DNA from: Spongiibacter thalassae
Lineage (GTDB): Bacteria > Pseudomonadota > Gammaproteobacteria > Pseudomonadales > Spongiibacteraceae
Direction of reading: 5' to 3'
Assembly (NCBI RefSeq): GCF_012272835.1
Contig: NZ_JAAWWK010000001.1
Coordinates: forward strand, 558,001 to 622,000
Length of the DNA: 64,000 nt
In this document: piece after piece, positions 1-64,000 of the stretch
How the letters are laid out: every line of letters starts with the position of its first letter
Position numbering within the stretch: the first letter of the stretch is position 1
Translations under genes and position numbers: made by a program
The notes under the pieces: generated by a model
Seen by the model: only the letters and a program-made list of their open reading frames with translations
What the model was told of the DNA's origin: nothing
The model's database searches: none

Positions 1-651
1 TGTTAACAGCATGACATCGCCTGGGTTTAGCTTGCGACTCTGACCGATTGAAGCGTAATACTCGGTCGCCTGTTGGGCGGTGAAATTAGGTGCTACATCA
101 TTTCTTACCCCTTTGGGCAAGCCGGTGGTGCCGGATGTGTAGATGATTAGCCGAGCGTCGCCAGCCGAGTATAGAGCCGGTGCATCAGCCGCCAACAATT
201 CATCATAGGATACGAAGCCTTCGGCTGGTACGTCCATTGAGATGCGCAATTTAATGGGCAAGCCATCGAAGGCCGGTATTAACGCGGTGGGTGATTCGTC
301 GTCGCACACGACAACGGTGGCGCCGCTATTCATCAAGACGTAATTGACTTCACTTGGAGTGAGACGCCAGTTTAGACCGAGAATCGTGCAGCCGATTTTC
401 GCTGCGGCAGAAGCGAAAATCGCCCATTCATAGCGAATTTGTAAGCGGGTAACAATGATGTCATCGGGGCCAATACCCTGGCGCACGAGCCCCTCGGCGA
501 GTGCGTCTGCGTAGGTGTTCCATTGCTTATAAGTGAGTTGTCGATTGCCGTCGATAATGGCAGTTGTATTGGGTTTTTGCTGGGCCCAATACTCAATGCT
601 TCCTGGAGTTGGCTGAATATCTGCTGATACCACTGCGTTGGAAGTGCTCAT
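1..651 (-). CDS. AMP-dependent acyl-CoA synthetase/ligase, N-terminal part (cut by window edge)
   Basis: The minus-strand frame begins at an ATG at 651 (MSTSNAVVSADIQ...) and stays open to base 1, so about 217 N-terminal residues are visible and the 3' end lies outside the window. The AMP-binding P-loop signature YTSGTTGLPKG sits near residues 160-172. This identifies the ANL superfamily, which activates a carboxylic acid with ATP and transfers it to CoA. The stretch WAQQKPNTTAIIDGNRQLTY is typical of fatty-acid-CoA ligase N-termini. The substrate cannot be read from this part. The gene shares an AT-rich block with a TetR regulator, a TonB receptor and a diheme cytochrome, which suggests catabolism of a hydrophobic compound; that is inference. 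A TTGCTA/TAGCAA palindrome lies about 47 bp upstream of the start. Confidence 0.85.
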   Translation of the reverse strand, partial: MSTSNAVVSADIQPTPGSIEYWAQQKPNTTAIIDGNRQLTYKQWNTYADALAEGLVRQGIGPDDIIVTRLQIRYEWAIFASAAAKIGCTILGLNWRLTPSEVNYVLMNSGATVVVCDDESPTALIPAFDGLPIKLRISMDVPAEGFVSYDELLAADAPALYSAGDARLIIYTSGTTGLPKGVRNDVAPNFTAQQATEYYASIGQSRKLNPGDVMLLT

Positions 652-1078
652 TATTGTTATCTCCTTGGCTGAAATTAGGTTGTGTAGTTGATATTATTTG
701 CTAAGCGCATAGCAAGTCAATGGTGAAGTTGGTCTCGCCGAGTTGATTTTTTTTAAGGTGTTCAGTGGCGGGTGGTTTTCTCGCAGGACATTTGAGTGCG
801 CTGCGGTGATGGAATAGCCAGGTTGTGCAAAGGCTCCCTGGTACTGCGCTGTTGAAAAAAAAGATGTGTGAAGGTGGATCGGCTGCAGCTTGTCTTATCA
901 GTTAATTGGCCTGGAGCTGCTTGCGTGTTTTCGGGAAAAACGGAGGCCGATATACGGCTACATGATCCTTCCAGTTGGCTGGTCGGATCATGCGAGGGGA
1001 ATAAAACTGAGGTGGTAGCGGCAAGCGGAGCAAAGCGCTTTCTATTTGCTCTGGTCGATCAGTTCGATTTCATTGTAA
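652..1078. other. Intergenic region between acyl-CoA ligase start and TetR stop
   Basis: About 430 bp without a convincing gene. It should hold the promoter of the minus-strand acyl-CoA ligase. The only clear structure is a palindrome at 698-715. A 73-codon plus-strand frame at 868-1089 has no ribosome binding site and no recognisable motif, and was rejected. Confidence 0.5.
698..715. promoter_or_regulatory. Palindrome TTGCTA-N6-TAGCAA upstream of acyl-CoA ligase
   Basis: Perfect 6-bp arms separated by 6 bp, 47 bp upstream of the acyl-CoA ligase ATG. The position and size suit an operator for a dimeric repressor such as the TetR protein encoded just beyond. The right arm is part of TAGCAAGT, which recurs twice near the cytochrome gene (4573-4580 and 4766-4773). 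Assignment to a regulator is inference. Confidence 0.35.
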
Positions 1079-1693
1079 TTATTGGATAACACGGAAGCTA
1101 TTAATCGTGGTGCAAATGAATTGTTCGACTACGGCTGAGGGGTCAAAGTCTTTGCTGGATACTGAAAACATGAGAGCGCCGCGAAGAAATGCGTAGATCA
1201 TTTGTGCGGAAGTTGCTGCATCTATGCTGGACTTGATATGACCTGCGTCGATACCGGCGGTGATCTGCTCTTGCAGTGTTGACGTGCCTTTTGTATTTAG
1301 CTTGGTGAAGGCGCGTCCTACAGATTCGTTCACAGGTGCTTGCGCCAGGAGGAAGGAAAAGGCGCGCATGGAGTCGTCCCCCTTTTTCAGTAAATTTGCA
1401 TATTGGCGGATCATTTCAATGAGCATGGGAAGGCCGCGCTCTGCATGCACGCCAGTCGATAAGCCAGCGTAATAGCGTTCAACAATGTGTTCGGCCACTC
1501 GTTCGATCAGTTGGTCTTTAGATGCGAAGTAATGTACTGGCAGTCCGCGGCTATAGCCCGCAGTCTGGCCAACTTCAGCCAACGTGAAACCTTTAAACCC
1601 GTTATGAGCGATCAATGAGACCGCAGCATCAATTAACTTGGATTCAGCCTCTTCCCTGCGGTCTACCTGGGTGCGTCGCTTTTGGATTGTCAT
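1079..1693 (-). CDS. TetR/AcrR family transcriptional regulator
   Basis: 204 residues, the usual TetR size. The N-terminal helix-turn-helix is visible at about residues 16-62, ending in SRGLPVHYFASKDQL, the family signature after the recognition helix. The rest is the ligand-binding and dimerisation domain, with a TetR_C-like C-terminus (MIYAFLRGALMFSV). The ATG at 1693 follows a GGGAG ribosome site. The gene is transcribed away from the TonB-dependent receptor at 1986 and towards the acyl-CoA ligase, so it probably represses one or both neighbours, lifted by an acyl-CoA or hydrophobic ligand. The family is certain; target and ligand are inference. Confidence 0.9.
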   Translation of the reverse strand: MTIQKRRTQVDRREEAESKLIDAAVSLIAHNGFKGFTLAEVGQTAGYSRGLPVHYFASKDQLIERVAEHIVERYYAGLSTGVHAERGLPMLIEMIRQYANLLKKGDDSMRAFSFLLAQAPVNESVGRAFTKLNTKGTSTLQEQITAGIDAGHIKSSIDAATSAQMIYAFLRGALMFSVSSKDFDPSAVVEQFICTTINSFRVIQ

Positions 1694-1734
1694 ATTGATC
1701 TCCCTGTTAGGCTTTTATTCAAATGCCATTTTCT

Positions 1735-1756
1735 CACAAGCTGGCATTAACTTGTG
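1735..1756. promoter_or_regulatory. Inverted repeat CACAAG-N10-CTTGTG in the TetR/TonB-receptor divergent region
   Basis: Six-base perfect arms separated by 10 bp, 42 bp upstream of the TetR ATG, inside the 292-bp region between two divergent genes. The motif GCCATTTTCTC occurs twice in the same region (1725-1735 and 1867-1877). It could be an autoregulatory TetR site, but short repeats like this arise easily by chance. Confidence 0.3.
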
Positions 1757-1985
1757 TGTGATTCAGCAAAATAGTGCAATGGAATTGCCTGTCTGCAGAA
1801 TAAGCTTGACAAGGCCATGGTGAGTCTATAAAACATGCTATACAAATAACAAGTATTTTTTGGCGCGCCATTTTCTCCTTGCTTATTGTTGTGGGTAGCG
1901 ATGAGACTCGAGCAGTTAAACGCATCCATTATGGCAGTAATCTCGCACAGGAAAGTCCGGTCGCCGATCGCAGGAGAGATCATCT

Positions 1986-4430
1986 ATGAATCAAATACTA
2001 AGACCGATTGTGCTTGGGGTTTTCCTGACTGGCGAGGGTGCCGCTGTACTCGCCGCTTCAGGACGGGCGAGCGACGAACATAGTTCAGCTGCGTCCGCCG
2101 AGAACGCATCAGGACAAGTTGTGAGAACCGCTAATCGGCGCGTTTTAGAAGAAGTTTTGGTTACGGCTCAAAAGCGCGAGGAATCATTGCAGGACGTCCC
2201 TATCTCAATTACATCTTTCAGTAATGAGTTTGTGCAGGAAAACTCTATTAGTGATCTTGGTGACCTCAGCTTGTTTGTGCCCAACGCACGTATAGATACC
2301 AACGGGACGTTGCCGCAGTTGAGTATTCGTGGTTTCAATGCTCACCCAATGAATCGTGCTTTTGAGCAGCCCATTTCAATGGTCATTGATGGTGTGACCT
2401 ACGGCACCTCGCCGTACTTTCAGCTTCCACTCTACGACATACAGCGCGTCGAGGTGCTGCGCGGGCCACAGGGAACCTTGTTTGGAAAAAATAGTACGGC
2501 GGGTGCTTTTAATATCGTAACGCGTTCCGGTGGTGATGAATTTAGTGCCAACGTTAATTTACAGTCTGGTCAAAGGGGGCACCGGAGTGTTGAGTTGGGT
2601 GCGGGTGGGCCGCTGGTAGAGGATGAGTTAGAGGTTCGTGTGGTTGCCTCGTTCGATGAACGAGATGGCGCATTGCGAAATACAACAAAAGCTGTGACGC
2701 CGTTAGCCAATGAGCGCAGTGGTGGAAATCGGCGGGAGGCTTGGCGGATAAAATTGACCGCCCCAGATCTGTTGGCGGGTCGCATGGAGTTTACCTACGA
2801 TCATGCAAATGTAGAAATGACGGGGTTGGGCTCAGAGCTTACTTTGGTTAATCCAGACGCAGAGGCGATCTATCGACAGTACGATCCAGGGTTTGATGGT
2901 ATTACCGATAATTACATCACGTCGGTTGATGGTGATGAATTTACTTCTATTGTCGTGGATTCGTTTGCCCTCAATCATAGCTTTGATGTTGGCGATTGGG
3001 GGGTAACACTTGTTGCGGGGTACTCTAAGCTTGAATATCAGTCTGTGATGGATGCTGATTTTGGCCCGACGCCCATGTTGACCCTGGATAACAAGGACAC
3101 GCACCCTCAAACCACGTTCGAGCTTAGAACCGATTCGCCGGATTTGGATGGTTTGCTTGGTTTGGGCAGCATGTTTGGTGCCGATTTAGGCAATAGTCGC
3201 TTGACGACCGGTGTGTTTTGGCAAGATCGTGAGATTAGTGATGCTTTGGGGCGCGTAATAATCGATCCGGCGTCTACTGTGGCCTTACTGGGGATCGATG
3301 CAGGGTCGAGCAGCGCGCCACTACCGGGTGCTCCTGCCATGCCGGGGGGGAGTGGAATTCAGAATGACCCTAGTGACGATGAAATCGTCGATATTGTGTT
3401 CAGTCAAATGACAGAGTCATTGGCTTTTTTCGGACAGTTGGATTGGATGTTTAACTCGGTAACCACGCTGCAGCTTGGGCTGCGGTATGGACAGGAGAGT
3501 AAGAGTGCGAACTGGGAAAGCGCCTACAGTCAAGGAACAGGTGCGCTGGCATTAGCGGCTCTCGGGCGCGAGGAATACGCCGCGCAGCGAGAGCGAGAGG
3601 AATCCAGTCTTATACCGAAAATACTGTTTAAATTTGATATCTCAGATGAGTCGAACGTTTATGTTTCATGGGTTAAGGGGTTTCGTGGCGGCGGGTTCAA
3701 TATGTTCGCCTCTACGTCAGCGGACTCAAACCTTGAGTACGAAGAGGAGGTTGTGGCGTCGTGGGAGGCTGGCGCCAAGTTAAGACTGTTTGACGGTGCG
3801 GCCAACCTTAATATCGCCGTTTTCCGCATGGTCCTTGATGATTTTCAAGTGTTAACGCAGGATCCAGATACAGCGGCCTTTGCTGTGGATAATTCGGGGC
3901 GGGCACTTTCTCAAGGTGTGGAGCTTGATGGAGTATGGTTGCTCACCGACTGGGTAAAACTCCAGGGTTCAGTGGGGTATAACCCTACAGAGTTTTTGGA
4001 ATTTCCTTATGGGGGTTGCACTAAGGATTATCCAGACACCGATGGTGACGGTGATGAGCGTTGTGACTTGACGGGCGAGCCGCTTGATTTCGCCTCGGAA
4101 TGGTCGGCAACACTCGGGCCTCAGTTCAATATCAATGTGCTTGGAGAGTTTGAACTTGTCGCGGGTATCACCGGCATTTATCAGAGTGAATATTACGCTG
4201 ATTTAGCGGTCCGTGATGACCGCGTGTTGCAAGGAGAGTCGCTGCGATGGAATGCGAACATTGGTTTGGGTAGTCGGGATGGGGCGTGGACGGTTCGCCT
4301 TGTGGGGCAGAATCTGACAGATGAAGTTGTTTCGATGTTTATCAGTGATGTGCCTTTATTGACGGGAACGTTCTACCAAGCTCCCGCAGCGCCTCGTAGC
4401 ATACACGGTGAGGTAACTTGGCGGTATTAG
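1986..4430 (+). CDS. TonB-dependent outer membrane receptor
   Basis: 814 residues with an N-terminal export signal (about residues 1-28). A TonB-box-like stretch EEVLVTAQKREESLQDVPIS lies at about 55-74, followed by a plug domain with RGFN and VEVLRGPQGTLFGKN, then a 22-strand-type barrel ending in an aromatic residue (GEVTWRY). The start has an AGGAGA ribosome site. It should import a large or hydrophobic substrate across the outer membrane with TonB-ExbBD energy. The VTAQKREESLQDVP style belongs to the abundant sphingomonad/marine receptors linked to steroids, terpenoids, lipids and glycans rather than classical siderophore receptors. It lies between a TetR gene and a diheme cytochrome lipoprotein gene. 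The true substrate is unknown. A possible hairpin (4442-4449 with 4470-4477) follows the stop. Confidence 0.92.
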   Translation: MNQILRPIVLGVFLTGEGAAVLAASGRASDEHSSAASAENASGQVVRTANRRVLEEVLVTAQKREESLQDVPISITSFSNEFVQENSISDLGDLSLFVPNARIDTNGTLPQLSIRGFNAHPMNRAFEQPISMVIDGVTYGTSPYFQLPLYDIQRVEVLRGPQGTLFGKNSTAGAFNIVTRSGGDEFSANVNLQSGQRGHRSVELGAGGPLVEDELEVRVVASFDERDGALRNTTKAVTPLANERSGGNRREAWRIKLTAPDLLAGRMEFTYDHANVEMTGLGSELTLVNPDAEAIYRQYDPGFDGITDNYITSVDGDEFTSIVVDSFALNHSFDVGDWGVTLVAGYSKLEYQSVMDADFGPTPMLTLDNKDTHPQTTFELRTDSPDLDGLLGLGSMFGADLGNSRLTTGVFWQDREISDALGRVIIDPASTVALLGIDAGSSSAPLPGAPAMPGGSGIQNDPSDDEIVDIVFSQMTESLAFFGQLDWMFNSVTTLQLGLRYGQESKSANWESAYSQGTGALALAALGREEYAAQREREESSLIPKILFKFDISDESNVYVSWVKGFRGGGFNMFASTSADSNLEYEEEVVASWEAGAKLRLFDGAANLNIAVFRMVLDDFQVLTQDPDTAAFAVDNSGRALSQGVELDGVWLLTDWVKLQGSVGYNPTEFLEFPYGGCTKDYPDTDGDGDERCDLTGEPLDFASEWSATLGPQFNINVLGEFELVAGITGIYQSEYYADLAVRDDRVLQGESLRWNANIGLGSRDGAWTVRLVGQNLTDEVVSMFISDVPLLTGTFYQAPAAPRSIHGEVTWRY

Positions 4431-4808
4431 AGTCGACGATCACCTGCCTGCGTCGGATTGATAGGGCTTAGGCAGGTAGATTGTTTTCTCGCGCGACACT
4501 TGACAGCTGAGGGGATGTTTGGAATACTAATTTTTAGGTTAAAATAATTTTTATAAAAACATGTTGAGTAGATAGCAAGTAAGTTCAGTTCAGTTCAGTT
4601 CAGTTCAGTTCAGTTCAGTTCAGTTCAGTTCAGTTCAGTTCAGTTCAGTTCAGTTCAGTTCAGTTCAGTTCAGTTCAGTTCAGTTCAGTTCAGTTCAGAG
4701 AAAGTAAATTACACAATTAAAATAGCGTTTTTGAACAAGTAGCCCGTAAAAATATGTTGAATGATTAGCAAGTTTAGCTAAGTTCACTCTACCTAGGAGA
4801 TAATAATT
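4431..4808. other. Repeat-bearing intergenic region between TonB receptor and cytochrome
   Basis: 378 AT-rich base pairs with no gene. It contains a possible terminator hairpin for the receptor (ACCTGCCT 4442-4449 / AGGCAGGT 4470-4477), the CAGTT array (4582-4698) and imperfect direct repeats flanking the array (about 4555-4587 and 4746-4785). A possible -10 hexamer TAAAAT is at 4718-4723, immediately downstream of the array. Confidence 0.6.
4582..4698. repeat. Pentanucleotide tandem repeat (CAGTT)22
   Basis: 22 uninterrupted perfect copies of CAGTT at 4586-4695, with a partial unit at each end (AGTT at 4582-4585, CAG at 4696-4698). The array ends 110 bp upstream of the cytochrome ATG at 4809 and begins 151 bp after the receptor stop. 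Perfect arrays this long are prone to slipped-strand length change. It lies outside reading frames, so any effect would be on promoter geometry, mRNA leader or termination rather than frameshifting. Confidence 0.97.
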
Positions 4809-6845
4809 ATGAGTGGAGTAAAGATGGGGCTTCCTTATGCCCTACTGGCCGCACTTATGGTCGGATGTGGAGGTGGTGGAGGTTCAGCGACTGTTCCACC
4901 AGTGGATGATGTTGTGGACGTTGTTGATAGTGGTGAGAATGCAGAAGAGTTCCCGCTTCTTGGCAGTCGACATGCCAAAAGCGAGTGGAATCTTTACTGT
5001 GACGGCAAACCCGACTCAGCCGAACTGCCGCCTGATCCTCGGACACTCGTCGTGCCTGGTACTAACGTTGGTAAGGCGGTTTACTTCAATGCCTTCTGGG
5101 AGTCATGTCACGAAAACGTCCCCGAAGAATACAATCCCACGCTTGAAACTTGTGGTGATTGGCGCGCGTCTGTTGAATTTGGCGAGCGCACCATTATCGA
5201 TATATTGCCTTCGATAAGCGCAACGGTATCAGCTGAAGAGTTTGGTTCGGCTTGGCAGGCATGGGGCCTAACCGAGAGGCCTGAAAATTACGATCAAATG
5301 TACACGCTTCGCTACGGCATGAACGCAGCACCCTACGACAACCCCTATCCGCTGCCCGGGGAAGATCCAAACTTGACCAACGGCGGCTCTGGACAGCTGC
5401 CACAAGGCTTCCGCCAAACGAAGGATGCAGACGGCAACTATACTGGCCAGATAGGCTCCACTGCGTGTTTGCTGTGTCACGGCGGTACAATCGGTGATCC
5501 ATACGCGGGGGATGATGTGTTTTCCCTCAAGAACCTGGGTCTCGGAAATAATAACGTGGATCTCGTTATGCAAGGGATTGATTCTGGCGTTCCGATTAAC
5601 GTGCTCTCACTCGGGACCGACCAGCGCGGACAGAACAATGCGACTGGAGGAACGGCTGTTTTGATGGGCCTCCTCGACTGGGATACGCTGGAAATAAACC
5701 CGAATCCAGCTAAGTTGGCAGTGTTGACGGCGGATTCAACACAGGCGACCGGTGCTCAACAGGATGCTCCCGCCTGGTGGGGGGACTCGTTTAAAACGCG
5801 CAAAATGTTCGACGGTGGTCCGGCCATGGATGCCCAGCGACTTGCTTTGGCCGCCGGTGGTGACTTTAGCTATGAGTTCATGGAAACACATGATGACAAG
5901 GTGATGATGTGGTTAACGTCACTGGAGTCGCCAAAATATCCAGGGGAAATTGATATCGCACTGGCTGAACAGGGCGCTATCCTCTTCCACGTTAAGGATT
6001 TGCGTGCGGCGCCAGGTAACGAAGGGAAATTGCCGACCGAAGGTAATGGGTCTTGCGCTAGCTGCCATGGAGTGACTTCGCCTCGCTTTGCCAACGACCC
6101 TGCATTCCTTGACGATCCGGCTTTGGAAGGTATTGCCGCTTATCGCGTGCCACTTGATGTTATTGGTACCGATCCTGCCCACTTCGATCATGTTGGTGAA
6201 GCCATGGCTGATGCTTGGGATTCATCGTTCTGGAGTTATACCGATGGGCAAGATAAATGGGTCGATCCTAAGGATAAAGATCCTGCTCTAGAAATGGCAG
6301 ATGATGGTTTCCCAAAGGATATGCGGCCTGAGGGCGTTTGTAAGTGGAATCGTACTCCAGGCTATATGGCGCCACCGCTATACGGTGTATGGGCGACGTC
6401 TCCCTACCTGCACAATGGTTCTGTTCCTACGCTTGAGGCGGTGTTGGATTCAAGTAAACGACCACAAATATGGCGTCGGCAGTTGCAAACTATTGGGCCT
6501 GTTACAGGGTATGATCAGCGTTTGGATGTGGCCTATGACTATGATTCGGTGGGCTGGAAGCATGATGTGCTGAGTTGTGGCGAGATACCGGGGAATACAC
6601 TGTTCAACTGTAATCCTGTGGACGATGAAGGCCCATCTTATATCCAGACTGTTATGGCTATGGCGAACTCCGCTTTGATGTGGGCCCCTTTTGCTCCAGT
6701 GAATGACCCGACCCCAGGTGCAGAGGATAAGCGCTTCATTATGGACACGCGTAAGTTTGGTAACTCCAATTCAGGGCATGACTTCACTGATGCCTTGACT
6801 GGGCGCGAACGTGAAGCAATTATTGAATACCTGAAAACCCTCTAG
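4809..6845 (+). CDS. Diheme c-type cytochrome lipoprotein, RoxA/MauG-CcpA-like oxygenase or peroxidase
   Basis: 678 residues. The N-terminus has a lipobox (LMVGC, Cys at about 20) followed by a Gly-rich linker, so the mature protein should be membrane-anchored. Two haem c motifs are visible: CLLCH at 220-224 and CASCH at 416-420. Conserved diheme-peroxidase-like stretches are DAPAWWGDSF (about 319-328) and GVWATSPYLHNGSVPTLEAVL (about residues 526-546). From memory, rubber oxygenase RoxA has the same overall length (678) and a near-identical haem spacing (about 199 versus 196 here); classical CcpA peroxidases are about half this size. A RoxA/RoxB-like oxygenase acting on polyisoprene or another unsaturated hydrophobic substrate is therefore the leading reading, but generic diheme peroxidase relatives share these motifs. 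Ribosome site AGGAGA at 4796-4801. A strong terminator follows directly. Confidence 0.75.
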   Translation: MSGVKMGLPYALLAALMVGCGGGGGSATVPPVDDVVDVVDSGENAEEFPLLGSRHAKSEWNLYCDGKPDSAELPPDPRTLVVPGTNVGKAVYFNAFWESCHENVPEEYNPTLETCGDWRASVEFGERTIIDILPSISATVSAEEFGSAWQAWGLTERPENYDQMYTLRYGMNAAPYDNPYPLPGEDPNLTNGGSGQLPQGFRQTKDADGNYTGQIGSTACLLCHGGTIGDPYAGDDVFSLKNLGLGNNNVDLVMQGIDSGVPINVLSLGTDQRGQNNATGGTAVLMGLLDWDTLEINPNPAKLAVLTADSTQATGAQQDAPAWWGDSFKTRKMFDGGPAMDAQRLALAAGGDFSYEFMETHDDKVMMWLTSLESPKYPGEIDIALAEQGAILFHVKDLRAAPGNEGKLPTEGNGSCASCHGVTSPRFANDPAFLDDPALEGIAAYRVPLDVIGTDPAHFDHVGEAMADAWDSSFWSYTDGQDKWVDPKDKDPALEMADDGFPKDMRPEGVCKWNRTPGYMAPPLYGVWATSPYLHNGSVPTLEAVLDSSKRPQIWRRQLQTIGPVTGYDQRLDVAYDYDSVGWKHDVLSCGEIPGNTLFNCNPVDDEGPSYIQTVMAMANSALMWAPFAPVNDPTPGAEDKRFIMDTRKFGNSNSGHDFTDALTGREREAIIEYLKTL

Positions 6846-6851
6846 TCCATT

Positions 6852-6889
6852 GCCGGAACGTGCATTGCGCGCTCCGGCCTTTTTTTTTG
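6852..6889 (+). terminator. Intrinsic terminator after the diheme cytochrome gene
   Basis: GCCGGA (6852-6857) pairs with TCCGGC (6873-6878), with further partial pairing in the loop, followed by a run of nine T (6881-6888 plus neighbours). It begins 7 bp past the stop codon. Confidence 0.9.
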
Positions 6890-7393
6890 TAGTTCTAACG
6901 TTTGGTTATTATCCTCTAAGTGCAATTTTCGCAGTATCTGTGGCGGAGTTTGTTGTAGGTGGTAGCGTAAAAAATACAAGAAAATAGGTTGACGATATAA
7001 AGAACTAAAATAATGTTTTAAAGGATATTCTGATTGTGAAAATTACCGGGATTGCGATAGTTTGCCGAAAAGCCAGGGATTATTTTTTGTATTACCTCGT
7101 GGCCACTGTTTTCAGGAAACGCTGAATTCGGTTGTTCTTGGTTTATATCGTAGATAGTAATTTTTTTATTACTTCTTAGGGTCAAAAATAATAGTGTGCC
7201 AGTATTTTTTAATTAACCAAAATAATTCATAAGAATTATTTTGGTTAATTAAAGAGTAAACGTGGACGTCTTGTCATGATTTCTTGGGATTCATTGTGTA
7301 GTGCACGTAAACAATCCAGATTATTTGTAGTCGTCGAATAAGCGTTTTAGTTTGGGTGTTAATAATAAATAATAGACAGTTGCGGAGGTGCTG
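6890..7393. other. AT-rich intergenic region upstream of the AraC regulator
   Basis: About 500 bp, very AT-rich, with no credible gene on either strand. It contains a 21-bp perfect inverted repeat at 7208-7253. The rest looks like ordinary promoter or leader DNA for the AraC-type gene; no tRNA or known RNA motif was recognised. Confidence 0.5.
7208..7253. repeat. 21-bp perfect inverted repeat with a 4-nt loop
   Basis: Left arm 7208-7228 (TTTAATTAACCAAAATAATTC, one base longer than quoted elsewhere) pairs perfectly with 7233-7253 across the loop ATAA. It lies 140 bp upstream of the AraC-type start. The arms are about 80% A/T. It is not followed by a T-run, so it is not a standard terminator. 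It may be a regulator site, a cruciform, or the relic of a palindromic insertion. Confidence 0.9.
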
Positions 7394-8401
7394 GTGAGGT
7401 TGCCCACGGTTTGCAAATCATATTTAGACGGAGTCCTAAGGTATCTGGATGTTAATAATATAACTCGAGCAGAGTTGGAGGTTGAGTTAGGTTGGAATCC
7501 TTCTGATCATCTAACCGACTCGGGAAGGTTTCCGCTTCGGTTCTTTGAGTTTCTACTTGAGGCCGCTTCAGTCCTTTTACAGGATGAAAAGGCTAGTGTT
7601 AAATCTGGTATGTACGTTGGTGAGAATGATATCGGCTTTGCCGATTATCTTTTGAAAAGCGCGCCTGGCAGTACAAAGGCAATATCGGCAATTGTGGAGT
7701 GCTCGCCGGTGCTTCTGGATTTCGGTGCTTTAGGGGTTGAGTTAAGTAAAAAAAGCACGACGTTGCTGTGGGAGCTTCCCCCAAAAACTAATGTTTCGCT
7801 TAAATTTATAGAATTTCATTTGTCGGTATTATGCAAAATATTAGATGCTGTGCTCCTTGAGGATTGCTTTTGTAAAGTAGGCCTGCGTAGTGGTATTCCT
7901 GTCGATAATATTAAATCTGTGTTGGGCGTTGATGTGGTGAACACCAAATCCAATTGTCTTAGCTACATTGAAATAGATTCAGCATATTTTGATGAATGTA
8001 AATTTAAGCCGGAAGAATTTGTTCACGATGCGATGCTTCAACGTCTTCGCCGTGAAATGGCGATTATGCGGCGAGATTCTCGTTTTGCTAGTACTGTTTA
8101 CGAGCAAATAAACGTTGAGCTAATAAACGGGAATTGTAATGTAGAGAAAGTGGCAGAATGTTTGAGTGTTTCGTCGCGTACGCTTCAGCGCAGATTGAGT
8201 GAGTGCGGGACGTCATTCAGTGAGATATTAGACGATGTTAGGCGAAATTTAGCCGGTGAGTTGATTGTTGATGCGCGGAAAAGCTATATGGAAATGACAC
8301 TGATCCTTGGCTTTTCTAACAAGTCCAGTTTCCATAAAGCATTTAATCGATGGTTCAATGTTGCGCCCGGGGTATACAGGGAATGTTTGGTGAATAATTG
8401 A
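7394..8401 (+). CDS. AraC family transcriptional regulator (Arabinose_bd plus HTH_18 type)
   Basis: 335 residues from the GTG at 7394. That start is chosen because GGAGG at 7384-7388 sits five bases ahead of it; the GTG at 7388 overlaps the ribosome site itself. The N-terminal ~200 residues match the OruR/ArgR-like sensing domain, and the C-terminus carries two helix-turn-helices: VEKVAECLSVSSRTLQRRLSE, and MTLILGFSNKSSFHKAFNRWF followed by the family ending P-x-x-YR (PGVYR). The gene follows the cytochrome in the same orientation after a terminator and long leader, so it has its own promoter. It is AT-rich like the locus to its left. The likely role is activation of the neighbouring receptor/cytochrome genes in response to their substrate; that is inference. 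Confidence 0.9.
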   Translation: MRLPTVCKSYLDGVLRYLDVNNITRAELEVELGWNPSDHLTDSGRFPLRFFEFLLEAASVLLQDEKASVKSGMYVGENDIGFADYLLKSAPGSTKAISAIVECSPVLLDFGALGVELSKKSTTLLWELPPKTNVSLKFIEFHLSVLCKILDAVLLEDCFCKVGLRSGIPVDNIKSVLGVDVVNTKSNCLSYIEIDSAYFDECKFKPEEFVHDAMLQRLRREMAIMRRDSRFASTVYEQINVELINGNCNVEKVAECLSVSSRTLQRRLSECGTSFSEILDDVRRNLAGELIVDARKSYMEMTLILGFSNKSSFHKAFNRWFNVAPGVYRECLVNN

Positions 8402-8404
8402 CTT

Positions 8405-8466
8405 GCCAAAGAGCCAAAGAGCCAAAGAGCCAAAGAGCCAAAGAGCCAAAGAGCCAAAGAGCCAAA
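8405..8466. repeat. Octanucleotide tandem repeat (GCCAAAGA)7
   Basis: Seven perfect copies of GCCAAAGA (8405-8460) plus a partial eighth (to 8466), beginning three bases after the AraC-type stop codon. Open frames across it on the minus strand give only repetitive LALWLFGS peptide and are artefacts. Such arrays vary in copy number by slippage; here it would sit in the 3' untranslated region. Confidence 0.97.
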
Positions 8467-8626
8467 AGGAATAGCATTGTAGCGCGTGAGATAACCTCGT
8501 TTACGCATACGTTTGACGATCTTATCCAGTGGCGCAATCGTTTGGCGGCGATTGCGGCCACGTCATACTCGCAATTCACGGAGCGCTAAGCGCTACTCAA
8601 ACTCAATGCGTGAGCCCTGACTCTCC

Positions 8627-10747
8627 CTAATCATCACTTTCAATCGCCCCAATATCACCAGGCGTGTTGGCCGGTCGGCCTGTGCCCAGCTGGTCTGTTT
8701 GCAGTTTATTAACCTGGATTGATCGCTGGCTGAGGATCACGGTAATGCCGTTGTGAACATTGCTGCCCATCTCAAACAGCTTTGCCCAGGTGGCGTCGTT
8801 GATCAGCGCCGGCCCGAGGTCGTTGATGCGGTCAACCGTCACTGCGGCAATGTCGCCAGCCAGTGCTCGATCCAGGTGGTGCCAAAATTCGATGTAGGCG
8901 TGGTTGTAGGCTTCCTGGGGCCAGGTTTGTGAAGGCCCACACCAGAAGGCTTGCTCAAGGGTGTTGATCGTGACCTGATTGCAATTGCTGTATTGCTGGC
9001 TGCCGTCGGTATCGGGGTCGATATCGGCCAGATAGTCTTCAAAGTAGCTTCGGAAATGGCTGGCAAAGTCGGTTTGGTCGTAGTGCTCGGCAATGCGGTC
9101 GAGTATCAGTGACAGCAGCAGGGGGTTGCGTCCCTCGTTTTGCGGGCCGTCGAGATTGCCGAGTATTTCGTTAAGCAAATAGCTGTTGGCGGGAACCTGG
9201 TTGAGGGCGTTGCCCGCCGGGGGGTAGTACAGCACTGCGAAAGGGGCGGTCTCGGTGCCTGCTGATGGAATAGATGCGGACAACACCGGGCTGCCCAGTA
9301 CGTCGCTGGGGTTCACGCCATCGAGGTCGTTGTTTTGGGGGTAGTGCTTGCGCGACAGGGAATCCCAGGTGGGTTCACCAATGGGGACGAGTATTTGGCT
9401 GAAGTCGATCACACCGATGCGGTTGTGGCCCAGGCTGCGAAACTCGAACACGGAGCCGCTAAAAACATCGTGCTGGTATTGGCGGGCGATGGTGTAGCCG
9501 CTCGGGCCGACGCCGTCGATTTCATGCACGGTATTGTCGACGATAATCGACTGGCCGATCAGCATATCTTCTACCGCATGGGCGTTGCCGATGGTAGCGG
9601 CGATGCCGCCGGCCAGATTGGGTTTGTCGATTTCGGTGACGCGGGGTTTGCCGAACACCTGATTTTCAACAATGGTGCTGCCCTGAACCTGCATATAGCC
9701 ATTTGACATGTACAGGCCGCCGCCGCGCCAATAGCCGATGTTGAGCAGATTAAACAGGAAGGGGGGAAGTTGCAGGGGTTCGACTTTGTTTCTCGCGACA
9801 GTGCTGTTTTCAATATGAAGGCGGGTTGAGCGACCGATGCCACCGCCGTCTGAATACACGCCGCCACCGTAGGCAAACAGTCCGGAAATGCGGTTTTCGC
9901 TGATAGTCGAGCGGGTAATTGTGGCGATGTTTCTGCCGCTGTGGCGACCGCCCACAGAAAATACGCCGCCGCCGGCTGCGCCACCACCGTAGACGGTATT
10001 ACCGCTGATGGTGCAATTGTCGATCACCACCGTATCGGCATAGACGGCACCGCCATAGGCCCCCCCGTCGCGGGAGGTGTCAGAGTCGTCGCCCCTGGCG
10101 TGGTTGTTGTAAAGGGTGCAGTCGCGCAGGTTGGCCGTACCCCATACCGCCAGCGCGCCGCCCCGTGCCAGGGTTGAGGTTTGATTGTCGTCGGGGTGCT
10201 GTCCGACATCACTGGCCTCGCTGAATTGGCTATTGCCACCGGTGATGGATACGTTGATGAGCGTGGCGTTGCCATCGACGGCGAGAACGCGGGCTGGCTC
10301 GGTGCCATTCCAGTTCAAGGTGATGCCGTTGGCGAGATTGGAGGCGTCAATATAAAGGCTCTTGGCAGCGAAGAGCGCAGAACGACCGTAGTCGCGCATA
10401 AAGTACCCGACCAGAAAGGAAATGTTGTTGGCGGTATCAAAACCCATGACTTCGCCGATCAGGGCGGTGTGGTCCTCGCCGATGATGCTGAGGTTGATCG
10501 TGCCGCCGTCGAGGTCGGGGGCAAAGGTAATTTGCTGGTTCGGCGCGGCGGAGGCAATGGCAGAACGCAGGGTGATGGTGGCGGCATCGGGGGATGAAAG
10601 GTCCTGCAAGCTGTTCACCACAATGGGTGGCGATGTGTTCCTTCCACTTCCGCCGCAACTCACCAGTGTGGTGATTAGTAGTGCTTGTGCGATCAGTATC
10701 AGGCTGGTACGAAAGCGTTTAAGGGTAAGCACAATGTGAGGTTTCAC
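8627..10747 (-). CDS. Secreted right-handed beta-helix repeat lipoprotein (CSLREA-like)
   Basis: 706 residues from a GTG at 10747, chosen because AGGAGG (10753-10758) lies five bases ahead; an in-frame ATG at 10783 precedes that ribosome site. The N-terminus is a lipoprotein signal (hydrophobic stretch, then LVSCGG, Cys at about residue 32). The next segment (ITLRSAIASAAPNQQITF) resembles the CSLREA region that begins many secreted beta-helix proteins. From about residue 160 to 420 come recurring GGG/GGA-V/L-Y motifs and N-x-T/S-I-S-x-N rungs typical of parallel beta-helices. The C-terminal third has no recognised domain. Proteins of this kind are surface adhesins or polysaccharide-binding or -cleaving proteins; no catalytic motif was identified. 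It is a single-gene unit facing away from the guanidine operon. Confidence 0.8.
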   Translation of the reverse strand: MKPHIVLTLKRFRTSLILIAQALLITTLVSCGGSGRNTSPPIVVNSLQDLSSPDAATITLRSAIASAAPNQQITFAPDLDGGTINLSIIGEDHTALIGEVMGFDTANNISFLVGYFMRDYGRSALFAAKSLYIDASNLANGITLNWNGTEPARVLAVDGNATLINVSITGGNSQFSEASDVGQHPDDNQTSTLARGGALAVWGTANLRDCTLYNNHARGDDSDTSRDGGAYGGAVYADTVVIDNCTISGNTVYGGGAAGGGVFSVGGRHSGRNIATITRSTISENRISGLFAYGGGVYSDGGGIGRSTRLHIENSTVARNKVEPLQLPPFLFNLLNIGYWRGGGLYMSNGYMQVQGSTIVENQVFGKPRVTEIDKPNLAGGIAATIGNAHAVEDMLIGQSIIVDNTVHEIDGVGPSGYTIARQYQHDVFSGSVFEFRSLGHNRIGVIDFSQILVPIGEPTWDSLSRKHYPQNNDLDGVNPSDVLGSPVLSASIPSAGTETAPFAVLYYPPAGNALNQVPANSYLLNEILGNLDGPQNEGRNPLLLSLILDRIAEHYDQTDFASHFRSYFEDYLADIDPDTDGSQQYSNCNQVTINTLEQAFWCGPSQTWPQEAYNHAYIEFWHHLDRALAGDIAAVTVDRINDLGPALINDATWAKLFEMGSNVHNGITVILSQRSIQVNKLQTDQLGTGRPANTPGDIGAIESDD

Positions 10748-11110
10748 GTTTGCCTCCTGTGTGTGGGTAGGCGTTGCAGCCAATATGCGACCTTTATATT
10801 TGCAACACGGCTCGCATCGAAGTATGAAGGGTGGCGTAAGCGCAGGCTTCGGTGATGCATTATCGAGTATAGACTGCGCGGGCGTCGGTGGCTGCCGCCT
10901 TACTGCTCTAAGCGTGTTCTGTTTTGGTGCGATGATTTGGCTTGTGTTTTAAGTTGGTGCGCAGCGGGTGGCGAAGCCCTGGCCCTCGCATTCCTTGCCA
11001 GCCCCCATACAACATAGCTTTCACGTAAAATCATGGTTGTTGGCACAATATCTGTATTGTTGTAGGGTGTCCGCACTCTTGATGAATCAGGACATTACAA
11101 TTTGCAAATG
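10748..11110. other. Intergenic region between beta-helix gene and guanidine-I riboswitch
   Basis: About 360 bp divergent control region. It holds the ribosome site and promoter of the beta-helix gene on the minus strand and the promoter of the guanidine operon on the plus strand. A possible sigma-54 element (11041-11056) and two TGGTGC half-sites (10925-10930, 10955-10960) are the only motifs seen. Confidence 0.45.
11041..11056 (+). promoter_or_regulatory. Possible sigma-54 (-24/-12) promoter of the guanidine operon
   Basis: TGGCAC at 11041-11046, with GG at 11042-11043, then ten bases, then GT at 11054-11055. The consensus wants GC at -12, so this is one mismatch off in the critical dinucleotide. 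TGGTGC, the NtrC half-site core, occurs at 10925-10930 and 10955-10960, roughly 85-115 bp upstream, where NtrC enhancers usually sit. Nitrogen control would suit a guanidine-scavenging operon. Confidence 0.3.
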
Positions 11111-11241
11111 GAAGGCTAGGGTTCCGATCACCGCAATGGTGATGACTGGTCCGAGAGCTTTCGACCTCCTCTGAATTTGGCTTGCTGTATTTGCGAAAGC
11201 CGGCGCAGAAAGGTTACACGGCGGGACAAAAGCCCGGGAGA
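11111..11241 (+). ncRNA. Guanidine-I riboswitch (ykkC/yxkD class)
   Basis: Three conserved blocks of the class occur in order: CTAGGGTTCCG (11116-11126), ACTGGTCCGAGAG (11145-11157), and the ACACGGCGGGACAAAAGCCC block (11216-11235) followed by GGGAGA. Between the first two is a hairpin ATCACC-GCAA-TGGTGAT with a GNRA tetraloop. The RNA senses guanidinium and normally switches gene expression on. No separate terminator hairpin with a T-run is seen between it and the first gene. The ribosome sites at 11259-11263 and 11292-11296 lie just downstream, so translational control is possible. The downstream genes are those expected for this class. Confidence 0.95.
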
Positions 11242-11302
11242 CGATCGGCGATTTAGCCAGGAGTGCTCTATGAAACCGCGTAACACTAGCCGGAGGTTCG
11301 CT

Positions 11303-12343
11303 ATGAAGCGACTAGCTGCTGTACTACTTACACTGACGTTCTCCTCTTTCTCTTTTGCTGCTGACAGCTTTAAGGTCTGTTGGTCGATTTACGTCGGCTG
11401 GATGCCCTGGGGCTATGGCGACGAACAAAAAATCGTCGATAAATGGGCGAAGAAATACGGCATTGAAATTGATGTCGTGCAGATCAATGACTACATCGAG
11501 TCGATCAACCAGTACACCACCGGCGCCTTTGACGCCTGCACCATGACCAATATGGATGCGCTGACCATTCCCGCTGCGGGGGGCGTTGATAGCACCGCAT
11601 TGGTGGTGGGTGATTTCTCCAACGGCAACGACGGAGTTGTGCTGAAGGGCTACGACTCGTTGAAAGACATCAAGGGCCAGCAGGTGAATCTGGTCGAGCT
11701 GAGTGTGTCCCACTATCTGCTGGCGCGGGGGTTGGATAGCGTTGGCCTGAAAGAAGCCGATGTGACCGTGGTGAATACCTCTGATGCGGATATGGTCGCC
11801 GTGTTCCCTACGGCGGGTATTACCTCTGTAGCAACGTGGAACCCGCTGCTCAGCGAAATTCTGACCATGCCCGGTGCCAACAAGGTGTTTGATTCCTCGC
11901 AGATTCCCGGCGAGATTATCGACTTGCTGGTGATTAATACCGAGGTGCTGAAAAACAACCCCAAACTGGGTAAAGCCTTGACCGGCGCCTGGTATGAAAT
12001 TATGGCGACCATGAGCGGTAGCGACGCCAAGGCTGTGGCCGCACGCACGTCGATGGCCCAGGCTTCCGGCACCGATCTGGCCGGTTTCGAGGCCCAGCTT
12101 GCCAGCACAGAAATGTTCTACAAGCCCGCCGACGCGGTGGCTTTTACCCGATCTGACGCCCTGAAAACCACCATGAAAAACGTGGCAGAGTTTTCCTTTG
12201 CACACGGCCTGTTGGGCGATGGCGCACCGGATGCCGGATTCATCGGCATTGAAACCCCCGCTGGTGTATTTGGCAACAAGGGTAATATCAAGCTGCGCTT
12301 CAATCCCAGTTATATGCAGATGGCCGCCGACGGCAAGCTGTAA
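11303..12343 (+). CDS. ABC transporter periplasmic substrate-binding protein (urea/guanidine type, NMT1/TauA-like)
   Basis: First gene after the guanidine-I riboswitch. The start at ATG 11303 gives a clean Sec signal (MKRLAAVLLTLTFSSFSFAA, cleaved before ADSFKV) and has GGAGG six bases upstream. ATG 11270, with its own AGGAG, is an alternative giving 11 extra residues. The mature protein begins with WSIYVGWMPWGYG and shows the nitrate/sulfonate/taurine binding-protein fold. It is the type annotated as putative urea ABC transporter binding protein beside urea carboxylases. With the riboswitch, guanidinium is the likely ligand. It should deliver ligand to the permease/ATPase pair encoded next. 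Confidence 0.9.
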   Translation: MKRLAAVLLTLTFSSFSFAADSFKVCWSIYVGWMPWGYGDEQKIVDKWAKKYGIEIDVVQINDYIESINQYTTGAFDACTMTNMDALTIPAAGGVDSTALVVGDFSNGNDGVVLKGYDSLKDIKGQQVNLVELSVSHYLLARGLDSVGLKEADVTVVNTSDADMVAVFPTAGITSVATWNPLLSEILTMPGANKVFDSSQIPGEIIDLLVINTEVLKNNPKLGKALTGAWYEIMATMSGSDAKAVAARTSMAQASGTDLAGFEAQLASTEMFYKPADAVAFTRSDALKTTMKNVAEFSFAHGLLGDGAPDAGFIGIETPAGVFGNKGNIKLRFNPSYMQMAADGKL

Positions 12344-12361
12344 TTCCCCTGGAACCTTAAT

Positions 12362-13186
12362 ATGAAGCGAATGATAAACCTGGCGCCGGGCAAGGTCTGG
12401 CGCGTTGCCCTGGCGATGTTGCCCTTTGCCCTGATTCTGCTGGTGTATATGGCAGCCTCGGATGCCCGGCTGGCAGAGAACCCTCAGGACAAGTTACTGC
12501 CGAGCTTTGAGCAGATGGGCGATGCCATCAATCGGCTGGCCTTTGAGCCCAGCAAGCGCACTGGCGAGTACCTGTTCTGGCAGGACACCCTCAGCAGCTT
12601 GCAGCGTTTGGGAATGGGCATGGCCATTGCCGCTTCATTGGGCATGTTTCTGGGCCTGATGACCGGTGCCTTGCCCATGTTGAACGCCAGCTTCGCACCG
12701 CTTCTCACGGTGGTGTCGCTGATTCCGCCGATGGCGATTCTGCCGGTGCTGTTTATCGTGTTCGGTTTGGGAGAAGTGTCGAAGGTGGCGCTGATCGCCA
12801 TTGGCACCACGCCGTTTATCGCTCGGGATATTCAAAAGCGCTGCCTTGAAATTCCCCGTGAACAACTGGTGAAGGCCCAAACCCTGGGCGCCAACAGTTT
12901 TCAGATTATTGTGCGGGTGCTGGTGCCCCAGTTGCTGCCGCGACTGCTCGACGCGATGCGTTTATCCCTCGGTGCAGCCTGGCTGTTCCTGATTGCCGCC
13001 GAGGCGATCGCTGCGACAGATGGCTTGGGCTATCGCGTGTTTCTGGTGCGCCGCTACCTGTCGATGGATGTGATTCTGCCCTATGTGGCGTGGATTACCG
13101 TGCTGGCCTTTGTGATTGATTTCGCCCTGCAAAAGCTGAGTCGTGTGGCCTTTCCCTGGCATGAACCCAAGGAGGGCGGCGCATGA
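12362..13186 (+). CDS. ABC transporter permease (guanidine/urea importer)
   Basis: 274 residues with about six hydrophobic segments (residues 14-31, 83-105, 115-140, 142-152, 203-222 and 235-255). The cytoplasmic EAA loop is visible as EIPREQLVKAQTLGANSFQIIVRVLVPQLLP, the BPD_transp_1 signature that contacts the ATPase. It begins 18 bp after the binding-protein stop and overlaps the ATPase gene by four bases (ATGA), so it is translationally coupled. It belongs to the nitrate/taurine importer type, not the LivHM-type Urt urea importer. Confidence 0.92.
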   Translation: MKRMINLAPGKVWRVALAMLPFALILLVYMAASDARLAENPQDKLLPSFEQMGDAINRLAFEPSKRTGEYLFWQDTLSSLQRLGMGMAIAASLGMFLGLMTGALPMLNASFAPLLTVVSLIPPMAILPVLFIVFGLGEVSKVALIAIGTTPFIARDIQKRCLEIPREQLVKAQTLGANSFQIIVRVLVPQLLPRLLDAMRLSLGAAWLFLIAAEAIAATDGLGYRVFLVRRYLSMDVILPYVAWITVLAFVIDFALQKLSRVAFPWHEPKEGGA

Positions 13187-13962
13187 TCGAAATCAACAAT
13201 ATGTGGAAGCGATACGGCGATAGCGTGATTCTGGAAAATATCTCCGCCAGGGTGGCCGAGGGCGAATTTATTACCCTGGTCGGCGCTTCGGGCTGCGGCA
13301 AGAGTACCTTTCTACGTATGTTGCTCGGCACTGACACACCCAGTCAGGGGCAAATTCTGCTGGATGGCAAACCCATTGCCGACGAGCCGGACAGCGACCG
13401 CGGTGTGGTATTTCAGCAGTATTCGGTGTTCCCCCATTTGACTGTACTCGACAACGTGGTGGTGGCTCGGGCCTTCGCCGACAGTCGCTTTGGCTTTTTA
13501 TTCGGCGCGCGCAAACGTGCCGCCATCGCCGAGGCCGAGGAGCTGTTGAATATTGTTGGGCTGAGCCATATGCAGCACCGCTATCCCGACGCCCTGTCGG
13601 GTGGAATGCGGCAGCGGCTGGCCATCGCTCAGGCGCTGATTCTTAAACCGCGAATTCTGCTGCTGGATGAACCCTTTGGTGCCCTCGACCCCGGTATTCG
13701 CGCCGATATGCACGAGCTGGTACTGCGCCTGTGGCGCCAGCACAAACTCACCATTTTTATGGTTACCCACGATTTGAAAGAGGGCTTTCATCTGGGCACT
13801 CGCCTGTGGGTGTTCGACAAGTTGCGCAACGACCCCCAGGCCCCCAATGCCTACGGTGCAGGGATCACCTACGACCTGCCGGTGGGAGCCTGTGAACCGG
13901 AGTTGCTGGAAGAAATTGACCAAAGCATGACGGCGACCGACGCCGTGGTGGATTCACTATGA
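13183..13962 (+). CDS. ABC transporter ATP-binding protein (guanidine/urea importer)
   Basis: 259 residues containing all ABC motifs: Walker A GASGCGKST (about 35-43), Q-loop VVFQQYSVFPHLTV, signature LSGGMRQRLAIAQAL (about 139-153), Walker B ILLLDEPFGALD (about 160-171) and H-loop MVTHDLKEG. It is closest in style to the TauB/SsuB/NrtD ATPases. It overlaps the permease gene upstream and the DUF1989 gene downstream by four bases each. It powers uptake by the preceding binding protein and permease. Confidence 0.94.
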   Translation: MIEINNMWKRYGDSVILENISARVAEGEFITLVGASGCGKSTFLRMLLGTDTPSQGQILLDGKPIADEPDSDRGVVFQQYSVFPHLTVLDNVVVARAFADSRFGFLFGARKRAAIAEAEELLNIVGLSHMQHRYPDALSGGMRQRLAIAQALILKPRILLLDEPFGALDPGIRADMHELVLRLWRQHKLTIFMVTHDLKEGFHLGTRLWVFDKLRNDPQAPNAYGAGITYDLPVGACEPELLEEIDQSMTATDAVVDSL

Positions 13963-14693
13963 CGGACCTGGCAATGACAAGCATGACCGAATACCACACC
14001 GAGCTGGCTGCTGGTGGCCACTGGTCGCTGGAGCTGCCCCGTGGCACCCAGCTGACCCTGTGCGACATCGACGGAGGCGGCAATGCCGGTGTGTTGTTTT
14101 ACAACCCGAAAAACCTGCTGGAGCGTTACAACGCGCCGGATACTCTCAAATGCCAGCACAGCTTCAAGCTGACCCGTGGCCACTGCCTGTACTCGGACAT
14201 GGGGCGCATCTTTGCCTCAATCACCGCTGATGACAGCGGTTGGCACGATACCGTGTGTGGCAATTCCCACGCCAGCCATGTGGCGGCGCGCTGGGGTAAG
14301 CGGGACTATCAGAGCCAGCGCAATAACTGGCTGCAAAACGGCAATGACGCCTTTTTGGTGGAGCTGGCCAAATATGGCCTCGGCCCTCGGGATATGGCGG
14401 CAAATATCAATTTTTTCAGCAAGGTGGTGACCGATGCCGAGGGCAATATGCGCCTTGATAACACCGCCAGCGAGGCGGGGCGGAAGGTCACCTTGCGCAT
14501 CGAAATGGATACTCTGGTAGTGCTTCATGCCTGCCCCCATCCACTGAATACCTCGGCGGATTATCCCCGCCGCCGAATCGGCGTGGAGCTGGCGGTGGCA
14601 CCGCCGATGACGGAGGACGATCCGTGTCTGAATCTGTGTGATGAAAATCGCCGGGGCTTTGCCAACAACGCCCTGTACCACTTTGGCCGCTAA
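13959..14693 (+). CDS. Urea amidolyase-associated protein 1 (DUF1989); carboxyguanidine deiminase subunit
   Basis: 244 residues of the DUF1989 family. It shows the family pattern: an early CDIDGGGNAGVLFYNP stretch, GHCLYSDMGRIFASI, a WHDTVCGNS segment, NINFFSKV and a late VVLHACPHPLN, with conserved His and Cys residues that could bind a metal. Homologues encoded beside riboswitch-controlled urea carboxylases form, with their partner (next gene), the heteromeric enzyme that converts carboxyguanidine to allophanate and ammonia. The ATG at 13959 overlaps the ATPase stop; ATG 13974 is an alternative. Family membership is read from sequence; the reaction is from known biology of these operons. 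Confidence 0.9.
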   Translation: MTDLAMTSMTEYHTELAAGGHWSLELPRGTQLTLCDIDGGGNAGVLFYNPKNLLERYNAPDTLKCQHSFKLTRGHCLYSDMGRIFASITADDSGWHDTVCGNSHASHVAARWGKRDYQSQRNNWLQNGNDAFLVELAKYGLGPRDMAANINFFSKVVTDAEGNMRLDNTASEAGRKVTLRIEMDTLVVLHACPHPLNTSADYPRRRIGVELAVAPPMTEDDPCLNLCDENRRGFANNALYHFGR

Positions 14694-14711
14694 CGCATTT
14701 GGGAGAGCACT

Positions 14712-15353
14712 ATGATTATTGAAAGTTCACGCCGCCCCGAAGAGGCGGCGCTGCGGGAAGTGGTGGCTGCGGGGGATTACTACCTGGGCAAGGTCAATGC
14801 GGGGCAATACTTTCGCATTCTCGATCTGGAGGGCAATCAGGCGGCGGATACGCTGTTCTTCAATGCCGACAACCCCGGCGAACGCTACAGCGCCACCGAC
14901 ACCATTCGCGAGCAGGGCAATGTGTATTTAACTGCGGGTTCGGTGCTGCGCAGTAACGACAACCGGCCGATGCTGGAAATTGTTGCCGATACCTGCGGTC
15001 GTCACGACACCCTGGGCGGGGCCTGCGCCACCGAGAGCAACACCGTGCGCTACGATCTGGAAAAGCGCTGTATGCACGCCTGCCGGGACAGTTGGATGCT
15101 GGCGATTGCCGAGCGTCCCGAGTTCGCCCTGAGCAAGCGCGACATTACCCACAATATTAATTTCTTTATGAATGTACCGGTTACCGAGGCGGGAGGGCTG
15201 ACCTTTGCCGATGGGATTTCCGGTGCCGGCAAATATGTTGAGCTGCGCGCCGAGATGGATGTGCTGGTACTGATTTCAAACTGCCCCCAGCTCAACAACC
15301 CCTGCAATGCCTACAACCCGACCCCGATTGAATTTCTGGTATGGGAAGCCTAG
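14712..15353 (+). CDS. Urea amidolyase-associated protein 2 (DUF1989); carboxyguanidine deiminase subunit
   Basis: 213 residues, paralogous to the previous gene. Matching landmarks are [59 protein letters not shown] and [21 protein letters not shown]. The C-terminal [15 protein letters not shown] block parallels CPHPLN in its partner. The two proteins are expected to act together on carboxyguanidine in the cytoplasm. It lies 18 bp after the first DUF1989 gene with a GGGAG ribosome site. A 95-bp gap separates it from the carboxylase gene, the largest gap inside the operon, with no gene in it. Confidence 0.9.
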
Positions 15354-15448
15354 CGCCAAGCAGAACAGAACACGCTGGAATTTGGACCAACTCTTCAGTG
15401 GACGACCACTGTCGTATGCCCGGCGGGACGGCCCGCTAACGGACCACC

Positions 15449-18400
15449 ATGTACAACAAAGTTTTGATAGCCAATCGCGGGGCCATTGCCACCCGGATTA
15501 TTCGTACCTTGCATCAATTGGGTGTGACCGCAGTGGCGGTCTACGCCGAGGCCGATGCCCGCAGCCTGCATGTACGCCAGGCCGACGAGGCCTATAGCCT
15601 GGGTGAGGGCGGCGCGGCAGACACCTATTTGAACGCGGCGCGGATACTGGAGATTGCCCGGAGCTGCGGCGCCGAGGCAATTCACCCCGGCTACGGTTTT
15701 CTCAGTGAAAACGCCGAGTTTGTACGCGCCTGCGACAAGGCGGGTATTACCTTTATCGGCCCCACCGCCGAGCATATGGAAAGCTTTGGCCTCAAGCACC
15801 GCGCCCGGGACCTTGCCGCCGCACAGGGGCTGCCCCTGCCACCGGGTTCCGGCTTGCTTAACGACCTGGAGCAGGCGCGGAGTGTCGCCGCTGATATAGG
15901 TTACCCGGTGATGCTGAAAAGCACCGCTGGTGGTGGCGGTATTGGTATGCAGGTGTGCGCCAGTGATGAGGAGTTGTGTGCGGCCTTTGATAAGGTCAGG
16001 CAGCTGGGACAGAGCAATTTCGCCGACGACGGTATTTTCCTTGAAAAATACATCGCCCGCGCGCGTCATATTGAAGTGCAGGTATTCGGCGACGGTGCTG
16101 GTGGTGTGCTGGCTCTGGGTGAGCGGGATTGCAGTGCCCAGCGCCGCAACCAGAAGGTGATTGAAGAATGCCCCGCGCCGAATCTCGATGATGAGGTTCG
16201 TGCGCGCTTACATACCCTGTCGGAAAACCTGCTGGCGGCGGTGCAGTATCGCAATGCCGGAACGGTGGAATATATCTACGATCAGGACACCGGCGAGTTT
16301 TACTTTCTTGAAGTGAATACCCGCTTACAGGTTGAGCACGGCGTGACCGAGATGGTCTGGTGTGTGGATCTGGTCGAGTGGATGCTGCAACAGGCCTGCG
16401 GCGAACTGCCACCGCTGGTGGAGCTGCGGGCCGGACTTGCGCCACGGGGTCACGCCCTGCAACTGCGGGTCTATGCCGAAGACCCCTATCTGAATTTTCA
16501 GCCCAGCGCTGGCCTGCTGAGCAAGGTCGCTTTTCCTGCCGAGGGGACTTTGTCGGGGACCGACACTAATAGGAGCAGGGGCACGGGCCTGCGTATTGAG
16601 CACTGGCTGGACAGTGGCCTGGAAGTGTCTCCCTATTTCGATCCGATGCTGGCCAAGATTCTGTTTCATGGCGACGATCGCGACAGCGCCATAGCCGGAC
16701 TGGCAGAGGCGGTGGATGAGTGCGAAATTTATGGTATTGAAACCAACCTCGATTACTTACGCGGTCTGCTCGACAGCGAGGTGGTCAAAGCGGGAGAGGT
16801 GACCACCCGCTATCTGGCAACCTGGCCCTGGCAGCCCCTGCGAATGGATGTGCTGCAGGGCGGCACCCAAACTACCATTCAGGATTACCCGGCGCGGCTG
16901 GGCTATTGGAATGTGGGCGTTCCGCCGTCGGGGCCTTTCGACAGTTACTCCTTCCGTCTCGCCAATCGTCTGCTCGGCAATAGCGACGATGCGGCGGCCT
17001 TGGAAATTACCCTGCAGGGACCCACCCTGAAATTCAGCGCCGCCACGGCAATTGTGGTGACCGGGGCAGAAACACCGATCAGCCTTGATGGCGAGCCCTT
17101 GGCGATGTGGGAGGTGCACCCGGTACAGGCGGGTCAGGTGTTGACGCTGGGGCGTATTGCGTCGGGCGCGCGGAGTTACCTGGCAGTCGCTGGGGGCATT
17201 CAGTGCCCGGAATATCTGGGTTCGCGCTCGACCTTTACCCTCGGTCAGTTCGGCGGTCATAGCGGCCGCGCCCTGCGTACCGGTGACGTGCTGCGCTTGA
17301 CTGCTGCGGTGCCCCGAGTGGCGGCATTGCCGAATTGCCTGAAGCCGAAAATTGAGGAGGCCTGGGAGCTGAGGGTGATTTATGGCCCCCACGGTGCCCC
17401 GGACTTTTTCACCGAAAATGATATTGAAACGTTCTTTGCTGCTGAGTGGGAGGTGCACTACAACTCCAGCCGCACCGGGGTGCGGTTGATTGGCCCGAAG
17501 CCTGAGTGGGCCAGAGACAGCGGCGGCGAGGCGGGAATGCATCCGTCGAATATTCACGACAATGCCTACGCCTTTGGTACGGTGGATTTTACCGGCGATA
17601 TGCCGGTCATCCTCGGGCCGGATGGACCGTCGCTGGGGGGCTTTGTCTGCCCGGTCACGGTGATCAGCGCCGACCTGTGGAAGTTGGGACAGTTGCGCGC
17701 CGGTAATAAAATTCGCTTTGTGCCGGTGAGTGTGGCCGATGCGGTGGCCGAGGAGAAATTCCAGTTACAGGCCCTGCGCGAGCTGGCGGCACCGGGCCCT
17801 GCCTTGCAGCCGCTGCGTTCGTTGCCGTCGCCCATTGTGCAGCACCTGGATGCCGACACCGTGGGCGACGAGGTGGTGTATCGAGTGGCGGGAGACCATT
17901 TTTTACTGGTGGAGTATGGGCCGCTGGAGTTGGATATTCGTTTGCGGTTTCGCGCCCATGCGCTGATGCAGCAGTTACAGCAGGCCCCGATCGAGGGGGT
18001 GCTGGAAATGACGCCCGGCATTCGCTCCCTGCAATTGCATTACAACCCGCTGGTGCTGCCGCTCAAGGAATTGCTCAGACAATTGGCGAGCATTGAGCGA
18101 ATGCTGGCCAGCCGCCTGGACAGCCTGAGCGTGCCCTCGCGAACGGTGTATTTACCGCTGAGTTGGGACGACGCCGCCTGCCGTCTGGCCATTGAAAAGT
18201 ACCAGCAGTCGGTGCGGGCCAACGCGCCCTGGTGCCCGAGTAATCTGGAATTTATACGGCGTATCAATGGGCTGGACAGCATCGACGAGGTCAAGCGCAT
18301 TGTGTTCGATGCGGACTATCTGGTGATGGGGCTGGGCGACGTGTATCTGGGCGCGCCGGTGGCGACGCCGGTCGATCCCCGTCACCGGCTGGTCACTACC

Positions 18401-19078
18401 AAATACAATCCTGCCCGCACCTGGACGGCGGAAAACTCGGTGGGAATCGGTGGCTCCTATCTCTGTGTGTACGGCATGGAAGGGCCGGGGGGGTATCAGT
18501 TTGTTGGGCGTACCCTGCAAATGTGGAATCGCTACCGCCGCACCGAGGCCTTTACCGAGCCTTATCTGCTGCGCTTTTTCGACAAGATCAAATTCTTCGA
18601 GGTGGGCAGCGAGGAGCTGGAACAGATTCGTAGGGACTTCCCCTTGGGGAAATATCCCCTGCGCATTGAAGACGGCGAATTTTCCCTTGCTGCCTACCAG
18701 TCTTTGGTGGAGGCCCACGCTGAGGATATCGCCGAGCATACCCAACGCCGCGAAACCGCCTTTGCCGAGGAGTTGGCGCGCTGGCATCGGGATGGGCAAT
18801 TTCATTATGAAGCGCCGGAGGTCCAGGCTTCAGAGATCGTGACCGAATTTGCCGAGAGTGAAAGCCCGGTCGACAGTTCGGTGGCGGGCAGTGTGTGGAA
18901 GCTGCAAGTGCAGCCGGGTGAGGAGGTTAAAGCGGGGCAGAGTCTGTTACTGCTGGAATCAATGAAGATGGAAATTGCCATCGCCGCGCCCCATGACGGC
19001 CGCGTAAAAACCCTGATCGTCAAGGAGGGGGGCCGTGTCAGTGCCGGTCAGACTCTGCTAACGCTGGAGGAAATATAA
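15449..19078 (+). CDS. Biotin-dependent urea/guanidine carboxylase
   Basis: 1209 residues. Domains in order: biotin carboxylase with ATP-grasp (about 1-450; KSTAGGGGIGMQ near 155 and EVNTRLQVEHGVTEMV near 290), the KipA/KipI-like carboxyltransferase (about 465-1080; PDFFTENDIE and LGPDGPSLGGFVCPVTV visible), and a C-terminal biotinyl domain with biotinylation motif ESMKMEI near 1170. It carboxylates urea or guanidine using ATP and bicarbonate. The upstream guanidine-I riboswitch and the two DUF1989 genes, which a pure urea pathway does not need, argue for guanidine as the main substrate. Unlike the yeast fused urea amidolyase, the hydrolase is separate and follows directly (stop 19078, next ATG 19079). 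The specificity call is inference from context. Confidence 0.93.
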   Translation: MYNKVLIANRGAIATRIIRTLHQLGVTAVAVYAEADARSLHVRQADEAYSLGEGGAADTYLNAARILEIARSCGAEAIHPGYGFLSENAEFVRACDKAGITFIGPTAEHMESFGLKHRARDLAAAQGLPLPPGSGLLNDLEQARSVAADIGYPVMLKSTAGGGGIGMQVCASDEELCAAFDKVRQLGQSNFADDGIFLEKYIARARHIEVQVFGDGAGGVLALGERDCSAQRRNQKVIEECPAPNLDDEVRARLHTLSENLLAAVQYRNAGTVEYIYDQDTGEFYFLEVNTRLQVEHGVTEMVWCVDLVEWMLQQACGELPPLVELRAGLAPRGHALQLRVYAEDPYLNFQPSAGLLSKVAFPAEGTLSGTDTNRSRGTGLRIEHWLDSGLEVSPYFDPMLAKILFHGDDRDSAIAGLAEAVDECEIYGIETNLDYLRGLLDSEVVKAGEVTTRYLATWPWQPLRMDVLQGGTQTTIQDYPARLGYWNVGVPPSGPFDSYSFRLANRLLGNSDDAAALEITLQGPTLKFSAATAIVVTGAETPISLDGEPLAMWEVHPVQAGQVLTLGRIASGARSYLAVAGGIQCPEYLGSRSTFTLGQFGGHSGRALRTGDVLRLTAAVPRVAALPNCLKPKIEEAWELRVIYGPHGAPDFFTENDIETFFAAEWEVHYNSSRTGVRLIGPKPEWARDSGGEAGMHPSNIHDNAYAFGTVDFTGDMPVILGPDGPSLGGFVCPVTVISADLWKLGQLRAGNKIRFVPVSVADAVAEEKFQLQALRELAAPGPALQPLRSLPSPIVQHLDADTVGDEVVYRVAGDHFLLVEYGPLELDIRLRFRAHALMQQLQQAPIEGVLEMTPGIRSLQLHYNPLVLPLKELLRQLASIERMLASRLDSLSVPSRTVYLPLSWDDAACRLAIEKYQQSVRANAPWCPSNLEFIRRINGLDSIDEVKRIVFDADYLVMGLGDVYLGAPVATPVDPRHRLVTTKYNPARTWTAENSVGIGGSYLCVYGMEGPGGYQFVGRTLQMWNRYRRTEAFTEPYLLRFFDKIKFFEVGSEELEQIRRDFPLGKYPLRIEDGEFSLAAYQSLVEAHAEDIAEHTQRRETAFAEELARWHRDGQFHYEAPEVQASEIVTEFAESESPVDSSVAGSVWKLQVQPGEEVKAGQSLLLLESMKMEIAIAAPHDGRVKTLIVKEGGRVSAGQTLLTLEEI

Positions 19079-20929
19079 ATGAGTACACCGCTAACCCACC
19101 CCACAAGTTTCACCCTGCGCGATTTGCGTCAGGCCTACAGTGCTGCCGGTGAGCAGGCCCCGGCTCTGGCGGGGCGGATCATGGCCGACATTCGCCAGCG
19201 CAGCGAGGCATTGCGCGATCACAATATCTGGATTCATCTGCTGAGCGAGAGGGAGGTTGCGCCCTACATCGATGCATTGGTGGGTCGTGACCCTGCAACG
19301 CTGCCGCTCTACGGCGTGCCGTTTGCGATCAAGGACAATATTGATCTGGCGGGTATTCCCACCACCGCGGCGTGCCCGGCCTATGCTTATACGCCGGAAA
19401 ACAGCGCGACGGTGGTAAAACAGCTGATTGCCGCCGGGGCTGTTCCGGTGGGAAAAACCAACCTCGATCAGTTTGCGACGGGGTTGGTGGGAACGCGCTC
19501 GCCCTGGGGGCCGGGCAAAAACAGTTTTCACCCGGAGATGGTCAGTGGTGGCTCCAGCGCCGGGTCGTCGTTGGCGGTGGCTTTGGGGCTGGCGAGTTTT
19601 TCTCTGGGCACCGACACCGCAGGTTCCGGGCGGGTGCCCGCCTGCTTTAATAATCTGGTGGGACTGAAACCAAGTATTGGTCTGTTGTCGTCGACGGGAA
19701 TGCTGCCCGCCTGCCGGTCATTGGATTGCATTAGCATCTTCGCGTTGAACTGCGACGATGCCAACGAGGTTCTGGCGGTGGCGGAAGGGCAGGACGACAG
19801 CGATGCCTACAGTCGCGCCAATCCCTTTAGTAATCGCGCTCGGCACTACGGTCAGCAGCAGGGGGGCTTAACCCTTGGTGTGATGCCGCCCGAGCAGCTT
19901 GAGTTCTTTGGTCACGGTGGCTACGCCGACGCCTATAAAGCCAGTCTTGAACGCATTGCCGAGGCGGGGATTACCCTGGTCGAAGTAGATATGTCGGCCT
20001 TTGTGGAAGCGGCGCGCCTGCTCTATGAAGGGCCCTGGGTGACCGAGCGCTATATCGCCACCCGGTCGATTATCGAGCAGCGCCCCGAGCAGATGCACGA
20101 GGTCACCCGCGCGATAATCAGTGGTGGGGCCACGCCCAGTGCCATTGATGCCTTTACCGCCCAGTACCGGCTCAAGGCCCTGCGTCAGATGGCGCAAAAG
20201 GTGCTGGATAGCGTCGATGCTCTGCTGACGCCGACCGCAGGCCGCCCCTATAGCATTGCGGAGCTGGAGGCAGACCCGATTACGCTGAATAGCAATCTGG
20301 GCTATTACACCAACTATATGAACCTGTTCGATCTGGCGGGGTTGGCGGTGCCTACCGGGTTTGCGGACCACAACGGGATGGCAATGCCCTTTGGTCTGAC
20401 TCTGGTGGGTGAGGCCTTTAGCGACCGCTGGCTATTGTCTATCGGCAATCGCCTGCAGCAGATTTTTCAGCTGCCACTGGGCAAGCATCTGGCTGACTAC
20501 CAGCCCCTGGTTGAGTCCCCGGCGGCTGTTTTACAGCGGGTGTCGGTGGTGGTGTGTGGTGCCCATCTTTCCGGACAGCCGCTGAACTGGCAGTTGACCG
20601 AGCGCGGTGCAAGGCTGGAGGCCGCGACCCACTCCGCGCCGGAATACCAGCTTTATGCTTTGGCTGGAGGGCCGCCCTTTCGCCCCGGTATGGTGGTTGC
20701 CCCTGAAGGAGAGGGACGCGCGATAGAGGTGGAAGTCTGGTCGATGCCCATGGCGGAATTTGGCAGCTTTGTGGCCGGTATTCCCGCGCCGCTGGGCATT
20801 GGCAAGGTGCGTCTGGCCGATGGCCGCGAGGTGTGTGGGTTTATCTGCGAAGGGGCCGGTTTGGCCGGGGCCGAGGATATCAGCCACTTTGGCGGCTGGC
20901 GGGCCTATCTCGCCGCAAAAACCGGGTGA
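19079..20929 (+). CDS. atzF: Allophanate hydrolase
   Basis: 616 residues. The N-terminal amidase-signature domain (about 1-465) has the Ser-cisSer-Lys elements: FAIKDNIDLAGIPTT with the catalytic Lys, GGSSAGSS with the bridging Ser, and GTDTAGSGRVPA with the nucleophile Ser. The C-terminal ~150 residues are the allophanate-hydrolase-specific domain (ALAGGPPFRPGMV, MAEFGSFVAGIPAPLGIGKV), which distinguishes it from GatA and other amidases. It converts allophanate to two ammonia and CO2, the last step of the pathway encoded here. Its ATG follows the carboxylase stop directly, indicating coupled translation. It is the last gene of the operon; no clear terminator follows. Confidence 0.95.
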   Translation: MSTPLTHPTSFTLRDLRQAYSAAGEQAPALAGRIMADIRQRSEALRDHNIWIHLLSEREVAPYIDALVGRDPATLPLYGVPFAIKDNIDLAGIPTTAACPAYAYTPENSATVVKQLIAAGAVPVGKTNLDQFATGLVGTRSPWGPGKNSFHPEMVSGGSSAGSSLAVALGLASFSLGTDTAGSGRVPACFNNLVGLKPSIGLLSSTGMLPACRSLDCISIFALNCDDANEVLAVAEGQDDSDAYSRANPFSNRARHYGQQQGGLTLGVMPPEQLEFFGHGGYADAYKASLERIAEAGITLVEVDMSAFVEAARLLYEGPWVTERYIATRSIIEQRPEQMHEVTRAIISGGATPSAIDAFTAQYRLKALRQMAQKVLDSVDALLTPTAGRPYSIAELEADPITLNSNLGYYTNYMNLFDLAGLAVPTGFADHNGMAMPFGLTLVGEAFSDRWLLSIGNRLQQIFQLPLGKHLADYQPLVESPAAVLQRVSVVVCGAHLSGQPLNWQLTERGARLEAATHSAPEYQLYALAGGPPFRPGMVVAPEGEGRAIEVEVWSMPMAEFGSFVAGIPAPLGIGKVRLADGREVCGFICEGAGLAGAEDISHFGGWRAYLAAKTG

Positions 20930-21046
20930 TTCCGGGGCGCGTGCCCGTGGCAAATTGCGGATATAGCTTCTATGCTTGGGAGGCGCTGCGGGGCGGTCTT
21001 GTGCTCCGCTAACGGTAATGGCCAGGACACTCTGCAGGTGCCCCAT

Positions 21047-21262
21047 ATGAATGACCTTGAAACCGTTAAAGAACATTGCCCCTATTGCGGCGAGCTGATC
21101 GAATTACTGATCGACTGCTCCGAGTTTCAACAAACCTATACCGAAGATTGCCAGGTGTGCTGTCGGCCGATGGTAGTGGTGGTTCAGCTAAACAGCGACG
21201 ATCGTTTTGATAGTGCAGATTTCGATATCTACGTCGAATTGCGCAGCGAAGATGAGGCGTGA
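21047..21262 (+). CDS. Small CPXCG-motif cysteine-rich protein
   Basis: 71 residues from the ATG at 21047 (MNDLETVKEHCPYCGE). Two paired-cysteine knuckles, CPYCG near residue 11 and CQVCC near residue 35, suggest one structural zinc, and the acidic C-terminus (YVELRSEDEA) is typical of the family (PF14255 type). Function is not known. The open frame extends upstream to 20972, but the extension is not conserved-looking and lacks the motif. It stands alone after the guanidine operon and is followed directly by a REP-like repeat cluster. Confidence 0.85.
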   Translation: MNDLETVKEHCPYCGELIELLIDCSEFQQTYTEDCQVCCRPMVVVVQLNSDDRFDSADFDIYVELRSEDEA

Positions 21263-21267
21263 TGTTA

Positions 21268-21597
21268 TAGCAGGTGCTGTACTGGGGGAGCGGGCCGAGC
21301 CCGCGAAGGGTTGCCGAGGTTGGGCAGTTCGCTTGCAGGGCAAGCTCCTACAGGTGTTGTAGCCGGTGCTGTGCTGTGGGAGCGGGCCGAGCCCGCGAAG
21401 GGTTTTCAAGGTTGGACGGTTCGCTTGCAGGGCAAGCTCCTACAGGAGTGGTGTTGCAGCGGGTGCTGTGCTGTGGGAGCGGGCCCTGCCCGCGAAGGGT
21501 TTTCAAGGTTGGGCAGTTCGCTTGCAGGGCAAGCTCCTACAGGAGTGGTGTTGTAGCAGGTGCTGTGCTGTGGGAGCGGGCCCTGCCCGCGAAGGAG
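21268..21597. repeat. REP/BIME-like cluster: three and a half copies of a ~95-bp unit
   Basis: Units start at about 21268, 21360, 21457 and 21554 (spacings 92, 97, 97); the last is cut after about 44 bp. Each full unit carries two short palindromes: GGGAGCGGGCC-NN-GCCCGCGAAG and GCTTGC-AGG-GCAAGC. The core closely resembles the Pseudomonas REP motif. The cluster fills the space between the CPXCG gene stop (21262) and the stop of the convergent FHA-EAL gene (21601). It may act as a terminator or mRNA-stability element and may originate from a RAYT transposase elsewhere; none is encoded here. Confidence 0.9.
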
Positions 21598-21600
21598 GTG

Positions 21601-22695
21601 TCAGCGCCGGCGGGGGTCGATCGCCTCGGGGCGGCCAAAGTGGTACCCCTGATACAGGTCGATACCCATATCGATACAGGCGGCGGCCTCTCCGGCGGTT
21701 TCCACTCCTTCTGCCAGGGTAGTGATGCCCATATCTTTCACCAAGTTATTGAGTGATGACAGCATTCTGGATTTGGGAGAGCTGGTGTCGTCGACACCGG
21801 AAATCAGGCCGATATCAAATTTCAATATTTGCGGCGGTACTTCAATCAATTCCAGCAGCCGGGCCTGGCCCGCACCGAAGTCATCGTAAGCCAGACCGAT
21901 ACCCATAGCGGCGAGACCTGCGTTGATTTCGCGCATAACCGTGTGGTTGGTGACGGCGGCTTCGTGAACTTCAAAGACCAGGTTGAGACTGGGGTGGCGA
22001 CTGCGCAGGGTTTCGAGATTTTGCAGCAAGCGCTGGGGGTCTTTGGTTTCCAGTGGGTGAGTATTAAAAAACAGGGGTACGGTCAGGCCGGCGGCCTCGG
22101 ATTCGGCAAAGCCTTTGGCCCGCAGGGCCTCGCTAAGCTCGACTTCCTTGTTGATGTCGGCGGCAAGGCGGAAAATTTCGTAGGGGCTGGTGTCCAGCGA
22201 GGGGTGGTCGCCCCGACCCAATAGCTCGTAGGCATAGAGACTGCCGTCGCCGCGGACGATGGGCTGCTTGAAGCCGAGCACCATGTTGAACTCGATCATG
22301 TCGAGCAGGTCCTGGCTGTGCAGGGAGAATTCGTTGGAGAGTTCGCCGCTTTCGAAGGAGGTGTAGCTGCCGTCGGTGTCGTCGTCTACGGTTTCCATTG
22401 TGCGCAGACGGAATTCAATATTGGCAAAGTGCAGAATGTCCCGTTCTTTGATCGGGGTCGGCTCGCTCACGCGTTGGTGATTGACGAATGTGCCGTTGGT
22501 GCTGTTTAAATCCCGCAGAATCAACTGTTCGCCAATCAGCTCGATGGAGGCGTGGTTGCGGGACATTTTTGCCGACGCGATGGCGATACCACTGTCGTGA
22601 TGGCGGCCAATACTGACGGGAAAAGTCGGCAGCTCGATACGGGAGGCGATACCCTCCAGACGTTGCGCGCTTTCCAGAAAATAGCGTATTCCCAT
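21601..22695 (-). CDS. FHA-domain plus EAL-domain signalling protein
   Basis: 364 residues. The N-terminal FHA domain (about 15-95) shows the phosphopeptide-binding signature: SIGRHHDSGI, MSRNHASIE and LNSTNGTFVN. A linker leads to an EAL-type domain (about 125-360). The EAL core is modified to YELLGRG; other elements are kept in part: NTHP, FEVHE, YDDFGAG, LKFDIGL, AEGVE and QGYHFGRP. It may be a c-di-GMP phosphodiesterase or a degenerate sensor; the retained E, E and DD residues leave activity possible. The combination implies recruitment to a Thr-phosphorylated partner. It has no membrane segment. The ATG at 22695 follows GGGAC. The REP cluster runs right up to its stop codon. Confidence 0.88.
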   Translation of the reverse strand: MGIRYFLESAQRLEGIASRIELPTFPVSIGRHHDSGIAIASAKMSRNHASIELIGEQLILRDLNSTNGTFVNHQRVSEPTPIKERDILHFANIEFRLRTMETVDDDTDGSYTSFESGELSNEFSLHSQDLLDMIEFNMVLGFKQPIVRGDGSLYAYELLGRGDHPSLDTSPYEIFRLAADINKEVELSEALRAKGFAESEAAGLTVPLFFNTHPLETKDPQRLLQNLETLRSRHPSLNLVFEVHEAAVTNHTVMREINAGLAAMGIGLAYDDFGAGQARLLELIEVPPQILKFDIGLISGVDDTSSPKSRMLSSLNNLVKDMGITTLAEGVETAGEAAACIDMGIDLYQGYHFGRPEAIDPRRR

Positions 22696-22894
22696 TGTCC
22701 CTGCTCTAAAATTAACTAATTGTGCGATCCTTGCAGATCAGCTTTCTCTTTTTTATAGGCTCACGGTAGCCTTGGTTTTTCTTATTGGAACTATAGCATG
22801 CTGTGGCGCGGGGTGGCATGGGTAGTCGTGTGCGCCATGTCTTCCCTTTGGCAAGTATTGGTAAGCAAAAGCCATTCCCCTTTGTCTCCGGCGG

Positions 22895-23335
22895 TCAGCG
22901 TTGGTGAAAGGCTCGCTGGAAATCCTCAAAGGTCTGCGGCCCAGTGAGCACTTGCTGGACTGAGCCGTCTGCGGCGATCACCAGGGTGGTGGGCAGCACC
23001 TGGGGTCGCTGTTGGCCCAGAGCTTCTGCGGGGTCAACGGGCAGGCTATCAAACTCGATACCCATTTCGGCGATGGCGGCTTTGAGGGCCTCGCCCTGCA
23101 AACCGTCGAAATTCACTCCCAGCACCCGGTTGGGGCCGTATTCGCTGTCGATGCGATTGAGTGCGGGAATTTCCTCGCGGCAAGGGCCACACCAGGTTGC
23201 CCAGTAATTGATAAGCACAATATCGCCGCTGGCGAACTGGCCGCTTTGGCCCGACAGGGTATGAAAGTCGCTGCGAGTGCAGGCGGTGATGACGATAAGG
23301 AGCGCCACGGCCCCCAGCCGGCGGAGGAGTTTCAT
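22895..23335 (-). CDS. TlpA-like thiol-disulfide oxidoreductase lipoprotein
   Basis: 146 residues from ATG 23335, chosen because it gives a lipoprotein signal (MKLLRRLGAVALLIVITAC, Cys at about 19) and follows a GAGG site; the longer open frame to 23443 starts mid-sequence without these. The thioredoxin-fold redox centre is WATWCGPC near residue 50. Later elements PTTLVIAADGSVQQVLTGPQ match the TlpA/ResA family, including the cis-Pro. It should act in the periplasm, membrane-tethered, reducing disulfides in partners such as apocytochromes c; a cytochrome maturation role is inference. It is divergent from arsC. Confidence 0.9.
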   Translation of the reverse strand: MKLLRRLGAVALLIVITACTRSDFHTLSGQSGQFASGDIVLINYWATWCGPCREEIPALNRIDSEYGPNRVLGVNFDGLQGEALKAAIAEMGIEFDSLPVDPAEALGQQRPQVLPTTLVIAADGSVQQVLTGPQTFEDFQRAFHQR

Positions 23336-23419
23336 GGCTTTACCTCGGGTTCGTGGCTGGCAGGGGCTCCTGCTGTGTATAATGCCGCTGAAAATTTGCA
23401 TACTGCGTAGTGAGAAATC

Positions 23420-23776
23420 ATGTCTGCCTATACTATTTACCACAACCCCCGGTGTTCCAAATCCCGCCAGACCCTGCAGCTTTTACAAGACCGCGGTGTT
23501 GAACCCGAGGTTGTGCTGTATCTTGAAACGCCACCCTCAGCCAATGAGTTGGCCGGTCTGCTGGACAAGCTGGGGATGACGGCGCGCCAATTGTTGCGCA
23601 AAGGTGAGGAAGAATACAAGTTGCGCGGCCTGTCTGACCAAAGCCTCGATGACGAGGCGCTGATTCAAGCCATGTGCGAAGCTCCCAAGCTGATTGAACG
23701 ACCCATTGTGATCTGCGGTGACCGCGCAGTGTTGGGTCGCCCGCCGGAGAACGTTCTTGATCTGCTCGGCGCCTGA
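23420..23776 (+). CDS. arsC: ArsC-family arsenate reductase (glutaredoxin-dependent type)
   Basis: 118 residues, the normal ArsC length. The catalytic cysteine is in NPRCSKSRQTL near residue 12, and the arginine-rich anion site is represented by IERPIVICGDRAVLGRPPENV near residues 91-111. The enzyme type reduces arsenate to arsenite with glutathione and glutaredoxin. No arsR, arsB or acr3 is nearby; the gene heads a small cluster with wrbA and DUF2069 as seen in pseudomonads, so a housekeeping redox role is as likely as arsenic resistance. Confidence 0.9.
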   Translation: MSAYTIYHNPRCSKSRQTLQLLQDRGVEPEVVLYLETPPSANELAGLLDKLGMTARQLLRKGEEEYKLRGLSDQSLDDEALIQAMCEAPKLIERPIVICGDRAVLGRPPENVLDLLGA

Positions 23777-23793
23777 AAACGTGCTTGAGGTGA

Positions 23794-24399
<606 letters not shown>

Positions 24400-24406
24400 G
24401 AGCGTA

Positions 24407-24796
24407 ATGACTACACTGGAAAAGAAAGCACTAATTAGCGGATGGATCATGAAAGCGTCGTATATCGGGTGTTTGCTTTCCCTGACGCTGAGTACCTGGG
24501 TGTGGGCCCAGGAGGGGCGTCAGCCCAGTGTCACGATTTGGGTGCTGCGCGAACTGCCCCTGTTGATCTTCGCCGGGGCGGTGTTCAAGCATCAATTGCG
24601 CGGAATTGCGTGGATGTGTTTTGTCTGTTTGGGCTATTTTCTGCTGGCGGTGGTCGAGGCAATGACGCCGATGGCGATCTGGATGAATTATGTTGAACTG
24701 GCCCTGATTGTGCTGCTGTTCTGCAGTGCCACTATCTTTATCCGCTGGTATGCGCGGTCGCGCCTGCCAGCTGCCACAGCCACGGCGGCCGAGTAA
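24407..24796 (+). CDS. DUF2069 inner membrane protein
   Basis: 129 residues with four predicted membrane helices (about 19-38, 48-64, 68-84 and 96-116), all hydrophobic with Trp at the boundaries. The pattern LPLLIFAGAVFKHQLRGIAWMCFVCLGYFL is typical of DUF2069. No catalytic residues are known. It is the third gene of the arsC-wrbA cluster, an arrangement common in gammaproteobacteria. Function unknown. Confidence 0.85.
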   Translation: MTTLEKKALISGWIMKASYIGCLLSLTLSTWVWAQEGRQPSVTIWVLRELPLLIFAGAVFKHQLRGIAWMCFVCLGYFLLAVVEAMTPMAIWMNYVELALIVLLFCSATIFIRWYARSRLPAATATAAE

Positions 24797-24844
24797 TCCC
24801 CACTCAGTAGTCACCGGGTTCGGTGAGGTTTCCACGAGGACGAT

Positions 24845-26659
24845 ATGAGCGAAGCGAAAAAGCGCGGTTTTTTCAGTCGATTGGGCGGTCTGATTACGGG
24901 TATTCGAGTGTGGACCCTGAATCTGCTGTTTTTGGTGTTTGTCGGTATGCTGGGGTTCAGCCTGTACAGCGCTTTTCAGGTTGAAGTGCCCCGCGCGGGT
25001 GCGCTGGTACTGGCCCCGGAAGGGGTGGTGGTGGACCAGATTACCGCGGTGGATGCGTTGACTCAGCTGAGCGGCAGCGGCGTTCCCCGGGAAACCCTGC
25101 TCAGGGATTTGATCGATGCGGTGAATCTGGCCCGTGACGACGACAATATCAAGATGATGTTGCTGCTGTTGGATCGCCTGGAGTATATCGGCCTGGCCAA
25201 GGGCCTGGAGTTGTCCGAGGCGCTGGCAAATTTCCGCGAGAGCGGCAAGCCGATTTACGCGATGTCTGGCCACTACAGCCAGGATCAGTACCAATTGGCC
25301 ACCGAGGCAGATCAGGTACTGGTACACAATATGGGCGGTGTTGCCCTGGAAGGCTTTTCGGTGGTGCGCAATTATTTTCGCGATACCCTGGAAAACCTCA
25401 AGATCAATCTGCATGTGTTCAAGGTGGGCAGCTTCAAATCGGCGCTGGAACCCTTTATTCGCAGCGATATGTCGCCGGAGGCCGAGGAGGCCAATCGCGG
25501 CTGGCTGGAGCCGCTGTGGAGTCTTTACCGCAATAAAGTAGTAGAGCGCCGCCAGATCAGTCCCAAGGATTTCGACTACTTCATTAATCACATTGACCGG
25601 GTACTTGCTGGCAGTAATGGCGACGCGGCCCAGGCAGCGCTCGATTACCGGTTGGTAGACGGCATTGTCACCCGCCCGGTGTTGAGCAATATGATTGCCG
25701 ACGTGGTTGGCTGGGACGAGGACGGTTATTTCAATCAGGTGCACTATCGCGACTATCTCAGCTATCGTCGCGGCCCGCGCCTGGCGCAGCTCGACGCCGG
25801 GGTCGGTGTGATTGTGGCCAGCGGCAATATTGTCGACGGCGAGCAGCCAGCCGGTAATATCGGCGGCGACAGCATGGCGCGGCTGGTGCGCCAGGCACGG
25901 TTGAACGATGCGGTGAAAGCGGTGGTGCTCCGTATTGATAGCGGTGGCGGTTCGGCCTTTGCCTCTGAAGTGATTCGGGCGGAATTGCAGGCTCTGCAGC
26001 AGGCGGGTAAACCGCTGGTGGTGTCGATGAGCAGCATGGCGGCATCCGGGGGTTACTGGATAGCGGCGTCAGCTGACGAGATATGGGCCAGCCCGGCAAC
26101 CCTGACCGGTTCCATAGGGATTTTTGGTGCGTTCCCGACCTTTGAGGATTCGCTGAAACATCTGGGCATCCACACTGACGGTCTGGGGACCACCGATATC
26201 GCGGGCAAGCTTCGACTGGACCGCCCCCTCGACCCGGTGTTGGAGCGGGCACTGCAAACCGGCATTGAGCATGGCTACCAGCGCTTCATTCAGGTCGTCG
26301 CCGAGGGGCGGGGCAAGCTGCCTGAACAGGTGCTGCCAATGGCTGAAGGACGTGTGTGGAGCGGTATGGACGCCCACCAGTTAGGGCTGGTAGATAAACT
26401 GGGCGGACTCGATGCGGCAGTTGCCTCGGCGGCAGACATGGCCGGTCTCGACGACACGCGTTATCAGATTCTGCGCCTGCCCCTGCGACCTGAAGAAGAG
26501 CTGATGCGCTGGCTGATGGATTCGGGGCTGGCTACTGTTCAATTGCCAGCGCCGATTGCCGAACTGCTCAAACCCTTTGTGCCGGCGTTACGGCAGCTGC
26601 CGGCGCTGAACGATCCACGCGGTGTATACGCCATGTGCCCCGGCTGTATCGCTCCCTGA
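24845..26659 (+). CDS. sppA: Signal peptide peptidase SppA, 67-kDa type
   Basis: 604 residues, near the length of E. coli SppA. An N-terminal membrane anchor lies at about 20-43. Two tandem S49 peptidase domains follow. The catalytic lysine is expected in VGSFKSALEPF (about 196-206) and the serine nucleophile in SMSSMAASGGYWIA (about 395-408), with GGGSAFASEVIRAEL as the oxyanion and structural loop. It degrades cleaved signal peptides in the inner membrane, with the active site facing the periplasm. The ATG at 24845 follows GAGGA. It may be co-transcribed with arsC-wrbA-DUF2069. Confidence 0.95.
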   Translation: MSEAKKRGFFSRLGGLITGIRVWTLNLLFLVFVGMLGFSLYSAFQVEVPRAGALVLAPEGVVVDQITAVDALTQLSGSGVPRETLLRDLIDAVNLARDDDNIKMMLLLLDRLEYIGLAKGLELSEALANFRESGKPIYAMSGHYSQDQYQLATEADQVLVHNMGGVALEGFSVVRNYFRDTLENLKINLHVFKVGSFKSALEPFIRSDMSPEAEEANRGWLEPLWSLYRNKVVERRQISPKDFDYFINHIDRVLAGSNGDAAQAALDYRLVDGIVTRPVLSNMIADVVGWDEDGYFNQVHYRDYLSYRRGPRLAQLDAGVGVIVASGNIVDGEQPAGNIGGDSMARLVRQARLNDAVKAVVLRIDSGGGSAFASEVIRAELQALQQAGKPLVVSMSSMAASGGYWIAASADEIWASPATLTGSIGIFGAFPTFEDSLKHLGIHTDGLGTTDIAGKLRLDRPLDPVLERALQTGIEHGYQRFIQVVAEGRGKLPEQVLPMAEGRVWSGMDAHQLGLVDKLGGLDAAVASAADMAGLDDTRYQILRLPLRPEEELMRWLMDSGLATVQLPAPIAELLKPFVPALRQLPALNDPRGVYAMCPGCIAP

Positions 26660-26668
26660 TAGCGCCGT

Positions 26669-26998
26669 TTATCTCGACTCGGCGTCGCTTACCTGCGGGT
26701 AGTGTTGACGCCACTCCTCAAAGCCGCCGTCCATGCTGTACACCTGGGTGAAATCCTTGTCCACAAAATACTGGGCGGCGCTCTGGCTGCTATTGCCGTG
26801 ATAGCAGTAGATAATCAGTGGCTGGTCCGGGTCGGCCTCTTCAATAAACTGCTGTAAAACATGGTTGTCGAGGTGTGTTGCGCCCTCGATATGCCCCAGT
26901 TTAAAAGACTGTTCGTCGCGAATATCGGCGACCTGACACCCCTCCTGGGCCATCAGTTCGTGGGCCTGGGCTATGGAAATACGTTGGAACTCTGACAT
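26669..26998 (-). CDS. glpE: Thiosulfate sulfurtransferase GlpE
   Basis: 109 residues, a single rhodanese domain. The active-site loop [11 protein letters not shown] (Cys near residue 66) carries the GlpE-type sequence and catalytic Cys, which takes sulfane sulfur from thiosulfate and passes it to cyanide or a thiol acceptor. N-terminal [21 protein letters not shown] and the late [15 protein letters not shown] are family landmarks. Cytoplasmic. It is convergent with sppA, with only 9 bp between the stops, and lies alone. Confidence 0.93.
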
Positions 26999-27118
26999 CG
27001 CTACCTCGGCGTGATTGTTGCGGTGGCGTAGCGTAGCGCGAAGGGCGGGTAGTTTGAAGGGCTAATATCAGCGGGGCAGTGCTGGCCCCGCTGTTGTCTT
27101 GTAGCGATGGCCTCGGTG

Positions 27119-30100
27119 TCAGCCGGCTTCCAGCTGGCGCTCTACCGGACCGCGTGCGCCCAGCAGCTTGTGAAAGTCATCCAGCACGAAGTACAGACAC
27201 GGTATCAATATCAGGGTGATTACCGTGGCGAACACAATGCCAAAGCCCAGTGAGACGGCCATCGGGATGACAAACTGAGCCTGCAGGCTGCTTTCCAGTA
27301 GCATGGGGAGCAGGCCAAAGAAGGTTGTTAGCGAGGTCAGCAGAATCGCGCGGAAGCGCTGACAACCGGCGTCGACGACGGCATCGGCCATATCGACGCC
27401 CCGGGCGATGGCCTTGTTGATGAAGTCGACCATAATCAGACTGTCGTTGACCACCACGCCAGACAGGGCGATGATGCCGAAAAATGACATCATACTGAAG
27501 GACAGGCCGAGCACCATATGGCCGAAAACGGCACCGATAATGCCAAAGGGAATGACGCCCATAATAATCAGTGGCTGGGTGTAGGAGCTTAGCGGCACCG
27601 CCAGCAGGCCGTAGATGCCAAACAGGGCCAGTGCAAAACCCACCAACAAGCTGATAAACATGGATTCAGACTCCATGCTTTCGCCGCTTTTGCGCACTTC
27701 CAGCCCAGGGTATTGCTGTTGCAGGCGCGGTACGGTGTTTTCAAGCAGGTCTTTTACCACTGCGCCGGGCTCGATACGGGCCTTGTCAGCGTAGGCTCCC
27801 ACACTGATCGACCGCTCGCCGTCAATGCGGGCCAGGCGAGCATAGCCGGGTTGCACCGTAAGCTCGGCCACGTTGCTCAGCGGAACGTAGGTATTGTCCG
27901 GCGAGCGGATGTACATGTTTTGCAGGTCAGCAACGGATTCGCGCTCGCCCCGTGGCAGTCGCACCATCACTTTGACTTCTTCGTCGCCGCGTTGCACGCG
28001 CTGTGCTTCCGCGCCGTAAAAGGCGTTGCGCACCTGGCTGCCGAGCATGGCCGAAGTCAGTCCCAGCGATTGGGCTTCAGGTTTGATTTCAAGGACGATT
28101 TCATCGCGCATGGCGCTGGCGCCGTTACGGATGTCGTACACTCCGTCAAATTGTGCCAGTGCTTCGGCGAGGTCGTTGGCCGCAGCCCGCAGGTCGTCGG
28201 GGTGGTCGGTAGTGAGCTTGAGGGAAATGCTTGGCCCGGCCTGCTCCATGGCCATTTTGATCGACAGGGTCTTAACGCCGGGAAGCGCACCAACACGTTC
28301 GCGCCAACGGCGGGTGATTTCATCGCCGTCGATGTCGCGTTTCTCGTTTTTGGTCAGCTCCACCATGATGGTGGCGTTGCGCTCACTGGAGCCAAAGGCG
28401 GCAATATGTTCAACCAGGTGGCGATTTTGGTGTCCTTTGGCCGCTTCGCTTTCGGTGTATTCGCGATCAATGTCGTACAGGGTGTCTTCCAGGTGCTTGT
28501 AGGCGCGGCGGGTTTCGTGTTCCGGGGTGCCCTCGACCATTTCCAGGTCTGCCTGAATAAAATCACCGGGGACATCCGGCAACATGACGAAATGGACGAT
28601 GCCGCCGAGTACCAGTCCCGCGGTCAATATCAACATGCCGACAAAGCTCGCGGCGGTCACGTAGCGCTGGGCGATGGCCTTTTTAATAAAGGGACGATAG
28701 TGGTTTTCGACAAAGTGACTGAGTACGCGATTCGCTCGCCGAGGCAGGCGGTCAAGCTGTCGCCACAGGCCGGTTGTACCCGGTTTGCTGTGGGCCAGAT
28801 GGGCGGGCAAAATCCATTTCGATTCGACCAGTGAAAATCCCAGGCAAAGAATGACCACCCAGCCTACCGAGGCGGGAAAGGAGGCGAAGGGGCCGCTGGC
28901 GAACAGAGTGGGCGAGAAGGCCATGATCGTTGTGAGTACACCGAAGGTCGCCGGGGTGGCAACGCGCAGGGTGCCGCGCACAACACTGTCCAGCGAGTGG
29001 CCATGTTTCTCCGTTTCGGCGTAGGCACTTTCGCCGATGATTATGGCATCGTCCACGACGATCCCCAGCACCAGAATAAAGCCAAACAGGCTGAGCATAT
29101 TCAGGTTGATGCCGACCACCGGCATCATGGCAAAGGTGCCGAGAAAGCAGATGGGTAGCCCCACCATGACCCAGAAGGCCAGCTTGATGTTCAGAAACAG
29201 GCCCAATACCACGAAGACCAGCAGCGCCCCCATACTCAGGTTGCTGATCATCATATCCAGCCGGCCATGCAGGTAAAAACTGGCGTCGGCGAACAGGTCG
29301 GCTTTGACCCCTTCGGGCATGTGCTGCTGCTTTTTTTCCAGATAGCGGTGGGCGGCGTCGGAAACGGTAATCAGGTCCTGATTACCCACGGTAAACACCT
29401 GCACACCGACACTGGGGTGGCGGTCAAAAAAGGAGAAGCGGTCTTCTTCAACAAAGTCGTCGCGAATGGTGGCGATATCGCCAATGGTGATACGGGTGCC
29501 GTCGGGGAAGCTGCGCAGCACAATTTTCTCGAATTCTGCCTGACGACGGGCCTGCCCAAGAGTGCGCAGGGAGATATTGCCGTTGGCGGTTTTAATGGTG
29601 CCGCCGGGAATGTCCAGGGACGAACGCTGAATTGCCTCGCTGACGTCGGCGAGAGTCAGCCCGTATTCCAGTAGCCGGTATTCGGGGATTTCTACGCTCA
29701 ATTCGGCATCGCGGATGCCGGTCAAGCGCACATAGGCGATGTCGGGATCCTGCAGTATTTCCTCTTTGATCTGTTCGGCCAGTGCCTTCATGGTGTGCGG
29801 GTCTTTATCCCCGGACAGCTGGATAAACAGGGTGTGCTTCTGGACTTCGACGCGTTTGACGATGGGGCGCTCGGCTTGCTGGGGGAAACTGATAATTCCC
29901 TCAACGGCGCTCTTTACCTCGTCGAGGGCTTCCATCAGGTCTTCGCCCTCGAAGATATACACCGACACTGTGCCCAGCGACTGGTCAGCGGTGGCCTCGA
30001 TGCGCTCGATGGCGTCAATGTCCTGCAGGGCCTCTTCAATTTTAAGTATGACGCCGTCTTCCACCTCCTCGGGGGTGGCGCCGGGGTAAGGGGTGACGAT

Positions 30101-30259
30101 GCTGATAACGTTGATGTCGAAGTCGGGCTGCATGGCGCGCTGGATTGTCATTGCCGAGCCAATGCCGACGAAGATTATGACGATCATCAGCAGGTTGGCA
30201 GCGACGCTATTGCGGGCGAACCAGGGGATTATGCCTTGGTGGGTATTAATCTCATTCAT
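27119..30259 (-). CDS. RND-family efflux transporter permease (AcrB/HAE1-like)
   Basis: 1046 residues with the RND layout: a first membrane helix (about 19-38), a large periplasmic porter loop (40-335), helices in the middle (about 340-560), a second periplasmic loop and five C-terminal helices (about 865-1025). Helix 4 contains GIVVDDAIIIGES, with the conserved Asp pair for proton relay. SMMSFFGIIALSGVVVNDSLIMVDFIN is the matching C-terminal element. It exports unknown compounds by proton antiport. It overlaps the membrane fusion protein gene upstream by four bases, and no outer membrane channel gene is adjacent, so a TolC-type partner must be encoded elsewhere. The stop is followed by a hairpin (27070-27092) without a strong T-run. 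Confidence 0.93.
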   Translation of the reverse strand: MNEINTHQGIIPWFARNSVAANLLMIVIIFVGIGSAMTIQRAMQPDFDINVISIVTPYPGATPEEVEDGVILKIEEALQDIDAIERIEATADQSLGTVSVYIFEGEDLMEALDEVKSAVEGIISFPQQAERPIVKRVEVQKHTLFIQLSGDKDPHTMKALAEQIKEEILQDPDIAYVRLTGIRDAELSVEIPEYRLLEYGLTLADVSEAIQRSSLDIPGGTIKTANGNISLRTLGQARRQAEFEKIVLRSFPDGTRITIGDIATIRDDFVEEDRFSFFDRHPSVGVQVFTVGNQDLITVSDAAHRYLEKKQQHMPEGVKADLFADASFYLHGRLDMMISNLSMGALLVFVVLGLFLNIKLAFWVMVGLPICFLGTFAMMPVVGINLNMLSLFGFILVLGIVVDDAIIIGESAYAETEKHGHSLDSVVRGTLRVATPATFGVLTTIMAFSPTLFASGPFASFPASVGWVVILCLGFSLVESKWILPAHLAHSKPGTTGLWRQLDRLPRRANRVLSHFVENHYRPFIKKAIAQRYVTAASFVGMLILTAGLVLGGIVHFVMLPDVPGDFIQADLEMVEGTPEHETRRAYKHLEDTLYDIDREYTESEAAKGHQNRHLVEHIAAFGSSERNATIMVELTKNEKRDIDGDEITRRWRERVGALPGVKTLSIKMAMEQAGPSISLKLTTDHPDDLRAAANDLAEALAQFDGVYDIRNGASAMRDEIVLEIKPEAQSLGLTSAMLGSQVRNAFYGAEAQRVQRGDEEVKVMVRLPRGERESVADLQNMYIRSPDNTYVPLSNVAELTVQPGYARLARIDGERSISVGAYADKARIEPGAVVKDLLENTVPRLQQQYPGLEVRKSGESMESESMFISLLVGFALALFGIYGLLAVPLSSYTQPLIIMGVIPFGIIGAVFGHMVLGLSFSMMSFFGIIALSGVVVNDSLIMVDFINKAIARGVDMADAVVDAGCQRFRAILLTSLTTFFGLLPMLLESSLQAQFVIPMAVSLGFGIVFATVITLILIPCLYFVLDDFHKLLGARGPVERQLEAG

Positions 30260-31482
30260 GGCGCGGACTGCTCGCCGGGTGCGGCTGCCAGAGTGTCAGC
30301 GCCAGGTGTGCTCAAGAGTTCGGCGGTACTGATGGTGCTGTTGACCCGAATGCTTGTGCCGTCGGCGGCGTTGGGCACCGGTGACAGGCATATACGCTCC
30401 CCCGGTGCGATGCCGGCGTCGATATACACGTAGTCACCCTCGGTACGCAGCGCTGAAATCCTGCGGCTACTGAGGCGGTTGTCGCTGTCGATGACCCACA
30501 ACTGGTTGCCAGTGCGCAGAACGTGGCGCGGCACGACTACGAGGTTGTCGATGGCGCGCCCCTGAATTTCCGCTTTGACGAAGCTGCCATTCAGCAGGAT
30601 GGCGCCGTGGTCCTCGGCTCGATAGGGACTGCTAACCTGAGCGACGACAAAGAGCACGCGGCTGCGCTCGTCCAGGGCGGCTTCACTGCGAACTATGTGA
30701 CCGAACCACTGTTGGCCCAGATCATTGGACAGGGTCACAGCGGGGCGGCGGTCAGGGTGCTGGCTGTTGGGGAGTTCCAGATAGGGCAGGCGGTCCAGTG
30801 GAATGGGCAGGCGAACTTCGGCAACATCAATAGCGAATATTTCGCCCAGAGCATTGCCCGTAGCCACAAACTGTCCGGGGTTGGCGCTGCGTGAGCGAAT
30901 GATGCCCCGGTAGGGCGCCCGGATTCGTGTGCGTTCGAGATCGGTCTGTGCCTGGGCAAGGTCAGCTTCTGCGGCATCGAGTCTGGCCTTGGCTTCATTG
31001 AGTTGAGGCAGTTTCAGCGCCAGGGCACGCCCTTCTTCTGTCGTGTGCTTGCGCGGATAGCGGGCCATATCGTCGCGGGCGACAGCAGCCTGCCCCTGCA
31101 TTTGCAGCAGATTGCTTTGAGCGCTGGCCACGGCGGATTCGGCCCGTTTCAGCGCGGCACGGTAGTTGCGGTCGTCAATTCGCACCAGCTCCTCTCCCGC
31201 TTCGACTTCTGTGCCACTTTCAAAGGCGGGGGAGATCCAGGTGATTTTTCCGGTCACTTCAGCGGCCAGTGTCGTTTTGGTGCGTGCTTGTGCGGTGCCC
31301 TGGCTGTAGACGTTGATGGACAGGGTTTGAGGTTCGGCAATGGCGGTGTCAACGGCGATGATCGTCTTGGGTATTTCCTTATGCTCGGGGCTGGGCTTGA
31401 GCAGAAACAGGGCAAGTGCACACAGACTGGCCGCGAAAAGAATGATTGAAGCTGTAATGGCCTGTTTGGGAAGCTTTGGCAA
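30256..31482 (-). CDS. RND efflux periplasmic adaptor (membrane fusion protein)
   Basis: 408 residues. An N-terminal anchor (about 8-28) is followed by a lipoyl/barrel-sandwich half (VTGKITWISPAFESGTEVEAGEELVRIDDRNYRA), a coiled-coil hairpin of about 90 residues rich in A/E/Q/L, the second lipoyl half (IRAPYRGIIRSRSANPGQFVATG) and beta-barrel and membrane-proximal domains. The C-terminal ~30 residues are a low-complexity tail. It bridges the RND pump and an outer membrane channel. The stop overlaps the pump start (ATGA), so the two are translationally coupled. No regulator gene is next to the pair. Confidence 0.93.
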   Translation of the reverse strand: MPKLPKQAITASIILFAASLCALALFLLKPSPEHKEIPKTIIAVDTAIAEPQTLSINVYSQGTAQARTKTTLAAEVTGKITWISPAFESGTEVEAGEELVRIDDRNYRAALKRAESAVASAQSNLLQMQGQAAVARDDMARYPRKHTTEEGRALALKLPQLNEAKARLDAAEADLAQAQTDLERTRIRAPYRGIIRSRSANPGQFVATGNALGEIFAIDVAEVRLPIPLDRLPYLELPNSQHPDRRPAVTLSNDLGQQWFGHIVRSEAALDERSRVLFVVAQVSSPYRAEDHGAILLNGSFVKAEIQGRAIDNLVVVPRHVLRTGNQLWVIDSDNRLSSRRISALRTEGDYVYIDAGIAPGERICLSPVPNAADGTSIRVNSTISTAELLSTPGADTLAAAPGEQSAP

Positions 31483-31623
31483 AATAGAGTCTCTTCTAGT
31501 TATAGCCCGCGGTCGGAAGTATAGCGAAGACCGTCACAGCCGACGCCCAGCGAGTGGTGTAGCTATTCTATCGGCTTTCAGCGCCTTGCTGTGTGAATTA
31601 TCGTTAAGATGATTGTAAGGAAA

Positions 31624-31652
31624 GCCCCGGCTTTAACAGTGTGAGCCGGGGC
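31624..31652 (-). terminator. Hairpin terminator downstream of the six-MCE gene
   Basis: GCCCCGGCT (31624-31632) pairs perfectly with AGCCGGGGC (31644-31652). On the minus strand the hairpin begins 14 bases past the stop of the MCE gene and is followed by CTTTCC, so the T-run is short. It is also upstream of the RND adaptor start, and would insulate the two units. Confidence 0.7.
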
Positions 31653-31665
31653 GATGGGTGAGGCT

Positions 31666-33960
31666 TCAGTCCGCGACGGCGGTGAGTGGGATACGGGGTG
31701 ACCACTCCAGCCAGTGACTTTCGACTTCCTTGTGCAGCGGAAAGTGCTGGGACGATTCCGCCGGCGGTGCCAGTCCGTTTTTGCCCGGTGGTGTCGCAAA
31801 GGCAATACCGCCCTCCAGCAGAGATTCCACCGACTTGCTGCGAATGGTGGTGCCGCTGAACAGGCCGAATTTAACCGCGATGCCGCTGGAGTTCCAGAAT
31901 TTGCTGTTGTGCCGCACCAGTGTGGCGTAGCGCGGTTCAATATTGACGTGGATCAGTGTGCGTTGGGCGTCCTCCGCCAGTTCGTAACCGAACACCTCGC
32001 CCACGGGAATATCCCGGTAAAAGACTTTCACGCCTTCCTTGATCGAACCGCGGCTGGGGGCGCTCAGCACCAGGTTCAAGCCACTGTCGGGCTTGCGTAA
32101 ATGGGGTGGGTGATCCAGCCCGATGAAGGCGGTGGTTTGCTTGCCGGCGCCGGGGGACACGCTGATATAGGCACCGGTCACCAGCGTTTCCAGGTTGCGG
32201 GTGCCGACCAGCCCCAATTGAGGCTTGACCACCCAGAAGCGACTACCTTCCCGGGCGAGCGATTTGGCAGAGGGAGTGAGTCGGGCGGTGACCATTACGC
32301 CCTTCATGCTGCTGTCCAGTTCCACCGCGATAACTTCGCCGACTTTAATGCCCTGGTATTTGATTTCAGTGCCTTTGTTAATACTGGTGCCACTGGACAG
32401 GTAAATGCTGATTTCCCGGCCCTTGTCGGCAAAGGTGCTGTCGTAGTCTTTGTGCAGGGTAAAGCGCAGGCCATTCCATGCGGCCTTGGGATGCCGAACT
32501 TCAGGGGTGTGGAAGGCAATACCCCCGGACAGAATGCTGGTGACCGATTCGGTTTTGATGTCCAGGCCACCGAGCCCGCCGCTGATGCTGACGCCGCTGG
32601 CGTTCCAGAACAGCGACTCTTTTCCCACCAGGTGGCGGTAGCGGTCGTGGATGAAGACGCCGATATCGACGCCGTCCCGTTGGAGGTGGATGGTTTCCAC
32701 TTCCCCAACCGGTATTTTCTTGAACAACACTTTACTGCCCACGCTGACCGAGCCCAGGTCATCAGCGCGCAGAACCACCCGCAATCCGGGGGCTTCTATC
32801 CGCTTTTCCGGAGGCTCGCGCAGCGCGGTGTAATGGGCTTTGTCGGTGCCGGGCCCGCCGTCGGTCCGCCAGGCAATATAGGGGCCGCCAATCAGCGTAT
32901 CGAGACCTTCGACGCCACGGCTGGAAATCTGTGGAGATACCAGCCAGAAGGCGCTATTGCCGTTGAGATGCTGGTCGTAGGGGGCGTACACGCGCAGGGT
33001 GGCATCGACGCCATTGAGTGGGTTGCCACGGGTAAACGCCAGTTCGTCGATACGGCCGACGCCAATGCCATTCAGACGCAGCTCAGTGCCAATACTGAGC
33101 CCTTCGGCGCTGGGAAAGTGCAGGGTAATATCGCGGCCACCGCGGGCGCGCTCGCGGCTGTCATACAATTTGAACTGCATACCGGCGTCGACCTTGCCAC
33201 CACCGCTGGGGCTGTCAAAGGCCACGCCGCCGCTGATTACGCTGGCGAGTGAGCCGGTTTCGATGGCAACGCCCTGAAGTCCGGCGTTGATCCTGACGCC
33301 GCTGGCATTCCAGAAGCGTGAGTGCTGGTTCACCAGGTGTTGATAGCGGGGCTGAATGCGCAGGGCGATTTCGACGCCCTCATCGGTGAGTTGGTAGCCC
33401 TCAACGTCGCCAACGTCAATCTGCTGAAACAACACGGGTGCGCCAACGGTGAGTGACCCCAGTGTGTCCGCCTTCAGCGTCAGCGGCAGGCCGGGTGCCG
33501 ACGCGGCAAAGGGAGGCGGTTCGGTCAGCGCGCGAAATTCGGTGGCCGGCTCGCCTTCGCCGGGCTGAAAACTGATGTAATTGCCCGCGACCAGGGTGTC
33601 GAGGCCGGATACTCCGGACAAGGAAATCTGCGGCTTGACCAGCCAGAAGCGGGTGTCTTTGCGGATAAGGGGTTCGATCTGTAATTGCAGCTCGACCTTG
33701 GCGATGACGCCATCAAGGTCGTCATCCAGTGCCAGTTCGCTAACCGTGCCAACGGTAATACCCTGATAGACCACCGGGGTTTTACCGGCGGTGATACCAC
33801 TGCCGTCATCGAAATGTACGGTGACCACCAGGCCGCTGCTTTGCATATTTTGGTACAGCAACCACAGGGCCAGGCCGGCGGCAATCAGTGGCAGGAGCCA
33901 CACCACCGAAAGACCGGTTTTGCGGCGCTGCTCGGCTTGGGGGTAAGTGTCCTTAGTCAT
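31666..33960 (-). CDS. PqiB/LetB-type MCE protein with six MCE domains
   Basis: 764 residues: one N-terminal membrane helix (about 17-36), then six MCE domains beginning near residues 43, 157, 276, 394, 516 and 628. Domains alternate in type. Numbers 1, 3 and 5 continue into FWLVKPQIS/FWVVKPQL...GLDTL-type endings; 2, 4 and 6 end in FWNASGV...SGGIAF-type segments. So the protein reads as three tandem A-B pairs. E. coli PqiB has three MCE domains and LetB (YebT) seven. Such proteins build periplasm-spanning tubes that move phospholipids between membranes. It overlaps the upstream PqiA-like gene by 8 bases. Confidence 0.93.
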   Translation of the reverse strand: MTKDTYPQAEQRRKTGLSVVWLLPLIAAGLALWLLYQNMQSSGLVVTVHFDDGSGITAGKTPVVYQGITVGTVSELALDDDLDGVIAKVELQLQIEPLIRKDTRFWLVKPQISLSGVSGLDTLVAGNYISFQPGEGEPATEFRALTEPPPFAASAPGLPLTLKADTLGSLTVGAPVLFQQIDVGDVEGYQLTDEGVEIALRIQPRYQHLVNQHSRFWNASGVRINAGLQGVAIETGSLASVISGGVAFDSPSGGGKVDAGMQFKLYDSRERARGGRDITLHFPSAEGLSIGTELRLNGIGVGRIDELAFTRGNPLNGVDATLRVYAPYDQHLNGNSAFWLVSPQISSRGVEGLDTLIGGPYIAWRTDGGPGTDKAHYTALREPPEKRIEAPGLRVVLRADDLGSVSVGSKVLFKKIPVGEVETIHLQRDGVDIGVFIHDRYRHLVGKESLFWNASGVSISGGLGGLDIKTESVTSILSGGIAFHTPEVRHPKAAWNGLRFTLHKDYDSTFADKGREISIYLSSGTSINKGTEIKYQGIKVGEVIAVELDSSMKGVMVTARLTPSAKSLAREGSRFWVVKPQLGLVGTRNLETLVTGAYISVSPGAGKQTTAFIGLDHPPHLRKPDSGLNLVLSAPSRGSIKEGVKVFYRDIPVGEVFGYELAEDAQRTLIHVNIEPRYATLVRHNSKFWNSSGIAVKFGLFSGTTIRSKSVESLLEGGIAFATPPGKNGLAPPAESSQHFPLHKEVESHWLEWSPRIPLTAVAD

Positions 33961-34570
33961 TTTCTTCCAGGTCCCAGATCAAGCGTGGGTCAAAACAGTT
34001 GGCGGCCAGCATGGTCAGAATGACCACGGCGGCAAAGGCGGTGGCACCGGGGCCAGCGTCGACGCTGGCGATATTCCCCAGTCCGACCACACTGACCAGA
34101 ATAGAGATCATAAACAGGTCCAGCATAGACCAGCGGCCGATCAGGTGTACGAAACGGTAGAGTCGTGTGCACTGGTCGCTGCTGAGCCGCAGGCGCATTT
34201 TTACCACGCACATCAATAGTATGAGGGCCAACAGTTTGAGTATGGGTACCAGAATGCTGGCAATAAACACAATGGCGGCGATGGCCGCCAGGTCGGCCTG
34301 CCACAAGCGGATCACGCCGGACATGATGGTATCGGGCTGACCGTTGCCGAGGTTGTTGACGGTCATAATCGGCAGGGTGTTGGCGGGGATCAGCAAAAAT
34401 ATCGACGCCAGACAGAGGGCCAGAGTGCGCTGCAGACTGTGCCGGTAGCGCAGGCTTACGGCACTGCCACAGCGCGGGCACTGCCCCCGATCGCCGTCGG
34501 TCAGTTTGCAAAGCTGGGCGCAGCTTTCGCAGCGGGCCAGATTGGCGTCGATTGCCCGTGGTGTGTTCAT
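33953..34570 (-). CDS. PqiA/LetA-like membrane protein, second half-protein
   Basis: 205 residues from ATG 34570, which overlaps the stop of the preceding half-protein as ATGA; an in-frame upstream ATG at 34591 is less likely. The N-terminus has a zinc-ribbon pattern (CESCAQLC and CPRCG at about 14-36). Four membrane helices follow (about 50-70, 95-125, 145-165 and 170-190), including SILVPILKLLALI. PqiA/LetA proteins are inner membrane partners of MCE tubes. In E. coli the two halves form one ~420-residue chain; here they are two adjacent genes. Confidence 0.9.
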   Translation of the reverse strand: MNTPRAIDANLARCESCAQLCKLTDGDRGQCPRCGSAVSLRYRHSLQRTLALCLASIFLLIPANTLPIMTVNNLGNGQPDTIMSGVIRLWQADLAAIAAIVFIASILVPILKLLALILLMCVVKMRLRLSSDQCTRLYRFVHLIGRWSMLDLFMISILVSVVGLGNIASVDAGPGATAFAAVVILTMLAANCFDPRLIWDLEEND

Positions 34571-35175
34571 GGCGCTTTGCCTTGCTGCCACGCGGCCCAG
34601 GCGTGATCGTTGTCGAATAATTGCTCACTCAATATAGCGCAGACCATGACGGCGGCGAGGCAGTAACAGCCGCTGAGGATGGTGACGTCGCCGTCGCCCA
34701 TCATCTTTACGTAGGCCACCAGAATGCCGATGGCATAGACCTCCAGCATACTCCAGTGTTTGGCGGTATTGGCGATTTTCAGCAGGCTTGGGTAATAGGC
34801 TGGAAAGCGACTCAGCTGTACACAGCAGGCAATGCTGAAACAGACCAGTAGCTGTACCAACGGGGCCAGCAGGGAACAGACCATGACGGTGACGGCCAGC
34901 AGGGGAAAGCCCTGTTGCCACAGGTCTGCGATACCCTCCCAGACGCTGTTGTTATCGCTTTGGCCGGCGAGGGTAAAGCGCATCAGCGGTAGTGTAACTG
35001 CGGGGAAAAACAGAATCAGTCCCGCCAGAGCGGTGCTGGCCAGCGCCGGAAAACTACCCCGACCACTGCCGAGGGAGGCGTTGCAGCGGGGGCAGTAACG
35101 CTGTCGCCGGGAGCTGCCCGCTGGAAGACTGAGCAGCAGGTCGCAATCCGGGCAGGCGCAGTTCAGGGGATGCAT
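34567..35175 (-). CDS. PqiA/LetA-like membrane protein, first half-protein
   Basis: 202 residues from ATG 35175 (GTG 35178 is one codon upstream). The zinc-ribbon pairs CACPDC and CPRCN occupy the first 35 residues. Four membrane helices follow (about 47-70, 95-125, 137-160 and 165-188). The segment LLAPLVQLLVCFSIACCVQLSRFPAYYPSLLKI matches the PqiA core, with W-x-M-L-E-V-Y (WSMLEVYAIGILVAYVKM) mirrored as WSMLDLFMISILVSVVGL in the other half, so the two genes are ancient duplicates. It starts 9 bp after the cardiolipin synthase stop. Confidence 0.9.
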   Translation of the reverse strand: MHPLNCACPDCDLLLSLPAGSSRRQRYCPRCNASLGSGRGSFPALASTALAGLILFFPAVTLPLMRFTLAGQSDNNSVWEGIADLWQQGFPLLAVTVMVCSLLAPLVQLLVCFSIACCVQLSRFPAYYPSLLKIANTAKHWSMLEVYAIGILVAYVKMMGDGDVTILSGCYCLAAVMVCAILSEQLFDNDHAWAAWQQGKAP

Positions 35176-35184
35176 CACAGAGGG

Positions 35185-36657
35185 TTATTGCAGCGGGGCA
35201 AACAGATAGGCGCAGCGACTGAGCAGTCGCCGTCCCAGCCCCCATTTGGCGACATCGACGGGGAGCAGTTGGCGGCAGTGGGCGAAGTCGCCTTCAAGCA
35301 TACGGGCAATTTCCTGATTGCATTGCTGGCCGTGAATGACGGCGCAGATTTCAAAGTTAAGACGCAGTGAGCGGTTGTCGAGATTGGCGGTGCCCACCGC
35401 AGAGATATCATCATCTACCAGTAGCACTTTCTGATGCAAGAAGCCTCGTTGGTAGTAATAAAACTGTACGCCGTGGGGCAGGCTTTCCTTGATGGCGGTG
35501 TAGGAGGAGAGCTTGATGATCTGTTTGTCTACCAGCTCAGGCAGCATGATGCGGACATCAACCCCGCGCAGGGCGGCCAGTTGCAGGGCCTGCACTATCG
35601 GCGGGTCGGGCACAAAGTAGGGGCTGACGATCCACAATCTATGGCGTGCCTGGTGGATAAGGGTTTGAAAGTAGAGGGCACAGGTTTCGACACTGTCGGC
35701 GGGGCCGCTGCTCATAATCGCGATGTCCTGGGTGTTCTCGGCGGCGGCCACGGCGTTCCAGTTCAACGTGAGCACCTGCTCGCGGGCCCAGTACCAGTCT
35801 TCGGCAAAGGCGAGCTGCACCGCCTGCACCGCTGGGCCGTTAATGGCAAGGCCGGTGTCGCGCCAGGGGCTCAAACGGCGGTGGCGGTGGCGGTATTCGT
35901 CGCCGATATTCATGCCGCCGATGACGCAGTAGTGGCCGTCACAGACGACAATTTTGCGGTGGTTGCGAAAGTTAAGTTGCAGGCGATTACCCAGTCCCTT
36001 GGTGCTGTTAAAGGGGTGGATTTCAACGCCGGCCTGGCGCAGGTTCTGGATGTAGGCCCGTGACAGCTTGAGGCTGCCTATTTCGTCGTAGAGAAAGTGT
36101 ACAGCGACACCCTGACGGCATTTTTCGATCAAAAGCTGGGCAAGGGTGCGGCCGATTTCGTCGTCGCGGACAATGTAGAACTCCAGCAGGACGTAATGCC
36201 GGGCGCGGCGGATGTGATCGAAGATGTCGCTGAAAGCGGCGTCGCCGTCAATCAACAGACGTGCCTGGTTGCCCCGGGAAAAGGGGAGGGTACACAGACT
36301 GTTCAGGCTGTTGAGCAGTTTCTCGTTGCTCTGTGCGGAGAGTTGGTGGGCGCGGTAGTTGTTTTCAAAGGAGGTAATCAGCTGATCGATTTCACGGGTG
36401 CTGCCGCCCTTGGCGATGGCGTAACCGCGGAATTTGCGCCGGCCAAAAATCCAATACAGGGGGACGAACAGCGGCGGCACCGTGATGAGCACAATCGCCC
36501 AGGCTACTGCGCCCTGGGCGGTGCGGGTTTTCATTATAGCTTCGAGAGCCGACAGTATGCCCAGGGTGGCAAACAGCAGGGCCAAGGCTGGCGCGATAAT
36601 CTGTGCATGTCGCGCCAGCCACGTGATGATGTCGTTTGACAGGGCCAGGATATCCAT
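35185..36657 (-). CDS. cls: Cardiolipin synthase (phospholipase D family)
   Basis: 490 residues, close to E. coli ClsA. Two N-terminal membrane helices (about 15-35 and 45-68) with the PLDc_N signature WAIVLITVPPLFVPLYWIFG are followed by two HKD motifs: HRKIVVCDGHYCVIGGMNIGDEY near 230 and HQKVLLVDDDISAVGTANLDNRS near 405. It condenses two phosphatidylglycerols (or PG plus PE) to cardiolipin at the inner membrane. It is the first gene of a minus-strand unit continuing into the two LetA halves and the MCE protein, with gaps of 9 bp or less, which ties cardiolipin supply to envelope lipid traffic. Confidence 0.95.
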   Translation of the reverse strand: MDILALSNDIITWLARHAQIIAPALALLFATLGILSALEAIMKTRTAQGAVAWAIVLITVPPLFVPLYWIFGRRKFRGYAIAKGGSTREIDQLITSFENNYRAHQLSAQSNEKLLNSLNSLCTLPFSRGNQARLLIDGDAAFSDIFDHIRRARHYVLLEFYIVRDDEIGRTLAQLLIEKCRQGVAVHFLYDEIGSLKLSRAYIQNLRQAGVEIHPFNSTKGLGNRLQLNFRNHRKIVVCDGHYCVIGGMNIGDEYRHRHRRLSPWRDTGLAINGPAVQAVQLAFAEDWYWAREQVLTLNWNAVAAAENTQDIAIMSSGPADSVETCALYFQTLIHQARHRLWIVSPYFVPDPPIVQALQLAALRGVDVRIMLPELVDKQIIKLSSYTAIKESLPHGVQFYYYQRGFLHQKVLLVDDDISAVGTANLDNRSLRLNFEICAVIHGQQCNQEIARMLEGDFAHCRQLLPVDVAKWGLGRRLLSRCAYLFAPLQ

Positions 36658-36818
36658 CGCGTTGTTATACCCGGTGTTGTTGTTTTTGTGTAGGTGACGG
36701 TTTTACTACCACGGCGTTTGTCACCCGCTCAGACGATGCCGGAGGCATAGTGCGCGGTGCTACATTCTCGCTACAGACGTCATTCGTCAACGCGTCGATA
36801 CAAACCAGAGTACAGCTT

Positions 36819-37277
36819 ATGACCAGAGTTTTTTCCTCTCCCGCCGAACTTTTGACCGCCGTTGGCGAACACCTCGGCAACAGCGACTGGCTGGAGGTCG
36901 ATCAGACCCGGATCAATCAGTTCGCCGATGCCACCGGTGACCACCAGTGGATTCACGTCGATCCGGTGCGCTCGGCAAACGGGCCCTTTGGCACCTGCGT
37001 TGCCCACGGCTATCTGACACTGTCTCTGGTCAATCTGTTCCTTCCACAGATTATTGATGTGCAGGGTATTTCGATGGGGGTAAACGTCGGCTGTGATCGA
37101 ATCCGCTTTCCTGCGCCGGTGCCCGTAGGGTCGCGGCTGCGGGGCAGTGGTGAATTGCTGTCGGCGGAAAAGCTGAAAGGTGGCGTGCAGTCTGTGGTGC
37201 GTGTGACCGTCGAGATTGAGGGGGGTGATCGCCCCGCCTGTGTGGTGGACACCATCAGCCGTTATTTCCCGGAATAG
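36819..37277 (+). CDS. MaoC-like hotdog-fold dehydratase
   Basis: 152 residues from ATG 36819 (MTRVFSSPAELLTAVGEHL); the open frame runs upstream but lacks family sequence. The R-specific enoyl hydratase pattern is clear: FADATGDHQWIHVDPVRSANGPFGTCVAHGYLTLSL at about 38-73, containing the catalytic Asp/His (D-x4-H...) and the hotdog helix. It should hydrate a trans-2-enoyl-CoA or dehydrate a 3R-hydroxyacyl-CoA. NodN-like members of unclear substrate share this sequence. It stands alone, divergent from cls. Confidence 0.9.
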   Translation: MTRVFSSPAELLTAVGEHLGNSDWLEVDQTRINQFADATGDHQWIHVDPVRSANGPFGTCVAHGYLTLSLVNLFLPQIIDVQGISMGVNVGCDRIRFPAPVPVGSRLRGSGELLSAEKLKGGVQSVVRVTVEIEGGDRPACVVDTISRYFPE

Positions 37278-37434
37278 CGCGCCGCCCCGGCGATAATAGC
37301 CAAGACTGATGATGGCCTTGGTGTTCATAAGTATACCGTCTAAAGCTTTACGGGGTGATATGACACTTTTGTGTTATTATTTCCCTGTCTGACAGTATAA
37401 ATATGGATATTTATCGATGACCGAGGAGTGGCGG

Positions 37435-37731
37435 ATGGACCTGACCCACTGTGATGTAATGATTGATGGTCAGGAATTGTTACACCGGGTGCCTATTTAC
37501 CTGACGGAAGGTGGGGTAGACGGCGGCTGGCGTGGTTGCCTGCATCTTCGTCGTGGTGACAGCCTTCCCGCCGACAGTACACTCTGTCATCTTCGACTTA
37601 CTGATGGTCGTGATGTTGATGTCTGCATCCGCAAAACCGTGTCCACCGATAATGCGCGCTATGTTGAAGCCTTGTTCGATGTACTCGGTCCTCTCTCCCG
37701 GGGCAAGCCCCCTGTTGATCTGGTGGGTTGA
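37435..37731 (+). CDS. Small hypothetical protein
   Basis: 98 residues from ATG 37435, which has a perfect GAGGAG six bases upstream; the ATG at 37417 lacks a ribosome site. Composition and coding bias look real: MDLTHCDVMIDGQELLHRVPIYLTEGG... with alternating hydrophobics suggesting a small all-beta domain, perhaps PilZ-like (RGCLHLRRGDSLPADSTLCHL), but the RxxxR and DxSxxG signatures are absent, so no family is claimed. A TATAAAT -10-like box is at 37396-37402, and CTGTCTGACAG (37386-37396) is a short palindrome beside it. Confidence 0.65.
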   Translation: MDLTHCDVMIDGQELLHRVPIYLTEGGVDGGWRGCLHLRRGDSLPADSTLCHLRLTDGRDVDVCIRKTVSTDNARYVEALFDVLGPLSRGKPPVDLVG

Positions 37732-37867
37732 GCTTTCTCACTTTCTGCTCGATGAAAACCCTTAGCCTTCGTTGTTGTCTGTACTTCATCATCGGTATTG
37801 GGCTTTTGCGGCCCGATCGTCGCGCGTCTGTCGTCGCGGCATTCGCTGCTATTTAACGGGAGTCAGT

Positions 37868-38485
37868 ATGTACCGGGGGGAGCGGTTTAACGGTTTCAGT
37901 CATTTGGCGGGTGTAATTGCCGCGGTCGTTGGCGCGGTGCTGTTAACCTTGCAGGTATGGCCCCAGGGAGATCCCTGGGTGCGCTTCAGTGTGCTGGTGT
38001 ATGGGCTGAGTTTGATGGCGCTGTACAGTTTTTCCACCCTGTACCACAGCAGTCGCGGCCCGGTAAAAGCCCTGTTTCGTCAACTCGACCACCTGGCGAT
38101 ATACCTGCTGATCGCCGGTACATACTCTCCCTTTTTGATGAAAAGTTTGCGCCATGGCGACGGCCCCTGGATGTTTGTCCTGATCTGGGCGCTGGCGGCA
38201 GTGGGTATGGTGCTGGAAATGGTACCGAAGGCAAATCGCCGGCTGTGGGCGATTCTGATTTACCTGCTGATGGGTTGGGTGTCGTTACTGGTTATTCGGC
38301 CACTGGCGGAGGCGTTGCCGCCAGAGGGCCTGCAGCTGTTGCTCGGCGGTGGGCTGGCCTATACCGGCGGCGTGGTATTTTACGTGTTCGATAAAAAGGT
38401 TCGCCACTTCCACGGAATCTGGCACCTGTTTGTGCTGGCGGGCAGTGTCAGCCACTTTTTGTGTATCTACCTTTACGTGTTTTAA
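37868..38485 (+). CDS. Hemolysin III family (PAQR/YqfA-like) membrane protein
   Basis: 205 residues from ATG 37868, with GGGAG six bases upstream; the longer frame from 37772 has no ribosome site. Seven membrane helices are apparent. Family residues include ERFNGFSHLAG (N-terminal His), YSFSTLYHSS (Ser/His), LDHLAIYLLIAGTYSPF (Asp/His), and the C-terminal HGIWHLFVLAGSVSHF with the paired His residues that bind zinc in PAQR proteins. Inner membrane; proposed hydrolase-like activity is unproven in bacteria. Monocistronic. Confidence 0.93.
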   Translation: MYRGERFNGFSHLAGVIAAVVGAVLLTLQVWPQGDPWVRFSVLVYGLSLMALYSFSTLYHSSRGPVKALFRQLDHLAIYLLIAGTYSPFLMKSLRHGDGPWMFVLIWALAAVGMVLEMVPKANRRLWAILIYLLMGWVSLLVIRPLAEALPPEGLQLLLGGGLAYTGGVVFYVFDKKVRHFHGIWHLFVLAGSVSHFLCIYLYVF

Positions 38486-38639
38486 CGGTGCATGCTGAGC
38501 ATAAATACCGGTTTGTTGCCATATTTAGCCGCGCAATTTGTGGCTTATTAGCGTATAATTTGGCCCCCGCCGGTATTGTGTTCGTCTGACGCCGAATTTA
38601 GCCGCGCGTCACCCTCGACCACCAGATCAGGCTCATTGT

Positions 38640-40451
38640 ATGACGAATTCTGTACCCGCTGACGCGGATCTTCCTACTTTTAACGAACTTGGCCTCGCCC
38701 CGGCAGTAGAAACTGCTGTGTCGGAGCTGGGTTACGAACGTCCCTCGGCCATCCAGGCCGCGACTATTCCGCTGCTGCTGCAAGGCCGCGATGTCCTCGG
38801 TCAGGCACAGACCGGTACTGGTAAAACGGCGGCTTTCGCATTGCCGCTGCTGTCTCTGCTTGACACTTCCAGTCGCCAGACTCAGGCCCTTGTGCTGGCG
38901 CCGACCCGGGAGCTGGCGATTCAGGTCGCCGAAGCGATCCAAAGCTACGCCAAACATATCGGCGGCCTCAAGGTGATGTCCATCTACGGTGGCCAGGGCT
39001 ACCGCGAACAGCTGGATGGGCTGAAACGGGGGGTGCAGGTTGTTGTAGGGACTCCGGGTCGAGTGATGGATCATATTCGCCGTGGCACGCTGAAACTCGA
39101 GGGTCTCAAGCACCTGGTGTTGGACGAAGCCGATGAAATGTTGCGCATGGGCTTTATCGACGACGTTGAGTGGATTCTTGCCCAGACCCCGTCAACCCGC
39201 CAGATCGCACTGTTTTCGGCGACAATGCCGGCCCCTGTTCGACGTATCGCGAATACCTACCTGAACGACCCGGAACACGTCACCATCAAGACCAAAACCA
39301 CGACGGCGGTGAGTATTCGCCAGCGTTTCTGGTTGGCCCGTGGGGCGAGCAAATTCGATGCCCTGTGCCGGATTCTCGAGGCCGAACCCTACGATGGCAT
39401 GATTGTTTTCGTGCGCACCAAACTGGCCAGTAACGAATTGGCAGAAAAGCTCCAGGCCCGTGGCTTTGCCGCGGCTGAGCTGCACGGCGACATCGCCCAG
39501 GCCCAGCGTGAACGCACAGTGGAACTGTTGAAATCCTCTCGTCTGGATATTCTGGTAGCCACCGATGTTGTGGCACGGGGACTGGATGTCGACCGCATCA
39601 GTCACGTGATTAACTACGATATCCCCTACGACACCGAGGCCTATGTCCACCGCATTGGCCGCACCGGCCGCGCCGGTCGCAGCGGTGATGCGATCCTGTT
39701 TGTAGCGCCCCGTGAACGCCGTATGCTGCAGGCGATTGAACGCGCGACTCGCCAGGGCATCGAAGAAATGGCCTTGCCTGGCACTGCCGAAATCAACGAA
39801 TTGCGTACCAAACGGTTTCTGGAAAAATTCCAGGCCAGTCTCGACGCGGGACGGGAGCGCGAGCTTTACCGGGACTTGCTCGAAGGTTATTGCAGCAAAC
39901 ACGAAATCGACTTGCTGGATGCCGCCGCTGCCCTGGCGCGTCTGGCCCAGGGTGACAAGGACCTGCACCTGACCAAAGAGCTATCGGCAACGAAAATTTC
40001 GCCGGCTCGCCGCGAGCCGAGCGAGCGTAAAGACAGCCGTGATGGTGCCCGACGACCTCCTCGCGGAGCTGGCCCAGAGGGTGGTATGGAACGCTTCCGG
40101 GTCGAAGTGGGGCGCAAACACGGCGTCGGTGTGGGCAATATTGTCGGTGCCATTGCCAATGAAGGCGGTATCGACAGCGAGAGTATCGGCCGCATTCAGC
40201 TGTTCGACGACTTCAGTACCGTCGACCTGCCAGCACAAATGCCCGACGAGGTGGTAAAAGCCCTGCAAGCGCCACGTGTGGCTGGGCAAATGCTGAATAT
40301 GAGCCGATTCAGTGGCGAACTTCCGGAAATTCCCCGTCGCAAGCCGCGCAAAACTGCTGGAGACGAAAAAAAACGACACCGCAAAGGCGATAAGGATAAG
40401 TTGGTCAGTAAGCGGAAGATAACCAAGACATCGTCGCCTAAAACCTCCTGA
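38640..40451 (+). CDS. deaD: ATP-dependent RNA helicase DeaD/CsdA (DEAD-box)
   Basis: 603 residues. N-terminal Q motif and helicase motifs: AQTGTGKTAAF (I), PTRELAIQV (Ia), TPGRVMDH (Ib), VLDEADEML (II), FSATMP (III), then IVFVRTK (IV), ATDVVARGLDV (V) and HRIGRTGRAGRSG (VI). The C-terminus carries the DbpA-type RNA-binding domain (about 480-555, RFRVEVGRKHGVGVGNIVGAIANEGG) and a Lys/Arg-rich tail. It unwinds RNA in ribosome assembly, mRNA decay and cold adaptation. About 150 bp of leader precedes it. DEAD-box cold-shock genes often have regulated leaders, but nothing specific was recognised. Confidence 0.96.
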   Translation: MTNSVPADADLPTFNELGLAPAVETAVSELGYERPSAIQAATIPLLLQGRDVLGQAQTGTGKTAAFALPLLSLLDTSSRQTQALVLAPTRELAIQVAEAIQSYAKHIGGLKVMSIYGGQGYREQLDGLKRGVQVVVGTPGRVMDHIRRGTLKLEGLKHLVLDEADEMLRMGFIDDVEWILAQTPSTRQIALFSATMPAPVRRIANTYLNDPEHVTIKTKTTTAVSIRQRFWLARGASKFDALCRILEAEPYDGMIVFVRTKLASNELAEKLQARGFAAAELHGDIAQAQRERTVELLKSSRLDILVATDVVARGLDVDRISHVINYDIPYDTEAYVHRIGRTGRAGRSGDAILFVAPRERRMLQAIERATRQGIEEMALPGTAEINELRTKRFLEKFQASLDAGRERELYRDLLEGYCSKHEIDLLDAAAALARLAQGDKDLHLTKELSATKISPARREPSERKDSRDGARRPPRGAGPEGGMERFRVEVGRKHGVGVGNIVGAIANEGGIDSESIGRIQLFDDFSTVDLPAQMPDEVVKALQAPRVAGQMLNMSRFSGELPEIPRRKPRKTAGDEKKRHRKGDKDKLVSKRKITKTSSPKTS

Positions 40452-40746
40452 TAACGACACCTGTGGCTGTTCGCGGGGGCTTCCGGCAATGCTGCGGAGC
40501 CTCTGGGTGCGGCCTGCTGGCGTTTTTCCCGCGGATGCTGTTCTCAAATTTGCGTAAAAGGGCGGCGAATCCCGTGTCTTCTCGCCGCTAATTCGGTCTG
40601 AACACGATAATATTGCGTATACTGAAGCAGGACGGTGAGCGCCCTTGGCCGACCGGAATAGGGGTGTCGATCAACAAACAGCCGTTCTCCAGGGTTTGGC
40701 ATAGCCAGGGATCCCTGCAAGTAAAGGTGTTGGCAACAGGAGTGTT

Positions 40747-43023
40747 GTGGTAATGGCGACCAGATCGCTACGTAGTCAGATCATCGGATTTCTGTGCGCC
40801 AGTTATACCCTCGCAATTGTCGCGGCATTTTTGCTTTTTCTCGCATTACATACCTCTCTTCTTCGAGAGCAGGGTGAGCTGCGCCTGAATTTGGCCAGCG
40901 CGCTCCTGACCGCAGAGCTGGAAGACAGGGAAGAAGCGTTGCAACAGCTGTTGCAGCGCTTCGCCAGCGATGCGCCATTAGCGCGGAGCGTCCTCTCTGA
41001 CAGCCCCAATGCACCAGCGCTACTCAGGCAGTGGCAGGGCCTCCACGCTCCGCAGCTCGAAATTTCATTGCATGGTGGCCAAGGGGTACTAATCGCCTCC
41101 GCCAAGCACGATTGGTTAAATCAACGTTTGTTGGCCGCGCGCTCTCTGGTAAGTACTTCTGCGGCCAGTCATTTTCTGGCGGCTCCCTCTGGTCAGGTAT
41201 ATCAGGTGGCGGTGGCGCCGATTGGTGAGGATGGTGTCACTCGGTTATTGATGGCCTGGCGGGTAAAGGGGGAAGACTTTGCCGGATTGGCAGCGGAGCA
41301 CAGGGTGGAAGTCAGTGTCTCGTCAACACCGGACGTTGCCGAGCCGGAAAATTCGGTACTGCTGGGTCGATATGCGCAAAAACGGCCCTTGGGCATTTCA
41401 GTCGCGGGCGAAAAACAACCTCATTTAGTCTTGATGACGCTAGGCGATTCAACCCTGGGTAACGCCATTTTGGGCTTCTTTTGCCTGTTGGTATTTGGCT
41501 GGGCGGCGCTGGTTGCCGTTGCCGGATGGCTGGCCGTGGCGCAAATAGATGCCTTTGACAAACTCGCCCAGTGGACCCAGTCGATGGCGGAGGGCAAATG
41601 GGTCAGGGCATCTCGTTTGCGCAGCCCGCATCTCGAGTTTTTGGGGCTGGTGTACGCTTTGGACTCGATGCAGGATCGCATTCAGCGCCTGATCAGAAAA
41701 ATTCAGTATCAGGCGACCCACGACATTCTCACCGGTTTGCGTAATCAGGACGAATTGCGCCGCATTGCCGATCGTCGTATTGCCTCCCAAGGTGGTGATC
41801 CCTTCCACCTTGTTGGGATTAATATCGGCAATTTCCGTGAAATTAACGACGTTTTTGGTCCCGAAGTAGCGGAAAGCTGTCTTGTTAATATCGCCCGTTT
41901 TCTAGAGCAGGAAGAGTACACTGCGGCGCGATTCTACCGCGGCGGCATTGTGGTGCTACGTGAGGGCGAGGCCGACGAGGTGGCCGCGGTGGTGTTGGCC
42001 AAACGCCTGACGCGTCATCACGGAGTGACCAAATTCAATATTGAGCTGGATGTGTGCACCAGTATTGTGGCCTACCCGGACGATGGTGAGGACGCCGAGA
42101 TCCTGATGCGACGCCTGGAAATTGGCCTGGACACTGCGCGCGAAGCGCCTTTCCACTTCCACCGCTATGACCGCGGCCTTGAAGAGCGCTATGTGAAGCG
42201 CATCAGCCTTGTCGAAGACTTGCGTATCGCCATGATCGACTGGGATGCGGGGCTGAGTATGTACTACCAGCCGAAGCTGAACCTGCGCACCGGTCAGGTG
42301 GAGAAAATGGAGGCATTGATTCGCTGGGAGCACCCGGTGCGCGGTGCAGTGTCTCCCGAGGAGTTTATTCCGCTGGCGGAGCAAGCGGGTTTGATCGGGG
42401 AGCTGAGCCGGTGGATTGTCGCCCAGGTGGCTGCCCAGCTCGCCGCCTGGCGGCAGCGGGACATTTATCTACAGGTAGCGGTTAACCTGTCTGCCCAGGA
42501 CATTATGCGTCCGGAAATGCTCACCTATATCGAGGAGCAGCGCGAGCGCTATGAGCTGCCGGCAGACTGTCTTACCTTTGAGATTATCGAAAGTGAGTTG
42601 ATGGAAAACCCCAGCGAGGCCGTGGTGTTGTTGCAACGCCTTCGGTCTTCGGGCTATGGCCTTGCCATTGATGATTTTGGCACGGGTTATTCGTCACTGT
42701 CGCAGCTGAAGAAAATGCCGGTTAACGAGGTCAAGATCGACTGCGAATTTGTCCGGGTATTGAGCAGCGATGAAGATGACCGCAAAATCGTTCGCTCGAC
42801 CCTGGCGCTGGCGAGCAGCTTCGGCCTCGACGTTACGGCGGAGGGTGTCGAGGATGAAGACAGCCTGTGTCTGCTGTCGAGCTGGGGCTGTGAATGGGCT
42901 CAGGGTTTCTATATTTCGCGGGGAATGCCGGGTCCGGCTGTGCGCGCGTGGTTGGAGCGTTTCCGCCGACGGGATATGAGTCGAGTCACCGAAGCGTTTG
43001 GTACCAAGCGGGTTAAAATATAG
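40747..43023 (+). CDS. Membrane-bound degenerate-GGDEF/EAL protein (c-di-GMP phosphodiesterase)
   Basis: 758 residues. The start is GTG 40747 or ATG 40753; AGGAG is at 40738-40742. A first membrane helix (about 13-35), a periplasmic sensor domain (about 36-230), a second helix (about 238-262) with a HAMP-like LAQWTQSMAEGKW segment, a GGDEF-type domain (about 325-480) and an EAL domain (about 495-745) follow. The GGDEF loop reads YRGGIVVL, so cyclase activity is lost. The EAL domain keeps the active-site set: MEALIRWEHP, VNLSAQ, EIIESEL, IDDFGTGYSSLSQLKKMPVNEVKID and AEGVE. It should hydrolyse c-di-GMP in response to a periplasmic cue. Confidence 0.92.
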   Translation: MVMATRSLRSQIIGFLCASYTLAIVAAFLLFLALHTSLLREQGELRLNLASALLTAELEDREEALQQLLQRFASDAPLARSVLSDSPNAPALLRQWQGLHAPQLEISLHGGQGVLIASAKHDWLNQRLLAARSLVSTSAASHFLAAPSGQVYQVAVAPIGEDGVTRLLMAWRVKGEDFAGLAAEHRVEVSVSSTPDVAEPENSVLLGRYAQKRPLGISVAGEKQPHLVLMTLGDSTLGNAILGFFCLLVFGWAALVAVAGWLAVAQIDAFDKLAQWTQSMAEGKWVRASRLRSPHLEFLGLVYALDSMQDRIQRLIRKIQYQATHDILTGLRNQDELRRIADRRIASQGGDPFHLVGINIGNFREINDVFGPEVAESCLVNIARFLEQEEYTAARFYRGGIVVLREGEADEVAAVVLAKRLTRHHGVTKFNIELDVCTSIVAYPDDGEDAEILMRRLEIGLDTAREAPFHFHRYDRGLEERYVKRISLVEDLRIAMIDWDAGLSMYYQPKLNLRTGQVEKMEALIRWEHPVRGAVSPEEFIPLAEQAGLIGELSRWIVAQVAAQLAAWRQRDIYLQVAVNLSAQDIMRPEMLTYIEEQRERYELPADCLTFEIIESELMENPSEAVVLLQRLRSSGYGLAIDDFGTGYSSLSQLKKMPVNEVKIDCEFVRVLSSDEDDRKIVRSTLALASSFGLDVTAEGVEDEDSLCLLSSWGCEWAQGFYISRGMPGPAVRAWLERFRRRDMSRVTEAFGTKRVKI

Positions 43024-43075
43024 CTTTGGCAGGCTGTTCAGTATCGTTGACGAGGCTGCCGAGAAGAGGCAGGCC

Positions 43076-44143
43076 CTAAAACAGGCCCAGTTGTTGGCCG
43101 CTGCGAGTGGGCGGCTGGAATTGACTGCTGTCCAGTGAGGTTTGACGCCGAGCCGGAAGCTGATGCTTGCGTAGTGCCAGGGAAAAGCGCTGGCGGATGA
43201 GATCGGCGAAAATACCGTTTCCGCGCATACGGTGGCCATAGCGATTATCGTATAGCCGGCCGCCGCGCATGTCTTCCAGACGCTTGATAATATGTCCCGC
43301 CCGATCGGGGTAGTGCTGATACAGCCAATCAATGAACAGCGGCGCGACCTCATGGGGCAGGCGTAGCAGAATATAGCTGGCGGACTCCGCACCGGCATCA
43401 GCTACCGCTGCGACCAAATGCTCCAATTCTCGCTCGTTGAGCAGGGGAATCACCGGGGCGATCAATGCGGTCACCGGTATGCCCGCTTCGCTTAATCGTT
43501 TTATCACCTGCAACCTCATGGCTCCCGAGGCCGTTCGCGGCTCCAGACAACGCTTCAGCTCGTTATCCAGAGTGGTAACGCTGATCGCCACGTGCACAAG
43601 TCGAAGCCTGGCCATTTCGCTGAGAATGTCGATATCCCGCAGAATCAAGCTGCTTTTGGTAATCAGTGAAATCGGTTGTCGATAGGCCAGCGCAATACTC
43701 AGTAGCCGTCGAGTCATGCCGTACTGTTTTTCAAAAGGTTGGTAGGCGTCGGTATTCATGCCCAGAGCGATGGGCTCGCAGCGGTAGCCAGGGCGCTGTA
43801 GTTCCTGTTCGAACAGCTCATCGGCGTTGGTTTTCAGAGTGATTCGGGTTTCAAAATCGAGTCCTGGCGACAGGTCAAGATAGCTGTGGCTGGGTCTGGC
43901 GAAGCAATAAGTGCAGCCGTGCTCACAGCCGCGGTAGGGGTTCAGCGACAGGGAAAAGGGGACATCCGGCGAATTGTTGCGGCTGATAATGGATTTCGCC
44001 CGCTCGAAGCGGAGCTGGGTTCGAGGGTGTCTTGGCGAGCTGTTCCAATCATCGGCCACGCTGATCTGCGTGGCAAATCGACCCGCCATCGTGCTTGAGG
44101 TTCCCCGCCCCTTTATTGGCGGTGTTGTGTTTGACGGCTGCAT
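43076..44143 (-). CDS. PA0069-family radical SAM protein (SplB-like)
   Basis: 355 residues from ATG 44143; the frame extends only to a TTG at 44155. The radical SAM cluster CEHGCTYC lies near residue 76, inside NPYRGCEHGCTYCFARPSHSYL, which is characteristic of this family and similar to spore photoproduct lyase. Later elements KSSLILRDIDIL and VTALIAPVIPLLNE fit the TIM barrel. The substrate is unknown. The start lies 13 bases downstream of a near-perfect LexA box and has only a weak ribosome site, so expression should rise with DNA damage. This supports a role in DNA repair or the damage response, by inference. Confidence 0.92.
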   Translation of the reverse strand: MQPSNTTPPIKGRGTSSTMAGRFATQISVADDWNSSPRHPRTQLRFERAKSIISRNNSPDVPFSLSLNPYRGCEHGCTYCFARPSHSYLDLSPGLDFETRITLKTNADELFEQELQRPGYRCEPIALGMNTDAYQPFEKQYGMTRRLLSIALAYRQPISLITKSSLILRDIDILSEMARLRLVHVAISVTTLDNELKRCLEPRTASGAMRLQVIKRLSEAGIPVTALIAPVIPLLNERELEHLVAAVADAGAESASYILLRLPHEVAPLFIDWLYQHYPDRAGHIIKRLEDMRGGRLYDNRYGHRMRGNGIFADLIRQRFSLALRKHQLPARRQTSLDSSQFQPPTRSGQQLGLF

Positions 44144-44156
44144 GGCATACACCAAA

Positions 44157-44176
44157 TACTGTTTTTATATACAGTA
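44157..44176 (-). promoter_or_regulatory. LexA (SOS) box upstream of the radical SAM gene
   Basis: TACTGTTTTTATATACAGTA matches the enterobacterial LexA consensus at 18 of 20 positions, with intact CTGT and ACAG cores and the correct eight-base spacing. The palindrome extends outward (CCAAATACTGT...ACAGTATTTGG, 44152-44181). It sits between the stop of the monooxygenase gene (44213) and the radical SAM ATG (44143), both on the minus strand, so the radical SAM gene is the only plausible target. Confidence 0.88.
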
Positions 44177-44212
44177 TTTGGTCTTGCCGTTGCCGTCAAG
44201 CCTTGCCGCGCG

Positions 44213-45196
44213 TCAGCCCATGCACCGGGCGAGAATTTCGTAGGATCGGCAGCGTGCCTGGTGGTCGTACATCTGGGTGGCGACAATGAGTTCGTCTACC
44301 TGGTAGTCGTTGATAAAGTTCTTCACTTCGCGGGCTACCATCTCCGGATCGCCGATGGCGCTGCAGCGCATGATGTCAGCCAGTAGCGCGCGCTCCCCCG
44401 GGCTCAGTGAGTTCAGGTAGTTCTCACGGGGTGGTGATAATTGGTCGGGTGTACCCCGGCGCAGGTTAATAAAGGCTTGTTGCATTGAGCTGGCCAGAAA
44501 ATGCGCCTGCTCCTGAGTATCGGCGGCAAATACGTTGAACCCCGCCATGACGTAGGGTGAAGCGAGCTGTGGTGAGGGCTTGAATTGCTGGCGATAGACT
44601 CTGACTGCATCGCGCAATTGCCCCGGCGCGAAATGTGATGCGAAGGCATAGGGCAGGCCCAGCTGTGCCGCCAATTGGGCACCGAACAGGCTTGAACCCA
44701 GTATCCATATGGGAATGTTGCTGTTGTTGCCGGGCACTGCGCGGACTTTCTGTCCCGGCGAGACTGGCTCGAAATAATGCATCAACTCCACCACATCCCG
44801 GGGAAATTGATCGACGTTGCTGTGGAGGTTACGGCGCAGGGCATAGGCCGTGGCTTGATCGGTGCCCGGCGCGCGGCCCAGCCCCAGTTCGATGCGGTCG
44901 GGGTAGAGGGCGGCCAGTGTGCCAAACTGCTCGGCAATGACCAGGGGGGCGTGATTGGGCAGCATAATGCCCCCGGCGCCGACAAGAATACGCTCTGTTC
45001 CCGCAGCAATATGGCTGATGAGCAGTGAGGTTGCCGCCGAGGCGATACCGGGCATATTGTGGTGTTCAGCGACCCAGTAGCGTTGATAACCCAGCGCTTC
45101 ACAGTGACGAGCGAGGTCGCGACTGTTGTGCAGGGCGTCGGCGATGGTACTGCCGGCAGGCACCGGCGCGAGGTCAAGTACAGAGAGTTTGGCCAT
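44213..45196 (-). CDS. Luciferase-like monooxygenase (LLM class flavin-dependent oxidoreductase, MsnO8-like)
   Basis: 327 residues from ATG 45196, preceded by GGAAG; a start at 45208 is less likely. The bacterial luciferase TIM-barrel family is recognised by [61 protein letters not shown] and [30 protein letters not shown]. This YbbM/MsnO8-type group uses reduced FMN or F420-like flavins; the substrate is unknown. It lies upstream of the radical SAM gene in the same direction but outside its SOS promoter. Confidence 0.93.
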
Positions 45197-45248
45197 GGTC
45201 TTCCGCAATGCAAAAAAGGTGCAGCTTAGCAGGCCACCGCCGGTGTGG

Positions 45249-46466
45249 CTAAAACTCTATACGCAAGCCAGCGGTAAACTGGGTGCGATAAACCCCCTTG
45301 CTGCTGTAGTCGCGACTGAAGGTCGCAAAGCCATTAACCCCGTGGGGCCAAACCATACCGATACCAGCTCCGACGCGATTGAGGGTGCTGTCTTCCTTGC
45401 TGCCGGTGAGTGTGAGTGTGTTGTCGCCACTGTCTTCCAGCAGACGCACAACCCGGCTGGCCGGGCTGGCGCCGGTTTTTCGCTGGTGCTCAATGAAGGC
45501 GTGGGGCTGAATCACCGCGACGTCGGTCAAAATGGTGTAGGCGGCGCTTATGCCGCCGCTGACTAACCATTGATCGGCGTTGGCATCGCTCACATGCAGT
45601 GCCAGGCCGTTGCCGCCGCGCTCGCGATAGCTGTCAATGGTGGAGTCCTGGTAGTCGGCGCGCACAAAACCGCCGTAGTTCAGCGAGCCGTGGTGATTGT
45701 CATAGTGCAGACCGCCGCCCAGGGCGAGTTGTCGACCCTCGGTGCTGGCGCGGGTCGACACGGGTGAATCGTTGTTGCGAGCCGACACTTGAAAGACCGC
45801 ATCCCGGAATATGTCGTAGTCGCTCAGGGTATAGAGCAGCAAGCCGTCCAGTGACCAGTGTGGACTGAGGAACAGGTGGCTGTAGGCACCAAGGCTGGTG
45901 CTGGTGCTTTTGCTGGCGCCAGACCGGTCGGGGTTGTAGGCGGGGAATTGCCCGCTTGGGATATAGGGCGTCAGGCGACTTTCGCTGCGGCCGTCGATAA
46001 GCAGCGCGCCCGCAACCAGACGGTCGCTATAGCGATAATCCAGCGCCAGACGCAGGGCGTCCATCTCAAGAGTGTAGCCGCGGCTATTGTCGCCGCCGGG
46101 GTCGCGAATGAGCCGGCTTTGGTCGCCGCTGATAACAACCGACCAGCGTCCGAAGCTTGCCTGTTCAATTGTCTTGGTGTCGTCGCCATCGCGCAGTGCT
46201 CGCACGACTGCCACGGCTTCCTGCAGCGCGTTGGTATTTTGCACCAGTGTTTGCGAAGGGTTCAGCGACGATTCGCTGTCGCCGGATACATCACCGCCGT
46301 TTGACTCGGAGCAGCGCACGGCCAGGTCGCCGCTGGCGTTGGCACAGGCGGCGAATAAAAAATTCTGGAAGTTGGCGTTGGCGGCATGGCTGTGTTCGCT
46401 CAGGGTAGCGCCCAGGGCGAACGTAGTACTCAGAAGTAGATATCGAATTGAGTGCGCGCGATGCAT
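45249..46466 (-). CDS. Autotransporter beta-domain outer membrane protein
   Basis: 405 residues from ATG 46466, which gives a Sec signal ([28 protein letters not shown]) and follows GGGAGA; the frame runs on to 46496 without a ribosome site. A short passenger or linker with two Cys ([15 protein letters not shown], about 40-55) precedes a ~290-residue barrel with alternating aromatic strands ([26 protein letters not shown]) and the terminal FTAGLRIEF. The barrel size fits the autotransporter domain (PF03797), but the passenger is only about 100 residues, so it may simply be a porin-like or assembly-related barrel. No operon partner. Confidence 0.8.
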
Positions 46467-46753
46467 GTTTTTCTCCCTGGATGGTGCCAGTGTCACCGTC
46501 CTCTATGCAACTGTTAAGGTGCTGTCGGTGTCGCCCATTTTCGGCGATGCAGTCTATTTCATTGTAGTGCAGTTTTATTGCTGAAGTGGCGCTGTTTTTA
46601 ATAAGGTCGTCTTGAATTGCACTTGTTTTATAGGATTTCTCGCGTTTATTGCTGATGTGGACTAGGTTATTTACGTATGGTTAAAGTGTGAGAGAGTTCA
46701 CATAATCTTGGTCCGGTGCAAACATTGTCTGGGTGTGTCGCCCACGGAGCTTT

Positions 46754-48598
46754 ATGGCTGAGTTCATGGAAGGATACCAACAACGCAAGGGAGCTGTGGT
46801 GGCTCCCTTTCATCCAAAGGAAGTCGCGCGACTCAAGGCGTTGCGTGACCTGGGAATTCTCGATACCCCGCAGGAAGGCCGATTCGATGCAATTACCCGT
46901 ATGGTTGCCTCAGCCTTCGACGCGCCTATGGTGATGGTGTCTCTGGTTGATGAAGATCGGCAGTGGTTCAAATCCTGTGTTGGGCTGAATGTGCGGGAAA
47001 TGACCCGCGATCTGGCCTTTTGCGCCCATACCATTCTCGAAAATCGCGCATTGATTGTTGAAGATACCCTCGTTGATCCGCGGTTTATCGATCATCCTTT
47101 GGTGCGGGGCGAACCCTATGTCCGTTTCTACGCCGGTATACCGATATATTCACAGGAGGGCTTGCCGCTGGGGACGCTGTGCCTAATCGACGACAAGCCG
47201 CGACACTTCAATATTGCCCAGGAACAACAGCTCCAGGCTTATGCGAGGTTAGTGGAAATCGAACTGACGATGGCGCCACTGTTGCGCCGCGATCGGCAGG
47301 TCTACAAGTCGATGGCATTGCTTGACGCCCAGACGGGTTTTGCCAATAAAGACGGTTTATTTGTCACGGTGGAGGAGGTGCTCAGGGACGACTATCGCCA
47401 GCAACACTGCGCGGTGATGTCGGTGAGGTTGCATCCGCCGAGACGTGCCGACCAATCTGTGCTGGCCAAAAGCCATGAGGCACTTTTGTCACTGCCACTT
47501 GATTTTTCTCCGCTGGGGGAGGAGCACAATTATTTTGTTGCCCGCTCCGATGAGCGGGAGATCAGCATTTTGTATTTCTATGAGGCAGAACTGGATTCCG
47601 ATGAACTCTACTCGACAATGACCCGTGTGCTGGACAATGACAACATTGATAAAAACCACGAGGGTGGTATCAGCTGTTGTTGGATTGAGCATGTCGGGCG
47701 GTTTGGCTCGGCGAATGAGCTTTATCAGTATATCGACAGTTTCCACCTTCGCCACCGTGGGCGGGATGAGGCCAGTGCCTCGCTGATTCACCAGCGACTC
47801 AGCGTGCGCCACCGTTTGCGCTCACACCTCCCCCGGGCATTGTCGGAAACCGGAATTTCGGTGTTTTATCAACCCAAGGTTTATGCCGAGTCGCTGGAGT
47901 TGGCGGGGCTTGAAGCGTTGATGCGCTGGCAGGACACCGCCGTTGACGGCGTGTCTCCCCTGGACATTCTCGATGTGGCGGACGACATGGGAATTCAGGG
48001 TGAGCTGGCACAGTACCTGCTGAAAACGACCCTGTCCCAAGTGAGTATCTGGCATCACGCGGGTCTGCTTGAGGGGCTGAGAGTGTCGATCAACGTGGCC
48101 AGTGAACAGCTGTGTGCAGATGATTTTCCCAATATGGTTGAGACCTTGCTTGATGAATTTCAAATGCCTGGCGAAGTGCTGGAATTTGAAATTCTGGAGC
48201 GTTCCCTTATCGAGGACATGGAGCTGGCCTCCTATAACATCAACTTAATACGTAAGCGGGGGGTAACCTTTGCCCTCGACGATTTTGGCACCGGATATTC
48301 TGCACTGAGTTACCTTAATGCGATTCAGTTGGATTCCTTGAAAATAGACCGCTCATTTATTGTGGCAATGGGGCTGGAGCGCAAGTCTGCGGCGTTGGTC
48401 AGTTCAATTATCACCCTGGCGCAAAATGCTGACCTGGAAGTGATAGCTGAAGGCGTCGAAACCGACGAACAGCGCAATACCCTGTGTCGTTTCGGTTGTG
48501 ATGTGCTGCAGGGCTATTTGATGGACCCGGCAATCAATGCGGTGGAGGCCAGCAAACGCCTGCGCGAACGCGATTATTATCGGCGGGATTTGCACTGA
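46754..48598 (+). CDS. GAF plus degenerate-GGDEF plus EAL phosphodiesterase
   Basis: 614 residues from ATG 46754, with GGAG five bases upstream; the GTG at 46733 is before the ribosome site. Domains: GAF (about 20-170; LCLID and RFYAGIPIYSQEGLPLGTLC are typical), a GGDEF-like region lacking the GGDEF motif (about 185-340), and EAL (about 360-605) with LEALMRWQD, INVASEQL, FEILERSLIED, LDDFGTGYSALSYL and AEGVETDEQ, all active-site residues present. It is soluble and expected to degrade c-di-GMP under control of a small ligand or redox cue bound by GAF. Divergent from the autotransporter gene. Confidence 0.92.
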   Translation: MAEFMEGYQQRKGAVVAPFHPKEVARLKALRDLGILDTPQEGRFDAITRMVASAFDAPMVMVSLVDEDRQWFKSCVGLNVREMTRDLAFCAHTILENRALIVEDTLVDPRFIDHPLVRGEPYVRFYAGIPIYSQEGLPLGTLCLIDDKPRHFNIAQEQQLQAYARLVEIELTMAPLLRRDRQVYKSMALLDAQTGFANKDGLFVTVEEVLRDDYRQQHCAVMSVRLHPPRRADQSVLAKSHEALLSLPLDFSPLGEEHNYFVARSDEREISILYFYEAELDSDELYSTMTRVLDNDNIDKNHEGGISCCWIEHVGRFGSANELYQYIDSFHLRHRGRDEASASLIHQRLSVRHRLRSHLPRALSETGISVFYQPKVYAESLELAGLEALMRWQDTAVDGVSPLDILDVADDMGIQGELAQYLLKTTLSQVSIWHHAGLLEGLRVSINVASEQLCADDFPNMVETLLDEFQMPGEVLEFEILERSLIEDMELASYNINLIRKRGVTFALDDFGTGYSALSYLNAIQLDSLKIDRSFIVAMGLERKSAALVSSIITLAQNADLEVIAEGVETDEQRNTLCRFGCDVLQGYLMDPAINAVEASKRLRERDYYRRDLH

Positions 48599-48626
48599 AT
48601 TGGCCACATTACCGCGTGGCACGGCT

Positions 48627-49640
48627 TTAAGGTGGACTGCCGTCCACGATCATATGCCACAGTTGGCGGCCCTTGCTGGAGCTGTCTTCCCGGTGGGTGA
48701 GATAGCCTACCCCCGATTCAGGTGACAACGGATTCAGTTCGATACTCCACAGTGCATTGATTTCGTGGGGCAGCAGTGAATAGCGAATGTCGATGACCCG
48801 GTGTGGCAGATGGGGATGCAGTGCCACGTAGCCTTTGGAAAACCAGGTAAATCGGGCGAGGTCCCGAGCCTGTCTTGAGTCCGCTTGCAGCCAGGGGAGA
48901 TCCCGGGGAATGTCGAGCTCGGCGATGGAATGCCCTTCAATCACCGTCACCCAACGCGCCGCGCGAATCGCATCCACGTAGAATCTTCCGTTGTAGCGAT
49001 ATACTGACTTCCACAACAGAATATTGCCAAAGGACGGTTTGGTTTCCAGGCTTTCCGGCTGATGGCCACGGGACCGCGCCAGCGAATCGGCGGCCTGCTG
49101 GGCCCGTTCGCGTTGCACCCAGCCGAGTGTGGGGTAGGAGAGCATCAGGCACAGTGCGACCGGGGCAGCCCAGCGGCGACCGCCATGGCTGCAGGACAAT
49201 ATCAGCAGCGCGACGAGGGGCAGGGTGTACAGGGGGTCGATAATCGACATGGTGTTCCAGGCAATGCGTTCTTTGCTGAACGGCCACATAAGCATGGTGC
49301 CATAGGTGGTGCAGGCGTCGAGCAGGGCATGGGTGGCGTAACCCAGGGTGCAGTAGGCGATGCTCCACAGCAGGCCGATATGGCCCTTTTTTGCCAGGGG
49401 CAGGTAGAGCAGCAAACCACAGATCAAACCGCCCAGGGGAATAAACACCAGTGAGTGGGTGAATTGGCGGTGGTATTCCAGAAACAACAGGGCGTCGCTG
49501 GAAGAGCGAATCAGCACGTCCAGATCGGCGGCCATGCCGGCGAGAAATCCCAGCGCGCAGGTGCGGCTGACGCTGTGCTGCCGACGATGGGCACAGCGCG
49601 CCGCTGTCGCGCCGAGCAAGCCTTGAGTAAGTGGGTCCAT
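48627..49640 (-). CDS. YdjM-like metal-dependent hydrolase / inner membrane protein (DUF457)
   Basis: 337 residues from ATG 49640 (MDPLTQGLLGATAARCA, the usual family start). The conserved DLD and HRQFTHSLVFIPLGGL segments with D/H residues near 30-60, then several membrane helices and HALLDACTTYGTMLMWPFS, match the LexA-regulated YdjM family. The C-terminal ~150 residues are soluble. Function is not established; metal-dependent hydrolysis of a lipid-linked substrate is proposed for the family. No LexA box was found upstream here, unlike E. coli ydjM. Confidence 0.88.
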   Translation of the reverse strand: MDPLTQGLLGATAARCAHRRQHSVSRTCALGFLAGMAADLDVLIRSSSDALLFLEYHRQFTHSLVFIPLGGLICGLLLYLPLAKKGHIGLLWSIAYCTLGYATHALLDACTTYGTMLMWPFSKERIAWNTMSIIDPLYTLPLVALLILSCSHGGRRWAAPVALCLMLSYPTLGWVQRERAQQAADSLARSRGHQPESLETKPSFGNILLWKSVYRYNGRFYVDAIRAARWVTVIEGHSIAELDIPRDLPWLQADSRQARDLARFTWFSKGYVALHPHLPHRVIDIRYSLLPHEINALWSIELNPLSPESGVGYLTHREDSSSKGRQLWHMIVDGSPP

Positions 49641-49748
49641 GTTGTCCCGATGCAAAACCACTGATTGTAGTGGCTTTGTCGAACCGGGTCAGCCCTTTAG
49701 TCGGTGACCAAGCCGTGCCGGGTGTAAGGTGTTGAGCGCTAACTGGCC

Positions 49749-50003
49749 TCAGTGCACGATTTTCGCGGTGGGTGACATCAGGACTGTTTGCAAGGTGTCC
49801 AGGTGTTTGATGAGTTCAATGCCCGCGTCGGTTAAATAGCCACCGTCCAGTTGGGTGATGATACCTTTGTCGAACAGGCGCTCGGTCGCGGCGATCATCT
49901 CCGGGTCGGCGTCGTGGTGAACTTTAATGCCTTCGAGAACCGAGGCCGGATTAAACTGCGCTAATACACGTATTTCTTGAATGATATGATCTGACAGACT
50001 CAT
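49749..50003 (-). CDS. TIGR02647 family small protein
   Basis: 84 residues from ATG 50003 (MSLSDHIIQEIRVLAQFNP). The sequence SVLEGIKVHHDADPEMIAATERLFDKGIITQLDGGYLTDAG is characteristic of the family, which looks like a winged-helix DNA-binding or dimerisation domain. No experimental role is known. It is an isolated gene with its own GAGG-type ribosome site; a strong hairpin lies upstream at 50087-50111. Confidence 0.88.
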   Translation of the reverse strand: MSLSDHIIQEIRVLAQFNPASVLEGIKVHHDADPEMIAATERLFDKGIITQLDGGYLTDAGIELIKHLDTLQTVLMSPTAKIVH

Positions 50004-50086
50004 TACCGCTGGCCTCAATCCGGGTTAGCAATGTTTCTGATTCAATGTAGACAGTGAATGCCGGAATTGCCAAGGAGAATTCGCAA

Positions 50087-50111
50087 TCTGGGCCTGTTAG
50101 GCAGGCCCAGA
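50087..50111 (-). terminator. Hairpin downstream of the aspartoacylase-family gene
   Basis: TCTGGGCCTG (50087-50096) pairs perfectly with CAGGCCCAGA (50102-50111). It begins 17 bases after the minus-strand stop at 50128. There is no real T-run after it (TTGCG), so it may be a weak terminator or an mRNA end-stabiliser. Confidence 0.5.
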
Positions 50112-50127
50112 CTGTGGGTCGGCAGCG

Positions 50128-51618
50128 CTATTCCGGGTGCTCGTCGGCTTCCTGACGTCCGACGGCGGGTTTTTCCGCCGGGCTTGTACGCTCGCTGACG
50201 GGGGCGGGCCTGTCCTTGGCGGGGCGCGCAGCGGCATCGTCGGGTTCTGTGGCTGGTGGCTCCCCGGAGCCGGCCTCAGGGCTGTCTTTCATAAGTCGGG
50301 AAGTGTCCTTGGTGGCTTCCTTGACGGCCTCGCGGGCGGCCTTGCTGACCTGTTTCGGGTCGTCGCTGCGCTCTGCCGCCGACTGTGCGGCTTCCCGTGC
50401 CACTTCTTTCAGGCTTTCCTTGACCGGTTCCAGAGCTTCGGCCACGACAGAGTCAGCCACTTTTTCCGCGGCGACCTTCTTCTGATCGGTGGTAATGCCG
50501 ATGTGGTAGGCGGCGAAGCCGGGCATGACCATCTGGTTCAGCGCCATACCGATGATCTGGCCGTCGACATTGCTGCGAATAACGCTGTTGCGATTGGTGA
50601 TCGGGTCGGTAACCGTGCCGAGAATGTCGCCCTTTTTCACCTTTTGGCCCAGCTCGGCCTCGGAGAGAAAGACCCCGCTCTGGTCGGCGCGCAACCAGGT
50701 GGAGCGGTAAAACACACTCTGCTTGGGCGCGCGAGCGGGTTTGTCGTCGATCATTTTAAGGTGGTGCATCACCGCTCGAATGCCGTTGACACTCTGGTTG
50801 ACCTCGGGGAGTTGCAGGCGCAATGGCTCGCCGGCTTCCATAGTGACCGCGGGAATGCCCGCGTCTACTGCGGCGCGACGCAGGGTGCCTGCGGCGCCGG
50901 CACCGTCGAGTACCATCACATCGTGAAACATTTTGCTGAATTGCATCACGCTCTCTTTGCCCAGGTCGCTGCGCAATTGGGTGAGGTTGCTGCGGTGAAA
51001 GGAGCCGGTGTGAATGTCGATCAAGCGGTCGCAGTGGCTGATGATTTCATTGAAAAAACTGTGGGCGATGCGGGCCGCTGAGCTGCCTTTTTCGTCGCCG
51101 GGAAAATAGCGGTTGAGATCCCGGCGGTCGGGGAGGTAGCGGGAGGTACGCAGAAAACCGTGCATGTTTACAATCGGCACGCCGATGACCACGCCGTTGA
51201 GCTTGTCACTTTCCAGGCTGAACATCACTCGGCGGATGGTTTCCACGCCGTTCAGTTCATCGCCGTGAACGGCGGCGGTCAGGCACAGGGTAGGGCCAGG
51301 GTTCACCCCGGCGGCAACCAGCACCGGTGTTGGCATGGCCAGACCGGCAACCGCCTGGCCAGCCGTCCAGTAAAGGCGTTGAAAGCTGCCCCGGGCGACC
51401 TCGTGGCCGAGCAGGGTCAGTGCCACCGAGGGGTCGCTGTCGCTGCCGTTGGAGTAGTTCTCCAGTACGCTGGCGGCCCGCCGCTGACGAGGGGTGACGA
51501 GTTTTCCGTTCGGGGTTTCGCTCAGCGATTGGCTGGATTGCTCCTCTGCGCCAGCCACTGAGGGCAGGCAGAGCTGTAGTAGCAAAATGGTTAGGGCGGG
51601 AAGAATGCGTCCGCGCAT
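50128..51618 (-). CDS. Secreted succinylglutamate desuccinylase/aspartoacylase family protein with charged tail
   Basis: 496 residues from ATG 51618, giving a signal peptide (MRGRILPALTILLLQLCLPSVAGA); the frame extends to a TTG at 51639 that precedes the AGGAG site. The M14-like zinc-peptidase fold is shown by TAAVHGDELNGVETIRR (zinc His and Glu), NMHGFLRTSRYLPDRRDLNRYFPG and DIHTGSFHRSNL (third ligand). The ending DILGTVTDPITNRN...VMPGFAAYHIG is typical of the periplasmic subgroup. After about residue 385 comes a ~110-residue tail rich in A, E, K, P and S. The substrate is unknown; export means it does not act in arginine catabolism like AstE. Confidence 0.85.
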   Translation of the reverse strand: MRGRILPALTILLLQLCLPSVAGAEEQSSQSLSETPNGKLVTPRQRRAASVLENYSNGSDSDPSVALTLLGHEVARGSFQRLYWTAGQAVAGLAMPTPVLVAAGVNPGPTLCLTAAVHGDELNGVETIRRVMFSLESDKLNGVVIGVPIVNMHGFLRTSRYLPDRRDLNRYFPGDEKGSSAARIAHSFFNEIISHCDRLIDIHTGSFHRSNLTQLRSDLGKESVMQFSKMFHDVMVLDGAGAAGTLRRAAVDAGIPAVTMEAGEPLRLQLPEVNQSVNGIRAVMHHLKMIDDKPARAPKQSVFYRSTWLRADQSGVFLSEAELGQKVKKGDILGTVTDPITNRNSVIRSNVDGQIIGMALNQMVMPGFAAYHIGITTDQKKVAAEKVADSVVAEALEPVKESLKEVAREAAQSAAERSDDPKQVSKAAREAVKEATKDTSRLMKDSPEAGSGEPPATEPDDAAARPAKDRPAPVSERTSPAEKPAVGRQEADEHPE

Positions 51619-51857
51619 GTGATGCCGACTCCTGTTCAATATGATCTCGCTGTGCGTGTGTGCCGCAACGCCTGTGGTGCAGTCCGGATCCGTTGTCGCT
51701 TTGGTTGCGAATTACCGGCAGAGTTCCCCGTTCGGGCGGGCCGGCGGACGGTTGTTGAGGCATTCTACACAAGTGATGGCCAACAAGACGATGGCAAATA
51801 GTGTGAAGAGACGGTCGGAAGACTATACTTGCCGGGAAATCTGTGGAGGAAGGTTAA

Positions 51858-53405
51858 GTGGCAAAACAGCGTTTGGTAATATTTGATACTACGTTGCGTG
51901 ACGGTGAGCAGAGCCCCGGCGCCTCGATGACCCGCGAAGAAAAAATCCGCATTGCCAAAATGCTGGAAAAAATGGGCGTGGATGTGATCGAGGCGGGTTT
52001 TGCCATTGCCAGCGTCGGTGACTTTGAGTCAGTGAAGGCCGTGGCCGAAGCGGTGACCGACAGTACGGTGTGCAGTTTGTCGCGAGCGGGAGCTGAGGAT
52101 ATCGACCGCGCCGCAGAAGCGCTGAAACCCGCCAACGCCGGGCGTATTCATACCTTTATCGCCACCTCGCCAATTCATATGAAGTATAAGCTGCGCATGC
52201 AGCCGGACGATGTGGTCACCCGCGCTGTCGCTGCGGTCAAGCACGCACGGAATCTTGTCGGCGATGTGGAGTTTTCCTGTGAGGATGCCTCGCGCTCCGA
52301 GTTTGATTTTCTGTGCCGTATTATCGAGCAGACCATTGCCGCCGGGGCGAGTACCATCAATCTGCCGGATACCGTGGGCTACAGTACGCCCGGCGAGTAC
52401 GGCGAGCTGATCGGCCGTCTGCTCAATGCCATTCCCAATGCCGATAAGGCGGTATTTTCAGTTCACTGCCACAATGACCTCGGGCTGGCGGTGGCGAACT
52501 CCCTGTCGGCTGTGCTGAACGGCGCCCGGCAGGTCGAGTGTACAATTAACGGTCTTGGCGAGCGGGCAGGCAACGCGTCGCTGGAGGAAATTGCCATGGC
52601 GGTGCGCACCCGCCAGGACGTGTTCCCCGTCGATGTTCGCCTTGATACCACCCAGATCGTTCCTACATCGCGTTTGGTGTCGTCGATTACCGGCTTTCCG
52701 GTACAGCCCAACAAAGCCATTGTCGGGGCCAACGCCTTCGCCCATGAGTCGGGTATTCACCAGGACGGTGTGCTCAAACACCGGGAGACCTACGAAATTA
52801 TGCGTGCCCAGGATGTGGGCTGGCACACCAACCGTTTGGTGCTGGGCAAGCACTCCGGGCGCGCGGCATTTAAAGCCAGGCTGGAAGACCTGGGTATTGT
52901 GGTGGCTCATCAAGCGGCGCTGGATCTGGCCTTTACCCGATTCAAAGAGCTTGCCGACAAAAAGCACGAAATATTTGACGAGGATTTGCAGGCGCTGGTC
53001 AGCGATGTGCAGCCTGGCGACGTGCCCAAACGCTTCCAATTGCTGGAGCTGGAAGCGGTGTCGCGCAGCGGCAGCAGGCCCCGCTCAGTGCTGCGCTTGC
53101 AGGTCGACGAGCAACAGCTGACGGTGAGTGCGGAGGGCGACGGCCCCGTCGATGCGGCGTTCAAGGCTATAGAATCGGCGGTCAGCAGCGGCGCCAAACT
53201 GGAACTCTACTCGGTGAACGCGATAACCAGCGGCACTGACTCCCAGGGCGAAGTACAGGTGCGCCTGGAGAAGGGAGGGCAGATAGTAAATGGCAATGGC
53301 GCCGATACCGATATTATTGTGGCTTCGGTAAAAGCCTACCTCGATGCGTTGAATATTCTGCACAGTGATAAACAGCGCGCCCACCCCCAGCGAGAAGGCG
53401 TATAA
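51858..53405 (+). CDS. leuA: 2-isopropylmalate synthase
   Basis: 515 residues starting at GTG 51858 (GAGGAAGG ribosome site). The family start [16 protein letters not shown] is near residue 10; [37 protein letters not shown] (about 203-240) and [19 protein letters not shown] (about 295-313) complete the catalytic barrel. The C-terminal LeuA regulatory domain (about 385-510) binds leucine for feedback inhibition. It condenses acetyl-CoA with 2-oxoisovalerate, the first committed step of leucine synthesis. The isolated position, not in a leuABCD operon, is usual in this group. It is divergent from the aspartoacylase gene. Confidence 0.96.
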
Positions 53406-53437
53406 TCCGGAAAACCATAAGGAATCGCGACCAGTCG

Positions 53438-54232
53438 ATGAGTGCACAAATCCGCCAGCAGTACCTGCAAGCGATGGGAATTCGCTGCTACGTGCCGCGT
53501 TATGTATTGCCCGCTGCTCGGCCCTCCGGGCAGGCAGAATGGGTCGCGGCGAATGATACTGCGGCCGTGGCGGAGGCCGATGCACCCGCGCCATCGCAAA
53601 TTGAGCCGGCCCCGGCCGAGATGCGCAGTGGCACTGCACTGATCGACCAGGCCGCGCGCCTGCTAAAAGAGGAATCCCGGGGGAGTGCCCGCCACGCCCT
53701 TGATGGTTTGCTTGGCGAAAACGAGTCACACAAGCCCAAACCTGTCGCACCGCCGAAGCCCTCTGCCGCAGCGACGGCCAGTGACGATAGCCCGTGCCGC
53801 TTTACGGCAACTATTGTCGATTGCGGCTTTGGTTTGCGTTGCGTGGCAGATACGAGCAAGGGGCCAATGTCGGTGCCTGCCAAGCGCTTGTTAGCCAATA
53901 TCGCGCGGGCCTGTCACCGTGAACTCGGTGCAGAGGCGCCGTTGGCGATGAGCGCCGAAGAGTTTGTGTGGCCCCTGTTGACCATTCCCGGTTTGCAGCA
54001 AGGCGAAGTCGAAGCCCGCGACGCCCTCAGTGCGCGGCTGGCCCGCAGTGAGACAGTGCCGTTGCGCCATGTGCTGATACTGGGTAGCGCACTGCGTTGC
54101 TACGTCAGTGATGACGTGCTGACTGAGGCAGGGGTGACGTTGATCCAGGGGGATGACCTCGACGAGCTGATGGCAAACCCCCGGAGCAAAGCCCGGCTTT
54201 GGGCGCAATTGCGTACCTGCCGGTTCGGATAA
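53438..54232 (+). CDS. holD: HolD-like DNA polymerase III psi subunit (extended, divergent)
   Basis: 264 residues, about twice E. coli HolD. The N-terminus QQYLQAMGIRCYVPRY parallels the HolD chi-binding start (WQLQQLGITQW...). The C-terminus DELMANPRSKARLWAQLRTCRF closely follows the HolD ending (TDLRANPTARAALWQQICTYE). The middle has a low-complexity Ala/Pro segment (about 45-115) and a central domain (about 118-215). The gene is directly followed by rimI, exactly as in E. coli, and psi is known to be highly divergent in pseudomonads. It would bridge the clamp loader and chi/SSB. Identification rests on the ends and the synteny. Confidence 0.7.
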   Translation: MSAQIRQQYLQAMGIRCYVPRYVLPAARPSGQAEWVAANDTAAVAEADAPAPSQIEPAPAEMRSGTALIDQAARLLKEESRGSARHALDGLLGENESHKPKPVAPPKPSAAATASDDSPCRFTATIVDCGFGLRCVADTSKGPMSVPAKRLLANIARACHRELGAEAPLAMSAEEFVWPLLTIPGLQQGEVEARDALSARLARSETVPLRHVLILGSALRCYVSDDVLTEAGVTLIQGDDLDELMANPRSKARLWAQLRTCRFG

Positions 54233-54246
54233 TTGCCTCGCCTCCT

Positions 54247-54696
54247 ATGAAAATGGTCCCCCTCGAAATCCGCGATTTGGCGGAGTGCATCCAGCTGAGT
54301 CAGCGCAGTGACCCGTTCAGCTGGCCTGATGATATCTGGCGGCGCAGCCTGCGCGACGATCACTGTCTTGGTCTGGTCGTTGGTGGCGAGCTTCTCGCCG
54401 TTGCCGCGTTTTCGTTGGTGCTGGACGAGCTGAGCCTGTTGAATGTAGTGGTCGACCGCAGTGCTCGACGCCAGGGGCTTGGCCGTCAGTTATTGATCGA
54501 GGGTGTTGAGTGGATGCAGCAGTTTGGCGCGCTGCGCTGTGTACTGGAAGTGCGGGTCTCCAATAGCTCGGCGATAGCGCTCTACCGCTCGCTGGGCTTT
54601 GCTGAGGACGGCATTCGGAAAAACTATTACCCGCTTGAGGGTGGCCGCGAAAACGCGCTGCTGATGTCTGCGGACTTGCCGCTGGCGGTGGATTAA
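54247..54696 (+). CDS. rimI: Ribosomal protein S18-alanine N-acetyltransferase
   Basis: 149 residues from ATG 54247 (ATG 54253 also possible). GNAT fold with the acetyl-CoA loop RRQGLGRQLL near 80, LEVRVSNSSAIALYRSLGF and the RimI signature RKNYYPLEGGRENALLM near the end, which separates it from general GNAT enzymes. It acetylates the N-terminal alanine of ribosomal protein S18. It begins 15 bp after the holD-like stop, a coupling found in enterobacteria too. Confidence 0.95.
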   Translation: MKMVPLEIRDLAECIQLSQRSDPFSWPDDIWRRSLRDDHCLGLVVGGELLAVAAFSLVLDELSLLNVVVDRSARRQGLGRQLLIEGVEWMQQFGALRCVLEVRVSNSSAIALYRSLGFAEDGIRKNYYPLEGGRENALLMSADLPLAVD

Positions 54697-54712
54697 CAAA
54701 CAGGATCTCGAT

Positions 54713-55114
54713 ATGCAGGAAATAGAAAGCGATTGGTGGTTTATCGATCTGCCGGAACAATGGTTCAGTGAGCAGGATGATGACAGCATACTGATTTTCG
54801 ACGAGGACGAGTTGGGTTGTATCTGCCTGAGCACCCTCGAGGCAGAGCCGGGTGCCATGGCCGGGGCCGACGCGGTGAAGGGCTTGATCAACAGTGTTGG
54901 TCATTCAATGGCGGCGGGGAAGCCCTGCACGATCGGTGAAGATTGGCGGGGCTGGGAGTTTGAGACGGTTGAAGAGGGGGATTACATCCGTGAGTGGTAT
55001 CTGTACGGCCCCAATCACCTGCTGCTGATTACCTATTCCTGTGCGGAAGACGACCGGGATATGGACCGCAGCGCGGTTGAGGAAATACTCGATACATTAA
55101 GAGTAAAGGCTTAG
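54713..55114 (+). CDS. Hypothetical small acidic protein downstream of rimI
   Basis: 133 residues, acidic and aromatic (MQEIESDWWFIDLPEQWFSEQDDDS...). It has a repeated pattern of beta strands, an alpha helix near 60-75 (ADAVKGLINSVGHSM) and a conserved-looking WRGWEFE/REWYLYGPNHLLLITY core, suggesting a compact alpha/beta domain of the type found in small stress or immunity proteins. No motif is specific enough for a family. It lies 16 bp after rimI in the same direction and is probably co-transcribed. Cytoplasmic, as no signal is seen. Confidence 0.75.
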   Translation: MQEIESDWWFIDLPEQWFSEQDDDSILIFDEDELGCICLSTLEAEPGAMAGADAVKGLINSVGHSMAAGKPCTIGEDWRGWEFETVEEGDYIREWYLYGPNHLLLITYSCAEDDRDMDRSAVEEILDTLRVKA

Positions 55115-55247
55115 GCAATAAGCAGTTATGCGCGATGTGTCGGATTTGTGACATGGTTCCTTTGTTCGGAAAGGTGAATGCGCGCACACTTCGGCGCGAA
55201 GCCCTGTGCTACGGTGTCACTAAATCCACACGTTAGAGTAGATAACA

Positions 55248-56165
55248 ATGAGAAGACTGCTTTCTCTCGTCGCGGTATTATGTTTTTCATCCCTGTCCGT
55301 CGCCGCGGAGAGTAACGATAACGGACCCGCTTTAAAGCTTGCATCGGTCAGTGCTCTGGCCATGGATGCTGAGTCCGGTGAAGTTCTTTATCAAAAGCAC
55401 TCGAATATTCGTATGCCCATCGCGTCGCTTACCAAGGTGATGACGGCGATGGTGGTATTGGATGCAAAGCAGTCACTGCGGGAAAAAATCCGCTTCCAGG
55501 AGCGGGATCGTAAGTCGATCAATCACTATTTCTCGCGGATTCGCCTCGGCTCTGAAATTTCCCGTGGTGAGGCGATGCGGCTGGCATTGATGTCGTCGGA
55601 AAATCTTGCGGCGGCAGCGCTGGCGAATAACTATCCCGGCGGCGAGGAAAAGTTCGTCGAGGCAATGAACAGCAAGGCGGCGGCACTGGGTATGAAAAAT
55701 ACCCGTTTTGTCGACAGCAGTGGCCTGTCGCCCCGCAATGTTTCCACCGCTGCGGACCTGTCGCGCATGGTAGCGGCGGCAGCGAAATACCCGGAAATTC
55801 ACGAGTACTCAACTACCCCGTTGCATACCGCACACTTTTCCCGCCCGGGCTACAAGCTGGCTTATGTCAACACCAACCCCTTACTGCGCTATGAGCGTTG
55901 GCAGGCGGATGTCAGCAAAACCGGTTACCTCGACCTCGCCGGCCGCTGCTTGATTATGCAAACTGAAATCGATGGCCGCGCAGTAGTGCTGGTGATGCTG
56001 GATTCCTACGGCAAACGCAGCCCCATCGGCGATGCCGGACGTATCAAGCGCTGGATCGAAACCGGCGAAACCGGACGTGTTAGCGCCGTTGCCAGCAATT
56101 ACTCCCGCAACAAGTTGATGGGCTATATGGCAGGGAATGCTACAGCGCAGCTAAGCGTTAACTAG
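55248..56165 (+). CDS. pbpG: D-alanyl-D-alanine endopeptidase (PBP7-like)
   Basis: 305 residues with signal peptide (MRRLLSLVAVLCFSSLSVAA). Penicillin-binding active-site motifs of peptidase family S11: SLTK (IASLTKVMTAM, about 64-74), SxN (SSEN near 121) and KTG (VSKTGYLDLAGR near 223). The length and KTGYLDLAG/SYGKRSPIGDAGRIKRWIE ending are those of PbpG rather than the DacA-type carboxypeptidases, which are longer with a C-terminal amphipathic helix. It cleaves DD-crosslinks in peptidoglycan in the periplasm. A strong terminator follows 20 bp after the stop. Confidence 0.94.
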   Translation: MRRLLSLVAVLCFSSLSVAAESNDNGPALKLASVSALAMDAESGEVLYQKHSNIRMPIASLTKVMTAMVVLDAKQSLREKIRFQERDRKSINHYFSRIRLGSEISRGEAMRLALMSSENLAAAALANNYPGGEEKFVEAMNSKAAALGMKNTRFVDSSGLSPRNVSTAADLSRMVAAAAKYPEIHEYSTTPLHTAHFSRPGYKLAYVNTNPLLRYERWQADVSKTGYLDLAGRCLIMQTEIDGRAVVLVMLDSYGKRSPIGDAGRIKRWIETGETGRVSAVASNYSRNKLMGYMAGNATAQLSVN

Positions 56166-56184
56166 TCCCGCTGCTCACCACAAT

Positions 56185-56211
56185 AAAAAGCCCGCTTCTG
56201 CGGGCTTTTTT
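56185..56211 (+). terminator. Bidirectional intrinsic terminator between pbpG and rnfE
   Basis: AAAAAGCCCGC (56185-56195), loop TTCT, GCGGGCTTTTTT (56200-56211). A perfect GC stem flanked by A and T runs on both sides, so it can terminate pbpG on the plus strand and the Rnf operon on the minus strand. Confidence 0.93.
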
Positions 56212-56482
56212 GATTCTGCGGTAGTGCGGTAGTGGATAGGAGGCTTGTTTGGTCCACAGGCACTAATCGGGTCATTGCCGTAATGTTTCGCTTCAATTAC
56301 AGCAATAAGTTTTGGCGCAAGGTCTATTCGCTGGTGGTCTTTGATTGCTGTCTGATACTCGATGAACGGCTGACCAAGCAGTCCTGTAGCCGCTTTGGCT
56401 TCAGTGCCAGCCGCTGCACCTGAGTTTTCAATGACGGTAAGGCGCTCCACCGCTATCAGCGATTCGACAGCGGTTCATTCCC
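56212..56482. other. Intergenic region beyond the pbpG/Rnf terminator
   Basis: Together with the terminator this 317-bp gap (56166-56482) separates pbpG from the convergent rnfE. A 91-codon minus-strand frame (56175-56450) runs through the terminator and has no ribosome site or domain, so nothing else is called. The nth gene often found after rnfE is absent. Confidence 0.55.
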
Positions 56483-57196
56483 TTAGCTGATATGGCCGGT
56501 GACCCTCACCCGGCGGCTGCTGGGGGCGCTGGTGTCGGCTTTCGCGGCTTCGCGTCGTTTGATCTCGGTATCGATCAGGTTTTTCAGGGCGATAATCAAG
56601 CCGGTGAAAATAAAGGCGCCAGGGGGAAGAATGGCCACCAGAAACTCGGTGTAGTCGTCGAATAGCACGATTTTCCAGTTTGCCGCAGACTCACCAAAGA
56701 GCAGGTCCATATTGGCAAAGATCGCACCGGTGCCGACCACTTCACGCATGGCCCCCAGCAGTATGAGTACCACGGCAAAGCCGCAACCCATAATAAAACC
56801 GTCGTACATGGAAGGCAGCAGGGGGTTTTTACTGGCAAAGGCGTCCGCTCGTCCGAGAATAACGCAGTTGGTCGTAATCAGCGGCAGGAAAATCCCCAGA
56901 ATCTGGAACAGCTCGTAGGCAAAAGCCTGCATCAGCAGTTCGATACAGGTAACCGCTGCGGCAATAATCATTACAAAGGCGGGAAGGCGCACCGCGTCCG
57001 AGGTGATATTGCGGATCAGTGAAACGCAGGTGTTGGAGACGGTTAGCACGAAGATAGTGGCCAGGGCCATGCCGATGGCGTTAATGACCGAGCCGGTCAC
57101 CGCCAGTAATGGACACAGTCCCAGTAGCTGAACAATGGCTGGGTTGTTCTTCCACAGCCCGTTCAGGGATATGTCGCGATAGCTGGTCTCACTCAT
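56483..57196 (-). CDS. rnfE: Ion-translocating oxidoreductase complex subunit E
   Basis: 237 residues with six membrane helices. The start ([35 protein letters not shown]) and the [17 protein letters not shown] loop are diagnostic of RnfE/RsxE. It forms, with RnfA, the pseudo-symmetric membrane core that holds the intramembrane iron-sulfur cluster. It overlaps rnfG by 8 bases and is the last gene of the operon. The C-terminal tail (about 205-237) is charged and extends slightly beyond E. coli RsxE. Confidence 0.95.
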
Positions 57197-57821
57197 GGTG
57201 ATCTTCCTCGTTTAACAGGGCCGTGCGGTGGCTGGCGAAATACCGGAGACTGCGATGGACCGCCTCGGTAACCGCACGGGGCGTAATGGTAGCGCCGGTA
57301 AACTGGTCGAAAATGCCGCCGTCTTTCTTCACTGCCCACTTTGCCGTATCGGGATCAGTCAGGCTACGGCCGATAAAGCCGTCTACCCAACGGCTTTTTT
57401 TGTAATCGACCTTGTCGCCCAGTCCCGGAGTTTCCCTGTGGCTGAGCACCCGCACACCAGCGATATTCCCATCGCGATAGATACCCACAATCAGGTCAAT
57501 GTCGCCGGTATAGCCGTCTCTGGCGGTGGCGGGCAGGATGACGGCAATGACGTCGCCGTTTTCGTTTCGGGCGCGATAGGCACTGCGCGGGCCGCGCAGG
57601 CCCAGCAACTCGCTGTCGTCTATCAACAGGCTGTCATCGAGCATGCTGTTGCTGTGCTGCTCCCGGGGAATGACTTCCAGCAGGGCGCGTTCTTCCGCAG
57701 CGCGGATATTATCCAGTACTCGCTGCTGGGTAGACAGATAGGTGGCCGCGATAACCCCGGTGGTCACAATGGCAAACACTCCGAGCAGGAGGCTGTTTTT
57801 ACTGATGGACTGACCCAGCAT
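57189..57821 (-). CDS. rnfG: Ion-translocating oxidoreductase complex subunit G (FMN-binding)
   Basis: 210 residues from ATG 57821, which overlaps the rnfD stop as ATGA; the longer open frame upstream is rnfD in another frame. One N-terminal membrane helix (about 10-30) is followed by a periplasmic FMN-binding domain. The covalent FMN attachment threonine is in [11 protein letters not shown] near residue 175, and [16 protein letters not shown] near 140 is family-typical. It passes electrons between RnfD and the cytosolic side. Confidence 0.95.
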
Positions 57822-58870
57822 CAGGACTTCTCCCTGTTCTGGCGCGGCTTGTGACCATAGGTGCGCGGTTGGGTGTAGTGGTCGATAAAGGGTGCGGCGA
57901 AATTCATTAACAACACCGCGAAGGCCACCGCATCGGGGTAGTTTCCCCAGCTGCGAATGGTGTACACCAGAATGCCGATTACGGCGCCATAGAACACGCG
58001 GCCACGGTTGGATACCGCAGAGGTCACCGGATCGGTAACAATAAAAAACGCGCCGAACATGGTCGCACCGCTGAGCAGGTGGAACAGAGGCGAGCCGCCC
58101 GAGGCGGAGCTGCCGCCATCGTAGAACAGCGCCGCTATTACCGTCAGACTGGCGAGCATGCTCACCGGTGCGTGCCAGGTAAACACGCGGCGATACAGTA
58201 AATAGAGGCCACCCAGAAGAAAGCCAACGTTGGCCCACTCCCAGCCCAGCCCGGCAAACTGGCCAAACTGGGGAGACTGCGCCCAGAGATCGTCCAGTAA
58301 CAGCGCGTCGTTTTGTTTCAGCAGGTCGAGGGGGGTGGCCATGGTGACCGCGTCGAACTGTGTACTGGCAGCGCCCAGGCTGCGTAGCAGGGCGTCGATG
58401 GGGCCGGGAAGCTCAGCAACGCTGATAGCGCCCCTTGGAGCCAGCCAATTGGTCATATCCACCGGAAAGGAAATCAGCAGTAACACATAGGCTGCCATCG
58501 CGGGGTTAAAGGGGTTGTAGCCCATGCCGCCGTACATGTGCTTGCAAATAAGAATGGCGAAGCCTATGCCAACCGCAATCAACCACACCGGGGCCGCCGG
58601 CGGCAGGGCTATGGCGAGTAGAAAAGCGGTCACCAGGGCGCTGCAATCACTCAGATAAAAGGCCAGTGGTCGGCGGCGAAGCTTCAGGGCCAGAGCTTCG
58701 AACGCCAGGGCAAACAGGCTGGCCCAAAGTATATTGACCAATGTGCCAAAGCCGAAAAACCAGGTCAGACTCACAATGCCGGGAAGGGTGGCAAGGAGTA
58801 CCAGGCGCATCACCCGGGGCGTGCTCATCGGCCCGTGGGCGTGGGGGGAGCTCAGTTTCAGAAAGGCCAT
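57821..58870 (-). CDS. rnfD: Ion-translocating oxidoreductase complex subunit D (FMN-binding)
   Basis: 349 residues with about ten membrane helices. The covalent FMN site is the Thr in DAVTMATPLDLLK near residue 180. GGMGYNPFNPAMAAYVLLLISFPVDMTNW (about 113-141) and ATMFGAFFIVTDPVTSAVSNRGRVFYGAVIG (about 262-292) are RnfD signatures. It is the main ion-translocating subunit (proton or sodium), coupled to NADH:ferredoxin electron flow. It lies one base downstream of rnfC. Confidence 0.95.
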   Translation of the reverse strand: MAFLKLSSPHAHGPMSTPRVMRLVLLATLPGIVSLTWFFGFGTLVNILWASLFALAFEALALKLRRRPLAFYLSDCSALVTAFLLAIALPPAAPVWLIAVGIGFAILICKHMYGGMGYNPFNPAMAAYVLLLISFPVDMTNWLAPRGAISVAELPGPIDALLRSLGAASTQFDAVTMATPLDLLKQNDALLLDDLWAQSPQFGQFAGLGWEWANVGFLLGGLYLLYRRVFTWHAPVSMLASLTVIAALFYDGGSSASGGSPLFHLLSGATMFGAFFIVTDPVTSAVSNRGRVFYGAVIGILVYTIRSWGNYPDAVAFAVLLMNFAAPFIDHYTQPRTYGHKPRQNREKS

Positions 58871-58871
58871 G

Positions 58872-61232
58872 TCAGTTTTCTTCCTCGCGCAGGGCAGCTA
58901 ACGCCTGCTCCGCAGCAGTCAGCTTGTCGCGCATTTTGTCCAGACTGGTTGCCAGAATCTCGGCATTGTCGTCGCCGCTTTCCTGGGCGGCGCGCAATTT
59001 TGCCGCGGTTTTTTCGACCCGTGCCTGGAGTGAGGCGATATTCTTTTCCGCTTTTTCCCGCTCGCTCATGCCTGCGGACTCGGCCCGTGCGGCCATTGCT
59101 CTGGCGATGGCCTGGGCTGCAGGATCGTCCTCCACTGGCGTTGCCGGCGTGGCGGTTGTCGGGGTGATCGCGGCTAACTCAGCGCGCAGTGCGTCCAGTT
59201 TTTCCTGGGTCTTGGTGACGGCGGTGGCGAATGCGTCGGCCTTGTCGTCGCCATTGGCCTTGGCCGTTGCCAGCTTGTCCTGAGCGGCGGCCAGGCGTTT
59301 TTCGGTGCTGGCGATTTGAGCAGTGATGCGTTGGGTTTTTTCCTGCTCGCTTTCAGCGGGGGCCTGGCCACTGCGCTTGGCCTGTGCCCTTGCGATGGCT
59401 GCAGCGGCGGGGTCGTCCGTCGGCGCCGCACCATCGGTGCTGGACTTTAATTCGTCCAACTCTTTTTGGGTTGCCGCGAGCTTTGCGGAGGTTTTTTCCA
59501 CCGCGGTTCTGAACGCGGCAATATTGTCGTCGTTATTGCCTTCCGCCTGGGCAAGTTTTTCCTGGGCTGCGGCCAACCGCTTGGTGGTAGAGGCGAGTAG
59601 CTTTTCCAGACGCTGTTGTTTTTCTTCCCGCGTCTCTTCCACTGCAGTGCCATTGCGCGCCGCCTGAGCCCTGGCAATAGCTGCCTGGGCAGGGTCGGCG
59701 TCGCCGGATTTTTTGGCCTGGCTGCGGGCGATCGCTGCCTGAATAATATCTTGCTTACTGTCGCCCTTGACGGCTTCTGCTTGTCTGGCCTTGGCGGCTT
59801 CTAGGCGTGCCTTGCGCTTGGCTTCTTTCTCGGCGGCTTCCCGCTCAATACGGGCCTGCCGGGCTTCGAAACGTTCCTTGGAGCGCTCAGCCTTGATTTT
59901 GTCCTGCTGTGCCTGGCGTATTTCTGCCTTCGAGGCTCGGTAGTATTGCACCAGTGGAATATGGCTCGGGCAGGCGTAGGAACAGGCGCCGCACTCAATG
60001 CAGTCGAACAGGTTGTGCTCTTCCAGCTTGTCGTGCTCCTGAGCCCGTGAGAACCAGTACATTTGCTGGGGCAGCAGAGAGACCGGGCAGACCTCGGCAC
60101 ACATACCGCAGCGGATACAGGCCTGGGCCGGTGGTGGTGGCGGCAATTCTTCAACAGTCGGAGCGAGGATGCAGTTGGTGGTTTTGACCACCGGTACGGC
60201 GGTGTCCTGCAGGGTATAGCCCATCATCGGGCCGCCCATGATAAGGCGAATGCAATCACTGGCGTTAAAGGCGCTTTGATCCAGCAGGTATTGCACCGGC
60301 GTGCCCAGTAAGACCTCGTAGTTGCGGGGTGAGCCACAGGCGTTGCCGGTGACGGTGGTCACTCGGGAAATCAGCGGTTCGCCGTGGTTTACTGCGCGAT
60401 AAATCGCCTGTGCGGTGCCGATGTTCTGGCAGACAATGCCAACGTCAGAGGGCAGGCCGCCAGAGGGCACCTCCTTGCCGGTAAGAATCTGGATCAGTTG
60501 TTTTTCGCCCCCTGAGGGATACTTGGTGGGGAAGCTGACGATCTCTATACCGGTGCCTTCGGCAGCGGCACGCATGGCGGCGATGGCCTCGGGCTTGTTG
60601 TCTTCGATGCCGATCAGGGTTTCCTGTGGCTCGATCAAATGGCGGAGAATCTCGGCGCCGGCGATGATCTGACCGGCCCGTTCGCGCATCAGAATATCGT
60701 CAGCGGTAATATAGGGTTCGCACTCCGTGCCATTGAGAATCAGGGTTTGTATCGGCTTGTCCTGGCCGCCGCTCAGTTTTACCGCCGAGGGGAAGCCCGC
60801 CCCGCCCATGCCGGCAATACCGGCTTCGCGTATTGTCGAGATCAATGTGTTTTTATCGACGGCGGTATAGTCGCTGATGCCCTGGTGATTGACCCACTCA
60901 TCCTGGCCGTCGCTGTTGATGATAATGCAGGGTGCGCTCATGCCCGAAGGGTGGGGAATAACCCGTGGCTCGATGGCCACCACGGTGCCCGATGTGGGGG
61001 CGTGGACCGGGGCGCTGACGAAACCCTTGGCCTCGGCTATCTTTTGGCCCTTCAGCACCCGATCGCCAACACTGACCACTGGGGCTGCGGGGGCACCGAT
61101 ATGCTGTGACAGTGGCAGAATAAGTTGGGCGGGAATACCCGCCGGGCGAATGGGCTCACCCAGAGACTGGAGTTTGTTTTCCGGGGGATGGATGCCGCCG
61201 TGGATGTCCCGAATTTGTATCATAATCGTCAT
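58872..61232 (-). CDS. rnfC: Ion-translocating oxidoreductase complex subunit C with repeat tail
   Basis: 786 residues. The NADH/FMN-binding N-terminal domain (about 1-360) includes GMGGAGFPSAVKL and LNGTECEPYITADD; two 4Fe-4S motifs follow, CIRCGMCAEVCP near 371 and CIECGACSYACP near 411. After about 440 comes a long charged helical region with three ~95-residue repeats. Each opens with a DPA-x-x-AIARA-x-A segment and continues into a KRLAAAQ-KLA/TAV-KT-KL heptad-rich stretch. E. coli RsxC has a similar but differently built tail. ATG 61223 is an alternative start. It is the electron entry subunit, peripheral on the cytoplasmic face. Confidence 0.95.
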   Translation of the reverse strand: MTIMIQIRDIHGGIHPPENKLQSLGEPIRPAGIPAQLILPLSQHIGAPAAPVVSVGDRVLKGQKIAEAKGFVSAPVHAPTSGTVVAIEPRVIPHPSGMSAPCIIINSDGQDEWVNHQGISDYTAVDKNTLISTIREAGIAGMGGAGFPSAVKLSGGQDKPIQTLILNGTECEPYITADDILMRERAGQIIAGAEILRHLIEPQETLIGIEDNKPEAIAAMRAAAEGTGIEIVSFPTKYPSGGEKQLIQILTGKEVPSGGLPSDVGIVCQNIGTAQAIYRAVNHGEPLISRVTTVTGNACGSPRNYEVLLGTPVQYLLDQSAFNASDCIRLIMGGPMMGYTLQDTAVPVVKTTNCILAPTVEELPPPPPAQACIRCGMCAEVCPVSLLPQQMYWFSRAQEHDKLEEHNLFDCIECGACSYACPSHIPLVQYYRASKAEIRQAQQDKIKAERSKERFEARQARIEREAAEKEAKRKARLEAAKARQAEAVKGDSKQDIIQAAIARSQAKKSGDADPAQAAIARAQAARNGTAVEETREEKQQRLEKLLASTTKRLAAAQEKLAQAEGNNDDNIAAFRTAVEKTSAKLAATQKELDELKSSTDGAAPTDDPAAAAIARAQAKRSGQAPAESEQEKTQRITAQIASTEKRLAAAQDKLATAKANGDDKADAFATAVTKTQEKLDALRAELAAITPTTATPATPVEDDPAAQAIARAMAARAESAGMSEREKAEKNIASLQARVEKTAAKLRAAQESGDDNAEILATSLDKMRDKLTAAEQALAALREEEN

Positions 61233-61263
61233 TACCTGTTGCGCGGGTCTGCGCTCCCCCGGT

Positions 61264-61869
61264 TCAAGCCGCTGCCGATGGCTTGGCAGATGGCCGGTCC
61301 GAGGCGATGATGTCTTCCGTGGCAGCGGGTTTGTCCCAGTGCCAGGTCTGTAACGTGGTTTCGATGGGGCGCATTTCTATGCAATCCACCGGGCAGGGCT
61401 CTACGCACAGGTCGCAGCCGGTACATTCACTGGCGATAACGGTGTGCATGTGTTTCGCGGAGCCGAGGATGGCGTCAACCGGGCAGGCCTGTATGCATTT
61501 GGTACAGCCGATACACTCATCTTCCCGAATATAGGCTACCGAGGGCACGGACTCTTCCACGGCGTCCAGTGGCTTCGCTTCGACCCCCAGGAGGTCGGCC
61601 AGGGCGGCAATGGTCGCCTCGCCACCGGGTGGACATTTGTTGATGTCGTCACCATTGGCAATCGCCTCGGCGTAGGGACGGCAGCCGGGGTAGCCGCACT
61701 GACCACACTGGGTCTGGGGCAGCAGCGATTCGACCTGGTCGGCAATCGGGTCGCCCTCGGTTTTGAATTTGACCGAGGCAAAACCCAGCAGGGCACCGAA
61801 GACGAGGCCGAGACTGACCAGGGCGAGAACGGCGGCGGCGAAGGGGTGTTGGCTGATAAGTTCGATCAT
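61264..61869 (-). CDS. rnfB: Ion-translocating oxidoreductase complex subunit B (iron-sulfur)
   Basis: 201 residues. An N-terminal membrane helix (about 10-30) is followed by the 4Fe-4S motif [19 protein letters not shown] near residues 54-72 and a two-cluster ferredoxin domain ([17 protein letters not shown] near 113 and [17 protein letters not shown] near 143). It passes electrons between ferredoxin-type clusters and the membrane subunits. The C-terminal tail is Ala-rich (PSAKPSAAA). It begins 10 bp after rnfA. Confidence 0.96.
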
Positions 61870-61879
61870 GGCGCGGCTC

Positions 61880-62458
61880 CTATACCAGTCCGGCGAAGCC
61901 CATGAAGGCGAGGGACATCAAACCGGCGGTAACCATGCCAACCGCGGCGCCTTTAAAGGGAACAGGCACGTCGGCGGCGGCAATGCGCTCGCGCATGGCG
62001 GCAAACAGGACCAACACCATGGAAAATCCCGCGGCGGCGCCAAACCCGTAGAGGGCAGACTCTACAAAGCTGTGTTCCTTGTTGATATTGAGCAGGGCGA
62101 CACCCAGCACTGCGCAGTTGGTGGTAATCAAAGGCAGAAACACACCGAGTACCTTGTAGAGCATAGGGCTGGTTTTGCGTACCACCATTTCAGTGAACTG
62201 TACTACGACGGCGATGACCAGAATAAAGGTAATGGTGCGCAGATACTCCAGCCCCAGTGGCTGCAGCAGCCACTCGTAGGTCATCCAGCTGCAAATCGAT
62301 GCCAGAGTCAGTACGAAAGTCGTCGCACTGGACATGCCGATGGCGGTTTCCAGTTTGCTGGACACGCCCATAAAGGGGCACAGCCCGAGAAACTGGACCA
62401 GCACAAAGTTGTTGACCAAAATCGCGCCGAGCAGAAGTATTGTGTAGTCCGCAAACAA
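61880..62458 (-). CDS. rnfA: Ion-translocating oxidoreductase complex subunit A
   Basis: 192 residues with six membrane helices. The pattern [39 protein letters not shown] (about 15-53) and [17 protein letters not shown] (about 102-118) are diagnostic. Conserved Cys residues in these two stretches coordinate, with RnfE, the intramembrane cluster. First gene of the rnfABCDGE operon. About 140 bp separate it from metG, holding the operon promoter; that gap shows no special motif. Confidence 0.96.
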
Positions 62459-62599
62459 AGCCGATGCCTCTATTGCATAGAATCCGGCCGCCGCAATCGG
62501 CAGCCGGTGGGAAATAGCGAGATGCTATTTTATTTCGATCAGGTGTTCAATTAAAAACGAGTTAATCCTGAATCGTTTATCGGTTTTGCCGATAAATGA

Positions 62600-64000
62600 C
62601 TACTGGATCTTCATGCCGGGCTGGGCGCCGTTGTCGGGGCTCAACAGGAAAATCTCCTTGCCGCCTGGCCCGGCCGCCAGCACCATGCCTTCGGAAACGC
62701 CGAAGCGCATTTTACGCGGTGCGAGGTTGGCCACCATTACCGTGAGTTTGCCCACCAGTTGCTCGGGGGCGTACGCGGATTTTATCCCGGCGAATACCTG
62801 CTTTTCACCCAGCTCGCCGAGGCTGAGGGTGAGTTGCAGCAACTTGTCGGCGCCCTCGACGTGTTCGGCTTTGACAATCAGTGCCGCGCGCAGGTCAACC
62901 TTGGCGAAGTCGGGAAACTCTATCGTTTCTCCCAGAGCCGGTTCGTCCCCGGCTTTTTTACCTTGTTTGGCGGCGGGTTGCGGAGCGGCGGCAGCGCTGG
63001 TGTCGCTGCTGTCGTCAACCATTGCCTGAACCTTATCCGGATCGACGCGGGACATCATCGCCTTGAAGTTTTCGATGGGGTGGTCGAGTAAGGGTTCAAT
63101 CGGTCCTGACCAGTCCAGCGGGGCGTTGAAGAAGCTGGCAACCTGCTCGGCCAGCTCCGGTAGCACCGGTGCCAGGTAGGTGCTCAGGGCACGGAAACAG
63201 TTCAGACACTGGGAGGCGACCGCAGCGGCCTGAATGGCGCCGCCGTCCTCTTTGGCCAGCTTCCATGGTTCAGAGGCGTCAAAATATTCATTGGTGGCGT
63301 CGGCCAGCGCCATGATTTCGCGTACGGCTTTGCCGTAGTCGCGGCGCTCGAAGTGTTCGGCAATGCCTTCGCTGGCGGCGACCACCTGCTGCCACAACTC
63401 GGGTTTATGCAGCTCGGCGCTCAGGCGCCCATTATTGCCCTTGTGCACGAATTTGGCGCTGCGGCTGGCAATATTGATGAGCTTGCCGATCAGGTCGGAG
63501 TTAACCCGCTTGGTAAAGTCTTCCAGGTTGAGGTCGATATCATCGACGGCGCCGGACAGCTTGGCGGCAAAATAGTAGCGCAGGTACTGGGCCGGCAGGT
63601 GTTTGAGATAGGTCTCGGCCTTGATGAAGGTGCCCCGGGATTTGGACATCTTCTTGCCGTTGACCGTCAGAAAGCCGTGGGCGTAAATCGCCGTGGGCTG
63701 ACGGAAGCCGGCGGAGTCCAGCATGGCGGGCCAGAACAGTCCGTGGAAATTGATAATATCCTTGCCGATAAAATGGTAGAGCTCGGCAGTGGAGTCCTTG
63801 CCCCAGTAATCGTTGAAATTCAATCCTTCCCGTTCGCACCAGTTGGCGCAGCTGGCCATATAGCCGATGGGCGCATCCAGCCATACATAAAAGTATTTGC
63901 CGGGGGCACCGGGAATTTCGAAGCCGAAGTAGGGCGCATCCCGGGAAATATCCCAGCTGTGCAGCCCGGCGTCGAGCCATTCGCTCAGTTTATTGGCGAT
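62600..64000 (-). CDS. metG: Methionyl-tRNA synthetase, C-terminal part (cut by window edge)
   Basis: 467 codons are visible; the 5' end lies beyond the window. The first residues in view ([21 protein letters not shown]...) and [13 protein letters not shown] belong to the class I catalytic core. KMSKS occurs in [10 protein letters not shown]. The anticodon-binding helical domain and the C-terminal tRNA-binding/dimerisation domain ([27 protein letters not shown]) are complete. The enzyme charges tRNA-Met and initiator tRNA. Position upstream of rnfA parallels some pseudomonads. Confidence 0.97.

What the first reader, a model, noticed from the sequence alone, without database searches (positions are those of the whole stretch)
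1..8401. AT-rich locus pairing a TonB receptor with a RoxA-like diheme oxygenase: candidate hydrophobic-polymer or terpenoid degradation island
In one compositionally distinct block lie an acyl-CoA ligase, a TetR repressor, a sphingomonad-type TonB receptor, a 678-residue diheme c lipoprotein with haem spacing near that of rubber oxygenase, and an AraC activator. Together they suggest oxidative cleavage at the cell surface, uptake through the receptor and CoA activation of products. This combination with a lipid-anchored RoxA-like enzyme would be an unusual arrangement.
Basis: partly seen in the sequence, partly recalled or inferred. Interest (0 to 1): 0.7.

Follow-up and report, generated by a model that had tools for sequence, protein, structure and literature searches.

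The report
Acquired RoxC oxygenase-like lipoprotein with TonB receptor
A marine bacterium carries, in an apparently acquired stretch of DNA, a lipid-anchored relative of the enzymes that cut natural rubber, next to an uptake receptor and breakdown genes; this type of enzyme has no known job, and gene neighbourhoods in related bacteria point to a flavin-based electron supply that could be tested.

Summary
The genes are as described. The cytochrome (4809-6845) is not RoxA-like in its active site but a divergent member of the published RoxC group: lipobox Cys20, pI 4.3, RoxA W302 and F317 replaced by F334 and A349. RoxC function is unknown; two expressed RoxCs showed no rubber oxygenase activity. 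The low-GC block extends left to about C1:551 kb and holds a CoA ligase-crotonase-SDR-thiolase operon. The TonB pairing alone is weak evidence (87 TonB matches in the genome). Two specific links help: the AraC's only full-length paralogues found in the genome stand at its two C11 Rox clusters, and the receptor's closest relative found in 85 genomes lies inside another rox island. A perfect (AGTTC)23.4 array stands before roxC and may make it phase-variable. Beyond the window, Rox genes adjoin a Trx-DUF4266-DUF3570-ApbE flavinylation operon: one DUF3570 type is in 27 of 30 Rox-bearing against 5 of 55 other genomes of one order. My searches found no paper linking the two. Most likely: oxidation of an isoprenoid-like substrate at the outer membrane, uptake, CoA-dependent breakdown. 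Substrate and electron route are inference.

The parts
1..651 (-). 5' part of an acyl-CoA ligase (524 aa, C1:557077-558651); the operon continues left of the window with crotonase, SDR and thiolase genes (C1:554023-557052)
   Evidence: PF00501; NCBIfam ligase matches below their cut-offs; extension read in L009
1079..1693 (-). TetR-family regulator, divergent from the receptor gene; not of the TetR types of the C11 Rox clusters
   Evidence: PF00440; no TetR of the C11 types counted in the window context
1986..4430 (+). TonB-dependent receptor, 814 aa
   Evidence: PF00593 and PF07715; nearest relatives 54%; best match in 85 genomes lies in a rox island
4500..4528 (+). promoter-like site TTGACA-17-AATACT with TG before the second hexamer
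   Evidence: 10 of 12 matches, the best of 7 found where shuffles give 8.7 on average; consensus match only
4582..4698 (.). perfect pentanucleotide array (AGTTC)x23.4 between receptor stop and roxC start
   Evidence: TRF, 100% match; exact five-copy pattern found at this one array only in the genome held
4795..4800 (+). ribosome-binding-site-like AGGAGA before the roxC ATG
   Evidence: sequence
4809..6845 (+). RoxC-group dihaem c-type lipoprotein, 678 aa (lipobox Cys20, CLLCH 220-224, CASCH 416-420, PYLHNGSVP 532-540, H657)
7388..8401 (+). AraC-family regulator of the type found at the genome's two C11 Rox clusters
   Evidence: PF12833; the only full-length paralogues found are at C11:34646-35644 and C11:53279-54289
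8405..8466 (.). perfect octanucleotide array (GCCAAAGA)x7.8 just after the AraC stop, at the right edge of the low-GC block
   Evidence: TRF

Best explanation
This is a horizontally acquired Rox module. A RoxC-group dihaem lipoprotein, held on the outer membrane by its N-terminal lipid, oxidatively attacks a hydrophobic unsaturated substrate, most likely an isoprenoid or terpenoid; the TonB receptor imports the oxidised pieces, and the CoA ligase, crotonase, SDR and thiolase on the left degrade them after CoA activation. The AraC (Rox type) and TetR control it, and the (AGTTC)n array before roxC may add phase-variable expression. Because RoxC lacks the O2-stabilising Phe of RoxA/RoxB and published RoxCs are isolated in the ferric form, it may need electrons; these could come from the Trx-DUF4266-flavinylated DUF3570-ApbE system encoded near the Rox clusters on contig C11. 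Shown by computation: RoxC kinship, low-GC block, shared regulator type, receptor kinship, array, Rox-DUF3570 association. Inferred: substrate, direction of transport, electron delivery, phase variation.
For: RoxC model 876.6 bits against RoxB 525.9 and RoxA 474.7; inside the clade that holds the rows over the RoxC cut-off, SH-aLRT 99; A and F at the F317/W302 positions; only significant solved fold 4b2n RoxA, E 7.4e-44; pI 4.34. Left operon families. Low-GC block. AraC: the two full-length paralogues (179 and 164 bits; next 57) both stand at C11 Rox clusters. Receptor: one relative of 54-55% in 85 genomes, between Rox genes of a Salinisphaerales MAG, next best 38%. The C11 region also holds a P450 closest to P450terp, alcohol and acyl-CoA dehydrogenases and CoA ligases. 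Rox-DUF3570: 27 of 30 against 5 of 55 genomes in one order, 10 of 12 against 6 of 45 among relatives; 27 of 41 genes of this type in Rox-bearing genomes lie within 10 kb of a Rox gene, against 0 of 16 of the high-scoring DUF3570 type.
Against: Two published RoxCs showed no rubber oxygenase activity. RoxB is also ferric as isolated and yet active, so the ferric state does not prove a need for electrons. The window locus has no DUF3570, P450 or ACAD gene of the tested types beside it. Its four-gene CoA operon and its TetR were not found at the other Rox contexts, although more distant CoA ligases recur. TonB genes are so dense on C1 that 26% of random points lie within 3 kb of one. Only 8 of 39 Rox contexts held a TonB and 7 of 39 an AraC of the tested types, the window's included. 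The window protein is under the NCBIfam RoxC cut-off and on a long branch, so it may have drifted in function. None of the four left-operon genes reaches a curated cut-off. The genome search for the receptor scored at most 11 candidates a genome.
Confidence: 0.5

Rival explanations
1. RoxC acts on envelope lipids: it oxidises unsaturated fatty acids of the cell envelope (the suggestion of Prakash et al. 2024), and the receptor and CoA genes are neighbours without a shared pathway.
For: Lipid anchor and lack of rubber oxygenase activity of tested RoxCs; the window's CoA operon and TetR were not found at other Rox contexts.
Against: AraC and receptor kinship with other rox islands; CoA ligase (9 of 39), P450 (8 of 39) and ACAD (6 of 39) genes recur in Rox contexts.
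Confidence: 0.2
2. RoxC is a dihaem peroxidase or electron-transfer protein, not an oxygenase; with the DUF3570 flavin system it forms an extracytosolic redox chain, for example to peroxide or another acceptor.
For: Ferric as isolated and no CO effect for RoxC of Fontimonas; Rox-DUF3570 association; match below cut-off to the di-haem cytochrome c peroxidase subfamily model (104 of 150 bits).
Against: Sequence and fold are RoxA-type over nearly the full length, MauG and peroxidase folds not significant. The proximal His of the N-terminal haem is kept as in RoxA; whether a distal ligand exists here was not tested.
Confidence: 0.2
3. A true rubber oxygenase of RoxA/RoxB function.
For: Family kinship, two haem motifs and MauG motif.
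Against: F317 replaced by Ala, W302 by Phe, haem-1 motif CLLCH instead of CSxCH; RoxA 475 of 1000 and RoxB 526 of 900 bits; the RoxCs tested so far inactive.
Confidence: 0.05
4. Chance assembly: the low-GC block is a mosaic of unrelated acquired genes.
For: TonB density; three adjoining ORFs without Pfam match; no tRNA target in L009; no empty site found.
Against: Shared Rox-type AraC and receptor kinship; low GC3 of the eight genes tested.
Confidence: 0.15

Closest known systems
RoxC group (Rox-related proteins of Fontimonas thermophila, Oceanococcus atlanticus; NCBIfam NF051462)
   Same: Lipobox, acidic pI, Ala for F317, Phe for W302, CASCH second haem, MauG motif, clade position
   Different: Score 876.6 under cut-off 900; CLLCH first haem where the two published ones have CFQCH; no third-haem domain (as in the Oceanococcus one); no relative above 56% identity seen; beside a TonB receptor in a low-GC block, with a repeat array before the gene
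RoxA of Steroidobacter cummioxidans 35Y (PDB 4b2n)
   Same: Homology over nearly the full length (E 2.8e-113) and fold (TM 0.77/0.81), haem and axial His positions
   Different: RoxA is not a lipoprotein; distal Phe and Trp absent here; pI 7.3 against 4.3
RoxB/LatA
   Same: Dihaem Rox architecture; proteins over the RoxB cut-off occur in the rox cluster of Spongiibacter pelagi
   Different: F309 equivalent absent here; 526 bits against cut-off 900
DUF3570/ApbE/DUF4266/thioredoxin flavinylation clusters (Meheust et al. 2021)
   Same: The C11 operon has all four parts, two SGAS motifs in DUF3570 and a C-terminal CGC in DUF4266
   Different: The word rubber does not occur in that paper's main text; this operon type stands near Rox genes; it is not in the window itself

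Membership tests
RoxC group | Clusters with RoxCs apart from RoxA and RoxB | tested here: met
   SH-aLRT 99 for the fork of 51 rows; quick tree of 83 rows with one RoxA row; window is a long branch
RoxC group | Lipoprotein signal with Cys after the cleavage site | tested here: met
   LMVGC20, Cys20 invariant in 7 of 7 aligned; judged by eye, no predictor run
RoxC group | F317 and W302 equivalents replaced (A, F) | tested here: met
   A349, F334; published pattern
RoxC group | Strongly acidic pI | tested here: met
   4.34 for residues 20-678
RoxC group | NCBIfam NF051462 equivalog cut-off, 900 bits | tested here: not met
   876.6 bits; the model covers the third-haem domain that is absent here, but matches without that part reach 1150 bits in other genomes, so the protein is also divergent. 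I therefore say RoxC group, not NCBIfam RoxC equivalog
RoxA | F317 and W302, haem 1 CSxCH, cut-off 1000 bits | tested here: not met
RoxB | F309 (F317 equivalent), cut-off 900 bits | tested here: not met
   A349; 525.9 bits
Rubber oxygenase (function) | O2-dependent polyisoprene cleavage | not testable with these tools
   needs purified protein
Phase-variable locus | Repeat number differs between cells and changes expression | not testable with these tools
   one assembly only; array shown
Horizontally acquired island | Atypical composition with normal flanks | tested here: met
Horizontally acquired island | Empty site in a relative, or a tRNA target | tested here: inconclusive
   Right-flank gene found in 1 of 17 other genus genomes, whose surroundings differ; no tRNA in L009; integrases were not searched for

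The most novel reading that the evidence does not exclude
RoxC-group proteins are reductively activated outer-membrane oxygenases fed with electrons by an ApbE-flavinylated DUF3570/DUF4266/thioredoxin relay. That would explain why RoxC expressed alone is ferric and inactive, would give the orphan DUF3570 system a role, and the window holds a phase-variable, acquired copy with its own receptor, served by the relay in trans.
Probability: 0.25. Interest if true: 0.8.

Novelty: new variant of a known kind. Interest (0 to 1): 0.58.

Why it matters
RoxCs are the largest Rox group (243 of 458 sequences in the 2024 survey) and have no known function; the role of DUF3570 electron transfer is also called uncertain. 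Their co-occurrence gives one concrete, testable answer to both: add the flavinylated partner and a reductant to RoxC, and test terpenoid substrates. It also shows rox islands of up to nine genes in Spongiibacteraceae, a group in which single RoxB listings (Zhongshania sp. ZX-21, Spongiibacter tropicus) were already in a review table (passage).

Tried and rejected
Empty-site test: the right-flank gene's only relative among 17 other genus genomes (G007) has a different neighbourhood, so no insertion point could be drawn. A repeat search upstream of the receptor (1694-1985) gave no inverted repeat. TonB adjacency as evidence by itself was rejected after finding 87 TonB matches in the genome, 86 over cut-off, and 14% and 26% of random C1 points within 1.5 and 3 kb of one of the 47 on C1. 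Reading the protein as RoxA or RoxB was rejected. The gene caller written works poorly on GC-rich loci (one search shows no Rox gene for L079, L088 and others, and one search did not return roxC itself, added), so one search used all ORFs. Repeat arrays near Rox genes elsewhere (4 of 6 arrays within 1.5 kb upstream of a Rox ORF in 1.19 Mb of contexts chosen for Rox, the window's included) are only suggestive: the cut-offs were chosen after a first look, the L091 array lies inside an ORF and a TetR gene stands between the G005 array and its Rox gene. The two DUF3570 types were split by bit score (150-260; 300 or more) after seeing the tables; without the split the association is 29 of 30 against 16 of 55 and 11 of 12 against 16 of 45. 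Relatedness of genomes was not corrected for.
Full report
1. Observation. The window is C1:558001-622000 of a 4.4 Mb, 13-contig genome. One genus-mate, G001, has a contig of 651712 bases with a Rox gene ending at 287513, as has the Zhongshania antarctica DSM 25701 record; another, G009, fits Spongiibacter pelagi KMU-158 in the same way (405556 bases; Rox end 347149). So the window is taken to be from the Zhongshania/Spongiibacter group of Spongiibacteraceae (lineage). This is inference from contig lengths and places.

2. The block. GC falls from about 0.55-0.60 to 0.35-0.57 between about C1:551.0 and 566.5 kb. Seven genes in it have GC3 0.41-0.59 (z -3.2 to -8.5) and poorer synonymous codon fit (z -2.6 to -5.8) than 59 background genes of at least 150 aa; the genes next to the block on either side are normal. 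roxC itself, which the caller did not return, has GC3 0.50 (z -5.7). Left of the window lies an operon, in order of transcription: ligase (C1:557077-558651), crotonase (556282-557052), SDR (ending at 555393) and an SCP-x/lipid-transfer-type thiolase (554023-555261). None reaches a curated cut-off; the crotonase matches PRK08252 and EchA19 best, and the ligase also matches a steroid-24-oyl-CoA synthetase model, below cut-off. Three further ORFs at 551483-553256 have no Pfam match, and no tRNA is in L009.

3. The cytochrome. NCBIfam scores are RoxC 876.6 (cut-off 900), RoxB 525.9 (900), RoxA 474.7 (1000). RoxA 4b2n is the only significant solved relative by sequence (E 2.8e-113) and by fold (E 7.4e-44, TM 0.77/0.81; model mean pLDDT 81.4, pTM 0.86). 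In an alignment with RoxA the His positions 195, 394, 517 and 641 are kept; W302 is F334 and F317 is A349; the positions 251/252/254/255/301 read A/T/G/T/M here. Of 119 homologues (the 120 listed of 668, less the window's own), 101 read HAVAFFFAAHHH and 15 HAVGFFFAAHHH over the twelve positions. Residues 20-678 have pI 4.34 and 71.4 kDa. The published description of RoxC (Prakash et al. 2024, PMC10837239; parts 1-3 of 5 read plus passages) gives the same substitutions, lipobox and acidic pI, two partially purified RoxCs without rubber oxygenase activity as unpublished results, and an unknown function. The window protein lacks the N-terminal third-haem domain that 88 of the 119 homologues have by motif count, falls inside the RoxC clade on a long branch (quick tree of 83 rows, namely 44 of the 119 homologues, 33 Rox genes of related genomes, 4 own paralogues, RoxA and the window), and its best identity is 55% by BLASTP (only the 7997 candidates sharing most words were scored) or 56% over tree columns.

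4. Links to other Rox loci. The genome has further Rox genes: C11:59312-61717 (RoxC, 1165 bits), C11:62114-65497 (RoxB-like, 877 of 900 bits, keeps Phe at 317), C11:39515-42394 and a 1623-aa protein at C6:216624-221495 (both with Leu at 317). The window AraC has 21 other matches in the genome; the two full-length ones (179 and 164 bits, 32% identity) stand at C11:34646 and C11:53279, each next to a TonB gene in the Rox clusters, and the next best scores 57 bits over the HTH part (neighbours). The window receptor has, in 85 genomes of the order of Solimonas fluminis (G057), one relative at 54-55%, in G120 C39:23708-26275, between Rox genes at 16966-19107 and 35530-40218; the next is 38%. At most 11 candidates a genome were scored there. 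G120 is taken to be the Salinisphaerales MAG ERR599162_bin.92 because its contig 256 has the length of CALBOV010000256.1 and its Rox gene the same end. Against this, the window's TetR type and its four-gene CoA operon were not seen at other Rox contexts, and only 8 of 39 Rox contexts hold a TonB gene of the tested types, the window's included.

5. Flavinylation operon. At C11:46690-51542 stand a thioredoxin-like protein, a 70-aa DUF4266 protein ending CGCN, DUF3570 with two SGAS motifs, and, after a gap, ApbE. Meheust et al. 2021 (PMC8238504, passages only) showed that a DUF3570 protein is flavinylated by ApbE and call the function uncertain; 'rubber' does not occur in the main text held. Comparing (57 relatives; 85 genomes of the Solimonas order): the 150-260-bit DUF3570 type is in 10 of 12 Rox-bearing against 6 of 45 other genomes (Fisher p 9.5e-6) and in 27 of 30 against 5 of 55 (p 5.7e-14); it lies within 10 kb of a Rox gene in 9 of 12 and in 17 of 30 Rox-bearing genomes. 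Of 41 genes of this type in Rox-bearing genomes 27 are within 10 kb of a Rox gene; of 16 genes of the high-scoring type none is. Exceptions: G008, G044, G059 and G076 have Rox without this type, G064 has only fragments under 150 bits at contig ends, and eleven Rox-free genomes have a match of this score. The genomes are related, so the p-values overstate independence; draft contigs hide some distances; G057, with ten Rox places, has its DUF3570 21.6 kb from the nearest. In print (PubMed Central library only) DUF3570 gave that one paper (the same with ApbE or cytochrome), 'rubber oxygenase' with 'flavinyl' gave none, and RoxC with 'rubber oxygenase' gave only Prakash et al.. The window has no such operon; service from C11 in trans is inference.

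6. Substrate hints. The C11 region also has a P450 whose best solved relatives are 3tkt and P450terp 1cpt (that these are CYP108 enzymes is recalled), zinc and iron alcohol dehydrogenases and an acyl-CoA dehydrogenase, and CoA ligases. The genome paper of Steroidobacter cummioxidans lists TonB receptors and FadL as candidate outer-membrane transporters (Sharma et al. 2018, PMC5979037, passages). I therefore rate an isoprenoid or terpenoid as likeliest, without direct evidence.

7. Repeat array. Between receptor stop and roxC ATG stands a perfect (AGTTC)x23.4 array (4582-4698); five exact copies in a row were found nowhere else in the genome held, on either strand. The best promoter-like site (4500-4528) lies upstream of it, so the array would be in the transcribed leader if that site is used. 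A second perfect array, (GCCAAAGA)x7.8, follows the AraC stop. Length changes in such arrays cause phase variation in other bacteria (recalled); here nothing was measured.

8. Verdict. A real and interesting locus, misnamed as RoxA-like. It is a divergent RoxC-group gene in an apparently acquired block, with specific though indirect ties to other Rox clusters. The broader result, the Rox-DUF3570 association, is new as far as my searches go and makes an open question testable. The mended count (5 of 55 for 4 of 55) did not call for a change of odds.

Noticed in passing
G003 has seven in a similar cluster.
   Followed up: partly
C6:216624-221495 of the window's genome and L051:9929-15355: Giant Rox proteins of 1623 and 1808 aa with long N-terminal extensions and Leu at the F317 position.
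   Followed up: partly
L053 14542-14573 (G009), L068 8873-8928 (G005), L091 9238-9291: Perfect short tandem arrays upstream of Rox ORFs; with the window's, 4 of 6 arrays found in 1.19 Mb of chosen contexts lie within 1.5 kb upstream of a Rox ORF.
   Followed up: partly
window 7203-7258: Inverted repeat of 26-nt arms, 92% complementary, loop 4, between roxC and araC; possible terminator or operator.
   Followed up: no
window 11177-14693: Genes that look like an ABC transporter (binding protein, permease, ATPase) followed by one that looks like a urea carboxylase-associated protein (all recalled from the translations, not tested).
   Followed up: no
window 21255-21595: 97-bp unit repeated 3.6 times holding GGAGCGGGCCCAGCCCGCGA, similar to REP elements (recalled).
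   Followed up: no
window 58872-61232: RnfC-like gene (recalled, not tested) with a long alanine-rich C-terminal tail, which probably explains the strong AT skew of this stretch.
   Followed up: no
L064:10157-10657: A 166-aa DUF2505 protein directly upstream of Rox in a genus-mate.
   Followed up: no
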